A stretch of DNA of 64,000 nucleotides from Protula sp. h YS-2021 (taxonomy: Eukaryota > Annelida > Polychaeta > Sabellida > Serpulidae). The translations under genes were made by a program, and so were the position numbers. How positions within the stretch are numbered: position 1 is the first letter of the stretch; each line of letters opens with the position of its first letter. Positions 1-64,000 of the stretch are shown here, one piece after another. The notes under the pieces were generated by a model, which had not been told where the DNA came from, did not search any database, and saw nothing but the letters and a program-made list of their open reading frames with translations. Location of the stretch: assembly GCA_949752745.1 (NCBI GenBank), contig OX457032.1, positions 12,659,543 to 12,723,542 of the forward strand, in the 5' to 3' direction.

Positions 1-211
1 GATCTGTAAGAGCGCATTCACTCATTGCTACCCCTGCCGTTAAGACTTCCCGAAATTTTCTTTTGATTCGAAAGATTCGAAAGGGAATAACTTTGCAGTG
101 TGTATTTTCAAATATAATGGACTTGTCAATAATTCATTACAAAAATGGTATTTTATTATCTCGCAAAACGTTATTTTGAGGTACCAATTCCATGTGCGTG
201 ATTATTTACAG

Positions 212-3200
212 TTCCCTTGAAGCGAATAGATGTTAAAGCACTCATTCAGGGCTTCATCGCCAGTGTGGAGACAAAGCTTGTGTATGAAAACAGCAGCGAA
301 AACCCAATTGAGGCAACATTCACTTTTCCCATCGACGACAACAGTGCTGTGTACAAGTTTGAAGTATTGATAGGTGGAAAGCTCATTGTAGGCGAATGTC
401 AAGATAAGAACCAGGTAATACATGCTGTGGGGTGTGGAGAATACGAACTTCAAGGTTTGTAAATTTGCTAATTATGTCTCCCCGACCAAAGGGAGACATA
501 AGGTGTTTGTCCGTTCTGTGTGTGTGTGGATGTGCGTCCCTGTCTGTTGTGAGCAAAATGTTGTGTGCAAGATATCCAGAGAACGAAAAGTCGAATAGAC
601 TTCAAACTTGGTCGGGTTATACCTTGGTTAGGTCGACCGGTTCAACTAACTTTTGACCCGTGTTGCAGTATTAGGGCAGGCGTATGACGCCATTGCGTAA
701 AAATCTTGTGATATTTCTCAGCCACTGAACGTTGTGAGAAAGTTCAAACTTGGTGGGATTGTTGCTTGGTAGGCCCGAAAGATTCTGTCAAATTTTGTCG
801 TAAGTAGAGCGAACCAGTGCGGCGTATGGCATCATCACGTAAAAATGAATATATTTTGAACAAGATCTCATGTGCAAAATATCTCGATAACGGAAAGTCA
901 TGTCGACTTCAAATTGCATGTAGGTATTCCTTGGGTCAGTTGGACGTCAACACGTTACATATGTGTATATTGTGAACAAGATCTTGTGTGTGAAATTTCT
1001 CGTTAACGGTTAGTCGAGTCGACGTCAAATTTTATATGGATAGTCCTTGGCTCAGTCGGACAGTTCTTTTAACTTTGCGTTGCGGTTTCCCGGTATCAAT
1101 TTTGGTATCTAGTTCACACGATAATGATGCCAATCCCAACAAAAATTCGAAGTGGCCACCAGAATCTGTGATCAATTTTTCCAGGGTGAAGCTAGTGAAG
1201 TTCAGTGTATTTCACGTCTCATCAGTGAAACTCAGTGCAAGTATAATTTTCTGCTGGAACTGAATTTTAATCGGAAATTGATGTTTGGGAACTTAACAAA
1301 AAAGAACGTATATTTTATGTGAATGACCCAAAATTTACATTTCCCCCAGCCGTCTGTTGTGATGGATATATGGTTCATTAGCAACATGAAATGAGACAGT
1401 TTTATACCTTTCCTCTGGGAACCCTTCTATTAAAGGGAATTGAACAGAATTAAAATTTGTTGCAGGCGAGACAGACGTACAACGATGCCATAGCAGCAGG
1501 TAAGACCTATAATATTTTCCTTGCACTCAAAGCTACTTTGCTGCTGAAAAGTAGCAAGTCACAAAAAAATGTTGATAAAATCTAGGAAAAATATTCAAAA
1601 TGCAGTATATATTCAGCTGTGAAATGTTCATCTGTTTTATGCAAAGGTGACTCGGCGTTTCTGATGGAAGAGAAGGGGGACAGTGGTGATATATTTGAAT
1701 GTACTGTGGGCAATTTACCAGCGAAAACCGAAGCCACTGTGACCTTCACGTATGTGACGCAATGTCATGTGACCGGAAATATGGTTGAGTTTGTTTATCC
1801 CTGTGTGTTAGCTCCGCGATACACTCCTGACGGTAATTTCATCTTCAGTGTTGCTTAATGAAATTTTATGAGATACTTAGTTCATCTGTAGAATTAATTC
1901 ATTAAGTTAATGTGAAAAAGGTTCTCCCGATACAATTAACATCTCGAAAATCTGTTCAGGGTTTAATTGTAAGAATGCACTGAAAAGTTCAGTACGCAAC
2001 AGTGAAGCAGTGTGCCTGTTAGTTAAATCTGCCGTGTCTACACTTCCTCTATTTCCCGCATTACATGTAGCAGCAACGTCGGCCAGCCAGGCATCCAGCA
2101 CGAATCAGGCATCGTCCACGTCACGGGCAAGGGCATTAAAATGGTCGTCGGTGCCTGTGGGCGAACTGCCGTACAAGGCTACTGCTGTGGTTTATGTGCG
2201 CTGTTCCGAACCACAGAGCATTGAAAATGTCGAGGTGAGTGTAGGCTATAACTATGAATGATCTATTGTTTAACTGAGTTTTGAATCGAGTGGAGCATTT
2301 AAGGTTTTGGGAACCAATTTAAGATTTCAACTACGCCAGTGTGAAAAAGTGTAATTTTACATAAAGTGTAATTTTCCTCATTTCGTCGGCGTCGATCCAA
2401 TGTAGAACCCAGTGTAACATGAAGTATTTAACGAATATAACAATATTAAAAATACGCCGTATGGTGGTAGGCTTGGTATCAATTGTAAGGTTTGGGAAAA
2501 TACCAATCCGATTTACCAAATATTTAAAATTTTGATACTAATTACTGGAGAGTAAGTAATTTGCCTTATCATCTTTGAGTTGGCGGAGATTACTTAAACG
2601 CTGAATTCTTTCAAAACGCGAAAGGGCCAAAGATTGACTCAGACATATCTGATTTCTGAATAAAAGTGTGTTTGATGTTTATAGTTGAATATGGCTTTGG
2701 AAAAGAAGTCATCTTTCTTTGAAGACCAGAAGGCTAAAGTGAGTATTGCGGAAAGGCAATATTTACCTTTTTTTGTTGCAATAATCACTGCGTTGGAATC
2801 AACTAAAGTGAAATCGAAGAACGAATTTTTGTATCCGGTAATGTACCCTTCGTGTGAGCCGAGGTCGCTCATTTTTTGTATCCGATAAGGTACACTGCGT
2901 GTGTGCTTAGGTCGCTCATTTTTTCTATGCGGTAATGTATCCTTTGTGTGTGCCTAGGTCGCTCATTTTTTTGTATTTGGTAATGTACCCTTCGTGTGTG
3001 CCTAGGTCGCTCATTTTTTCTATGCGGTAATGTACACTGCGTGTGTGCCTAGGTCGCTCATTTTTTCTATTCGGTAATGTACCCTTTGTGTGTGCCTAGG
3101 TCGCTCATTTTTTCTAATGAGTTCCAGTGAGGGGTTCTGTGCTTTTCAATAGCCTTGGTTTGCATGTACAGGTTACATTGAGCAAAGGGATGAAGCTGGA

Positions 3201-6200
3201 TCAGGATCTTAGGGTTGACATTACGTACAAGGATTTGTTTAAGCCGGTGTGTTACACAGAACTTGGAGATCCCGAACGATGTGAGTTACGTTGTATATTA
3301 CGGTGAGGCCTTGCAAGCCCACTGCTGTGAAAAGAACTACTAAGTTCAATTTAAATATTCTCAAATATGTTAAATACAAAGAAATTGATAAAAGAAAAAT
3401 GCGAACCTTTTCAAAAAACATAAAAACAGGTATCAGCAGTAATTATGTAATTATATTTATGCAATAACATCAATGACAAAATTGTATATGGCTGATTTTC
3501 AGTGCTTCATGTTGAAATTCCAAAGCAGGTGTAAACTTCAGTTCTATAGTTCAAGTAACCATTTCTGAGACTTTGGGGCATTTGAGCAAGAGACTGAACC
3601 GCTTATGTGCCTGGTGTCGGTTTGTCCGTCACGAGGTTCTGCTGTGTTTAATTCAATAAAGCAAGTCACCCAGTCTGAGAATATATAAATATACAGTAAA
3701 CAAGTGATAGTTTTTAACAACGGCTTATAATAAAAACGATATAAAGAAATTTGGTTCTGTATAGCTGGCATGCTAGCAAACGACATCATGATGGTCCAGT
3801 TTAAACCGGATTTGGACAGAGGATTGGAAACACAAGACACTCGTGGGGAATATATCTTCGTTCTCGACAGATCAGGTATTGATTACTAAATCGATTGTGT
3901 AAAGTCAGTATCACCTTCATTTTGACTGCAACAGTTAAGTTTTATTCACATCATCCAATATTTTCATAATCGGTTCTTAAATATCATCCAAGCGTCCTGA
4001 CTTCACGTAACTGATGAATTGTTGAAGAAGTTTAGGTCAGCCTAGCTCGTCTTATTGCATAATTAACCCATATTTTGTTTAAGCATTGCGATTATTTTTG
4101 TAGGATTGTGACTTTGTATTTTTTAACTAGGTTGTTCTAGCGTTGTGACTCTTGAATGGTGACTCATGTGTACTCTTACGTTGTGACTGTTGTATTGTGA
4201 CTCATGTGTTGCTGTTGCGTTATGAATCTTGCATCGTGATTCATATACATTTTTTACGTTTTGACTGTTGCACCGTGACTCCTGTGTTGCTCTGTCATTG
4301 TGACTCTTGCACCGTGACTCATGTGTTGCTCTGCCATTGTGACTCTTGCACCGTGACTCCTGTGTTGCTCTGTCTTTGTGACTGTTGCATCTTGACTCAT
4401 GTGTTGCTCTGTCATTGTGACTCTTGCACCGTGACTCCTGTGTTGCTCTGTCATTGTGACTGTTGCATCTTGACTCATGTGTTGCTCTGTCATTGTGACT
4501 GTTGCATCTTGACTCATGTGTTGCTCTGTCATTGTGACTCTTACACCGTGACTCATGTGTTGCTCTGTCATTGTGACTGTTGCATCTTGACTCATGTGTT
4601 GCTCTGTCATTGTGACTCTTACACGGTGACTCATGTGTTGCTCTGTCATTGTGACTCTTACGCCGTGACTCATGTGTTGCTCTGTCATTGTGACTCTTAC
4701 ACCGTGATTCATGTGTTGCTCTGTCATTGTGACTCTTGCACCGTAACTCATGTGTTGCTCTATCATTGTGACTCTTGCACCGTAACTTATTTGTTGCTCT
4801 ATCATTGTGACTCTTGCACCGTGACTCATGTGCTGCTCTGTCATTGTGACTCTTGCATTGTAACTCGTATGTTGATCTATATGTGACTCACGCTTACAAC
4901 ATTGAAAATTTGTGTCGTCTTGCAGGTAGCATGGGTGGAGACAGGATTAAAAACGCGACGAAATCTTTATTGAAATGTCTAGAACTGTTACCAAAGGATT
5001 GCTATTTTAACATCGTCAGTTTCGGAACACATCTTGAGATTTTATTCAGCAGGTATATACTCCTTTATATATCTTATTCTCTGCTCTTGTATTGGAAGTA
5101 AATTCTAATTAAAAGATCAAACTGAAATGCAATACTTGCTTAAGTAATTATTTTATTTTTATGCAGTTAAAAATTAAATCAAAAAGAAAATTCTATAAAA
5201 AAATTGCATCTTTGTGCGCCATGTTGAATCTTGTACATCTCGTTATGTTGAGATTGGGCATGAGAAACCTGAATATTTCAAAAGTGAAACTTGAATATTT
5301 GGACGGGTACAGAGGTAGAAATTAATATTTTGTGTCAGCAGCAAACATATATTTTGGCAGTCACTCCGACTGTCACTCGCTATTTTGTCGTAAAAAAATT
5401 GAAAGTGTGAAAATCAGGGCGTCGAGGCTGCCGCTAAATAATGCAGCGTGGCAGCGGAACGCCCTTCCCTCGAGTGGATACTTGATACTTGATGCTTGAT
5501 ACTTGTGTTGATTTAAAATGTGGTTGTTTGCAGAAAGACTGGTCCATGCGGCGTCAAGATGAGCGATAATAATTTAAAAACGGCAGTGTTGAAAGTAAAC
5601 AAGATGGACGCCGATTTAGGCGGCACGGAAATGGAAAAGCCGTTCGAGTGGATCTATTCACGGTCTTGTATACCTGACTATCCAAGGCAGGCATGTGGTG
5701 GCTTTATTAGCATTCTTTGCATGGCTGTCTGGTTCAGATTTTCATATTAAATGTTCACGTCAGATGTATGTTTGTAAGGGACAAAAAGGGCTCTTTAAAT
5801 TATTATTATCGATCTCTGGTTCTTTATTTTCTTTGCTTTCTTAGCCAGCAAGTGTACGTGTCATCGGAACATTGACATGTAAGTGTAACTATAGTAAAAC
5901 CTCCGCTAGCGAAAGCCCCTAAGATGGGAAGAACCTCTGATGTCGGAGTACGTGCTTTGGCCCGCGATACTCACAGTGTCATCAGTGACCGATGCAGTAC
6001 ACGATTGCTGGGATGGGTGCAGTTAGCGCTTGTTTCCACGGTTACATTGTATAGCCTGATCAATCCCCTGCTGCTAAATAATGTCGTCATTGTCAACCAA
6101 TCAAAGCACGAATTAAAGTCGGTCAGGTCAGGAGTTCCCCAAATAATGTAGGTCAACTGGGTAAATTTTGATAACGCTGTATATATGAAAGATACGGGCA

Positions 6201-9200
6201 TTGAACCACTGCGACGTTCTTGGGCAAGTGACACCCAACTGAATGTGGTAAAGTAAATATGCTACTGCTTTGGGGTAGCATTTTTGTAAAGGTCTGGCAA
6301 GTGTACACTGTTGACCTTACCAGATGTTGAAAGTCCGATTTGGCTTATGTGATGACGTAAGCGGTAATGTTGCTGTTGTACAGGTTATATTACTCACAGA
6401 TGGTGCTTATTACCCTCTGGATAAATTTGCGAAGCTCGTTAAAGCAAATAACGGAAATACCAGGTGAGTTACGCTTGCGATTTAACACCTATACTAACAC
6501 CTATACTAAGTTAAAACTACCGTTGATTTGAAACTTGAAAAACTATCCAAACATTTTTTTATCAACTGGAATACAAACTGAACTGAAGACTGCGGTGTGT
6601 TTGCGCAATTTTACTTGAATACAAAAGTTTCGACTGTCTTGTGAAGAAAAGTAATGTGTTGTCGGTCCACCGTCGTCCTCCCCACCACACCCCCCCCCTC
6701 CCTCCCCGCCAACCTCCTGCCGCGTCGCGATGGAAGACTGGAACGATAGAAGTATGATTTGTTCTTCCGGTGCTACCCAGACTTGGGAGGATGGGTCCAT
6801 ATCTGGCGCATGTTGGGGAGTGAACTGGTTTGACCACTATAACTAGTTTGACCACTATAACTAGTTTTTACTGGCAGGGTATTCACCATGGGGATAGGTT
6901 TTGGTGCGTCCACTGCGTTGATTCGGACTTTAGCCCGGGAAGGCCGAGGACGGTGTGAATTCATGCGAGAGGATATGCACAAGCTGCAGAAACAAGTAAG
7001 CTTTGAATAGAATCCCGCCAACAGATGTCAGTGTAAGGATTTCATTAAAACCGGAAGGGGCCTTTCTGGTATGGCATGACTGAAACAGGATGTTGAGTAC
7101 TGATAGGCCTAAAGCTTTCAAACGGATAAATAATAAGCAAATGTCGAAAGTGGGTTGAAAGAAGATATGGACGACTAATCAAGTTCTTTAATACTACAGG
7201 TGGAGATGTTGTTGTCATGTGCTATGTCACCTTCAATGATGGATGTGGGTATCAAATGGGAATGCACGCCACCCTGCCGCGGCTCACTCATTCCGAAAGA
7301 GTTACCGCCGGTGTTCACGGGGCAGACGCTGGTGGCCTACATACTAGCTACCGCTCAGCCTGCACCCAGAACCAAAGTAGGTAGTTTTGATTCCGGAGCT
7401 AAGAATTAATTGGTTTACATCATCTCTTGTTGGAAACGTTTGAGTTTGGCATATTTTGTCTGCTTATTGTGTTTTGAGCTTTATTATAAAAAATACATCA
7501 AACAGTAAAGAACATTTGGTACAGTGGATTGTTTTGGAAACGGAAGAAGAATTTCTTATGCAGACCAGTACGAAAATTGTTAGCATAGCAAAATGTGGTG
7601 AGACAACTGCCATCTCCTCGTTATAATGTATATTAAGTAAAATTCAGAAACTATATTTTACGAAATTTCTTTTAAACTGTATTTAAATTTCACTCAGAAC
7701 TGACAATACGTGCTTGATACCATATGCCTTGTAGAAATCTGATTTCCGGTTATACCACGTTTATTGGGCACACCGCTTATTGTATTCACAGGCGAAGGCG
7801 AAGCAGATGAAGGTCACGCTTTCGGGTGTGCTGAACCGAAAGGACGTCACGTTGACCTCAGACTTCAAGGAGAATCTATTCGTGGATGATTTCGAGGCCG
7901 ACTTACCAATACACAGAATGGCCGCCAAAGCCTATATTAAGGAGCTCGAGGGGGACGAAGGTATGTGGCGCTGTGGGTTAAGGATGGGGGGCGGGGGGGG
8001 GGGGGGTTCGATTAACGAATCACCATATGTTGAGGATTTCATGCTCAAAGGGGAACAGACTAGTTTCAATGGGATTTGGTCGATTCGGCCCAAAACCAGT
8101 TCGGTCCAATATGGGTGAATCGTCCCAGTATTTTTTTCACCTGACCGGTTCAGCCCAAGACCAGTTCGGCCCAACTTAGATGTGTCGGCCCAATGTTTTT
8201 TAAAGAGATCAGAAACCGTTTCAATATGGCGTAAAATGGAAGGATTCCAACTTCATTTATGAAAAAGAATTAGGGGAACCCGAAGCAGAAGGCATTGTAT
8301 TTCATTTTTTTCGAGAGTGAAAGGTTTCGTTCAACACAAGGTGTGTGAGTCCCGAAGCAAGATACAAACGAAAACGCCTCTGGTGGGAACAGAGCTTGTA
8401 GCAAGGTTTTCTCGAGAAACCTGCATGTAGCATGAGGTGTAGCCATGATTTAACTATCTGCTTTGTAGTGTGAAGTGGTTTTGTAAAAGTGGAACAAACG
8501 AAAGACGGCCGTACGCCCCCATGGATTTGGTATTATCGGGTAGTAAAGTCTAAGATTAAGAATGCGGGTGATAAATTATTCTGCCCGCCGTTTTCGTACA
8601 TTGCGCGTTGTATCGAGTGGCTGACTGTTGATGATGCGTTCCGTTGGTGTAGAGTTTCGAGTATCTGACTATTGGTGATGCGTTCCGTTTGTGCAGTTTC
8701 GAGTGGTTGACTGTTAGTAATGCGTTCCGTTTCTGTAGAGTACCGAGGACAGAACCAAAACAGTATATTGCTTGTGAGCCTGTCGGCGAACATCATGAGC
8801 CGCTACACGTCCTTCGTTGCCGTTTACAAACGGTCAGCCGCTGACAAGGTCAAGGACAAGGCGGATCACGTGGACATCCCAGTAGCCGAACGGCAACAGA
8901 GTAGCAGTGTATGCTCAATATTTTTGTTCTTATTTTGGAATGGTTGGGATGTTTTTACCGTTGTTGTTAATGTAACAACAATAACTACAACGGCAACCAC
9001 GAAAGAAGGGATTGTTGGAATATCACCTTTACTTAAAACAAATGCTCCAGATAATGAGGGAAGTGTGGTTGTTTGGTTTTAGAATGGGAGGGGATAGGGC
9101 TAGCTGCCGGTAAGATCACACTGCTTTTTCTAACTGTAATAATCAGTCATTTGGGTTGCAGCTATTGTCCGAGCGACGGTAATTTAGTGCGTATAGGATT

Positions 9201-12200
9201 TGCCGCAGGTAAATTCAAATTCACTAAAACTGCCACGACTTGTAGAAACAAATGAAAGAAAAATAGGCCATAAATGGTCAATTTTCTGCGCATATGTTTG
9301 ATTGCTGTGCTGGCAGAAGCTCGTAAGTACCTTTGTTATGTGCCAGCTCTAGCTGTTCACTGTGGCAACAACTGGAGCTGACTTGTCATTGATCGTCATG
9401 GCAACGGTTACTCGGTACTTGTTGCTCTGTATCAGGTGCAGCAATTCAATGTTAGCAGACAGTATGGAGGCGGTAGTTGTAATTCATCTCAACTTTTCAA
9501 GTACCTCAACGGGAAAACCGCCGATATTCCCGCAGCTCCACAGGCAGCAAATAAAACAGGTGTGACGTCGTACAGTACGTCATCTTGCTGTTGTAAACAT
9601 TTTGGGTGGCTCTGTTTGCAAATCAATAATGCAGAAAAAATCTTTGAAAAAGTGTGGGTCTTCCCTAAAATACTGTACTTACGTCAAATAATATGATTTA
9701 TTTTTGTTGTTGTTTTGTTGTGAGGTTTATAGTTGCCCTGCATGAGAACACTTCTGGATGATATGTCATTGCCGTGTGTTCCCAGAAAGCCGTTCTCAGG
9801 AAACATTCCTCGACACGTGGTCGGAAAGCAGTAGCTCAGACGGCAGCGACATGAGCTCACCGGAAGCGGAAAAAGCTGCTCCCAAAACAGGGGAAAACAA
9901 GTGCAAACCTCGGAATCTGAAACGGAAAGGAAATGTGTCAAAGTTTACGGTTAGAAAGAGGAGGAAGATCTTAGAGTGCGTAGCAAGGAGCGTGTTTGCC
10001 CCAGGGAAAGATGGATATTACTATCCAGGCGTCGCCATAGAAACTAAAGGGTAAGACGATTATTCTTTATAACAGTATTTATAACAGTATTTTACCTCTC
10101 ATAGTTCAAGGTGTTCTAAATATGGTTCTTACTTTCCTAAGAAGTCTTTAGTTTTTTTCGGTGAATATTTGGAGCATAACACACATCAGTTAAGAGTTCT
10201 GTACAGGTGTCAATTTCTCAATTTATACAAGAGCGCCTTTAGCACGCATTTAGATCTGTGAAGGGTCTGTTCGAAAGAATTGTGTGAGGAGGAAGGTTTG
10301 TACTCGTGTGCGCATGCGTGTCATCATAGGCTTTGTCTTAAGTTTTTCTCTGGAAATTCAGAAACAAATTTATGTGAAGTATCTTTTTATGTTGGGTGGT
10401 GTTTGCAGCAATCATCACAAACTACGGTTCAAGGATAACCAGACGAAGGTTTACAATACAAATCAACTGCTAGAAGCTTCTAAGCTGTCGCCAATAGATG
10501 TCGTTAGCGTGCACGCCGGAAAACAACACTATGTGTGGGCGATGGTTTTAGAATACACTGCTGAGCAAGATGCGTATCGCGTGGCAACAGGCGACGGCCG
10601 AATAGTCCTGTGCGTAGGCCATTGTACCTGTGTACGAAGCAAAAAAGCCAGTATTAAAACGAAAAACTATATTTTCCTGGATTTGTACAGTAATCTTTTA
10701 TTCCCCACAATGGGAGGGGGGGGGGGGGATATATGCGATCGACCGTGTGTCGGTCTGTCATCAACAGCTTGTTAACACGATAACTTAAAAACTGCTGCAA
10801 GGATTTTAATGAAACTTGGTACGTAGCTTCTATGGGAACAAACACAGATCGGTATTTTAAATGGGCCAGATTCGTCCAAGGAAAATGGACCAACTGGACT
10901 TGGAAAATTTCAGCTCTTGATTGACTATTGATGGCCGTGTTTAACTGATGGGGGCCCTGTGGGGAATATATGGGCTATGCACTCTGTTCTAGTGCCAATA
11001 TAATCTCAAGCTCTTGTGATAATTTTGCTTTTGAAATCTTCTTAATTATCTGTCAATTGATTAAAATTCTTTTGAATTTGTATGTAAATATCTATAATAA
11101 AATAATGTTCGCTCTAGTTTAAATTCTCCCACGCGAGCCAGAACATTTTTTTTAGTGCGTACCGTAAATTATTTTTTTAACCCGCAACAGATGTTTGGTT
11201 CAGGATCTGGTGCTACCGCATGCCACGGGTCAGGTGCTCGCAGCCAGGTGCAGCCATGACCCAGAGCCACAAGTGTAAGAAAGCCCGTGTTCTTTTGTTC
11301 ATTAGAAATACAAACGAGTTGTGTTAATATTTTAATCATAGCAAAAAGTAAGGCCTTTCTCGATGTTTTAGACATACTATTTTTTTTAATTAAATCAGTG
11401 ATACCTCGAAGATATGGAAATGCGTTGGCTAACGTGACATAAATTTATCGTACTATTAATTACATATTAAGCACGAAAGGTGACGGCGACCACGATATTC
11501 ATTTCCTTTGTGTGCAGAAGAACTAACAATAGCCACAGAAGTACCACCTGCCAAACATCTTTTGTTTTCAAAACATTTGCTTTATGTTCTTTGCTGCAGG
11601 CTGGTGAAGCATTGTAACTCTGCTGGTAGTACCGTGGCGGTGTCGACCTCGGATCTGGCTGAGCTAGGAGATCAAGGCTGGATCAATGCTAACATTGTGT
11701 CCTTCTACATACGGTACAGTGCATGTACATTAGTGGCCTTGACCTTTTTCGCTTAAGTCCTGTGTTCATTATCTCTCTCTCTCAGTGCAAATTAAGTTGC
11801 AGCTGGAAGATTCATGATTTTTTGTTATGTTTACACACATTCCTGGTGATAACATATGCACATTTTTGTTTTTGGGATGTTTTAGCAGTTCGACTGTATT
11901 TTATATATTAACCAGCATTCCCAAGTTCGTCCTGTACTTATGTGAAAAATGTGAATCTGCTTTAAAAATTTGAAAAATACACAAACAGAGATCAGATTTG
12001 ATGATATAAGCAAAGAAGTGAGTTTACTTGTAAATTAAGAGGAGGGTTAATTTTGTTTAAACACAATGGTTCCCGCGCGCCTGTACACTGTTTGCTCTTG
12101 TCTCCCCAGTTAAGGTTGAGGGCTATTGTTTGCAGTTACGGGTGAGGGCTATTGTTTGCTTATCAGTCTCGGAGATCCGAGAGCCGGGGTAATTTGTTTG

Positions 12201-15200
12201 TATATAGTGCTAGTCGGTATCAGGGGGGATTAAATCCTTAGTATAAATAAAAAAGCGCTACTGGCTTTGCCACATTGTTCTTAGCAGCGGCAGCAAATGC
12301 ATAACAAAGTGTAAAATAAAAACAACGATAGAAAGGCATGGCAGAATCTGAGGATTTTAAGAAATATTTAACGGATAGAAAAGTAAGACAAGGTACTATA
12401 GAGAAATTGATAAAAGAGGAGCTTGGTGACATGGAACTTCTCGCCGAAATGAATAGTGAACATATAACAAAAATGAAGCTGTCAACGGGGCAAGCTATAG
12501 CTCTAGGGAAAGCTATTTCAGAGTTGAAAAGAGCAAAAACTGCACAAAAACCCACACATACCGACGACAGCCAGCCACCAGAGCTCATCCCAGCAGCTGG
12601 GATACCGGTAGTGGACACCCAGGCACTGCGAGATAGGGATATCAACGAGCTCCTGAACTCAGTCAAGGAAGCAGACCTCCTCATCCAAGGGAACACCCCA
12701 GACCCTTGGCTGCAAGGACGGACGCCAGGTACAGTGAAACCTCTACTTATTCAGGATTTCTGTGGCCTCGTTGTTAGCCCCAACGAAGAGGAGTCGTTTC
12801 AGATCGGGTCAGCTCGGTTAATTACCGATTCGCGTGGGCAAAAGCCTACTCCAGCGGCCACAAGTGTCGAGCAATACTTAGTGGGATCTACTAGGATTAT
12901 GGCCGAACTTTTACGCACGGGGCAATTGGCCTGTACTCCGACCGCGATCTCCTGTTACATTAAATATCAGATAAAAATCGGGGAGTACCTTCAGACATAC
13001 CCACGCGATAGAGTAATGCTCATGGATCAAGAATACCGTATACAGCAAGCGGCCGGTTTGCTCAACTGGGGGGACGATTCTTTCCATTTGGAACTGAAAT
13101 ACCTTACCAGCGACCCAACAGCAAGCAAACCACTGAACCGACGGGACACCGTACTTAAGCCACGCAAACCCGCACCAGTTGACCCGTCCTCAGGAATCGA
13201 AATCTGCAGAAATTACCAGTCCCAGCAAGGCTGGTCCCGTTCGAATTGCAAATTCGCGCATGTCTGTATCAAACCAGGTTGCTTCAAATCCCACCGTGAA
13301 TCACGCCATTGATATTACGACGTCTCTAGCCCACTAAAGGATAACTTAGACACATGGCTATGCAAACTGAAAACGGATAAGGATTATGATTTCATAGTAA
13401 ACGGATTAATACATGGTTTTGATATTATAACACCAGGACAAGAACTAGCCCCTGTCGATTCACCCAACAGCCGAAAAGCCGAACTGACCCACAGATCAGA
13501 GGTCGAAAAGCAGATACTCGCAGAAATAGCTCTTGGGCGCCATATCAAAGTGGCCCAAAAACCTGATATTATAAGCCCATTATCTTGTGTACCAAAGGAT
13601 GACGGGTCTGTTCGTTTGATACATGACTGCTCCCAGCCCCCCGGAAATAGCCTAAACGACCACGCTACCTCTGATAAACATTCTTTTGTGACAGTTGACT
13701 CTGCTGTGAATCTGATAAATCAAGGCTAGTTTATGTCAAAAGTGGATCTTAAAAATGCATATAGATACGTTTCAATTAGCACAGACTCTCAACGAGCACC
13801 GGGACAAAAATGGAAATTTTCTGGTGACAGCTACTACACATACATAGTAGACACCCGACTCCCTTTTGGAGCTTCCCTAAGTGTTGGCGTTTTTCACCGT
13901 ATTACACAAAGTGTTGTGCGCATGCTCAAACGGAAAGGCGTCTGCGCCATAATATGTTTTCTAGATGACTTTTTTATCGCTGCAGAGTCCTATAACGACT
14001 GCACAATGGCTATGGACCTGCTTCTTCAAACTCTCGAGAAACTAGGTTTTTCTGTAAGTTGGAATAAATGCGTGGGACCCTCGACAAGAATCACTTTTTT
14101 AGGTATAATTATCGACTCAGTCAGCGGTACGCTCTCCATACCACAGGATAAGCTTAAAGATATCATGACCACTCTGACGACCTGGGACTTTGCGAAAGAG
14201 CGTGCAACCAAACATGAGCTCCAGGTGTTAATAGGCCGTCTCAACTGGATTAGCTCAGTTGTTTATTGCGTTCGGCCTACCCTTCGACATCTAATAACGA
14301 TAATGACAACCCTTAAAAAGCCACACCACCGCGCACGCATATCGCGCGATATGCAAACTACCCTGCGCACAATCACGGATCTATGCAGGCGCTTCAATGG
14401 CACGTCATTTATGCTTAAAAGAACGGAGCCCGAAGCTGCATATATCGTTACCGATTCCAGCATACAGGGTGGGGGCGCCGCCCTAATACAGGACTCTAAA
14501 GTCCTAGACTGGTACTACAGCAATTGGGATAGCGATTTCCCTCGAATAGCGAAAACGCATATAAATATCAAAGAGCTAGCAGCAGTAACGCTCGCGATAC
14601 GCATCTGGGGTGCACTCTTCAGAAACAAGACTATTGTAATACGTACCGACAACACAGCTTCTCTCCATGCGGTTAACAACGGGGCTATTTGAAACGCACT
14701 TGGCAGCGATTTACTACGCGAATTATTGATTCTTTGTACGTGTCGTAATATTCGGATAGTTGCAAAGTACATATCCACTGAAAATAATTGGATGGCAGAT
14801 TCAATCAGCCGGATCCATGTACTTCCGCATGCTACATATGTCAGTCATCGAGTGTCAGGCCTCGACTTCTTTAGCCACATGTCTACTAAATCCCGTGATT
14901 TCATACTACAGGAGTGGTTCAGCAGGAGAGGTTACTGGATAACGAGCTAACTACTTACCGCCCGGCGGCGTTCTCGGACACAACCAAAGCGTCCTACCGC
15001 ACCCATCGTGATACCTACCTTCGGTTCTGCTCTTTTTTTGGTTACACCCCCGCCCCCGCGAAGGCGCTGACCTTGGCGCGCTTCGCCGCGTTCCTAGCAC
15101 GCACACTCAAACCTACCTCCATACGCTGCTATATCTCGGGCGTGCGCCTGCTTCACCTGGAACTCGGCTACCCAAGCCCAAGTGACGATAACTGGACACT

Positions 15201-18200
15201 CAGTAGCACAATGAAGGGTATTACACGTACATTGGGTACCCAACCGAGGCAAAAGCTCCCGATAACCCTGGAAATCCTCAAGCAAATCCGCCGACAGCTT
15301 ACGCTCACTACTAGCTTCCAACTGTGTTTCTGGGCCGCCTGTTTAGTAGCTTTCTTTTGCTACTTTAGAAAGTCAACACTTCTTACCAAATCCCGCACCA
15401 GCCACGATTGTCGCAAGGACCTGTGCCGTGAGGATTACTCGCCAACAACCGAGGGAGGTCTTGTACGGGTGAAATACAGCAAAACGATGCAAAAGTTTGA
15501 CTCTTACCTGCTGGTCCCCCTCCCCCGTATCGACGGTTGTGATCTGTGCCCCGTTTCCGCTATGGACTCTTTCCTTAGAGCCTCGACTCATGGAAGTAGC
15601 GCTCCAATATTTTCTTACACAGAGGGTCAAACCCACTCCCCAATGACCCGCAGCCTATTCGTCGATAATCTGCGCAAGCTACTAGAGAGACTCGGTTTCC
15701 AGCCTACCAACTACTCTGACCACTCTTTCCGCCGAGGAGGTGCATCTTTTGCTTTTCAATGCGGTATACCGAGTGATGCCATCAAAACGCAAGGGGCCTG
15801 GAAATCTGATGCCTACGAACGCTACCTCGAAATCCCCCTCACAACACGCCGCACCTATGCGCAAATGTTGGCAGATCGAATGAAGCATCGCTGATCGTCA
15901 GCCCCCCCCCCCCCTTTTTTTAATCTTGACTGTATTACTACCACTACACAAAGGGTTGGAACGTCGTTTGGTGATATTAAAATATTAAGGAGTATTAATT
16001 TGCCAATACAAATGTTTTATCGATGATTTTGCAAATAAATCAAGTTATCCCAACCCTGTATTTCTTTAAATATTTAAAGGCTAGAGACGGAACATTTAAA
16101 TGTTTAATGTAGAACTGAGTAAGCTATCCGTTTTTCAGTGAGATGTTATTGAAGAATATTCCAGAAACAATACAACAACAAGTACTTGTCTTTGACAATG
16201 ACGTAACTCAGCTGCTAGCAGACGACATTTACACCCAGCGTAAGAACAGCAAATCAAGGTATGTCACTGGCTACTCAAATCAAATAAAATAAAAAAACAC
16301 TTCAAAAAATGTCTAATGGAGAAAATAAAACCGATCGTGTATGTTACATGCAGTGACATTCTTGAACTTGGTCCTTTGTAATAAGCGCAATGTGCCAAGA
16401 AGGTTTCAAGTAGTGTAGTAATTGTGTGGCATTGTGTGTAGAATAGTTTGTATTTGCTACCTCGATACCCCGATATTTGGTCCATAACTGGAATAATATC
16501 GGCAGTCTTTTGCTGGCCGTGCTAAGTGTTTTCGTATTCGATAATCCCAGTATTCGACAACTCGAAAATTTATTTTTGGTCTAGAGTTAACGAACACCAA
16601 TTGTATATTTCGCGTATATAAAGTTTGCCATAAAGAGAAATTCTCTTTAAAACGAAAGTGTTGAGATCCCACACAGACTTATCATATAGTATTATCAGCT
16701 CCAATGCATCAGGCAGAAGAAGCAAAGTAAATACAATTATATAAACAGAAAGGGCCAGAGATTTTAAAATTCATATTAACATTATTATTTAAATCTAATA
16801 AGTTTCACAGATTTGCATGTGTTTTTAGATCTCTGTGAAATAACATATAAGACAATTCACGAAAATACCAAAAATAAAAAAAAAAAATAAAAAAAATGCG
16901 CATGAAATTTCAACAGATAACGCGAATTTGCTAATTGCTTTTTGTAATTTCCCGAAGTGGCAGATTTCATCCATTGCTCATGACATAACAATATGACTGA
17001 GAATGGATTTGTTTTCAGATGGAATCACGTGAACATAGAAGCGGTGAGAGCTTCGGTGGAAGACGTGGATTTCAGACAGAAAAAAATGATCTTCTTTCCT
17101 TTGTTCGACGAGTATGTCTTGCCTGCCAAAAAGAATTGAAGAATTAATGGATAAAAATTTATAATAACGCCTGGATGAAACATGCGCTGTTTCTCGTTAT
17201 CCGATCGAGTCAAGAAAATTCCAAAATTGGAAAAAAAAAGAAATGAAATATTTGAAATGGAACTCGTAAATACATGATTTAAAAGTGTGTTGTGATATGA
17301 AGTTTATCATGATAATAGAGTTGTTGCAAAAACATTACACCGCACCTGGCGTAACGAAGTAACAAAAGTGAAAAAGTCAAGAAGCAAACGATGATCGTTT
17401 GACAAATTCACTGCTGATAACTGTTTGCGTAAATTGATTGCAATATAACTGTGAAAACGGATGTGTAACGATTTTCAGGGTTCACTGGTATGTGATTGTG
17501 GTGGCCATGGAAACGGTGCCTTTTGAGAAAGACAAGTTCAGGTAGTGCTACTCAAACTACTTATAGTTATAATCAGTTTGGTCTTAGGAAAACCGAAACT
17601 GGAAGGGAATTAAGAAATTTTGAATTGTTATGCAGGTAAATAAAGAATGTAAGAAAATTGCACCTGATTTATTTCAAAATAGTTACTAACTAAACTACTT
17701 AATATCAGGAGTGGGAAAAAAAACTTCAAAACCAGTAAAGATGTGCAATAATTTAATTTAACGCCTTCCTCTTAATGTCTGTTAGGGGGACGTTTCTTAC
17801 AATGGACAGCTATTTTGAAGCCAAGAGGGAACTTGAAACTAGTTTCTTAAAAAGGTAAACTGTTTGAGAATCTGAGAGGGGGCTGACATAGTGCAGATTC
17901 GTTAATCAGCTGTTGTTAAAAATACAGCCAGAAGTGTGAATTACTTTTAATGTAGAAATATTAGATCTATTGCCCTCGTTTGGTCGGGCTTCCTTTACGT
18001 GTATGAAAGCGAGAGTTACTTTGGTGCATGCAGTCATGACTGTCCTTGGCTGGATTAAAACACCAGTTCTTTCACCAGATTTACTATAAAGTGTCAGAAT
18101 TACACTTTTATCTAATACTTTGTTTTCCGACAGCCTGCTCGTGAGGCTATTCAACGAACAGGGACTAAAATTGGACATCACACCCGGTGCAAAGTCCCTG

Positions 18201-18499
18201 GATGTGCCAGCGCAGAGGAACGAGTGGGACTGCGGCCTCTATATGCTGCTGAACATCAGAACTGCTCTTCAGGTACAAGTTCTGATGCTTAAAAATAACA
18301 TCACAAATTGCTTGTTTTGTTTACCTTTTCAAACTTGGCCTAGCTGTTTAATTTAAGTAACGGTCTAAGCGAAGGTTTTCTGATGTTGCAGGAGAAGTTG
18401 TTACCCCGCCCTCATTTGGAATGGTTTAGTCCGGGTGATGCGCTCAAATTGAGGCAAGATATTGCCAGGCATATCTTAGACTGCAGTGACATTCAGTAG
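212..18499 (+). CDS. VIT-VWA (VWA5A-like) / Tudor-like / Ulp1 (C48) protease fusion gene, 5' partial
   Basis: Coding exons seen: 212-414, 1466-1499, 1617-1832, 2074-2234, 2685-2738, 3172-3280, 3765-3875, 4926-5052, 5534-5690, 6384-6463, 6878-6995, 7200-7376, 7792-7960, 8739-8908, 9436-9559, 9786-10050, 10409-~10609, 11600-11713, 16139-16258, 17019-17111, 17479-17541, 17786-17854, 18134-18272, 18392-18499 (TAG). Phases agree at every junction and give about 1,059 residues after the missing N-terminus. Order: VIT domain (residues ~1-150); VWA with MIDAS DRSGSM split over 3765/4926, the Thr in LGGTEM and the Asp in LLTDGA; VWA5A-like beta region to ~670; Ser-rich acidic stretch and a basic KRKG/RKRRK patch; Tudor-like segment with GKDGYYYPG; Ulp1 domain with WINANIVSFYI, the catalytic His in VHWYVIVV, Asp in TMDSY, and the Gln and Cys in PAQRNEWDCGLYML. 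Ulp1 proteases cleave SUMO-like conjugates; VIT-VWA proteins act in protein binding. Role of the fusion is inferred. Least certain junction: 10609/11600. Confidence 0.8.
477..1030. repeat. dispersed repeat family copy, in an intron
   Basis: This intronic block begins TCTCCCCGACCAAAGGGAGA and contains recurrent phrases such as 'GATATC..GAACGAAAAGTCGA..GACTTCAAA', partly repeated two or three times inside the block. A related start and phrase recur at 21502. It is a non-coding dispersed repeat; class not identified. Confidence 0.6.
2834..3116. repeat. 47-bp minisatellite, ~6 copies
   Basis: Tandem units of about 47 bp, recognisable by 'GTAATGTACCCTT', 'GTGCCTAGGTCGCTCA' and a T run, repeat six times in the intron between exons 2685-2738 and 3172-3280. 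Some units differ by a few bases. Confidence 0.85.
4150..4880. repeat. 39-bp minisatellite, ~18 copies, within VWA intron
   Basis: Units of 39 bp containing 'CATTGTGACTCTTGCACC' and 'TCATGTGTTGCTCT' fill most of the intron that splits the MIDAS motif (exons ending 3875 and starting 4926). Because 39 is divisible by three and no stop occurs in some frames, it creates long spurious reading frames on both strands. Confidence 0.9.
5685..5696 (+). other. non-canonical GC-AG splice donor
   Basis: The VWA exon 5534-5690 must end phase 0 to join VILLTDG at 6384. At the homologous point the sequence is CAG followed by GCATGT, with no GT nearby. A GC donor gives the continuous PDYPRQVILLTDG expected for a VWA domain. 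Confidence 0.65.
8613..8745 (+). repeat. 42-44-bp tandem repeat carrying the splice acceptor of exon 8739
   Basis: Three head-to-tail units share 'GATGCGTTCCGTT' followed by a TAG or CAG and then a TCGAG/CCGAG sequence. The last unit supplies the acceptor of the exon starting at 8739, so each earlier unit offers a similar AG after a pyrimidine-rich stretch (near 8652 and 8696). Confidence 0.7.
12338..14950 (+). pseudogene. DIRS gag-RT-RNase H reading frame with three in-frame stops
   Basis: One frame runs through the gag-like part (12338-13312, ending in a Cys/His knuckle, ICRNYQSQQGWSRSNCKFAH), the RT (VDLKNAYRYVSI, LPFGASLS, and the catalytic box FLDDFF), and an RNase H-like stretch (VTDSSIQGGGAAL, RTDNTASL). 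It is broken by TGA at 13310-13312, TAG at 13727-13729 (just before the conserved KVDLKNAYR) and TGA at 14690-14692. Homology continues directly across each stop in the same frame. The last two are therefore probably nonsense mutations; the first could be a natural gag stop. Confidence 0.75.
14914..15894 (+). CDS. tyrosine recombinase of the DIRS-type element
   Basis: An uninterrupted frame of about 326 residues overlaps the end of the RT/RNase H frame in a different phase. It has a SAM-like N-terminal DNA-binding region (TYLRFCSFFGYTP..ALTLARFAAFL) and catalytic-core signals: an early Arg in YFRKSTLL, the box DHSFRRGGASFAF (His-x-x-Arg), and a Tyr nucleophile in DAYERYLEI. Such enzymes integrate circular cDNA copies of the element without target duplication. 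No start is certain; an ATG is not obvious at the 5' end, so expression by frameshift or reinitiation from the upstream frame is possible. Confidence 0.8.
   Translation: MVQQERLLDNELTTYRPAAFSDTTKASYRTHRDTYLRFCSFFGYTPAPAKALTLARFAAFLARTLKPTSIRCYISGVRLLHLELGYPSPSDDNWTLSSTMKGITRTLGTQPRQKLPITLEILKQIRRQLTLTTSFQLCFWAACLVAFFCYFRKSTLLTKSRTSHDCRKDLCREDYSPTTEGGLVRVKYSKTMQKFDSYLLVPLPRIDGCDLCPVSAMDSFLRASTHGSSAPIFSYTEGQTHSPMTRSLFVDNLRKLLERLGFQPTNYSDHSFRRGGASFAFQCGIPSDAIKTQGAWKSDAYERYLEIPLTTRRTYAQMLADRMKHR
16139..18499 (+). CDS. Ulp1/SENP-type cysteine protease domain exons of the fusion gene
   Basis: These six exons, with 11600-11713 upstream, encode the whole papain-like Ulp1 fold of peptidase family C48. 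Seen in order: WINANIVSFYI (substrate-binding N-terminal helix), FFPLFDEVHWYVIVV carrying the catalytic His, FLTMDSYFEA carrying the Asp, and VPAQRNEWDCGLYML carrying the oxyanion-hole Gln and nucleophile Cys. All four active residues are present, so the domain is probably active. Family members remove SUMO or NEDD8-like modifiers. The domain ends the protein, 44 residues after the catalytic Cys, as is usual for SENPs. If the upstream VWA exons are a separate gene, this would be a stand-alone protease starting near 9786. Confidence 0.85.
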
Positions 18500-19247
18500 A
18501 AAAGCATACAAGAATTTGGACGTGGGAGATCTCCGTCTTTGCCTTTAACAAGCTTTGGGTAGTGTATTTCAACGTGAAAGATTCAAGCTTGTATTTTGAA
18601 TAGAACGCATGACACGTGCTGTGAGGAAAATGACATATGATTTTCTTATATTTTTATTGCATGTATAGATTCTGGACATGACAGATTTAGCGTTCTCAGG
18701 CCGATGCATGTAGTACCAGTTATTGTATGGATTATGTTACTCAAGATTACTGAAACTATTGCAGGAAATGCAAATCTTGGTCACAGTTCCACAGATGGAG
18801 GCAGAGGGAACGGGGGAGTTCATTAACTTTAATCTTTCGAGCTGCATGTTTAAAAATGGTTATCTTTCAAGAACACACATTCAAGTGCACACGTCACCCT
18901 TCGGGGGTGATTATGCATGTATTGCCAATTCTAATTGCCAGGTCACGTCTCTTTAAGAACTGACTAATCCCTCAGTTCGTGGTTTTCTTTAAGTGATACA
19001 CTTTATGTGCCTCAGCAACTCTATATGTATACTTTACATGGTATACTTCATGTTATGGTATATTTTATGTGCCTCAGCTCTTGGTATACTTTATGTGGTA
19101 TACTTTACATGCTATGCTATATCTTATGGTATAGTTTGTATACCTCAGTTCATGCTATACTTTGCCTGGTACAATTTTAATTACATGCCTCAATTTACTA
19201 TACTTAACTTAGTATACTTAATATTATATACTTTACGTGGTTCAGTA
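18500..19247. other. probable 3' UTR of the fusion gene; degenerate TATACTTTA repeats
   Basis: No gene seen. From about 19000 to 19235 there are irregular repeats of 'GGTATACTTTATGTG' and 'GCCTCAG'. No clear AATAAA was found between the stop codon and the mariner element; the first good one is downstream at 21346. Confidence 0.4.
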
Positions 19248-19420
19248 CAAGGGTTGTTCCGTAAGTAATCGTCATCACCCCCAAAAGGAAGCCCGCTGCT
19301 AGGGCACACCATACTTTCGATTAGGGAATTGTCCTACATTTAATGTTACACACCACAATAGTGATCAAAAGTAATGCTATAATCTGTTCATGTAGTACTG
19401 AAGTCTTCGGCACCGCCAGA

Positions 19421-20700
19421 ATGAATAAGAACGAGTGTACAGCACTGATAAAAGATATATAATTAAATGGCGTGAAGGATAGAGATGTAATAGAAGCGTG
19501 CTTCTTATAACATTGTCAAATATTGGTGTGCGGAATTCAAACGTGGTCCAGAAAGTACTGAGGATACACAGCGATCAGCGGAGTGAGGTGAACAGTCCTA
19601 AAAGTGTATGCTGCGCATAACACAGTAAACCAAGACAAGAGCATAAATGTCAGACAGTGGGCAACAGTAAAAACAAGAGGTAAAAGAAAATGACATGAAC
19701 ACCTTGACATGAATATGCAATCAGCCGATTGGGTCACTCGAGTCTTAATAACAGGTCAGAAGCGATTAAAAGCGGATATCAGTCGGCACATGTTATGAGA
19801 ATGCCGCTCTGACCCCGAAGACTTTCTCATAGTGTTACCCAGGATAAACGTGGATTCATCATTTTGATCCTGAAACTAAAAGTCAAAACATCTTTTGGAA
19901 GGACACAGGTTCTCGTACTCTCAAAAAGTTCAAGGTCGTGCACTCAAATGGCAAAGTCGTCAGTGGGTTCAAGGTCGTGCTCTCAAATGGCAAAGTCGTC
20001 AGTGGGTTCAAGGTCGTGCGCTCAAATGGCAAAGTCGTCAGTGGGTTCAAGGTCGTGCCCTCAAATGGCAAAGTCGTCAGTGGGTTCAAGGTCGTGCCCT
20101 CAAATGGCAAAGTCGTCAGTGGGTTCAAGGTCGTGCCCTCAAATGGCAAAGTCGTCAGTGGGTTCAAGGTCGTGCCCTCAAATGGCAAAGTCGTCAGTGG
20201 GTTCAAGGTCGTGCCCTCAAATGGCAAAGTCGTCAGTGGGTTCAAGGTCGTGCCCTCAAATGGCAAAGTCGTCAGTGGGTTCAAGGTCGTGCACTCAAAT
20301 GGCAAAGTCATGGCATCAGTGTTGTTGAACTGTCTAGGAAAGGGCAGACCAATTATTAGTCCAGTATTATACAAGAATATCACATCGGCTAAGTAGAGAA
20401 ATAAAGAAGCGAAGAGGAAAACTACACAAGTGTGTCCCAAGACAAGGCGCCGCATGAAGAATTCACAAGTCGTGACGGCTGCTGGTACAGAATGCGTCGT
20501 CAGAATTCTGCACCATCTGGCGTATTCTCCAGACCTGGCCCCCTCTGACTTGCTTGTTTAAGACTGAAACCAGACGTACTTGGGCTAAGATTTGAGATCA
20601 TCAACACTGTTGGGGACGTCAGAAGAGTGTGATAAAATCTGGCTTACTAATGCTGAAAAAAATAGATGACCCTAGTATGTTGAGCTTCATAATTATGTAG
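19421..20700 (+). pseudogene. mariner transposase remnant
   Basis: Starts around MNKNECTALIK (a typical mariner N-terminus) and continues as fragments in several frames with many stops. WIHHFDPETK, the KKFKVV and GKVM block, and SPDLAPSD lie in the right order. The 39-bp array 19926-20313 interrupts the KKFKVV-GKVM region. Non-functional. Confidence 0.75.
19926..20313 (+). repeat. 39-bp minisatellite, 10 copies, expanded inside mariner transposase codons
   Basis: Ten nearly identical units, e.g. GGTCGTGCCCTCAAATGGCA followed by AAGTCGTCAGTGGGTTCAA. In the transposase frame each unit reads SNGKVVSGFKVVP-like, i.e. a duplication of the enzyme's own FKVV..SNGKV codons. The last copy flows into GKVMASV. 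Six middle copies are almost identical, so expansion or homogenisation was recent. Confidence 0.9.
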
Positions 20701-20766
20701 GAAAATAATAAAATTCTACGTTCCTCTCTTGCGAGGTGAGCCTGATTACTTACGGAACAACCTTCG

Positions 20767-21501
20767 CATAAATGATATGCCTCCGTTTATGTACCTGTAT
20801 TTTCGGCTGCGATTAGTGTAGTTTACAGATTATCACAAGATTTAGACACCTTGATTAGTTGATGAATAATTTGTTTTCTAGTAAACACTGAAATTAGGTA
20901 TGCCTGTTTTTTTTACACACGCATTCCTCCCGTGTAAGATGGCGTTTATTTTGTACGATAAAATATGCGATTGAATAAGTGAGTTTGTTTGCGAAGATTT
21001 ATTGCAAGGTGCAAGGTGATAGTTTGATGCAGTTGCAAACCGGTGATCTATCATTAATCTGATGAGTGAACTATGAGACATATTTCTCATTTTTGTTATA
21101 GAATTTTTCCAAAGAATTGGTTTTATTCATTGGCAGTGATATGAGCTATATTTTGTTGTTGAATGTAGTGGTGATACATAAACGTTTTATCTTTTTTTCA
21201 AATTGCTTCAGGCAGTGTATGTGATAATAGAAATTGTGTTACATTTTACATTGCTACAGTATTTTCCAGATAGTTCTATTTATTTTTTATATTTTGTATT
21301 TACTCTGTATACCCAAGTTAATAGTTTGATCCATTATTGCTTTTCAATAAAGTGTTGTATTCAAAGTATGTTATGGTTTTTGTTACAGTACTCGTTGTAA
21401 TGGATGAGTTATAACTTTCGACTCACTAGACAGTACCCATCCCGGTACTAGACTATCTGCTCATTTCCGATATCATACAGACGTACTACCTCCAGTAATA
21501 T
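20767..21501. other. no gene recognised
   Basis: AT-rich sequence between the mariner relic and the 21.5-kb repeat region. Nothing coding is supported; only the AATAAA at 21346 stands out. Confidence 0.4.
21346..21351 (+). promoter_or_regulatory. candidate poly(A) signal AATAAA
   Basis: AATAAA followed by a GT/T-rich stretch. If it serves the fusion gene, the mariner relic would be part of its 3' UTR. Weak, position-based assignment. Confidence 0.25.
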
Positions 21502-22121
21502 CTCCCCGACCAAGGGGGAACATATAGTGTTTGTATGTTCTGTACGTTATACGTACGTGTGTGTTTGTCAGTCTTGTGAACATAATTTGTGCAAGATATC
21601 TCGAAAATGAAAAGTCGGATCGACTTCAAACTCGATCTGTTTATTATCCCCGTCTGTCTGTCCGCTTTCGTGCGCCTTCGTGTGCTGGCTATATCTCCGA
21701 AAGTATTTCTCGTATAGCTTTTTCCTTTGACATACGGTTAGAACGTATATTGAAGGCATACAACGTCGTATTATTGTTTAAATCGGCCAAAAATTCTAAA
21801 AAAATATGACATGTCAAAATGGCTGTTTTTCAGTAAAATTTGTTAGCACGGAGATAAGTTTTACCCAGATGAGTTCTCCAAAACTATTCGATCCAGCGTT
21901 CTAAAATTTTATGTAGTGAAAATATATATATTGTGCATGTGCAACGAACAAGCTATTATTTTAAATAAGAATATGTCAAGTAAATAAGAAACCCTGTTTT
22001 TTTTCAGAGCAATTGCTTATTGGCAATTAGTAACTGGCGTTATAGTAAATTATATAAACGTAAAACCGTAAGTGAAAGTGATGTGTAAAATTTTTCTACT
22101 TTATTTAGTGGTCTTATATAT

Positions 22122-22188
22122 GTTCGGTCGTATATACACGGAATATACGACTTTCAATGTTCAGTCGTATATACAAGGAATATACGAC
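22122..22188. repeat. two hairpin units in the left arm of the 1.93-kb element
   Basis: Two near-palindromic units of the type GTCGTATATACACGG..TATACGAC, spaced by 'TTTCAATGTTCA'. They match, inverted, the array at 23510-23730. Confidence 0.75.
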
Positions 22189-22279
22189 TTTCCAAATTGC
22201 GGTTGTGATAAGGAAGCAATATAATGTGAATTTCGTCCAGGACTGAAATATTGATTTTTTACGTGTATTACAATGGCAG

Positions 22280-22367
22280 GTCTCGGTCGTACAACTGGTC
22301 CAGTGGCGTGGTTGATAGAGCGTGGGACTTCAAATCGTTTGGTCTGGGGTTCAAGTCTCACCGAGAC
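22280..22367 (+). ncRNA. tRNA-like segment (SINE-like or tRNA pseudogene) inside the 1.93-kb element
   Basis: The ends GTCTCGGT and ACCGAGAC are perfectly complementary, like an acceptor stem. Between them lie an A-box-like TGGCGTGGTTGATAGAGC and a B-box-like GGGGTTCAAGTCTC. The region between the 5' stem and the D-arm-like part is about 17 nt too long for a normal tRNA and the anticodon stem pairs poorly, so it is probably tRNA-derived rather than a working tRNA. Confidence 0.5.
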
Positions 22368-23509
22368 TTTTACTCGAACGTTAAAATTTTGCCATTTTGA
22401 CTGGGAAAGCCATGTTCAAAACTCATGAAACTCGTAGAAAACTATTTAAAAAATGAATTTGTTTATAATTCAGGCGCACCATGCTTTTAAGTTTTGGTAT
22501 TTATTAAATTTTTAGGCATATAAACAGTATTTTTACGATTAAACGGCTATTTAAAACGTGTGTTTTGGCGGTTCTGTGAAACCAGAAATAATTATAAACT
22601 ATTTTAAATTCCATTTTAGGATTTTTAAATACGTTTTTTTGTATTTCATATGCCGGGAATAACTAAAATGGGTATTGGAAAATATTACATGACATTTATT
22701 TTAGAAATTAAGACCCTTTTAAGGGGGAAAATTTATGCTAAAATTATGGGTGGTAATTCGTGATAGCTGGTATTCGTGAACAGCTGAGGTTCTAATGTTT
22801 ATCTTAATTTCTCGTTTAATTTACCAACTTACCTTTTTATGGTACGAAGATAGTTACTAAATTTAATAATATTGTCGTTTTCAGCTGTGGGAGGTTTGAA
22901 CAACGTCCCAAAACCTTTAAAAATCAAATGCATACTTAATGTTCGTATTTGAAAATGGCGGTTGTTTACATGTTGCCTTGGTAGATGCGTAGGAATTTAT
23001 TCACAAAAATAGGGGAAAATGGCTAATTTTTAGCGTTTTGAATGTAGTTATTGGTGAAATATCGGAAAGTTGGTATTAAAATAATTGTTAAAGTTTTATA
23101 TATTTCAAAGTAGTGTTTAGTGGTAAAAGTACTGGTAACGAAGTGAACTAGTTCGGGTCGTAGAGGGTTACGACTGTGTTGCTAGCGTTGTTTATGTTGA
23201 CACCAGCGCAAAAAAAGTCCAGAACGTATTAGGCGCTTACTTGTGCAATATCAAGATCATTTAAGTGTAGAATTATTTACTCCAGTGTTTGTGCAATAAT
23301 TTTTAAAAATTACACTTAACATCATTTTACACACCACAAACACGATAAACCGATTAGTATATAATCAACCTATCAATTTGACTTTGTTTGCTGATAAAGT
23401 TTAGAAAAATTGATTTCTTCATATTTTTTAAAGGTTATAAGTCTTATAACCTTTCTTATGTGTATACTCACTTCCTCAAATTAAAAAAAGTGATGTTATA
23501 AATTTGAAA

Positions 23510-23730
23510 AGTTGTATATTCCGTGTATATACGACCGCAATTTGAAAAGTCGCATATTCCATGTATAAATACTGCTAAACATTGAAAGTTGTATATTCCG
23601 TGTATATACTACCGAGCACTCAAAGTCGTATATTCCGTGTATATACGACGGCAATTTGAAAAGTCGTATATTCCGTGCATATACGACCGAACATTGAAAT
23701 GTCGTATATTCCGTGTATATACGACTACAA
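23510..23730. repeat. six hairpin units in the right arm of the 1.93-kb element
   Basis: Six copies of a 25-bp near-palindrome (GTCGTATA at one end, TATACGAC at the other, core TTCCGTG) alternate with two spacers, 'CGCAATTTGAAAA' and 'CGAACATTGAAA'. Each could fold as a short hairpin. Confidence 0.8.
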
Positions 23731-24235
23731 AATGGAGTAGGCTATTCTGACACATCACTTTCACTCAAGGTGTTACGTTTAAACAATTTATCATAACACA
23801 GCAAACAAGTAATTGCGCTAAAAATAATAATATTTCTTATTTCCTCGACATATTCTTATTTTAAATAATAGCTTGTTAACGTCGCATTATTTTTGAAATC
23901 GACCAAAAATTGTCAAAAATGTATATTTTTATGGAAACTTGTTTGCACTGAGAAAGATTTTGTCCAGACGAGTTCTCCAAAACTATTTGATACAGCGTTC
24001 TGAAATTTTATGCAATGAAAATATATACATTGTATATTGTAGATGTGCAACGTCGTATCATTTTTGAAATCGGCAAAAATTGTCAAAAATAGGGTTTCTC
24101 AAAATTTTTTACGTAAACCTTTTTGTACGGAAATAGATTTTTTCCAGATGCGTTCTCCAAAACTATTCGATCCAGCGTTCTGAAATTTTTGCAGTGAAAA
24201 TATATATTGTGTATGTGCAACGTCGTCTAATTTTT

Positions 24236-25762
24236 TTTAATTTAACAGAGATTTGAAGAGGTAGCCTATACCCTAACAGCGAGTCCGCATCTTTCAGTTA
24301 GTTATCACCCAGTATAAACCCTGATTAAGGTTTGTTTAGGGAACCATTTAATTATGTAGCTACATTATTATCTGGGTTAACTGAGCATCTTAGACCTGAC
24401 TGTTATTGGTCTTTCAGTTTCTGATCACCCCCACCCTCAGCAACGGGAGGATATAGTTATTAGATCGTCCTCCCGCGTGTCCAGGCTGCATCCCCGAAAC
24501 TATTGACAGGATTGTTTTGAAATTTCACGCACGGAAAGAGCAAATATCGAAGGTTAGGTGTACGGCGTCGTATTTTCTTTTTTTTTTGGGGGGGGGGGAT
24601 TTATCAAAATGTCAGTATTTTTCGGTTTTTGGAACATCCTATTTTCGACGTGGTGTCCAAGCGAGATCTCTAAACCTATTGCATTTTATATAGCACTTAT
24701 GGAAGGTGTTCAAAGTCGTTTTTTTTTCGATTCATGAAAAAGTGTAAAACAAAAGCCATAGTGTTTTGAAATTTGGTAAAACTTCGTTTGATACAGTTTT
24801 GTCTGCGAAACTGAACGGTCTTGGATACAGTCTTCCAGGCTGTGTATCGAAAACTGTTTTTCTGTTTTCTTTAAAACTTCACATACGAATAACGCAGATA
24901 CCGAAAATTGCCAGAGTGGATTATTTTTGAATAAAAAATTAGCTTTTGTCGAAATTTTAAAAATGCAAACCTGTTAAAATTGTGAAAAACGTAATGTAAG
25001 ATATAGTAACCCAGTTTTGACACCTATATCATAGGTCATCCATGTTACACGGGGGATCGTGTTTCTGAGGCTCTAGTTGCTTGAGTAGTTCGGACGGTTC
25101 TTTCAACTTTTGACGCAAGTTACGTTTTTATATTTTTTTATTAAAACGGGGAAACTAAATAGGTGTCATTGAAAGTGTGTAATTTAAGCCTGTTTTGTTT
25201 GCACTGGCCGCTCTAGTTTATTGAATGATTGGCAGGGCGCGTACAAAGGAAACAATATTTTTGCAGTGCATACGACGAGCAGATACACACAGCCGTATTC
25301 CCCGTTCTTCCAGCGACGCAGTGTATCACAATAACATAAGTAAGCGACGGAAAGCGTCGTAGAGGAGTGCAAGAATATCTAATTTATAAGAGAATATATT
25401 GTAACAAAAGTCACGAAATTGAAAAGAAACATTAACGGGGAAAAGTACCCTGCTGAGCTGGTCGCAGAGTCTTCAAGCTCGCGCTACCAGTGCTGCAGGC
25501 TGCGGGAGTGCTTTTTTCGAATAAGTCCATTCAATCATGTGGTTTTATGATTATTTCTACTACCCACCATCCCCCTGTGGGGTGGGGCGAATCTTAAGAA
25601 TACACCCGATGTGTTCTGTTCCGTGCATGGCGTAAGAGGCGACTAATCGGATTTTTTTTCTAACTCTTCTTTTGCTATTTCTTCATTCTTCCTTCTTTTT
25701 TTCCACTTGTTTCTTTAGCAAATGCATCCTAGTTCGGGACGTTAAACACGTTAAAACAAACT
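24236..25762. other. no gene recognised; dispersed repeat remnants
   Basis: AT-rich. Holds 'ATCCCCGAAACTATTGACAG'-type text resembling the nearby repeat family, a T/G homopolymer at 24577-24598, and a block at 25564-25650 containing CCCTGTGGGGTGGGGCGAAT and 'GTAAGAGGCGACTAATCGG' that looks like part of a dispersed repeat. Nothing coding is supported. Confidence 0.4.
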
Positions 25763-26007
25763 ACTCACCCCAAGCTTGCCTGTCAGTCACTAATCGTAAT
25801 ACAACCCACCCCAAGCTTGCCTGTCAGTCACTTATCGTAATACAACCCACCCCAAGATTGCCTGTCAGTCACTTATCGTAAAACAACCCACCCCAAGCTT
25901 GCCTGTCAGTCACTTATCGTAATACAACCCACCCCAAGCTTGCCTGTCAGTCACTTATCGTAAAGAACCCACCCCAAGCTTGCCTGTCAGTCACTTACCG
26001 TAATACA
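25763..26007. repeat. 41-bp minisatellite, 6 copies
   Basis: Units built from CACCCCAAGCTTGCCTGTCA followed by GTCACTTATCGTAATACAACC. One copy has A for C in AAGATTGCC and one is shortened by a few bases. Confidence 0.9.
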
Positions 26008-27027
26008 ATTATCACCAGCCCGCTTATTTTAAAAAATCCTGAGCAAATTACGGACGGCGCTTTACAACACAGTGTAGCTATGTCTGATTTCTTCGCGTGT
26101 AGATAGGAATTTATTACATGTAGGAAGGCGGGTTTCGCAGCAAATCGTATCCTTTTAGGTGCTGGGAAAGTCACCAGCACCCGTGTAACTGTTCGTGTCC
26201 GAAAATAAAAACAAAATAATGAGTCTTGTATATTTTTCTTTTTAAAAATAGACACAAATCAAGTGCACAAGAGTCTTTTACAAAGAGACACACATATAAA
26301 ATCAAGACTATTAAAATGGTCCCATCAAATCAGTCATCACAAATGTTAACACCATTCGCTCAATCACTGACGGCTGAGCAACAGACTGAAAAATATGTAC
26401 ATTAAAACATTAAATGCTTTTAAGTAAAAAGTTCACAGTAAAACGAAACTGTTATTCCCACTACAGTAATGAAAGCCGGAGACATTACAAGTAAAGACAT
26501 GCTTTCTGAACTCCAGGCTAATTTATATATCAAATAGAGTTGGCATTGCTGTACTACGCTAGTTTCGAGTTTCACACTGAAAAGAAAACCGGTGCCAAAA
26601 AAGGAAAAGATCTGCTACTTCTGGGTACATGACAAAATAAGTGATATTACTCAAAGAGAGTGATAGCTTTGTGCAGGTGACCATTTTGATTCTTTGTAGA
26701 AACAATTCAAGCAATAAACTGTTTTACTGAACTTCACCATATAAAAAACGGCTTTCTTATCAGGCACCCGGGCATACACGCTTTGCCTTTTCCTTCGAAT
26801 TTCTCCGCGCAGAGACAAAGTAGTCCCTTTAAAATACAAACCCACAGTTCCTGCCATCCCCCTAAAACCTTCGCACAAAATAGCATTTAAAGTCATGTAC
26901 ATAGATTCTATTAATATAACGTCCTCATCCTATATTACATATCTATCGTTCCATGCGCCGCAAATATATACTACACACTCACAAGATATACATCTGGAGC
27001 ACACAATAGATATTGAGCGCAATATGG
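26008..27027. other. no gene recognised
   Basis: About 1 kb of AT-rich sequence between two minisatellites, downstream of the minus-strand tetraspanin. It might include part of its 3' flank; no exon is supported. Confidence 0.35.
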
Positions 27028-27192
27028 CGCGGAATACACTAAATACGGAATGCGCGAGCTAAGTACGGAATGCACGCGCTAAGTACGAAACGAACGAGCT
27101 AAGTACGGAATGCAGAAGCTAAGTACGGAACGAACGAGCTAAATACGGAATGCACGAGCTAAGTACGGAATGCAAGAACCAAATACGGAATG
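27028..27192. repeat. ~20-bp tandem repeat, ~8 copies
   Basis: Units of CTAAGTACGGAATGCACGAG with substitutions, ending in 'AAATACGGAATGGCTC'. No coding significance seen. Confidence 0.85.
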
Positions 27193-28549
27193 GCTCAAGT
27201 ACGAGAACATCAAAGCACTACAATTAGCGAACAGTCAATACTCCTGCAATATTAGGTCTAACGTTATGTTGAATCCAGTTTTTCTCAATGTTTAATTTCT
27301 ATGTCGACGCACATTAAGCAATAAAGCTACTTCAATTTTGTCTTATTATGGCTATTGTGCATATATTTATTTACTTATTTACGAAGTACGAAGTGTGTAG
27401 TTCCCATTGATTTTTTTGGCCATCCAGTGCTGTGACATGTTGCTTATGATAACGGAGTAACAGTGCATGTTTACTACAAAAAGAAAACACTTCTCAACAG
27501 ACTAGTTTCACTTTTCAATTAAGACTATGCTTGATGTTTACATAGAAACATTACAACTTGGAATGATGGAAGCTACTGCGGACGGGAAAGGGACTGTAAG
27601 CCAACTGTTATCACAATGTGGGGGTTCTCCGCAAATCATCCCGGGGCGGGAAATCCATCTTTTTTTTTCCTTCTTTTTGGAATGTCGATTTCTGAATGGA
27701 ACGTTTCGCTACGATAGGGTTATGGTGCGTCAGAGATCATCTCTTTACATTTTAAGTAAATACCATGGCGTCTTATTTTGCTATATAATTCCATTAGAGA
27801 CCAAGCGGATGACGTATACCACACAAGGGACGTATACGACACGTATACGACACAAGTGAAGCAGGACAGTGGTGACGGCACTCCTACGTCTGTAGTAAAA
27901 CCAAAATGTTACAAGCAGACATATGAAAAACGACATGCAACATTAGATAAAATTCCATAAAAAAAGCCAACAAAATCAATGCTCAATGTCTGATTGTGCC
28001 TCAGACAATATCTCTACTTTCATCAATTTGATTTCAATTTCACAGGTCACGTTGCTTGGTCGTAACTCACTATCGATAGTTTTCACAGCTCGCTAAAACC
28101 AACTCAGCAACACCGTGACAATTAATAAAAAAAAAAGAAAAAATAATCCACGTTTTTAAAACCGTGGCGTAAATGGCTATCAATAATATCTCTTCTAAAA
28201 ATCGTTGAAAGTAAGCTTTTGCACAATGGCCCCTCCTATTACAAATTAGACCTACGCTCTTAAAGCGTGTGGCGAGTTTTCAATGAGTTTTTGATGATAT
28301 TCAGCGGTTGCAAAAAGACTATCCTACATACAGTTTTAAATTGGATGATGTTTTCGGGCATTTTCCAGTCCATTTCACTTCTAAACTTATCTAACCACGT
28401 CTTAAAACGAGGATGGAAATAACCCTGGCTCTAAGAAAGAGGTCTGTCCCCTTGCTGCATATAAGTCGTCTTGGAAAGTAATACTCTTTGTGATGTGTTC
28501 TTGCCGTCAAATCACCCCCCTTCCTCCTGTGCTACTCAGCTCGGCGTTC
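27193..28549. other. 3' flank of the minus-strand tetraspanin, no gene recognised
   Basis: Begins immediately downstream of the tetraspanin stop. A minus-strand AATAAA (TTTATT on +) lies near 27366, but about 1.2 kb away. A short repeat ACGTATACGACACGTATACG occurs near 27833. No coding sequence is supported. Confidence 0.35.
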
Positions 28550-31500
28550 TCAGTCTATAAGTCTCAGCAGAATAAACGCCAGCACGATTCCACTTATCTG
28601 AAAAATCACACACATTCACTTATGTAGCCTATCTGTCTGGAGTCAACCATTGATATTCGTTAAGCGTACTTGACATTAACATTTACTACAACAGATTAAA
28701 ACTGAACAAATTACAGCATTGTATTGTAATTCGGGATCTTGCCACGATCAAGGAATTCATTGTGATTAAAACCAGGCCTCATTTTATAGTGAATTGGATC
28801 CAAGAAAACAAGGATCTTGTTGCGATGACTCGCCATGGCTACACCCACACCCATTCCCATGCCGATCAGATAGTCTGTGTAATCACCATGGCTACACCCA
28901 CGCCCATTCCCATGCCGATCAGATAGTCTGTGTAATCACCATGGCTATACCCACGCCCATTCCCATGCCGATCAGATAGCCTGTGTACTCACCATGGCTA
29001 TACCAACGCCCATTCCCATGCCGATCAGATAGCCTGTGTACTCAATGATAAAATCCCTGCCGGCACTGTAACAGCCCTGAAATGTCCACACAGCAACGTC
29101 ATCAAATGTCAGTGTAGCTTTGTGCAACTACATCAGTTACAAACCGGGTATCTCCCTATGTCGTCGGAAAAACCGAACGATAAATGCCGTAAAATGATAA
29201 TCCAGATAGCAAAATAACTCAACTGCCTGACTTTTTATGGTGAATTATAAATTATAAAAGGCTTCTGCTACCACTGACTACAAAATTAACATAAAGTAAT
29301 TTTACTTTAGCTATGAAGGGAAGACTTAAACCGACATCGCTTAAGCCAACCAGTTAACCGGATTTCACTGCCCAAATACAGAGAACTGCAACACCATATA
29401 AATTGCTCCGATCGACATATCACTTGACCCTAGCGATGTCGACTTCTAAAGGATTCCCCATCATTAGGCCTGCAGCCAGCTTGGCATTTCAGGCTAAGCC
29501 AGCAGCACAGATCAATCCTATATATATGCGTGATACGCAGACAGCACCCTCAGAGCTCTCTACACCGACAATTATAGACAACTGACGTTACCCTGTAATA
29601 CAAGGCCGTGTTTTCGTTTTGCCCTGAGGTTTGTCCCGGAGGCCCTTGGTTCCAGGTTTGACACTTCTGCGAGTCCAGATAGTCGCCATATTGGTTACGT
29701 ACGCAGCAGCTCAGAGGTACGTACGGCTTGTCAACCTCTGTCAAAGAAACGCACAGGCTACACAGTGTTTTCAACTTCTATTCACTGCCAGACTGACTTC
29801 CCTGACTACGGTGTAACACCAGGACTGGGCATATATGAAATCATTTCAATATCAAGTAGGGAATATATGGATCTATTTAGAACAATGACTCGATAGTATA
29901 ACAATTAAGTAGGTTTAAACGACGATACTGCTTGAATAAATTAGAGTAGAGCTTTCGATCACATGGACAGTTACAGAGATGTCAAAGAACTGCCTATGTA
30001 CAAACAGTTTTTCCCCACTTATTACTTCTATGTTGCTTATACTTTGAAGCGTTTTACAGAAAGTGACCGGGGGCACTCTGTTGAAGTTATCAATTAAAAG
30101 AATGCGGAACTTCCAGGATTTGGCTCTGTACGTTTTGTATTTTGACAAGAACCGAACCGGAAACCTTCAGATCATTAACGCCGGCTAGTTTCGTCACAAG
30201 AAGTGGGCGGAGAAAGCATCACAGCGTGAAGGTACACTGATCCATAACGCTTTGAGGAAAACGGCGAAAATAAAGAGGGAATAAAAGAAGGAATACCCTC
30301 GAGGCCACTCTGGATTTTGTACCACTCGGAGGCTCGATACACATTCCAGCTTTGATCTTCTACACCGCAGCATTTCAACTACACAGCAATTGATGACGGT
30401 GTTCATTTTATGTTATTTTCATTGGCCAACGCGGATGATTGACAGGTTGGGGTACCAAACTCGCAGTGTGAAAAGATCTCGGAAGGTTGTTATTGCCGAA
30501 TCTGCAAACGCTTGCAGTACGGAAGCCTACCGACATCCTCCCGTCTACAGAGAAGTAGTGAAGTTTGAAAATCTCAGACCAAGATGAAGTGGAGATATGC
30601 ATGTGTGCAACATAAACGTCTGTTATCCCACACTTGTTAGTTAACAAAAGAAAAACCAAACCAAAAAATGTTAACAAAACTAAATACACGCATGTCAAAC
30701 TACACAGTAAAACATGTGATTATGTCAGAAAAAGCAGTGGAACTCGTTAGTGAAAACTAAGTAGCACCAAAATCAGCCATTTGCTGAACCGTTCTACGAT
30801 TTCTTTCAACCATGTTTAGGACAGACGCAGGAAACTCTTCCAAACAACAACAGTGGTGAATAATTCGCGTAGCCAAAGGTCACCAAGATGTGAGGGCTAC
30901 CACTAGAATGTAAAGCCGATGCTCAGTCGGAGTTTTTCTCCATGACTTGTATATCTGTAAGTACTGTTCAAAAGACTTCTGGCAGAAGGAATGATCTGCC
31001 TTTCGCAATAATAATACATTAATATCCGGTATTAGGAGCGGTTTTTTTTGCGGGACAAAGTATTCACAGGAGACTGTTCGAATCCACTCTGAATCTCCTA
31101 AAAAAATGGCTTTACCAACGAAGGACGAGAAACTCCGTGAAGCGGGAAGAAAACGGGAGAAACGGCGAGATTTCATCATCTGATTCTCAACAGCCTTTAC
31201 GGGCAGGCTTTACAGTAAAACAGCCAACACGAAAGCAACGCCCTTCGATGCTTTAAACAGCGTCTTTTTTTTTTTTTATTGCTTTGTATTAAAACGAAAA
31301 GTGGACGTTATCAATTTACAGCGGCGCATGCGCAAGTGTTTCTGTAAGCAGATATGGTAGCAAGAAAAGCCGAGGCCGTCGGCGTAATGATCGACAGGTG
31401 TGCTACCACTCCGTTACCAAGCAATTTCCTGGATATATGCAGCAAATGAATATTGTTATACAGTGAATACCTGCAACGCCGGGTTGTATTTTATACCATT

Positions 31501-34500
31501 CGGAATCTCGGTAGATACCCCAGCTTTGGTCCTCAACAGCGCAACAATATAACTAGATGTAGCAACAGGAACAGAACAGAAGAAAAAAAACACACATATA
31601 ACTGTTAATGGAAATTATAAGAAACCATATTAGAACAAGACAGACTAAAGCGTTGCATTGTAACATTTTTTCCCCGCTCTTTCAAAATTCCGACGATTAT
31701 TGCAGGATTTTGCTAACACTGGTATTGTCGAGAGCTTTTTTTAATCTTTGAGGGGGGGGGGGGGGGGGCGTTTGAACAGTCCAGTTTCCGTCGTTTGTGA
31801 CACAGGGTCATCAGGAAGTAATGTTGTGAACTTAAATGTTCGCCGTTACGGAAACCTTGAATACGTACAATGTTCAGACGTATTGATAGTGCCAAATAAT
31901 ATCAGCCAACAACAGTGTACAATGCTCTGCCGCAGACTAACGGAGAATTAAGATTTAACACTTCTAATATTCTACGACTACTTTCCAATATATTAGACAT
32001 GTAATTAAATACTTTAAAAAATTAAAGCCCATCCAACCCCATCTGACCAGCCGATTAAATTAGAAATCCTTCAATTACAACTTTCAGCTTTTTCTGATTT
32101 TTTCTAGCACAAATTGAAGATCCCAAAATAAAATATTTACTCCTTCGAGCCCATCGGATAAATGTCAATGAGAAATTGTGCAAGACACACAGTAGATGAT
32201 TGGGCTGCTCACCGCCCCGCTCTCGTCCTCCCCCTCTTACTCCCCTTTCCAGCATTAAGATGAAACGCGAAGGATATTTTAACTTCCATACCGCAGAACA
32301 GACACAATTTAATCCTGCGCGTTGATATGAAGCGAGGATTAATTTTTAAACTGAATCGAGCTTAGAAAAATTAAAATGACACTTGAGGCGGCTAAAAGAC
32401 CTTTTGTTACATGTAACGGCTAGTATCCTGGTGTTACTTGTAAAGTTTAGCTAAGAAATCGTTACATGAACCGAATAAGTATTAAGGTGTTACATGGGAT
32501 AGCTAAGATTTTTTTTCATCAAACCACGAGCATAGTAACCAAGGGAAACTAAAACAGTAACGTGTAAAACGAACTATCAAAACGGAGACAAACATGTAAC
32601 TTTTTTACTGCAATCTTAGATATTCTACTACTACCAACTACATCTGCAGCTTCTACAACTACAAATTCATATAACTGTGTAACTATTTAGCACTGCAATA
32701 TCCTGCTTGCTTGCGTAGTTGTCAGTGGGTATTATTTTAAAAGTCAGCTCCCGGTGGTGCGAAAAAAACTGAATCACAATGGTGGATGTTGTGGAGTTGG
32801 GAGATTTTTAAACTCTTCGATTTATTCCCAGGTTTTAAGAAACATTTCAAATCGCCACATGTTTTTTCGCGGGGGGGGGGGGGGGGGTGGGGGGGGAATA
32901 GTGGAGACGTCCCTCGGGGAAGGGAGCAATAGTGGAGACGTCCCTGGACCAATCTATTCCCCCATACCTTCTCATGAATCTATGTATGGACATCTCGCCA
33001 AGCAATCACGATAGATCGTACAACAGTAATTTTTCTATCTTAAACGAAAGCAACGACACATCAACCACATGCTTTTCAAAACCGACAAACAAAGTGGGCG
33101 ATTTTGGACAAGGGGTAGTAACTGAGGTGCAGGTAGGCGGGACAATAATCTCCCAAAACGTCAATCATCACGTATTTAGCCAATCAAAAGCTGTCTGTCA
33201 TGTGACAATCTATGCAATAAACATATAGGATAAAAACATGCAATTACGGTATTGATTTCAAACGAATCAACAAATCAGCTATAATAATATATTAAAACAT
33301 TACATTCTAATTTAAAAAAAAAAAAAGAATTAATTTTTAATTTGAAATTTTCTTCATCTTTTTAAGGTCACCCATTTAATAGCATGAAATCTGAGTAATG
33401 AACTATATAGAATATCCTGTATCGATTTGCAAATACTTATTCTTAATATTTAAAAAAAGTTCAACTTCACAAATATGTCAATTACTGAAATTAAACAAAG
33501 CTGTAGAATTAAAGCAAGCCATTACACGTATATGCAATGGGATTAAATCAAACTACTTGACAACTGCTGACACTTAAGGCACAACATAATTTCAAATATC
33601 AGTAAAACATATTCCAACAATCAGCACAACATATTCTAGCAATCAGCACAACATAATTGAAACTATCACCACATTTAGTTACGCAAAAATAATTAGATAC
33701 AGTCTGTACAATTTTAATTGATCAAGTGAAATTAACTCATCAGGCAATAAGCATCTGCAGTTCTATGATTGGTCTCAACTAAAAATATCATCACCCCCTC
33801 CCCACCCGCTACCCCCCCCCCCCCTCCACGCCATCTTTGAACTATGTCATTACTATGATTTGGGGGTGTCCAACAGTCTAATTCAAAGGAGTGTACACAA
33901 ATTCATAAATCAAAATTGAGGCCACAAATGATAATCAATAGTAAGCTTTCAACCATTGTTTTCACAGGCGTATATAATTTAACTTCTCATTGGAATCAGA
34001 ACATACGGTTTCTTGGCATTTGTCCCAATCCCTTGTGAAGTCTGCATGATACTTAATATGCAGACTATGACCATAGTCACGCGTGAGAGTCACGCGCATG
34101 TAGTCCTGCACCGCGTAGTCAATCTGTTAGTCACACAAGTATACAAGCATAGTCCACAGATATAGTCACACTGAGTCAACAAACAGCGGTTAAACACAAA
34201 ATATTATGCAGGTCAGTGAAAAGCTTAGAAATGCAGCCATGATCACAAATGGCAATACCCATCGAAATAAGCGAAACTAGCGAAGACGGCACTGCACTTC
34301 TGTCAAAGCTTTCACCAAAAGAAACTGTGCGTCCTACTCTGAATGTGACAAAATGCAAGCACTGTAAAACACCGACAGGCTGATCTATTTTTGCTTTTTT
34401 TTTATTAGATATAAAGACAACACACTCCCTGCAAAATAACGTTAGTTTCAAGCTAATTAGAAATATCTACCATAGTGTGAAATGCATGCGTATAAAGTGC

Positions 34501-37500
34501 AAAAATGTTTGAGAAAGGAACTCCGCAGCTGGCAGACATCTCAGGATGTGAAGGAATTTCTGGTGATCAGTCAATCGCTTTTTTGGGGGGGTGGGGGTTG
34601 CGCGGGTTGAGGTTATCGTTGTTGATGATATTTAATGGCCAGATATCACACTATCCTGCCATGGTGCCATTTTTCTTTAATTTTTTGGAACCGTAAACGT
34701 ACATTAGTAAGGTTAGTAAACACAGCTGAAAAACACATAGTAACCAAGATGCAACAGTATACATTCAAACAAATATAAAAATAAGTAGTGAATAAAGTAA
34801 AACACATGTAAACCTAAAATGGAGACAAACTAAGTTAACAGCCAGATTATCGGTTGAATAAGCACCTAAGACAGAATAATCAACCAACAGCCACACTGGA
34901 GCTTGTTTTCTGTCAATGCATGAAAATTCGCTATTTTCCTTCATTTTTCTCTATTCTGATGAGAATCAGAATTTACTAAAAATTGAAAAAAATTGCGGCA
35001 GTTGACTTCTTTTGCCCTGGTGCTAACCAACAAGCTGTGGTGCTAGCGAATAAAATTGTGTTAAACAACCAACCACCACAATACAAAATTCGCCTGAAAC
35101 TGAAGCATTCGCCCAATCAGAACCCTTGATGCACAACTCAACGTCAATGGGATGCGCCGTTACATACTTTACGTTGTGCTTGGTCCCAGGCATTGGTAAT
35201 AAACTCATTGTATGAGTTTTTAAGGTCGACGCCGTAGTTCTTCTGGATGGTTTTGCGCATCACTGTATACTGAAGCTCATTTCTAATCTAAATCAATAAA
35301 ATATAACTGCGTTATTCCACGAGAGTGTTGTGGAGAATATGTTTGTCTTCAACCCTACACACTCTCAAAACATGCTGGATTGTGGCCATATCTGCAGAAT
35401 TTTCTATTCTCTAGCTTTACCCATTCTATCGCAATACATGAGGCAGTTGAGACGACACCACGGACCAAAATGATGGAAAGCAGTTCCAGGTGCCTGGCCT
35501 ATGAGTTCACTACATGGGAATGTTTATACATGAGTTTGGAAGATTCCCCTGCAGATTTTAAGGAACATTTTTCAGATTTTATTTTCAAAACAGAGTAGAG
35601 TTCGCAATCGGTGACCAAAAATCGGTCCACGACCGTAACTGTTCGTGGTCAAAACCGACACATCAGTTACTTCGATTATATATGGATGATCCAGAAAAAA
35701 CCTTTAACTGTGTTACACTGTTCGTATGGCATTATTCTGCTTAATTTGAGAGTAAAAAAAGCAACTGAAATGCCAGTCTGTAACCACAGGCGCGTGTCAG
35801 AGGGTATAACAAGCAACGGTGATGTGGCACACGGCAGGCTTTTAGTTAAGGCACGGAAGGCACCGGAACCAGGTGCTGGGAAGGTTGCGAGAGATGAGGA
35901 AGCTGTACAATTCTTGTTGTGAGAATGTTACCGTATCATCTCATCCAAATCCTCCTTTTAACAACAGCTTTTGCTTACTTGGCAATTACCAGACATTTTC
36001 TTGGCATAACCACCCCCCCACCACCCCCCCCCCCCAAACCAAGTACAGCGATCAAAGAATGGTTAACGACCTATTCATTTGGTCTCTAAAAAGTCTCATA
36101 AATTAATCCATTTCTAGATAAAGGTAGATGCAGTATCAAGGTGGGTTGGCGTGGAGGGAGGGGAGGGGGGAGAAGGAGGACTGTCTCGATGCGAGTAGCC
36201 TGTACACTCTTTTTTTTTGGGTGGGGAGGGGGTCGGAAAAACCTGAGAGAGACCCCCCCCCCGACACATAATTGGGCCCAACAAAAAATCCTCAGAAACT
36301 GGAATTATTTTAAGATTGCGAACCCTACCATATGGACTACCAGATATTTACCTAGTACGAGTCAATATAAAGTATTATTGACCACTAAGAAAATGTTGAC
36401 CTTAAGGTCAACATGGTCTTAACAATGTTGACCTGAAATAAGTAAATATAGCCCTTGTTACATGGCTTAATTGACATTTTGACTGAAAATCACTGTAACA
36501 TCCATCGACTTTTGCGTTCCGGTCAACATTGAAAAATTATTGACTTGGGAATCGACCAATCAGATTACAGTATTTACCCAAGTCATGTAGATGAGTCAAA
36601 ATCACCACATGAATTTTTTACATAATTATTTAGTACACTTACAAACAACTTACACCTACTGTTCAAAATCTGTTTTAAATATTTTAAAAGATTGTTTTAA
36701 CTTACTTGGGTTCTGTAAACAATTGCCAGGATGGAACCCACAACAAGGAACAGGAAAATGGCCACAAGCGCACAAAAATACTGAAATAAGGTAATACTAC
36801 AAATGAACTGTTCTATTCACAGCCATAAATCGCGTGTCAGAAACCGAAAATCATTATTCAAGTTCTTACTATTGTTTCGTTCTTTAGCATTCATCAATTT
36901 GCAACAATGTTTCAATTTTTGTTTTCTCTCAAACTATTGATTTTACACTTTTTCATTTCAGGATTCATCTGACAACTCGCCAATTGAAGAGAAACTGTAA
37001 TTGCATTTTGTTTCACAGATTTTAGATTAAAAATACACAAGAAAAAGTCTTACTATTAAGATGATAATTTTATTCCTTGCAATGGCCCCGCAGCATCCCA
37101 ACAAAGTGACGAAAAATGCCAAGCTAGCACCTGCAAGAAAAGTTGACAGTGCCTGCTCTGAATATAGTTCAACATAACGGATGTGTGGAGACTATTGGTT
37201 CAGGTAGGATACACAAATGAGTTGTGATAACAAAACGCCAGCACTCACAAAATGTCATCAAGCACGCGCCACCCGCCACAACATGCGTGGCAATATACAA
37301 CATGTCAGCAAGCACGGGTCACCATTCACAACATGTCAGCAAGCACGCACCACCATTCACAACATGTCAGCAAGCACGAGCCACCAGTCACAACATGTCA
37401 GTAAGCACGCGCCACCAGCCACAACATATCAGCAAGCACGGGCCACCACTCACAACATGTCAGCAAGCACGCGCCACCATTCACAATATGTCAGCAAGCA

Positions 37501-38287
37501 CGCGCCACCATTCACAATATGTCACCAAGCACGCACCACCATTCACAACATGTCAGCAAGCACGCACCACCATTCACAACATGTCAGCAAGCACGCGCCA
37601 CCATTCACAACATGTCAGCAAGCACACACCACCAGTCACAACATGTCGGCAAGCACGCGCCACCAGTCACAACATGTCAGCAAGCACACACCACCATTCA
37701 CAAAATGTCATTAAGCATGCGCCACCATCCACAACATGTCTATTCACATAATGTCAACAAGCACAAGAGCCATCACGTGTCACCACCTACTTACCTATGA
37801 CTATCATATAACCGGCCACGGTCATGAGGACATTGCCATAGATGGCAGACATGAAATTCTTCTCCACTAAAATCCATGTGGTAACACCAATGACAACACA
37901 ACTGCACATCTGTAGCGAACATATAAAATTGTAACATACATTTTAAAAAACTTTTTATTTACAAACAATGTTGTGGAGGAGGAAAATGTATATCTTACAA
38001 GAACAACCATTTCATATTTCCCACTCTTCATATCATTAACGAAAGATTTTTTGTTAGTTTGAGTACGAGAACGTCAGTTACATGTATTAACTGAAATATG
38101 TTCAAAACAACTTCAACGATTTCGGCAATAAGACAAAATGTTAAAAAGATAACTGAAGACTCACAAAGAATACAATATTGAGTGCAATAAGTAGATAGCG
38201 CGCACACTGGCCACAGCTTCCCAGTTCCTTGTGTTGCCGCTGTTTGTACTCCGGCCTCCCTTCTTCGTATGTCTGTCCGTACATCAT
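28550..38287 (-). CDS. tetraspanin (complete), with alternative large-loop exons
   Basis: Exons in transcript order: 38165-38287 (ATG; a second ATG follows), 37795-37909, 37054-37130, 36706-36780, 35168-35287, then 31471-31552 or 30297-30378, then 29592-29737, 28993-29076, 28550-28597 (TGA). Using one alternative exon gives 289 residues with consistent phases. TM1 ~25-50 (YLLIALNIVFF), TM2 ~70-98 (LAFFVTLLGCCGAIARNK), TM3 ~106-126 (CALVAIFLFLVVGSILAIV), large extracellular loop ~131-250 with CCG/CCA, SCC, a further Cys in QKC and the Cys in GCYSAGRD, TM4 ~255-288 (YLIGMGMGVGIAM then ISGIVLAFILLRLID). Tetraspanins organise membrane microdomains by binding partner proteins through the large loop. 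All features of the family are present. It lies head-to-head with the paralogue starting at 51983, with a LINE between. Confidence 0.9.
28833..29046 (-). repeat. 53-bp tandem duplication of the TM4 exon end with its splice donor, 4 copies
   Basis: On the minus strand the last 41 nt of exon 28993-29076 (coding YLIGMGMGVGIAM) plus 12 nt are repeated four times. The junctions read ATG followed by GTGAGT, GTGATT, GTGATT and, after the last copy, GCGAGT. Each 12-nt joint also ends in ACACAG, a possible acceptor. Reading through the first junction meets a stop, so splicing at one of these donors is needed. Confidence 0.85.
30297..30378 (-). CDS. tetraspanin alternative exon B (CCG version)
   Basis: 82 nt, starts phase 0, ends phase 1, with acceptor GTGTAG and the same donor, GTATTC, as exon A. 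It encodes LKCCGVEDQSWNVYRASEW plus YKIQSGLE, with the canonical CCG. It differs from exon A mainly around the CCG and at the 3' end. Confidence 0.9.
31471..31552 (-). CDS. tetraspanin alternative exon A (CCA version)
   Basis: 82 nt, starts phase 0, ends phase 1, acceptor CTAG and donor GTATTC. It encodes LYCCAVEDQSWGIYRDSEW plus YKIQPGVA. It aligns residue for residue with exon B at 30297-30378, and the Gly of the tetraspanin CCG motif is Ala here. Joining A to B would shift the frame, so only one can be used. Confidence 0.85.
36393..36414. repeat. perfect 22-bp palindrome in a tetraspanin intron
   Basis: Centre CTTAAG with arms ATGTTGAC and GTCAACAT. A related imperfect palindrome occurs at 62607-62654. 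Confidence 0.75.
37240..37790. repeat. 31-bp minisatellite, ~17 copies, in tetraspanin intron
   Basis: Units of CACCATTCACAACATGTCAG followed by CAAGCACGCGC fill the intron between exons 37054-37130 and 37795-37909. The apparent long frames here are by-products of the array. Confidence 0.9.
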
Positions 38288-40640
38288 CTTGTTGCTTGCA
38301 ATCGTAAAAACCTCACCCGGAGCTAATCATGAAAATAAGGAATATCTAACCAGTTTGTTTTACGAAGCAAATATTAATGGTTGTTTGACGTAGAACCATC
38401 GGACAATACCAATAATCTTGCAAAACAAAAATGCAACTGAAATGATGAGACACACAAATGACACCGTTATGGCGGGAAATCGTTTTTACTGACTCCCGAT
38501 GTGAACTCTGCTACTGTCGCTCTTAATAGAAATGTATACTCAAATAGACATTGTTCTTCAGGTTTTCCCCCATTCTAGTATGGTGACTGAACGGACATAA
38601 ATGTTCACACCCGTTACACGAGTACCAGCAGCCAGATCAGATCAAACAATCTGCTGATTACACATGCATAATTTATTATAATAAAACATAAGAACTCTCG
38701 TGTGTTTAACAATGAGTAATATAAAGATTGTGCTAATAAATATATGTATATCTGTTTATTACACATGACAGATTTCACAACACAGTGTTTGTTCTATCCA
38801 TATTGTGTTCAATTTCACCTTTCGACCAATTTTACCCTGCTGACCTCGTACAAGTTTTAGAAAGCGGACAATTTCTACTCAACAAAAGACAATAGAATTT
38901 CCTTAAATAACAGCTAGAGCTTTCGTATGTGCAAAAACTCTAGCGAAATGCTATCACCAGGTGAAACTACACTACAAAAGTAAGGAGTAGACTTGACGCC
39001 AAGTTCCAGTTAGCTCCAAAAGAGCGGCACGCTACAGGGTTTCCACGTACCGATTTAAACCCTCGCTATATAACGCTATGCAAATCAACTGTGCTCGCTT
39101 TGAGACACATCTAGGCGATGTTGTTGTTTGTCCGATATCAAAGACTGTTTACTAGTAGTTTATAGTCTTTGCCGATATTCAACGACTCACAAGTCTTTAT
39201 TGGCATTTGCTAAAGGCCATCCACGTAAAGCGGTAATGATTTACAACTTCTGTGTTTACATTTTCTTTTTTTTAAAAAAGAAGAACGCGGAAATAACCAC
39301 AAATCTCAAGTAATAATTGGCACTGGTTTGCATACAGGATGCATAGTTTATTACGTGAAAGAGCGACAGTAAAATTTGCAATTATCTGCCAAAAACTTTT
39401 GAACTGATATTTCAAAAAGCATGGACAAAAACTAAACTTTAAATACTGTGGGTGTAAAAACAAATTTACACCTAATTTTGCATCTAACAACTACTGTGGG
39501 TGCACAGAATATATGTATGCCGAATTCTGCAGCTATCAGATATTTGGATATTCATTTTACAGATAACCTACCTACAACCACTTTATTTCAATTTTTGCTC
39601 ACATGATAAAGGTCACATTTAAAGTACGGACCGCTAACAAACATATGGCAGGCGAGCGCGGAAGCTAACTTTCCTGCACTTTAACGAAGAAATAAAAGAT
39701 ATACGAGGGAAGGAGAACAAATGGCTACAGTACATCGAAACTAGTGAAATTGAAAAGACCATCTTCCATAGCTGAAAACAATTTTTATTTGTCAAATATC
39801 GCAAAAGAGGGAATATATGAGTCGAAAGGGTTGGCAAATTTGCGTCCGGCTTATTAAGTTTAGTCGGAATTGTTGAGGCCAATTACGATCTACTCTAACC
39901 AATTCTGTCTCCTCTCCCTCGTACACTCGTAACTCAATAAATATTCTACCTGTTTGACAAAACAAAGGTACCAGTAACCTACGACCGTCCGCCACTTTTG
40001 GGTAGTTTTTCAACGATTATTATTATTATTTTTGTTTTTTTTTGTTTTTGGTGTAATGGACTTCCCCTTTTGAATGTCGAATATTTTTGGACAACTTTAA
40101 TCCGCCTTATTATTTTGTCATCCCGAAATCTAAGCATTTTGCAATTAATTTATAAGGTAATTACATAAACAACTAATAATAACAAGTAAGTATTTGTGTA
40201 ACACGAGCAGGCCCCAACCGCCCCAAATTCAAAGGGGTATAAAGCGATGACGGACAGACGGACACCCTAAACCTATAGGTCCCAATCCGAAGGGTTGAGG
40301 CCTAAAAAGGGTTACCAAAATGCCGAACATGAACTGGATTAGGTAGTCCTACAATTTAAAGGGGGTATTTTCAGCCGACCTCTGAAAATGACATTTTCGG
40401 GATAAAGATTGTTTTCCGTGATGGCGAACTTGCACTGGCGAAAGACATAGGTTACTGGCACATTGGGCATGAACTTTCTGTAAATGTCTGAATGCTGCGA
40501 TTTCCGGTGTAAACAAAAGAGCTGGTTCGAAATTCGAAGCTAAAGTGTGAGATGTGTTGATATTAAGTGCTATTATCACTAAATAAATAGTAATATAAGT
40601 AGAAATAACAAACACTCAATACAATTTAAAAGTGATCTGA
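38288..40640. other. upstream flank of the minus-strand tetraspanin; no gene recognised
   Basis: Likely holds the promoter and 5' UTR of the tetraspanin, and near its right end the 5' part of the LINE. No exon, TATA box or other element could be assigned with confidence. Confidence 0.35.
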
Positions 40641-40724
40641 AGAAAAAAATGCGTGAAACTGATTAAATATAAGGAAAAAACATTGCTGTTACATTATCGC
40701 CCATGCTTAAATTACAAACCCAGC

Positions 40725-41648
40725 ATGCGTTGTAGTACTCGTAAATGTAAGCGAGGGGGTGCCGTCCTTTGCCAAGGCGATCTGGTACTGTGCGAAAGCT
40801 GTGATCTTGAGCGGTTTGGTCGATTGACCGGTCCCCATAAAAGAGCATTTACGAAAGAAAATACCATGGACCGTGTTACGAAACAGCCAGAGGAGATACC
40901 AACGAAAACGCTCACAAATGATATAGACCTTGTTTCCATCATGAATCGATTATCAAAACTGGACGACCTGGATACTATAAAAACACAACTCTCAGGCATC
41001 TCGCAGCAGAATCAAAGACTTCTAGAAAGGATACAAGTCTTGGAAACAGAAAATGCTGGACAAAAAAAGGATATCGTAGAGCTGCAAGCGACAGTGAATG
41101 TTCTGAAAAAGAAACTTGACGAACAGGAACAATACACAAAACGGGACAACCTGATCATATCAGGCCTGAAAATTGTGAAGCCATTTAGCTCAGCAGCCGC
41201 AAATAATGATACGCCAGACGCTCGCCCAACCGAAGATGAAGCTTACTCGGAAAGAGATCGCAAAATAATGGCGCAAAACATAACGACGTTTGCAAAAACC
41301 AAACTGAAAATTGACATTGGTCCTGGTGATATCCAGGATGTGCACGCGCTGCCAAGTAAAACCCCAAACACACCAGGAACCTGTATTGTGCGCTTTAACA
41401 ACAGAAACGCGAGGGACAAATTTATTCAAGCACGGAGAAATTTAAAGGGAACCCAGGTTTACATAAACGAACATCTTACCAACAGAAACTCAGAAATATT
41501 CAAAGCAGCCAGAAATCTACGAAAAAACAATGCGATCAAAAACACTTGGACTAAGAATTGCAGGGTTTTTGTGAGGTTAAACGACGACACAGTGAAACAC
41601 ATAGACGACCTGGCGTTCTTACATCATTTGACCAATGCAAGAAACTAA
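40725..41648 (+). CDS. LINE ORF1 protein
   Basis: From the ATG at 40725 the product is about 307 residues; the frame is open 24 codons further upstream without an ATG. It has an N-terminal Cys-rich part (C-x4-C-x8-C-x6-C-x2-C), a coiled coil with heptad-like Leu spacing (SQQNQRLLERIQVLETEN onward), and a C-terminal RNA-binding region resembling L1 ORF1p-like RRM (YTKRDNLIISGLK, CIVRFNNRNARDKFIQARR). Such proteins form RNPs with the LINE RNA. Confidence 0.8.
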   Translation: MRCSTRKCKRGGAVLCQGDLVLCESCDLERFGRLTGPHKRAFTKENTMDRVTKQPEEIPTKTLTNDIDLVSIMNRLSKLDDLDTIKTQLSGISQQNQRLLERIQVLETENAGQKKDIVELQATVNVLKKKLDEQEQYTKRDNLIISGLKIVKPFSSAAANNDTPDARPTEDEAYSERDRKIMAQNITTFAKTKLKIDIGPGDIQDVHALPSKTPNTPGTCIVRFNNRNARDKFIQARRNLKGTQVYINEHLTNRNSEIFKAARNLRKNNAIKNTWTKNCRVFVRLNDDTVKHIDDLAFLHHLTNARN

Positions 41649-41789
41649 TAGACATGATTATGGGACATCATAGCATATTGATTTCATTTGTCATAGCATA
41701 TTTGTGTGTGTATAAAATTCATTGTGTGGCAAAAATGAGTGTTATTATGGACGTTAAAATAGCTTGTTTTTATAGAAACATAGTCAGTT

Positions 41790-44700
41790 ATGGACAGTTT
41801 TCCTTGTAGTGTTTGTGCGAAAGGCGTTCGGCAAGACGCTATTCAATGCGACATTTGCGATCTTTGGGTGCATCGAGTGTGCTCAAAGCTAAAGAAACGT
41901 GACTTGTGTGTTTTAAGTAATGAGTGCTATCATTATTGTTGTCCTCCATGTTCAAATGTATTTCCTTTTATGTGTTTGACCGATGATGAATTTTTGTATA
42001 TAAATTCCAAACTAGAGATTGAAGAACATGTTTTTCAGGTGTATAACAAATGCGCTGAAATTACCGTAAATTCGTTTGTCCAATTCGAGAACACCCTTGA
42101 TGAGTGGGAGTTAGAAGGGGATCCCGACTGCAATTTTTTTAGTGCCTTTAATTCTGAATGTCATTACTTTACAGATTGTCAATTTAATGTTAAAACAAAA
42201 CATGTGAATGGTCTTTCGTTAATCCACTTTAACTCCAGAAGTTTAAACACGAACTTCAGTCACATTAAGGAATACATTACTTATCTTAGCAAAAGTTTTC
42301 ATGTTATAGCAATTTCTGAAAGCTGGTTAGACACAAAATCTGATGTAAATTGTTTTAACATCGAAAACTACAATATGTTTAATACCTTTCGTAGCAATAA
42401 AAGAGGAGGTGGTGTAACACTATATATACGTAATGACTTGAAAGTAAGAAAGCATGATGATTATTCGTGTGCTTGTGATGATGTCCTGGAAAGTCTAACA
42501 CTTGAGATATTAGTCGAAAACGGCAGAAATGTGGTGGTGTCGTGTATCTACAGAACACCAGGGTCAAGAATAGAAACTTTTCTAGAATATATTGAAAAGC
42601 TCTTGAAAAATGTTAAGAACAAAACGCTGTATTTCTGTGGTGACCTAAATCTTGATTTGCTGAAGTACAGTAGTCATAGAGGCACACAAAACTTTGTTGA
42701 TTTAATGTATAGTTACGGCATGTTTCCCATGATCACAAAACCAACAAGGATAAGCTCGGTATCTGCTACGTTAATAGATAATATTTTCACAAATGAATTG
42801 TCACACAATAGTCTAAGTGGGATACTGTGTAACGACATCTCAGATCACTTACCAGTGTTTTGTATATGTCCACACAAAGGGATTTCCGAAAACGTGCAAA
42901 AAAGGTTCAGGTTTGTTCGTAAATTCACTGACGAAAATGTATCTGCTTTGAAACGTGATCTTGACTGCCAAAGCTGGGATAATGTTTTCGATTCAGACAA
43001 TGTAAATGAGGCTTATTCGAAATTTGTAGATACGCTGATATACTTATATGATAAAAATTTGCCCAGTAAAAAAGTTATGGTCAATTCGAAAAAGGTTAAT
43101 AAACCTTGGATGACTAAAAGTTTATTGAACGCATGTAAAAAGAAGAAACTTCTGTATATGAAATTTGTGAAGTCAAGAACTACAGAAAATGAGGCTAGGT
43201 ATAAAGCGTATAAAAACAAACTAACATCTGTTTTGCGTTTATGTGAGAAAAATTACTACAGCACTTTACTCGAACAGAACAGGAAAAATGCGAAGTCGAT
43301 ATGGAACATTTTAAATACAGTAATTAAAAAATCTAAGCCAGTCAATAGTCTGCCGCGTGAATTCACAGATTCGAAAAACAACACAATAAAAGGTAAAGAA
43401 AACATTGCCAACAGTTTTAACAACTTCTTTGTCAATGTTGGGCCAAATCTTGCCAAAGTAATACCTAAGCATGACGTAAATGTGTACCATTACATGAAAA
43501 GCGCAAATTTGAATACTATGTTTTTGAACCCAGTTGACGAAAAAGAACTTCTAAGTACTGTCCAAAGCTGTAAAAGTAAAACTTCGAGAGACTGTAACGA
43601 TATATCTATGGAATTTGTAAAAGTTATATTCTGTTATATAGCCAAACCCTTTTGTCACATATGTAATCTGTCGTTCCAAAGCGGTGTATTTCCAGAGAAA
43701 ATGAAGGTTGCAAAGGTAGTACCACTGTATAAATCCGGAGACAAATCTTCGTTTAATAATTACAGGCCAGTGTCCTTATTGTCTCAGCTGTCAAAAATTC
43801 TCGAAAAATTATTTGATTCGCGCTTGCAAAATTTTGTCGATAAAAATAACTTGTTAAGTAATTGTCAGTATGGCTTCCGATCAAATCACAGTACTTCCCT
43901 AGCTTTAATGGAACTCATTGAAGAAATATGTTCGGCGCTAGATAGAAAACAGTATATGGTTGGAGTATTCATTGATCTAAAAAAAGCCTTTGACACCATT
44001 GACCACACAATATTATTGCAGAAACTTGAGCACTATGGTGTGAGGGGTACTGCAAACGATTGGCTCAGAAGCTATTTAACAAACAGAAAACAATATGTTC
44101 AGATCGATGAGTACTCCTCCGAACTCTTAAGGATAATATGTGGTGTCCCCCAAGGCTCCGTCCTAGGTCCGAAACTTTTTATTCTGTACATTAATGATAT
44201 TGGTAATGTGTCTGATATCCTGAAATTTATTCTGTTTGCGGACGACACCAACCTTTTCAGAAGTGGTGCCGATCTTAAGGTACTATGTGATGAAATAAGT
44301 AATGAGTTAGGCAGATTACGCGTCTGGTTTGATGTAAATAAACTGTCATTAAATGTAGTGAAAACAAATTTCATGATATTCAGCAGGAAACCTGTTGGTC
44401 AGGATATCAAAGTACACATAAACAATAATATAATCGAACAAGTAAATAGCACAAAGTTCCTTGGGGTTATAATAGACGATAAGTTGAACTGGCGTGAGCA
44501 AATAAATAAAACAGTAAATAAACTTTCGAAATGTATTGGTATTATGTACAAAGCAAAGAATGTTTTAAATTCTCAAGCGTTACTGGTAATGTACAACTGT
44601 CTGTTTCTCTCCTACATGAGCTACTGCTGTGAAATATGGGGAAATGCATGTAAAACGAAATTAAATAATATTGTTATGTTGCAAAAAAAAGCTATTAGAA

Positions 44701-45065
44701 TTATTTTTAACGCAGACAAATTTTCACATACGGGCATCATGTTTCATGTCAGTGGTATTATCAAATTCCATGATCTTGTACAGCTTAAAATTGCTACTAT
44801 TATGTTTAAAGCATGTCACGAATCTCTGCCATGTAATCTGCAACTGTTTTTTGAATTAGGCGGTTCGAACAGTAATTACTCTACCAGGCAGTACAGCAAA
44901 TTTAAGATAAATTACACCAGGACTAGTATCAAATCTAAATGCATTTCTATTGCCGGTTCAAAGTTATGGAACAAACTCCCTAGTTACATTACCGCGAGCA
45001 GGAGCTTAAACGTGTTTAAGCGAAGCCTACAGAAATACATGATCCACAAATATATAGATATTTAA
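41790..45065 (+). CDS. LINE ORF2: PHD-like finger, APE endonuclease, reverse transcriptase
   Basis: A 1,091-residue uninterrupted frame. N-terminal C4HC3-type finger (CSVCAKG..CDICDLWVH) at ~6-55. APE-type endonuclease at ~145-375 with HFNSRSLN, the Glu in ISESWLD, CGDLNLDL, and SDHLPVF at its end. Reverse transcriptase at ~640-900 with YRPVSLLSQLSKI, FIDLKKAFDTIDH, GVPQGSVLGPKLF and the catalytic FADDTNLF. All key residues are present and there is no stop or frameshift, so it could still be active. The enzyme nicks target DNA and copies its own RNA in place. Confidence 0.92.
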   Translation: MDSFPCSVCAKGVRQDAIQCDICDLWVHRVCSKLKKRDLCVLSNECYHYCCPPCSNVFPFMCLTDDEFLYINSKLEIEEHVFQVYNKCAEITVNSFVQFENTLDEWELEGDPDCNFFSAFNSECHYFTDCQFNVKTKHVNGLSLIHFNSRSLNTNFSHIKEYITYLSKSFHVIAISESWLDTKSDVNCFNIENYNMFNTFRSNKRGGGVTLYIRNDLKVRKHDDYSCACDDVLESLTLEILVENGRNVVVSCIYRTPGSRIETFLEYIEKLLKNVKNKTLYFCGDLNLDLLKYSSHRGTQNFVDLMYSYGMFPMITKPTRISSVSATLIDNIFTNELSHNSLSGILCNDISDHLPVFCICPHKGISENVQKRFRFVRKFTDENVSALKRDLDCQSWDNVFDSDNVNEAYSKFVDTLIYLYDKNLPSKKVMVNSKKVNKPWMTKSLLNACKKKKLLYMKFVKSRTTENEARYKAYKNKLTSVLRLCEKNYYSTLLEQNRKNAKSIWNILNTVIKKSKPVNSLPREFTDSKNNTIKGKENIANSFNNFFVNVGPNLAKVIPKHDVNVYHYMKSANLNTMFLNPVDEKELLSTVQSCKSKTSRDCNDISMEFVKVIFCYIAKPFCHICNLSFQSGVFPEKMKVAKVVPLYKSGDKSSFNNYRPVSLLSQLSKILEKLFDSRLQNFVDKNNLLSNCQYGFRSNHSTSLALMELIEEICSALDRKQYMVGVFIDLKKAFDTIDHTILLQKLEHYGVRGTANDWLRSYLTNRKQYVQIDEYSSELLRIICGVPQGSVLGPKLFILYINDIGNVSDILKFILFADDTNLFRSGADLKVLCDEISNELGRLRVWFDVNKLSLNVVKTNFMIFSRKPVGQDIKVHINNNIIEQVNSTKFLGVIIDDKLNWREQINKTVNKLSKCIGIMYKAKNVLNSQALLVMYNCLFLSYMSYCCEIWGNACKTKLNNIVMLQKKAIRIIFNADKFSHTGIMFHVSGIIKFHDLVQLKIATIMFKACHESLPCNLQLFFELGGSNSNYSTRQYSKFKINYTRTSIKSKCISIAGSKLWNKLPSYITASRSLNVFKRSLQKYMIHKYIDI

Positions 45066-45322
45066 TAGGAGGTGAAAAAATCTTGTATTTTATCGAGGCT
45101 GTTTTACCGCTATGTGTGTCAAAGTTCAAACCTAAATGAAAGACTAAATAAACATATCGCATAATATTGCTAGCAAGGGCAGGCTCTTGCATAAGTGTAT
45201 ACTTCTAGCCCTGCCCTTCTAAACTTCAACATTGTAACAGTACTACATGCGGTTATTCTGAATGTTATTTATGTATTTTAGTATTCTCAACATTTTGTAT
45301 ATTGAACCCAGTTTGAAGTTGG

Positions 45323-45328
45323 AATAAA
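45323..45328 (+). terminator. poly(A) signal at the LINE 3' end
   Basis: AATAAA about 260 bp after the ORF2 stop, within the expected 3' UTR. Confidence 0.5.
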
Positions 45329-45342
45329 CCTTATCTTATAAT

Positions 45343-45917
45343 ACAGACTGGTATGCAAGATTCATCCCTCAGATCAAATGAGGTTGACCCCTATTAGCGA
45401 ACAATACAAGACGTCGTAGCACAGAGTAAGAGCTGGGAGAGCTGACTCGGAGCTAAGTTTAGGAAAAGAAACGCAAAAAAAATTTTCAGGCATTTAGAGC
45501 TAAAAAAACTCACAATGATTCACACAATGTCTGTGCCTTACTAAAAACAAAAACTGTTTCACATTGGTTAAATTATGCAAATGCCAAGTCTATTTTTGAC
45601 ACCTTACATTACTTTTCAAAACTTTCTCTAGCACACCTGTCCGTTGTTTACCGGAAGTTTATATTTGTTACAAAACCTAAGAAATAGACCAAGCCTTGGA
45701 AAAGAATTGAATAATTCAACTTCGTGGTTGACACATTGACAGCATATTCTATGAGGTTAAGCTAACAACTGTATTGGTGGATAATCGCTTACCTGATGAA
45801 CTCCAAATGTATTTACTAGTTAAATATAAAAAGATCCGCATGAGATGATGAAGCCTATTTAAGAAGGCATTGCTGAAAATGTCCTTGAAAAATGTGTTCT
45901 CCGATCACATTTAACTG

Positions 45918-46005
<88 letters not shown>

Positions 46006-47088
46006 TCTTGTTGTTATTATTTATTTATTGCTATTGTTTTCATTATTCGTAATACCAGTATTATTAATGCTATTTCATTTCACAATTAATTAGCATATTG
46101 TTAGCAAACATAAAATAATACAAAAAAGTTGGGAGACAATGATCATCATTAAGTTCTAAATAAAAATTATGATGTGTGTTTCAGTCTCTTGTTAAAAATT
46201 ACATCTACATATTTGCAACGACTTTGACCAAAGGATAAAATGTCCACAGAAAAATTGAAACTACCACTGTTGTAGTTCGGGAAAAAATGAACTCATATAG
46301 TCGTAGCATCAAACAAAGCTTTTAAACTTAGAAAGCATTACCATAATTTGAAGCAATAAATGTTGTAGCGAAGTATCCGGTAGAGATTAAATTTTGAACT
46401 ACATGAATACATTTAACGATTACTAGGTAACGCGTCCAAAAAATATGTTATCTCTTTAAAACATGTACCACAAATAATTGAATCAATATTCAGATTTAGT
46501 TTAAGCTTAAAGGGATATTTTAGGAAACCACCACAGTTAACACTTGTACATGAAAATATGGGGTTGCTTGAAAGAGCGGGGTTATCGTTAAAACTGACAT
46601 GTCTCAAACAAATTTCCCGGCCAGACTACAGATTTTCCGAAGCTCAGTCTGTAAGAAAATTCCACCATACCTGTTTGTTTACATCGGAAGTGGCAGAAAG
46701 TTTGCTCGTTTAATGTTTAAAGTTTTCCTTTCTGTGTTATTGAAGGATGACATATCCTGGTAACTTAATTTAAGCCTGAAATATAAGACATTCCAAGTAT
46801 ACCTTAGTGAACAGTTAGCTTGTTAAAATGTTTTGAAAATCTGTAAAAGTAGAACTCCTCGGTTCGCACTTTGAAATAAGAGGATTCTTGCGGACACCTT
46901 CATGCAATGCATTGTGGGTAACTGAGGGCATAATGAGCGATATTTGGAGTTTATCGCACTGTTTTATACCAATACAAAATCTTCGATATTTAGGTTAAGT
47001 GATAAAATTTTTCTAAACGGTAAAAACTGTTTAAAGAACTCACTTCCTGGCATGTGACAAGTAGGCCAAAATGTATGCAATCGGCCCA
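45343..47088. other. no gene recognised apart from a microsatellite
   Basis: AT-rich sequence after the LINE; it holds the TTC/TTA microsatellite at 45919-46005 and nothing coding that I can support. Confidence 0.4.
45919..46005. repeat. compound (TTC)n-(TTA)n microsatellite
   Basis: About 15 TTC units pass directly into about 14 TTA units. Confidence 0.95.
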
Positions 47089-47280
47089 GGAGTGGTATTC
47101 TGCTCTGTCCTTATTTTCAAGGATGTCCTTATTTTTAAAAATAAGGATAAAAAAGCTATTTTGCTGTATCCTCAAACTTAACAAAGTCTTTTAAAAATAA
47201 GGATAAAAATTAAGGATGAACCATCTGATCTCAAAAGTAAGGGCGACCTTAAAAATAAGGACAGAGCAGAATACCACTCC
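47089..47280. mobile_element. 192-bp MITE with ~29-bp perfect inverted repeats
   Basis: The left arm starts GGAGTGGTATTCTGCTCTGT and the right arm ends ACAGAGCAGAATACCACTCC; both continue into AAGGAC/GTCCTT and A/T runs. CAG flanks both sides, a possible 3-bp target duplication. Interior is AT-rich with further internal 'AAAATAAGGAT' repeats. Non-coding. Confidence 0.85.
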
Positions 47281-47466
47281 AGAGCAAGAAAAATACCCTG
47301 TTAAATTTGGTATAAAAGAGTGAGAAAATGTGCGTTTTGCCCCGACGGAGGCACTGGCACTTTTTTCCACGTGATGAAAATATTAATTCTCATTAGTGGA
47401 TGTTAAGTTGTGACGTGAAATCGTCCTAAAGAATTCGTACTTAGAATTTTGCCGGAACGATTTGGC

Positions 47467-48262
47467 GTTTCGACCGAATTAGGTTGAGATAAAGGGCAGA
47501 AAGAAGTGATGTAGAAACTTGCAAAAATCAACAAAATTCCATTTTACTGGAAAAATATCCACAAGTTGACTATAAAAAAGGCAGAACAAGCCAACTCACT
47601 TTGGGTGTTTCGAATAAAATGCGCAAGAATTTTGAATTTCGAATGCACGGAAACCGGGTAAAAATGAAAGAAATGATAGAAAGATGTAGAAGAAATATTA
47701 CGAAAACAGCTCATACCTATAACAAAAAAAAAAATTGAAACTTGAAACTATTTGTTAAAACTTTTATTGAATTTCGAAAATAACATACGGGTTGTTAAAA
47801 ACCCAATTGCTCTTTGGTGCAAGAGAAATTTGACATTTGGGCGAAATCTCTCTATCATTTCTTTCATTTTTTACCCGGTAATTTTATCTGAAACGCAGAA
47901 TTTTTGCGCATTTATATTGGGAACGCCCAAAGTGTGATTTGGCTTCAAAACATGTAAAATGGTTTTATAAATATCTTATGTTGGCTTCTTTAATTTTAAA
48001 AGTGGGCATGTTGGGAGAAAATTAGAATTTTTTATGCTTTACCTGTACCATTTCTTTGTAATTTGTACCACATGAATTAAAGTCGAAATGGTACCTTTAT
48101 CGAAATGGCCTAAAAGTAAAATTCGTATTTTCGCATGAGCCATACTCTGTCCGTTTGATAGCCAACTAGTGAATATATTTCTAGCAAAATGGAATTTTTT
48201 GGATTTTCCAGGTTTTTTTCTATCATTTTTTAAACCTTTATCCCACCCAATTCGGTCGAAAC
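47467..48262. mobile_element. ~800-bp foldback element
   Basis: The ends GTTTCGACCGAATTAGG and CCAATTCGGTCGAAAC are inverted, as are inner blocks: 'AAAATTCCATTTTACTGG' vs the complement near 48183-48200, 'ACTTTGGGTGTT..ATGCGCAA' vs 'TTGCGCAT..AACGCCCAAAGT', and 'ACCGGGTAAAAATGAAAGAA' vs its complement near 47858-47880. The right arm is longer than the left. No coding capacity seen. Confidence 0.75.
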
Positions 48263-49556
48263 TCAATACCTTTTCGGCAAACTTCTAAGTGGGAATCCAC
48301 TTAATTCGGTTATTTTCCACAGGTTTTGACGTTTGAACCGTATTAGGTTGGGCAAAAAATGAAAAAAAAAGATGTGCACATGACAAAGCCCCACGTATAG
48401 CCTGGTCACACCTCTGTGCATCTCAATAATCTTGTCGCTGACAACGAATAAAAAATTTGAAATAATGCTGATCTTTTCTCAGATTCTCCGGATCGTCTAC
48501 TCCGCTATATAAACAAATGATTTAGAGAATGTGAGGATTATTTTTAGGAGAAAATTCTCAAACCGCGTTCGAGGCATACAGCTTTGATTTTACAGGAGAA
48601 TTGTTTTCATCCAACACCAGAGACCAATGTTATTGCCATGTGTTAATGCATAAATAGAAGCAAAATAAAAAAAAACCACAGTTACTTTAACCTTGCCACT
48701 ACCTTTTTTGGTACCAAAGATCGGGTGTAGGAATATTTTTAGTCTTAAATGCTATTGCATTGACAGTTAATTTTGATATCTTGCATGGATGTGTATATTC
48801 TTCCTTTGCTGCTGAATTTCTTATAAACTCTATGGCTTTAACTGTGTGCTAATGTAGTAGGGCACCTCATCTGTGTCTTTATCATAAATAATTATTGTTA
48901 TTATGTCAGTATTCGCTAATGTAGTCCATTGTAATTAACAGTAACGATACTCTTGACGGTCTAGGAAATAATTAAGTAAAAACAAAACTCGGTATTCCCA
49001 AACCTGAGATGAGGTTTACAGAGTTTCTTAAATGTTGCATGTTTCTTTCGAAAAGAAGTATATCCTTCTTATCAATGGATCTGTCCATTCCAAGACACTT
49101 TACAAAATGAAATGAAAACTCTCATTTAAAATATGCATCTTCGAATGGGTCTGTGAACAATTGCAGGTAATGTACTTTATATAGATAAAAGAGTTTACCG
49201 TGTTTTTTTTTTTTTTTTTTTTTTTTTTGCATTAATATGGGAATGTGGTATGAGGAGTTTCACTTTATGCGTGACAATTGTATTATACACAATTATACAT
49301 CTTTTGTAAGCAGTTTTAAGATGTTTCGACCGAAAAAATGTGGTGTATTGTATAAAAGAAATTTGGTTAAAACTCATGTTCAGTATAACGTTATTAATCA
49401 CAGGACTCTCCTAAAACCCATCCGGGATAATGAAATTTGAAGTCAAAAATATAACCAGAGGAATGACATGTTTGTTATTGTTTTAATACTTTCTGTATTA
49501 TAGTCGAAACGAAACTTCGGAAAATCTGAAATCGAATAAGTCAATTCACACTTGAA
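48263..49556. other. no gene recognised
   Basis: AT-rich; includes a T run at about 49202-49228. Nothing coding or structural is supported. Confidence 0.4.
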
Positions 49557-49732
49557 GAAATGATAGAAAAATATAGAAGAAATATTGCAGAAACGGCTCA
49601 TACTCAGACATTTATGCGAAATCTCTCTATCATTTCTTTCATTTTTACCCGGTTAATTTGTATTCGAAAGACAGAATTTTGCGCATTTTTATTTGGAACG
49701 CCCAACGTGTGATTTGGCTTATTCAGAGCGCC
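49557..49732. mobile_element. partial second copy of the foldback element
   Basis: Shares 'GAAATGATAGAAAAATATAG', 'CTCATAC', 'TCTCTCTATCATTTCTTTCA', 'TACCCGG', 'TTTTGCGCATTT' and 'GAACGCCCAACGTGTGATTT' with the centre and right arm of the element at 47467-48262. Confidence 0.75.
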
Positions 49733-51239
49733 AAGTAGCTTGTCCGATGATAAACCGTGGGAAAGGGAACTACAGACTGTTCGAGTTTTTGTGAAAAAAA
49801 ACCACTGGGTTTTCGGCCGTGATAAAAGATCTTTATGAACTGGAAAAGCGCTAACAGAAATAATTATGTATATATTTTTGTTGGGCAGAAAATTCACAAG
49901 TATTGGTTTGAAAATATGCGATTGATTTTGTTTACTTTCCCCTGAAGACATGAAAAATAAAATATTACAAATTTCCGCGATTTCGGCAAACGCGTTTTTA
50001 TGACAGAAGTTTGGGTACTACAGTTATATTTGAGAATTTTCTGCCCTGCTATCTATCTATAGGATTGCTACGATGAGGTTTATTCAGTTTTGCTTTATTG
50101 CTTGCATGTTGAACACAAAAGAGTGGCGCGGTGCTTTCTTGATTTAATACCTCCCAGAAACAGTGAAAAAAACACCAACTCCAGCTTGATAGTGGCGACG
50201 AGAATTTAAAGATACAGTTTATTTTGATATTTAGTCTTAGGTAAGTTGGTTTTCGTCCCCAGTGCACATTTCACTGTGAAAATAATCATGTGAATTTTTG
50301 ATAAATCGTAAAAAAGATTTTTCTCGAATTAAATGCAATGTAATAATAGCTGTTGTGCTGGATGCATTCAACTGAACCGATATACTAATATTAAAGGTAG
50401 ACATGGCAATTTTCCGCCAGTGCTAATAGATAAACTGACTCGGCAATATATCCAGTATTTTAGATATATTGCGCCCTCATTATCTCGAACTCTGATATCT
50501 CAAAGTTATGGTTATACCGGAGTCCCCAGCCCCTCACCCCCTTCCCCCAACTACCTCAAGTCTCCATTTTTTTCTTATATTATTCCCAGCAAATTGTCGC
50601 TTATTTCAGCCCCTTGTTATCTCGGAAAAAAAAAACGGTTGCTTCGAGATAACGAGGGGCGTTGTTCCGGTGTAAACTGGCAGATTACGTAAGGGCCAGA
50701 TTGGTTAGAGATTTGTCGCCATCTTTTTATTACATAACTGTGAGTAACTAAATTGTTTAGGCTTAAAACCACTTTTCTTCTCTTTCACTCCTGTGTGACA
50801 CTGTAGTTGGGAATATTTTATGTTTTTAGAAATTAAATTTATTAAGTTTGATAATGTAGTGAAGGAAAAGCGATTTGGTTTGTTTCTTGTATAGCGGAGG
50901 CTTAGAAATCATGTTTCAAAACTGCTTTTGTTCTCTCGCTTTGTTGACGCTGCCGTCACGAAACCTTTCAAATATTTCAAACGTTAACTGTTGTACAATA
51001 CCGGAGCACAATTAACCAAACCTTTCTCCCTTTGGTAACATTGGAAATGAGACTCTTGGTGGCTAGTTCCATTATAACGAGTTCGCGGCCCCGTGTAAGG
51101 AGCGGGCGCTCGAGATCTGTATCCTCAGTGTGTACTGCCAACCGCTAACGGCAATTACTGGCCGACCTAACTTCTTTTAATTTTTTTCCTGCATTTTCCT
51201 CTCACTTGACTAACACGTTTATATTCCACTGCACACTGT
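49733..51239. other. upstream flank of the plus-strand tetraspanin; no gene recognised
   Basis: Includes a stretch at 50460-50660 with inverted 'TTATCTCG' and 'CGAGATAACGAGG' text resembling degraded pogo/Tigger-type termini. No promoter element could be assigned. Confidence 0.35.
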
Positions 51240-51435
51240 TAAGTATCGTAGTACACACTGGTTAGTGTCGTAGGGCACATTGGTTAGTGTCGTAGTACAC
51301 ACTGGTTAGTGTCGCAGTACACACTGGTTAGGGTGTCGTAGTACACACTGGTTAGTGATGTAGTACACACTGGTTGGTGTCGTAGTACACACTGGTTAGT
51401 GATGTAGTACATACTTGTTTGTGTCGTAGTGCACA
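51240..51435. repeat. ~21-bp minisatellite, ~9 copies
   Basis: Units of GTAGTACACACTGGTTAGTG followed by a short variable joint. Degraded 'ACACTGG' and 'ACTGGTA' phrases continue to about 51740. Confidence 0.9.
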
Positions 51436-51982
51436 CTGGTAGAGCTGCTGATACTTTGTGGTATCGCTACCAGTACAGCGATACCACAGAGTATCGCTAT
51501 ACTCTATTGATAGAGCTGGAATGATGCTGGTGGAGAAACTGTTGCACACTGGCCGTCTCTGGTACACAATGACACACCTCTATACTGGCAGAAAAACCTG
51601 TACTCTGTTAGTTGTATGTAGCACTCTGGTGGAGGTAGAGGTCTTTGTATGCTGGTACTGATACTTGTAAACTGATAGAGGTATACTTATGCATAGTGGT
51701 AGATGTTACAATGCGTACTGATACAGGTGCTAGTACGCTTCCCAATGGTACTGGCACTAACATATAGGAGTGCTAAGGCACTCTTATTTGGATAATTATG
51801 CAGGAATTGCGGAAGACAATGGCCTTTGGTAACTGCCATAGACGCACACCTGTATATCCAAATTTAAGGTTTCCTCGCAGTTTGTCTTTTTTCCACATCA
51901 TTAAGTATTTTAGATTTAAGTGACGGACTTTTGTTGGCGTCTGTTGACAGGTTTATAGCCCCTATTGGCACGGATCTATAAA

Positions 51983-54900
51983 ATGAGCAGTAATCCCAAT
52001 CTGGATATGAAGTACGACGACCCTTCAGAAGATCCCCGCTACAGCACGCCCGCTCCTAGGGTCGTGGGAAATTTCCCGCCCAGCCCCGTGGAACAAGAAG
52101 TGCGAATCCAGAACCTCAAATATATCTTCTTTGCCTACAACCTTGTCCTGTTTGTGAGTATTTTAAGGGTTGTGTACTTTTGGTATATCGTGTATTATAG
52201 CTTAACGCACCTAAACAATATCTGTGGACCAAAAGGAGCCACTATGATCGAGGCAGTGTGAAAATATTTCACGGTTGTTGTCACCCAAGGGTGTTGGTAC
52301 TACACCTTAAAACAAACTTGCACACAAAAAAAAATTAAATCAGCCAGGAATTATCTCGTTATTCTCAAGTGCTAGCAGGTTGTTGTGGTTTGCATTGTTG
52401 CATCTTGGCAGTGCTGCATCTACGCTTAGTAGCGTTTACACCTTCCGCATTCTACAGCATCTGCCTGACTTGTTTTGAAAGACTGAAAATAATGATCATA
52501 ATGAAAAGAAAGATATTAGTAATATTCATGAACAAAACTAGACACAGAAAAATAAATTAACCAAAAACGTATCTCGATATTCTCAAATGCTAGCAGGTTG
52601 TTGTTGTTTACATTGCTATTTTTGGCAGTGATACATCGGCCCTGCTAAGCGTTCACGCCTTCCTCACTCACCTGCACCAGGTTAACTTGCTTCAAAAGAT
52701 TGAAAATAATAATAATAACAATATTTATTAATAAATAAATAAATAAACAGTATGAAACAAAAACAAAACACTGATTTCTTTTCAATTGTTTTTGTACACA
52801 GCTTTTCGGTGGTACCGTTCTGGGCATAGGGATATGGATGGCCGTCGACCGAGCCTTCCTTACGTTCATCATCGGCACAGACCTGTACGCCGTCGCCATC
52901 TATATGGTCCTTATAGGCGGCGGCTTCGTCTTCCTCTTCACGGTTCTAGGATGTTTCGGGGCGGTCACTGAGAACCGATGTATGCTCTTCACGGTAAGGC
53001 ACGCACTTTCAAACGACAGACCTGTTAGTTTTTCAGTCTATAATCAGACTCGTATTTAATGACGGAATGTTCAGTCATACTGACAGAATCTTTTACTTTG
53101 ATGCCATATGTTTTACTCTCCTTTAATTATTTTCGAATCCGTTGTTTATGTCTTTGATTGGGCTTTCTTTTTTTGTAGTTTATGGGAATCTTAGCGTTCT
53201 TATTTCTGGTGTTGTTCGTGGGAGCAATCATCGGCATTGTCTTCCAAGCCCAGGTAAGTGTGTGAGTCCTGGTAAGTCAGTGCATTAATCAATCAGCCTG
53301 TGAGTCATAATGCTAATCATACTGAGAGCAGTAAGCAGTCGAGTTGAATCTATTTGTTCCTGTGTAAATGAAAAAATTAACTAACGCGTTGCAGTAGAAA
53401 AAAAGAAAAGCAAAGCAAAGTCCAAGAAAACTGTCGTTTTGTTTGTTTGTTTGTTTGTTTGTTTTTTTTTTTCTATTTAAAAATATCCAGATCGGGGAAA
53501 GTGTACAAGACACGATGGCGGAAACATTGAAGAAAAACTACGCCGTGGATATGCATCACTGGTTCAACAGGCGAGTCACCGAGGCCTGGGACAAAGCGCA
53601 GGAACGGGTAATTTTCCATGACGTCATTCTCCCGTCATTTTCAAGTGTACCAACCTTATTTTAGTAGCTAACCAGTAATTTCAGTTCAGTGTGCTATATT
53701 GAAGGTAGTCCCGGTGTTTTTGTGCAATAACGTTGGGTCTAACCAGTCTTTGACTGTGACATAAATTTCACGTGTAAAACAAAGTTAAAAGCTCAGAGCA
53801 GTGGAAAACTACTCATTTCCTTGTCTTAGTGTAATTTGTGAATCATTAGTACAGAAAGAGAAGATAACCTTGAAAGTGAAAGCCCTTTTTAGATTCAAAA
53901 ATATGAATGAAGTATATGTTTTATATGGTCTAAATAGTTGTTGTATTTAAGGAGTAAGTCTGTCATAATGTTTCTCAGAAACTCTTTGAAACCTTAGAAT
54001 TGAGCGCGTGTGACATTACGCATTGTGAAAGTGTCAAGTGTAAGCGAATATAAGAAACATTTATTAAATTTTGTGTTAAATTTTGCACTATTTGTTGCCT
54101 TCTGAGATTAAATATTTCCAACATAAACGTGTGCAGTGTATGGGCATTGTTTTGGGTGGTAAGTGCCCCCTAAGTTGTTTGCTGAATACAGCGTTGTTAC
54201 TTTGCATTCCGTATCAATCTTGGTAGCTGGAGTGCTGTGGTGTGGATTCACGGGGCTGGCTTATTTACCAAGAGTCCGAGTGGTTTCGTATCCAAGTGTG
54301 GAATCCAGGTAAAATGCGTCGCGTCTTTTAAATAGGACGTCACCCCTGGAGAATGTCATCCCTTACTTTATTGACTGATTGCAAATACCCAATATTATGA
54401 TCAATATGTGTGAACACTTGATTCAGTTCTTTTACAAATTAAGCTGTTAATGACATAATGGTGAATAGTTCAAATTCCTTGAAATTCTCCTGTTCACAAA
54501 ATCGTTTCCTTCTCCCCTGCCTTAGTGAATGGTTAGGAACTCCTTCCTTGTGCATGTGAAGCTTTGGCAATATGACTGCAGTGTTCAGAAAAGGGACAGC
54601 TTGGTGAAATGTCCTTTGGCATTCTGTTACGTGTGAGAGTTCGCCCACAGCTATGCGCAAATGTGATGGCTTAATATTTCTACAGCATGTGAGTGGTTGG
54701 CAGGGAATCTCACCTAGGGTTACATAAGGGCTTTGTGGAGATTGAGAACAAAAGCGAGCACCAATGATGAAGTCTTTCACTGTGGTGATTGAAGCAGTTG
54801 GAAGTGATCGTAACCAGTGCTGTCGATCTTGCAAGGCATCGTGAAATGCTGAGTAGTCCTAATGTTCTTTTACAGGGTATAGTAATGAAAACACCAGAGA

Positions 54901-57900
54901 TCTTTGGAACAGTTGTTTAACAGTGTTCACTCTCTATGATAATATTAATGTGTTTGAGCTTTCTCTTTCAGGGAGGTAACGGGGCAGACAGACTTAAGGA
55001 AATGTGAAATGTAGTCACACATTATTACGTCCATTAATTGGTGAATAATAATAATAATAATAATAATGCCCTGTCTTGCATTCTTCGGTGTCGCTCGTGC
55101 AGCTGAGGTGCTGTGGGGTTAAGAACGAAGGCTGGTCTGTCTTCAAAGATACGAAGTGGTTCAAAGAACAAGGCGCAATCAACGACGAGCTGGGATTCCG
55201 TCCGGGTTCCGGTACTCACGCGCATGCGCTCGTTAAAACACAACATCCGGATGGATGTAATAATAGAAATACTAACCCATGTCACTTGGTGTATTGTGCG
55301 AATAACTTCCGGGCTTTGTGCTTTTATTTTGTGTTGAACACCGGACTAGCATGTTACTTTGATTTTTTTATATTTTTCTTTCATAAATATTCGCCTAAAA
55401 ATCTAGTGGATTTCGAAGGCACGAGGCAAATTGAAAGGAGTTGTCATTGTGGTTTTTCGATTGCTCGAAAGGAAGAATGGTCTACAAGTGCTTTTAGAAA
55501 CTTTTTACCATTAGTATTTGTCTTGGACTAACATTGTTTACACTTAAATGTTTTCTTTTATTTTCGTTGGGGTATTCTTATCCATTCTGTTCTTGTGCTT
55601 ATGTGTATAACATGAAAAAATAGTTTTAGGTTTGCTAACACTCGCATAAATATTGAGACAGAAGTTGTGTCCATAGATTTTCTTTTTTATTCACATGAAA
55701 AATTTCCAGTAATCGGGACAGGTATTAAATCACTAAAACTTGTATTAAAGCCGTCTTTACTGCATCTGTCACTGGTGAGATTGCCATGCGCGTGACCTTG
55801 CCCGCTATGACGTCATAGCGTGAGAAACTTTTCATGCTCGCCTTAACTTGCATCTCCCCTCGCTGTCATCTCTGTTACCTGGATGGTCTGCCTGAAAATT
55901 GGTGAATCCAACGAAAGCTACAGGTTTATGAGCACAGCAAGTGGATCTTGTGAACTTGCCGATTGTGTGTATACGTTAGTGTTAACTATGGCTTAATCGC
56001 CAAAAAATATGAATTAATGAATAGGAGGTCTGCATGATATCATGTGTAAATCATGCACACCAAGAGGGTTCCGGTGTTGTCCGAAGTACTGTATTCTTTA
56101 TGACACTACAGAGTTCCACATCCTGTCGAACTCCGAAGCTGTACCCAGTATCCGTGGTTATTCACGGTCCGTTGAGTTTGCTTTTTTCATGTGGGATTCC
56201 ATCCGTTATGTGCTCCGCTCTGCTGTGCAGACATAACAGGGCAATAGGGAAGGGGCTAGACAAATTTAGAGCGAAAAAAATGTATGATTTTTATGTTGTT
56301 TATTTGTGGTAGAGGTGTTTCATTTAACAACGTTAATTTATGTACGAAAAACTTATTTAAAACTAAAAGCAGTATTTATTTTATTATTTTTATTATTATT
56401 TTGCGATATTTTCTTAGTGGTTCAAATATTGAAACGGAACTCTTTTTACATTGCAAATATCCATTGACTGCAGCAAAAAAAAAGTCAATGTATAGGATCT
56501 TTGTATCGGCTTTTTTAACCTAGGTACCATTTTTTTCATAGGTACCAGTTAATATGCGTTAGATGTTGTAAACATGTTGTCGTTGTATCGCTACCCCCAG
56601 CCTCAAGAATATGGTATATTGATTTTTTTTACACAAGCATTGTTTCTTGACTAAAGGAACAATTAAAAAACATCAGAAATTGGTTAGAAAAGCAACTTCG
56701 GTGTATAAACAAAACAAAAGAAACAGAATAAAAATAACGTTGAAATACAGTTTAAAAAATCAACACGAATTGTGCAGCCTGTCAGCCTGAGGCGGCTTCT
56801 CGATGCAGAGCATATCACAGGTTAATGTTTTGTGTGTACACTGCCGTTCTAATGTCTTAACAAGCTAACTTATGTTTCTACTTTTTGTTTTTTTTTTCAG
56901 CCAAGTGTGTGTTGTTTAAGCTTTTCGTTGTTTATAGGACATTCATTTTGTCACTCATATGTGTCGCACTCATCTTAGCTATATTTATTTACTTATTGTA
57001 TTTGCATGGAATAGTAACACTTTTTTGTTTTGACTGCAGTCGATGTTCGATAACTCGATCCCCGTAGCAACAAACTAAATATTCGAGATATCGAATATTC
57101 GAGATATCGACTAAGACAATACAGGAAATTATAAAGTATTTGAGTTCTGGCGTATTCCGAGTTATTTCAGTTCGAGGTATCGAATTCGCACTGTACTGCT
57201 GTTAGGGCTGTGTGCCGTCACTCCAAACTTGGCCTTGCTTCCTGACCGGTTCTAGCTAAAGCATGCTCAATATTCCGCACACAGCCTTATATAACCGAAG
57301 CGAAATTAAGTGCAGTGGGTCCTCGTCTTCCCAGTGTGGTCGGGACAGACAGATTTATTTCAAGATATCCTAAGAGGGGAAGGGGTAAACGACTGTAAGG
57401 AAATAAGTTTTTCCGTACTGGTACTTGAAAAAACTTCTAGATAACCGAATGTTCGAGATATTGATGTCTCAGGTAACGAGGTACCACTGTAACTAAATTC
57501 AAATGAATACTAACTTTAATACAAAAATAAGAATTCGACTTTTGAAATGTGCATTTGTTTATTTTGATAGATAAGATATTATTGTGAATTGACATATAAA
57601 TTAAGATTTAAGCAGTGATAACATGTTTAAGTTAAAAACCACTTGAGATGGTGACATGAAAAAAAAAGAAAAAAGAAATAAGACCTTTTCGTTGCGCGCA
57701 TTAAATAGTTTTGGTTGGAGAAATTTAACAACAAACGAAAGAGACCATGAATTTCGTTAATGTTTAAATGAGTGAAGTAAGATGAAATTGCTGATAAGTG
57801 AAAACAAAATTAAATATTAAACTAGTGTAAAACTGATGTATATTGAACACTCTTTCCGGATCGGCAGAAAGATTCATTATGCAGAGATGTTCACGAAAGA

Positions 57901-58350
57901 TCGGTTAATTTCATAAAAGGAAAGGCAGACATTCGAAAAGAGTAGGTTCACTAATGAGAGGTTGTATCCCAGTTAGTTACTGGGACAGAGGCAACAGATT
58001 TTTTGTTTTGTAGAAGTTGTAGTAGTAAGCTTGTTCGAGGATTTTTGCCTTCGTTACTGAAATGTTTTTAAATTGCTTTGTTGAAGTAAATTGTAATATT
58101 TGTTTCATTTTCGCAGTTGGATAAACAAAATAATAATAATAATAATGATAATATAAAACGAAACGTATTCGATTCTTACGCAGTGTATGTCTTTGTTTAA
58201 ACAGAGGATCAGAAGCCTTATGTGCCTAAGTCGTGCTGTGTGAAGGACAGATTCTGGCGGTATGTCAATCTGGATGTCTGTCAAAAGTGGCGGCTCGGAC
58301 CACCCGGATCTCCCGTAGATGGCGCCATAAACAGAGCTGTTTATTATGAC
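51983..58350 (+). CDS. second tetraspanin, paralogue of the minus-strand gene; 3' end not found
   Basis: Exons: 51983-52153 (ATG), 52802-52993, 53179-53253, 53491-53607, then 54227-54308 or 55103-55211, then 58205-58350. Most intron positions and phases match the gene at 28550-38287: 75-nt TM3 exon, 82-nt CCG exon and 146-nt SCC exon in both; here one 192-nt exon replaces the two that encode TM2 there. Product so far about 261 residues: cytoplasmic N-tail rich in Pro, TM1 (YIFFAYNLVLF onward), TM2 (GFVFLFTVLGCFGAV), TM3 (FMGILAFLFLVLFVGAIIG), large loop with CCG, SCC and QK-flanked Cys. The exons for the last loop Cys (GCYS-type) and TM4 were not found before the opposite-strand gene at 60675. 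The gene may continue past it, or be truncated. An acceptor CAG at 51950 suggests a 5' UTR exon. Confidence 0.85.
52353..52720. repeat. ~205-bp direct duplication in tetraspanin intron 1
   Basis: 'TATCTCGTTATTCTCAAGTG', 'CTAGCAGGTTGTTGTGGTTT', 'GCAGTG', 'CTTGTTTTGAAAGACTGAAA' recur in the same order about 205 bp downstream with ~20% differences. Confidence 0.75.
54227..54308 (+). CDS. tetraspanin alternative exon A (plus-strand gene)
   Basis: 82 nt, phase 0 to 1, acceptor TGGTAG, donor GTAAAA. Encodes LECCGVDSRGWLIYQESEW plus FRIQVWNP. Same length and phase as both alternative exons of the minus-strand paralogue. Confidence 0.88.
55103..55211 (+). CDS. tetraspanin alternative exon B (plus-strand gene)
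   Basis: 109 nt, phase 0 to 1, acceptor GTGCAG, donor GTACTC. Encodes LRCCGVKNEGWSVFKDTKW plus a C-terminal extension of nine residues relative to exon A. The donor is the only GT that keeps phase 1, and it is not a strong one, so its 3' edge is less certain. Confidence 0.75.
55803..55820. promoter_or_regulatory. 18-bp palindrome with a CRE-like core
   Basis: CGCTATGACGTCATAGCG is a perfect palindrome around TGACGTCA, the consensus site of CREB/ATF bZIP factors. It is in the intron after the alternative exons. A single site can occur by chance; function is a guess. Confidence 0.35.
57037..57489. mobile_element. pogo/Tigger-like non-autonomous element (candidate)
   Basis: Begins CAGTCGATGTTCGATAACTC and ends GTAACGAGGTACCACTG, an imperfect inverted pair similar to the CAGT..AACCTCG-type termini of pogo-like elements. 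Inner repeats include 'ATATTCGAGATATCGA'. No coding capacity; lies in the last tetraspanin intron seen. Confidence 0.45.
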
Positions 58351-59163
58351 GTAAGTTTCTATATTTTGCATGCGTTGTTTTCGTCACTGCTTGCCATTTC
58401 TACAGGAAATGGACGTTAAAATACACATTTTGAAGGCATTGTCTTTCTTCTGGGGCAATGTACTTGATTTTTTTTTTCGCTTTACCGTGTGCCTTTGTGA
58501 AATACCTGGCAGTTTCACAGGCGTGTACTTTTCTGTCGGCACAAGAGACGTGCGGAATCGATGTTGTCGGGCCGAGGTCGTATGTCACGGGCAGCATTTC
58601 CTTTGTTACAGGACTTAGGTAAATGCTGTAATGTGATTGGTCGATTTTCAAGTCAATGATTTGTTCAATGTTGACGGGAATGCAATGTGTTGTACTTATT
58701 TTGTGATGAAACCTCCAGTGACAAAGCATGAAACTAAAACTAATAAAAGTCAGCTTTTTCTTACCATTCAATATTACTTCATTTTGTCTCAAACTACGTC
58801 AATATCTGCTTAATGAAACATGTTCTTTACATTATTTGTATTTTATTTCGTTGGCCAATTCATCAATGATACACACATAGTTGGTCTTAGCAATCGTTGT
58901 TCTAATGTTACAAGTGTCAAACACAAGACGGTTATTTACATTTCTGTGTCAAGCAATTAAGTCACTTAAAATAGCAATACTTTTGGAACTGGTGTCTTTG
59001 AACAGCACAACTTCGTGAATCACAAATGTCAGTATGACACACTTACAATTTCGCTGACCTCATGTGTAGTTCTGTACCGTAGTTCAGACCAACGCGGTAA
59101 AAAAAAGAGAAAAGAGTCGGTTGTGACGTGATGTCGAATGGCACGGCAGCGTGGATGACATCA
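58351..59163. other. intergenic/intronic; no exon recognised
   Basis: Between the last visible tetraspanin exon and the convergent MFS gene. I searched for the GCYS/TM4 exons by comparison with the minus-strand paralogue and did not find them. A minus-strand AATAAA at 58842-58847 probably serves the MFS gene. Confidence 0.45.
58842..58847 (-). terminator. candidate poly(A) signal for the MFS gene
   Basis: AATAAA on the minus strand, about 320 nt after the stop at 59164. Confidence 0.4.
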
Positions 59164-60675
59164 TCAGTTGTCGTCTGCGTCCGCATCGCCTGACTTATGG
59201 CGGTTGCACTTAGCCAGGCCGTACATGATTGGAAATAGGACAATGTGAGCAGCGCATCCAATCAGAGCCAAGTACAGGACTGACATGTACGTGTGTGTTT
59301 GTAGCAGGTAGCTTGCTAGGGCACTTCCGGTGATGCCACCGAAGGAGCGCCCGAGTAAGATAATGGCTGCCGTCCAGGCCATCGCCGGGATTTGCTCATT
59401 GATCCATAAGAAACATGCCGCGTCGGTCGTTGCCATGGAGAAGGCAGCCATGGCTATGGCAACCAGCATAAGATTGTCGCCAAAACGAGACGCGAAGAGC
59501 ATGAGCGTAAACGAGAGCGATGTCATGATGATATTACTGGAGAGGAACGTGGCGCTGCTCACAAACATGGATATGGGCACACCCAGGAGGCAGCTGACCG
59601 ACTGCGCGGCCCAGAACACGGATGGAGCCAGGGCACCCTTAGATGGCTCCCAGCCCAGTCCCTCGGTTAGGAAAGCTGTGAGGAGACTGACAAAGTTGAC
59701 TTCGTACCACGTGTAAAACATGAAAAATATAAATACCAATACCAGAAGACTTACTCGGAAGGCCGGGTGTGGTTTAGAGAGTATCTTGTCAGTATCCTGG
59801 CCGTTGTGTGTGGCAGAAGAGGCTGCACTTTCGGTTTTGTTTTGCAGTGTCTTCATCTCGTGATTTTCGACAGTTCTTTCTGACTTTGTTGGAATTTTTA
59901 ACACTGTTTGTTTTTCAATCAACGGTTTGTGTTCATCGGCAGATTCCTGACTTTTGTCATAAATAAAGGACACCAGATAGAGTGAGGACATTGCTGCCAG
60001 ATAACACCCTGTTATCACGAAGGGATAGCGCACTGGCGCTAACTCGGCATATTCTGCGTTACTAAGTTTGGATCGCGCAGGCGTCGCCCCTACGTCGCTG
60101 CCCATGGTTTGTGGCAGCCTCGATAAAAACGGTTGCACTATGAACGGGCAAAGAGCGGCCGCAAATGTGAACAGCATGACGCTACAGTGTAGGATAGGGT
60201 CTTTGTATCGGCTCCCGTGCCAGGCGCTCCCGAGAAACGTCTTCATCGACGAAGAGAGGTAACCTTGGCTCAGACTTTGCGCCGACATTAAAATGTAGAA
60301 GCCCGTCAGGTCCAGCCATGGTGCCACAGCGGTTGCTATGCCTTCAATGAAACACGCCACGCCGAACTGAAGCCGGTAGTCGATTCTGTCGTACAGCAGC
60401 CCGCTGAGGAAGACACCGATGAAGAGCGTAACACGCTGATAGGTGAACGTTAATGTTAGCCGAGAAATGTCCGTCTGCAGCAGGTATTTCATGTGCACTA
60501 TCGCCGGGCCCAGCACTGTCATGGCCATTCCTATGGCAAAGTATGTTGCACAAATGGTCCCAGTTGCGAAAACCCGCATTTTCTCGTCTTTTCCCTTTGG
60601 CGAGAATTTTTCCAGTGTTTTCATTAGCCCTTTTTCCGTGGATGGACATGACAGGAAACTGCGTATGGACTTCAT
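59164..60675 (-). CDS. MFS transporter, MFSD4/NaGLT1-like, intronless
   Basis: A single 503-residue frame, near the length of vertebrate MFSD4B (sodium-dependent glucose transporter 1), with about 12 hydrophobic segments and a long charged central loop (~200-285). Family-like features: ATYFAIGMAMTVLGPAIVHM in TM1, FLSGLLYDRIDYRLQFG after TM2, and the W..... DPILHCSVMLFTFAAALCPF stretch matching the LHFSFALGAFLAP region of the family. It would sit in the plasma membrane moving a small solute; substrate cannot be read from sequence. The ATG at 60675 follows no visible splice acceptor. A frameshifted tandem paralogue lies 2.3 kb upstream in the same orientation. Confidence 0.85.
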   Translation of the reverse strand: MKSIRSFLSCPSTEKGLMKTLEKFSPKGKDEKMRVFATGTICATYFAIGMAMTVLGPAIVHMKYLLQTDISRLTLTFTYQRVTLFIGVFLSGLLYDRIDYRLQFGVACFIEGIATAVAPWLDLTGFYILMSAQSLSQGYLSSSMKTFLGSAWHGSRYKDPILHCSVMLFTFAAALCPFIVQPFLSRLPQTMGSDVGATPARSKLSNAEYAELAPVRYPFVITGCYLAAMSSLYLVSFIYDKSQESADEHKPLIEKQTVLKIPTKSERTVENHEMKTLQNKTESAASSATHNGQDTDKILSKPHPAFRVSLLVLVFIFFMFYTWYEVNFVSLLTAFLTEGLGWEPSKGALAPSVFWAAQSVSCLLGVPISMFVSSATFLSSNIIMTSLSFTLMLFASRFGDNLMLVAIAMAAFSMATTDAACFLWINEQIPAMAWTAAIILLGRSFGGITGSALASYLLQTHTYMSVLYLALIGCAAHIVLFPIMYGLAKCNRHKSGDADADDN

Positions 60676-61363
60676 TCCAGGGCTCTATATTAATCTTATA
60701 ATCAAATCCTTTCACAAATGCCTAGAAATGTATCCTTTAGCTTCCAGTAGCAGTTTTTCCCTTCTGCATTATAAGTTTTTTTCAGTTAGTTCAGCAACAA
60801 CCATTATTATTTTTAACTATCATATCCTAACATATGCCGCTGAGTGATTTTTTCTGTTTATTTCCGATGTGATCACGCTGTGTGTAATCGGGACATTTTA
60901 CACAAGTATACATCCAAGCATTTAGTCGTGGGAATCGAGCTGTGTTGTTCCTGTGCCGCGTTCGAACGAATTGAACGCTATCCTTTAATGCGTGCTCACG
61001 TCATTGGGCGTAGCATGTGCGAACCCAAACAAAACAATCTTTTTGTAGATATCGGGCGGTGTCGTTAAAAAAGCACACAGCTAATGGTCTACTTGTGTTG
61101 CTTGGATAAATTGTATTAAAACTACAGATGTTGTTTTAATTGTTCTCCATGTGAATAGCTATTAGAGAACATTAAATATGAGGGGATTATTCAACATTAC
61201 GGCTCCATTGTGCGTAATGGTGCTTGTGTAGAAAGTTGTTTTCCTACAGTTTCAACGCGATCGCTCTCATAATTCACCGTCTCCAGCAGCAGCCAAATTC
61301 AGGGACTCAGAGGGTGTTTTGCCTGTGGTCAACCGTTCTGTTAACTGGTTTTTTGCTGTTTTT

Positions 61364-61389
61364 GGAAGGCCAGCCCAAGCTGGCCTTCC
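61364..61389. repeat. 11-bp perfect stem with CCAA loop
   Basis: GGAAGGCCAGC, loop CCAA, GCTGGCCTTCC. GC-rich and unlike the AT-rich surroundings; possibly the core of a foldback repeat. Confidence 0.7.
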
Positions 61390-62606
61390 TATAGTGCTAC
61401 ATTCCGCTTGGGGGATTTTTTTTTTTGAGACGGTTCCAATTTCAGTCATAAATTTACTTTCATTCATAGTATATTTACGTTCATTGATGAGTCAACTAAT
61501 AGTAACTACAGTGGGCCAATGAAATTTGAAGATTTTTGTGATGTCATGCATCTGCTTTGAATATTGACCACCTCCCATTGAGGAACGTATTAGGGTTTGT
61601 CTCAAACATTGAATGAGTAGGACATTTTATTGCATTTCGTCTGAAAGAAGCTGAAAAACAGCGACTTAGGAATACTGGACCATGAAACAAGTCGCAACTT
61701 GTCGTCTAGATTTGCCATAGTCACAGCGATTTGTTAACCTGTGGATTGTGGCTTACTATTTTGTTATTGAGTTTTGGCCAATATTCTTTTAACTTCGATA
61801 GCTTATTGATTTTGTTTCAAAGAGTCACTGTTTTCATGAAATATTAAAACATTTTTTTTGAATAGATTAAAAAAATACAGAGGCATTTTTATGGGTTTCG
61901 TGGCAATGCTTTCTTTAGGTTGAGCATTGAAGTGTGACTGCATTCGTTATTGACTTGTGTGCCAGTGCTGCCCTGCAGTGTTAGCTCGTGGTAATCGTTG
62001 CAAGCGGTTATACTGCATTTGGGTCATCAGTGACTCATTTGCTGCGCACTTCTTTTTCGCTGTTTTTGAAAGTAGACTGTTCATGTTTTGGCAACACGGC
62101 AAATGTGAACGGTTGAGTACGGAAGCACAGAGAGCATTTTACTCAAGTTTTGTTAGGAATTAAGTTGTAAAATGAATAGAATATTTGTTTCTTTATCCAA
62201 CTTAAATCTCTTATACAACTCCCTTCAAATACATGTGTATATTGTGGCAGAACATGGCCTTCCACCGATGCTTTTAGCCTAGTTTAATCCTGTGATGTTT
62301 ATAATATTGCGCGTTTACATGGACTTTTTGCAGCACAGTTCAAGAAACCGACTGTCTGCGCAGCGGTAGAGACCTTTTGCAAGAAGTTTTCAAACTTTAC
62401 GTCTTTTGGCCCAGTGTCTTGCAAGATTTTCCTTTTAACGAAAGCGATTTAATGTTCACCATCTTTTTAAAAAGAGATATGAATAAGATTGTAAATGTTG
62501 ACCGGATCGCGAAAATCTGTATTGCAGTTATTTGCAGTTAAAACGCCAGTTGAACCATGTAACAAAGAATATATTGAATTAATCCCAGTCAGCCTGAAGA
62601 TACTAA

Positions 62607-62654
62607 TGACCAGTGAAAGTGTTGACCTGAAGATCAGCATTTTCTTACTGGCCA
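62607..62654. repeat. imperfect 48-bp palindrome, related to 36393-36414
   Basis: TGACCAGTGAAAGTGTTGAC on one side and its imperfect complement ending TTACTGGCCA on the other. The centre TGTTGACCTGAAGATCAGCA matches the 36.4-kb palindrome with few changes. Probably two copies of one palindromic repeat. Confidence 0.6.
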
Positions 62655-62861
62655 ATAGCAGTATCTGCCAGTTTTTTTTTGAATATTTAGTATTGATTTT
62701 GACCTTTGACATCAGTAAACCCCGGTGTCAGTTTAAGAGTGTTTCGATGAGAGTACATTACTCTTGAACAGCACACATCGGCAAGTTGCAGTATTTATTT
62801 ATTTTATTATTATTCCTTTATAAAACGCGTTTGGATGTATAGTTTTCATGTATGATAAAAA

Positions 62862-62892
<31 letters not shown>

Positions 62893-62972
62893 TAATAATA
62901 AAACGTTATGATAAGAAAAAAAGAAAGGATAATAACACTAAACGCCTTTATTTTAGAACATTTATATTCACA

Positions 62973-64000
62973 TCATGTGTTCTTCACTCTGTTGCACTGA
63001 GTAAAAATTAACATGATTGGAAAGAGAACTATGTGGGCCGCGCAGCCTGCTAAAGCCACGTACAGAACCCACATAAGCGTGTTAGTTCGTAGGAGGTAAC
63101 TTAGCAACGCGCTTCCCGAGATCCCGCCGAAACAGCGACCGAGGAGAATGATAGACGCTGCCCAGGCGCTCATTTCAATCTTCTCGCTCATCCACAGGAG
63201 AATTGCCGGGTCGGTCGTTGCCATGGACAACCCTGTCATAGCCGTGGCAACCCACACGAGACTGTTGCGAAAAAGAGCTGCGAAAAGCATGCCGACGAAT
63301 GACGCTGACGTCATGAGAATGTTGCCAGATGGAAGAAGAGTACTGCTGATTTGCATGGAAAGTGGAACAGCTGCCAAGCAACCCACTGCTTCGCCGGCCC
63401 AAAATACAGAGGGAGCCAGTGCACCGAGGGATGGGTCCCAGCCTACCCCTCGCTCACAAAGGCTGTCAGTAACCCGATAAACACTGCTTCATACCAGGAG
63501 AAAAACGAACAGAAAACGAAAAGCAAAGCGAGCAGAGTTATTCTAAAGGCCTGGCTCTCTTTATCTGTATCTTTTATCATGGTGCATGAGTACTTGACAG
63601 CGCTGTCTTGAAATGGTGGGGATTGCACAGCCGGGTGCCCGTCTGATTCACTTAGTTCCATAGATTCGCTAGTGGTTTTGAAGTATTGTAGCTTTTCAGA
63701 CCGTGCCTCACTTATAAGTGGTAAGCTTTCTTCCGAGAACTCTCCGAGCCAGTGTTCGTAGATGTAGGAAGCGGTGTACAGCAAGGGCACTGCGGCTAAA
63801 TATGTACCCATGATCACGTACGGGTAGCGCACCCAGCTCCCGTCACCCGGTTGCCTGCATATTGGGTCGAGTTCAGCCCTTGATTTGTCGGCAGTTCGTT
63901 GCCGTTGTTTGGGAGGCTGACGAGGAATGGTTTGACAATGAGTGGGCAAATGGCCGCGCCCGATGTAAAAAGCAGTATGCTGAAATGCACCAGGGGACCT
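62973..64000 (-). pseudogene. MFSD4/NaGLT1-like paralogue with frameshifts, 5' truncated by the window edge
   Basis: The C-terminal part (62973-~63440) reads GALAPSVFW..., PLSMQISS, SMATTDPAILLWMSEKIE, GRCFGGISGSALLSYLLRT and HIVLFPIM, closely matching the intact neighbour. The middle part (63443-~63850) is in another frame and ends TAFVSEG then TAG where the neighbour reads TAFLTEGLGWEPS. Restoring register needs one extra base in the G run at about 63447-63450. A second shift lies near 63850: upstream, LLFTSGAAICPLIVKPFL is in yet another frame. Two independent shifts favour a pseudogene, but base-calling errors in G/C runs are possible. Confidence 0.75.

Follow-up and report, generated by a model that had tools for sequence, protein, structure and literature searches.

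The window, by which we mean the whole 64,000-nucleotide stretch of Protula DNA analyzed here, probably carries a single gene whose 1091-amino acid product would consist of a VWA5A-type VIT-VWA core followed, where the helical CTD is usually found, by a basic linker, a Tudor-like module, and an Ulp2/SENP-type cysteine protease. As far as our searches show, this would be the first VIT-VWA protein with a protease of its own. PARP4-like and other VIT-VWA proteins also join the core to an enzyme or a ubiquitin-related module (a PARP in P0120; UBA-like modules in P0039 and P0044), but C48 is absent from the domains given for the 120 VIT-VWA relatives that were listed, out of 353 found, and the papers listed in our literature search included no report of VIT-VWA joined to an Ulp1, C48 or SENP protease. 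VWA5A itself is described, in the excerpts of PMC10539598, as a conserved protein whose tumor-suppressor role is poorly understood, and a natural fusion that attaches a Ubl protease to a VIT-VWA core gives a clue to the pathway in which that core works.

The gene lies on the forward strand, in a window free of N letters. Joining 25 exons over 212–18499 gives one frame of 1077 amino acids with its sole stop at the end (18497–18499), and the start codon is in a further coding exon in neighboring sequence outside the window, at −2372 to −2333 (∼2.4 kb 5′ of the window part), bringing the full predicted gene to 26 exons and 1091 amino acids without an internal stop. A preliminary description of this DNA had read 24 coding exons of matching phase from a gene start at 212 through an unbroken frame to the stop at 18499; the frame and its end are confirmed by joining the exons, the count becomes 25 in the window plus the upstream exon, and the start moves to the latter. 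That description also passed over the absent CTD, the basic linker and the Tudor-like stretch. Splice sites of the window exons are GT–AG throughout, except for GC–AG after exon 9, and weak donors follow exons 14, 17 and 19 (2.6, 3.4 and 2.7 bits). The predicted protein runs, in order, through VIT, VWA with a full MIDAS, the basic linker, a weak Tudor-like stretch and Peptidase_C48. VIT, VWA_3 and Peptidase_C48 all exceed their cut-offs in the joined protein, which is the Pfam check that had been proposed.

The first half is recognizably a member of the VWA5A family. Exons 1–3 (212–414, 1466–1499, 1647–1832) encode the VIT domain (Pfam, 1e-32), exons 4–7 (2074–2234, 2685–2738, 3172–3280, 3765–3875) the connector and the start of VWA, and exons 8–11 (4926–5052, 5534–5690, 6384–6463, 6878–6995) the rest of VWA (VWA_3, 2.2e-19), both domains lying over the curated cut-offs. 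A MIDAS consists of DxSxS, T and D, and it is complete here, with D297 and S299 in exons 4–7 and S301, T373 and D400 in exons 8–11. The post-VWA region, including 'SRYTSFVAV', occupies exons 12–14 (7200–7376, 7792–7960, 8739–8908), where alignment to canonical VWA5A ends; tblastn of P0001 and P0015 extends to 8836. The best database match among those listed is from Mytilus, at 39% identity across 56% of the query. In a tree of 25 rows (the window protein, the genome's own C3 and C2 fragments, and 22 of the 120 relatives listed of the 353 found), the window protein falls on a long branch in an 11-member VWA5A clade (99/95) with its own C3 paralogue, four bivalve sequences and five others, and the C2 fragment is placed outside. 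By eye, several intron positions are common to the window gene and the C3 paralogue. The window protein also resembles VWA5A/BCSC-1 and Dictyostelium Vwa1 in its VIT-VWA order, its MIDAS and, as read from the sequence, its lack of an obvious signal peptide; unlike them, it has no detected CTD and ends instead in the Tudor-like module and Peptidase_C48. The window holds no convincing helical CTD typical of VWA5A (best E 0.044, inside an intronic retroelement), and a genome search for this CTD gave no match on contig C9 and found CTD pieces behind the C3 paralogue. Because many but not all VWA5A relatives carry a CTD, according to the excerpts of PMC10539598, its absence marks a variant of the family.

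Exon 15 (9436–9559), an open linker with AATAAA at 9550, leads into exon 16 (9786–10050), which contains a Ser/acidic stretch, a basic NLS-like stretch (residues 714–734) that is probably nuclear-localizing, and the start of the Tudor-like region. That region, also DUF4537-like, continues in exon 17 (10409–10609), and its scores are under the Pfam cut-offs (Tudor_3, E 0.001, 19.4–20 bits vs 25.8; DUF4537, E 0.029, 14.8 bits vs 27). Exon 18 (11191–11274) is open and coding-like and, at 84 nt, a multiple of three, may be a cassette exon. Exon 19 (11600–11713) encodes the N-terminal part of the C48 domain, as judged by alignment to Ulp2 and SENP7, and exons 20–25 (16139–16258, 17019–17111, 17479–17541, 17786–17854, 18134–18272, 18392–18499) the remainder, as placed by Pfam and PDB alignments.

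Peptidase_C48 scores 58.5 bits against a cut-off of 20.7 (1.1e-15). The catalytic residues of C48 enzymes are His, Asp, Gln and Cys, and the predicted set H968, D994, Q1037 and C1043 (codons at 17483–17485, 17805–17807, 18213–18215 and 18231–18233) aligns with that of Ulp2. Thus both the MIDAS and the four active residues, located in the joined protein, are retained, as had been claimed. The closest solved structures, all weak matches, are Ulp2 and SENP7 (5lnb, 2.8e-7; 3eay, 6.3e-7), followed by SENP5 (1e-5), Ulp1 (0.005) and SENP8 (0.027). The domain is like the Ulp2/SENP6-7 SUMO proteases in having C48 with these four residues, and unlike them in that the similarity is weak and the domain is placed behind a VIT-VWA core. 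An Ulp-type protease stands; the earlier label of Ulp1 deSUMOylase is too specific, and the substrate may be SUMO or another Ubl, because the Ulp2, SENP7 and SENP5 matches are all weak. An NCBIfam scan of the C-terminal half gave no match. Protein database searches returned nothing under threshold for this half alone (4927 candidates) or within long proteins (7995 candidates sharing most words), a result that excludes only close relatives, because true SENPs (∼30 bits) would fail amid 5.8 billion entries.

What might such a protein do? Its likely role would be that of a nuclear deconjugase for SUMO or another Ubl, directed to its targets by a VIT-VWA adaptor that lacks the proposed autoinhibitory CTD. 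Within the excerpts of PMC10539598, Vwa1 co-precipitates with the F-box protein FbxwD, an interaction of VWA5A with SPSB1 is noted, and the CTD is modelled as autoinhibitory. By analogy with these relatives, reported to bind F-box/SOCS-box ubiquitin-ligase receptors, the VIT-VWA core would bind partners and set the protease beside them, where SUMO or another Ubl would be removed, and without the CTD, which has been proposed to mask VWA, the adaptor would be left open. We tentatively suggest, as a conjecture that may well prove wrong, a further step: a ubiquitin-ligase-associated VIT-VWA adaptor may have given up its autoinhibitory CTD and gained in exchange a nuclear Tudor-like module and an Ulp2-type isopeptidase, becoming an always-open adaptor that strips Ubl marks at the sites where related proteins act together with ligases. 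A CTD-less gene with its frame kept open also provides a natural means of testing the autoinhibition model, as that model is presented in the excerpts of PMC10539598.

For the joining of exons 15 and 16 the support falls short of proof, and this joint is less certain than the domain sets with their strong E-values. The two halves would be connected by splicing across 9559/9786, i.e. across a 226-nt phase-1 intron (9560–9785; donor, 7.86 bits), yielding the fused protein. Both joints singled out earlier hold: 9559/9786 in phase 1 (G|AA, Glu) and 10050/10409 in phase 2 (GG|C, Gly). Exons 15–18, excluded from training, are open and score best of the three frames in the fused frame. Exon 15 has the weakest coding score of the four (4.6%, 24.5% and 6.9% of controls as high, depending on the training set, the poorest value coming from training on exons 19–25), and with that same training exon 16 after its ATG is also weak (13.6%). 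With splice thresholds derived from the observed joint, and a path required to equal the real bridge in both splice quality and codon score, 2.3% of 1500 control segments offer any path, and 0.07% one of the same type; when the codon score is dropped, some in-frame path is present in 22%, and looser splice thresholds give 37%, or 4.1% with the codon score. The result is sensitive to threshold, as raising the donor threshold to 7.9, just over the real 7.86, leaves the real region without a path. The controls were stretches of the window and of neighboring and paralogue loci on both strands, mostly noncoding; because they hold some exons and retroelement frames, the chance fractions should err high, not low. 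A poly(A) site and promoter between 9559 and 9786 had been named as evidence that would undo the fusion, and we find no AATAAA or ATTAAA from 9556 to 10652 and no clear promoter signal near 9600 in the CpG profile. The in-frame reading and the domains of the proposed fusion stand, and its status as one gene is supported in part, by junction evidence that fits a predicted fusion better than two genes.

Two other readings of the junction deserve weight. One, compatible with the single gene and somewhat unlikely, is that the locus makes several products: a full-length form plus VWA-only or VWA-Tudor forms, arising when intron 14 or 17 is retained and the transcript is polyadenylated early. The weak donors of exons 14 and 17 fit this idea, as do two AATAAA sites (9550 and 11096) and one ATTAAA (11060), all downstream of read-through stops; however, these signals may be chance, since the 9.8 kb scanned contain 12 copies of AATAAA, and the read-through tails are not coding-like, with read-through past exons 14, 15 or 17 scoring equal to or under controls. 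The other reading, less probable still, is two tandem genes on the same strand: first a shortened VWA5A-like gene whose end falls in or beyond exon 14/15, then a Tudor-like/Ulp gene encoding 396 amino acids from ATG 9851, with the basic stretch near its N-terminus. The second half would be self-contained, its start codon has G at −3, the AATAAA at 9550 could terminate a transcript reading past exon 14, and eight consecutive phase-2 introns in the protease half versus mixed phases in the VWA half suggest different origins. Nonetheless, the 63 nt immediately upstream of ATG 9851 form an open, coding-like stretch of the fused frame (matched by 0.4%, 0.3% and 0.2% of control segments with three training sets), the sequence after exon 14 is not (−0.28 to −0.48), and the genes would be <1 kb apart.

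That the protease half is a recently captured transposon-borne Ulp1 domain, or a decaying remnant, is very improbable: the genome has 52 Peptidase_C48 matches, at least five of the loci inspected belong to a single repeated family, and a retroelement sits in the intron following exon 19, but all 10 genome matches to the half after exon 15 (E up to 10) fall within this locus, so that multi-copy relatives are lacking and this origin is rejected, and its ten exons have no stops and keep the catalytic residues. The retroelement (∼12332–15894), which we read as DIRS-like, lies within the 4.4-kb intron (11714–16138) on the strand of the gene with its frame interrupted, and RVT_1 was found in one of the three pieces scanned (6.4e-17). 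Elsewhere in the assembly, the mitochondrial contig C218 has five TGA codons within COX1, and the genes recognized by eye are all on one strand.

Rebuilt from sequence, the gene (window at G000:C9:12659543-12723542, host genome 863 Mb) comprises 25 exons within the window at 212-18499, one more than the preliminary description had counted, and forms a single open frame to a stop codon at 18497-18499. Its introns are GT-AG throughout, the sole exception being a GC donor after exon 9, and the two joints singled out in that description, 9559/9786 and 10050/10409, are right. The start at 212 is not: a start-codon exon (ATG..G, contributing MSVYGLVDDSKKR) lies in the DNA upstream of the window at L009:6628-6667 (window -2372 to -2333) and splices to 212 in phase 1, giving a complete predicted protein of 1091 aa. 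Exon 18 (84 nt) can be skipped in frame, and the nearest AATAAA/ATTAAA downstream of the stop codon is at 19462. There is a ~39 bp tandem array at 4149-4883, in the intron preceding exon 8, with one frame open for 245 codons; by eye, another ~39 bp array ('caaggtcgtgccctcaaatggcaaagtcgtcagtgggtt') lies downstream of the gene at 19900-20330, and a short frame with a P-loop-like motif lies upstream at L009:5252-5556.

Pfam finds VIT (1e-32), VWA_3 (2.2e-19) and Peptidase_C48 (1.1e-15) in the predicted protein, and all MIDAS residues are present in the VWA domain. The interval between VWA and protease holds a basic stretch (residues 714-734), which we read as a putative NLS-like element, and a region with sub-threshold matches to Tudor_3 (0.001) and DUF4537 (0.029). 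Among solved structures, the protease half is closest to Ulp2 (5lnb, 2.8e-7), SENP7 (6.3e-7) and SENP5 (1e-5), followed by Ulp1 (0.005) and SENP8 (0.027); H968, D994, Q1037 and C1043 fall on catalytic residues in the Ulp2 alignment. Because Ulp2 and SENP7 top this ranking, SUMO is the likeliest substrate tag, NEDD8 being possible as well.

Is this one gene or two? Novel domain combinations in predicted lancelet genes have been argued to be possible prediction errors (PMC4967905), and here a separate protease gene could start at the ATG at 9851 in exon 16. For one gene counts the intron between exons 15 and 16 (226 nt); the exon 15 donor is ordinary (7.86 bits; range across the gene 2.6 to 12.1), and the region from 9556 to 10652 contains no AATAAA or ATTAAA, with rarer variants present. 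When exons 15-18 are left out of its training, the codon score is +0.19 for the stretch bridging exon 14 and the first exon 16 ATG, and -0.30, -0.35 and -0.22 for read-through past exons 14, 15 and 17. All the scores used here are home-made and simple, with small training sets, and the controls are mostly, not wholly, noncoding. The 63 nt before the exon 16 ATG are matched or beaten by 0.4%, 0.3% and 0.2% of control segments (three training sets). Against one gene, exon 15 is equalled by 4.6%, 24.5% and 6.9%, and exon 16 past the ATG is weak under training on exons 19-25 (13.6%). With splice thresholds derived from the observed joint itself, splice sites alone allow some in-frame path in 22% of 1500 control segments (37% with looser thresholds), the codon score reduces this to 2.3% (4.1%), and a path of the observed type arises in 0.07% (0.9%); a donor threshold of 7.9, slightly above that of the real joint, leaves no path in the real region. 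On balance, we consider a real fusion of the two halves probable.

The halves suggest two separate origins, since every intron after exons 16-23 is in phase 2 and phases in the VIT-VWA half are mixed. The VIT-VWA half has 24 matches in its own genome (E up to 1): 14 at this locus, five in a paralogue on contig C3, two on C2 and a single match on each of C1, C4 and C5. By eye, several intron places are common to the C3 paralogue and the window gene. In a 25-row tree, the window gene, on a long branch, groups with the C3 fragment and bivalve VWA5A (11 rows, support 99/95), the C2 fragment falling outside. Pieces of the helical C-terminal domain (CTD) canonical for VWA5A occur near C3:102254554-102255111, on the same strand and ~10 kb past the last VIT-VWA exon there, and likely form one gene with those exons. 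A CTD search within the window gave a best match of only E 0.044, inside the retroelement described below, and the CTD of the Ylistrum protein P0015, searched genome-wide at E up to 10, matched C3 (1.5e-6) and C1 (1.09), with no match on C9, the window's contig. All 10 genomic matches of the C-terminal half lie in this locus despite 52 Peptidase_C48 matches in the genome (at least five of the inspected loci are copies of one repeated family); thus, within the reach of this search, the Tudor-like/protease half occurs once in the genome and takes the position expected of the CTD. The intron after exon 19 carries, on the gene's strand, a retroelement (12332-15894) with an interrupted reverse transcriptase frame (RVT_1 6.4e-17); its downstream 331-aa frame has no Pfam match and is read as a tyrosine recombinase, hence we call it DIRS-like.

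A whole-protein database search returned 353 relatives, and PF02902 is absent from the domain lists of the 120 listed; of the first 36, 31 are named animals, with alignments spanning 55-59% of the query (one exception, 38%). The combination of VIT-VWA with a protease likewise did not turn up in the sequence collections and papers searched, and we regard the predicted fusion as a new VWA5A variant, not a new class, with a putative function. Other VIT-VWA proteins carry ADP-ribosylating or ubiquitin-related modules, PARP in P0120 and an N-terminal UBA-like domain before VIT-VWA in P0039 and P0044 (UBA_4 2.4e-17 and 6.9e-17), so the family does acquire effector domains; the UBA-like domain is a further tie of VIT-VWA to ubiquitin. 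In Dictyostelium, Vwa1, a VIT-VWA protein, is reported to co-precipitate with FbxwD, an F-box protein; the SOCS-box receptor SPSB1 is a noted interactor of human VWA5A, and the CTD has been modelled as a bundle of alpha helices that sits on the VWA domain, with autoinhibition proposed (PMC10539598). With no CTD found here, the VIT-VWA part may be an adaptor open for binding that would bear a Ubl isopeptidase and probably take it into the nucleus.

Elsewhere in the window, by eye, frames at 40860-45065 resemble a non-LTR retrotransposon, and a multi-exon, tetraspanin-like gene lies on the plus strand at 51984-58350.
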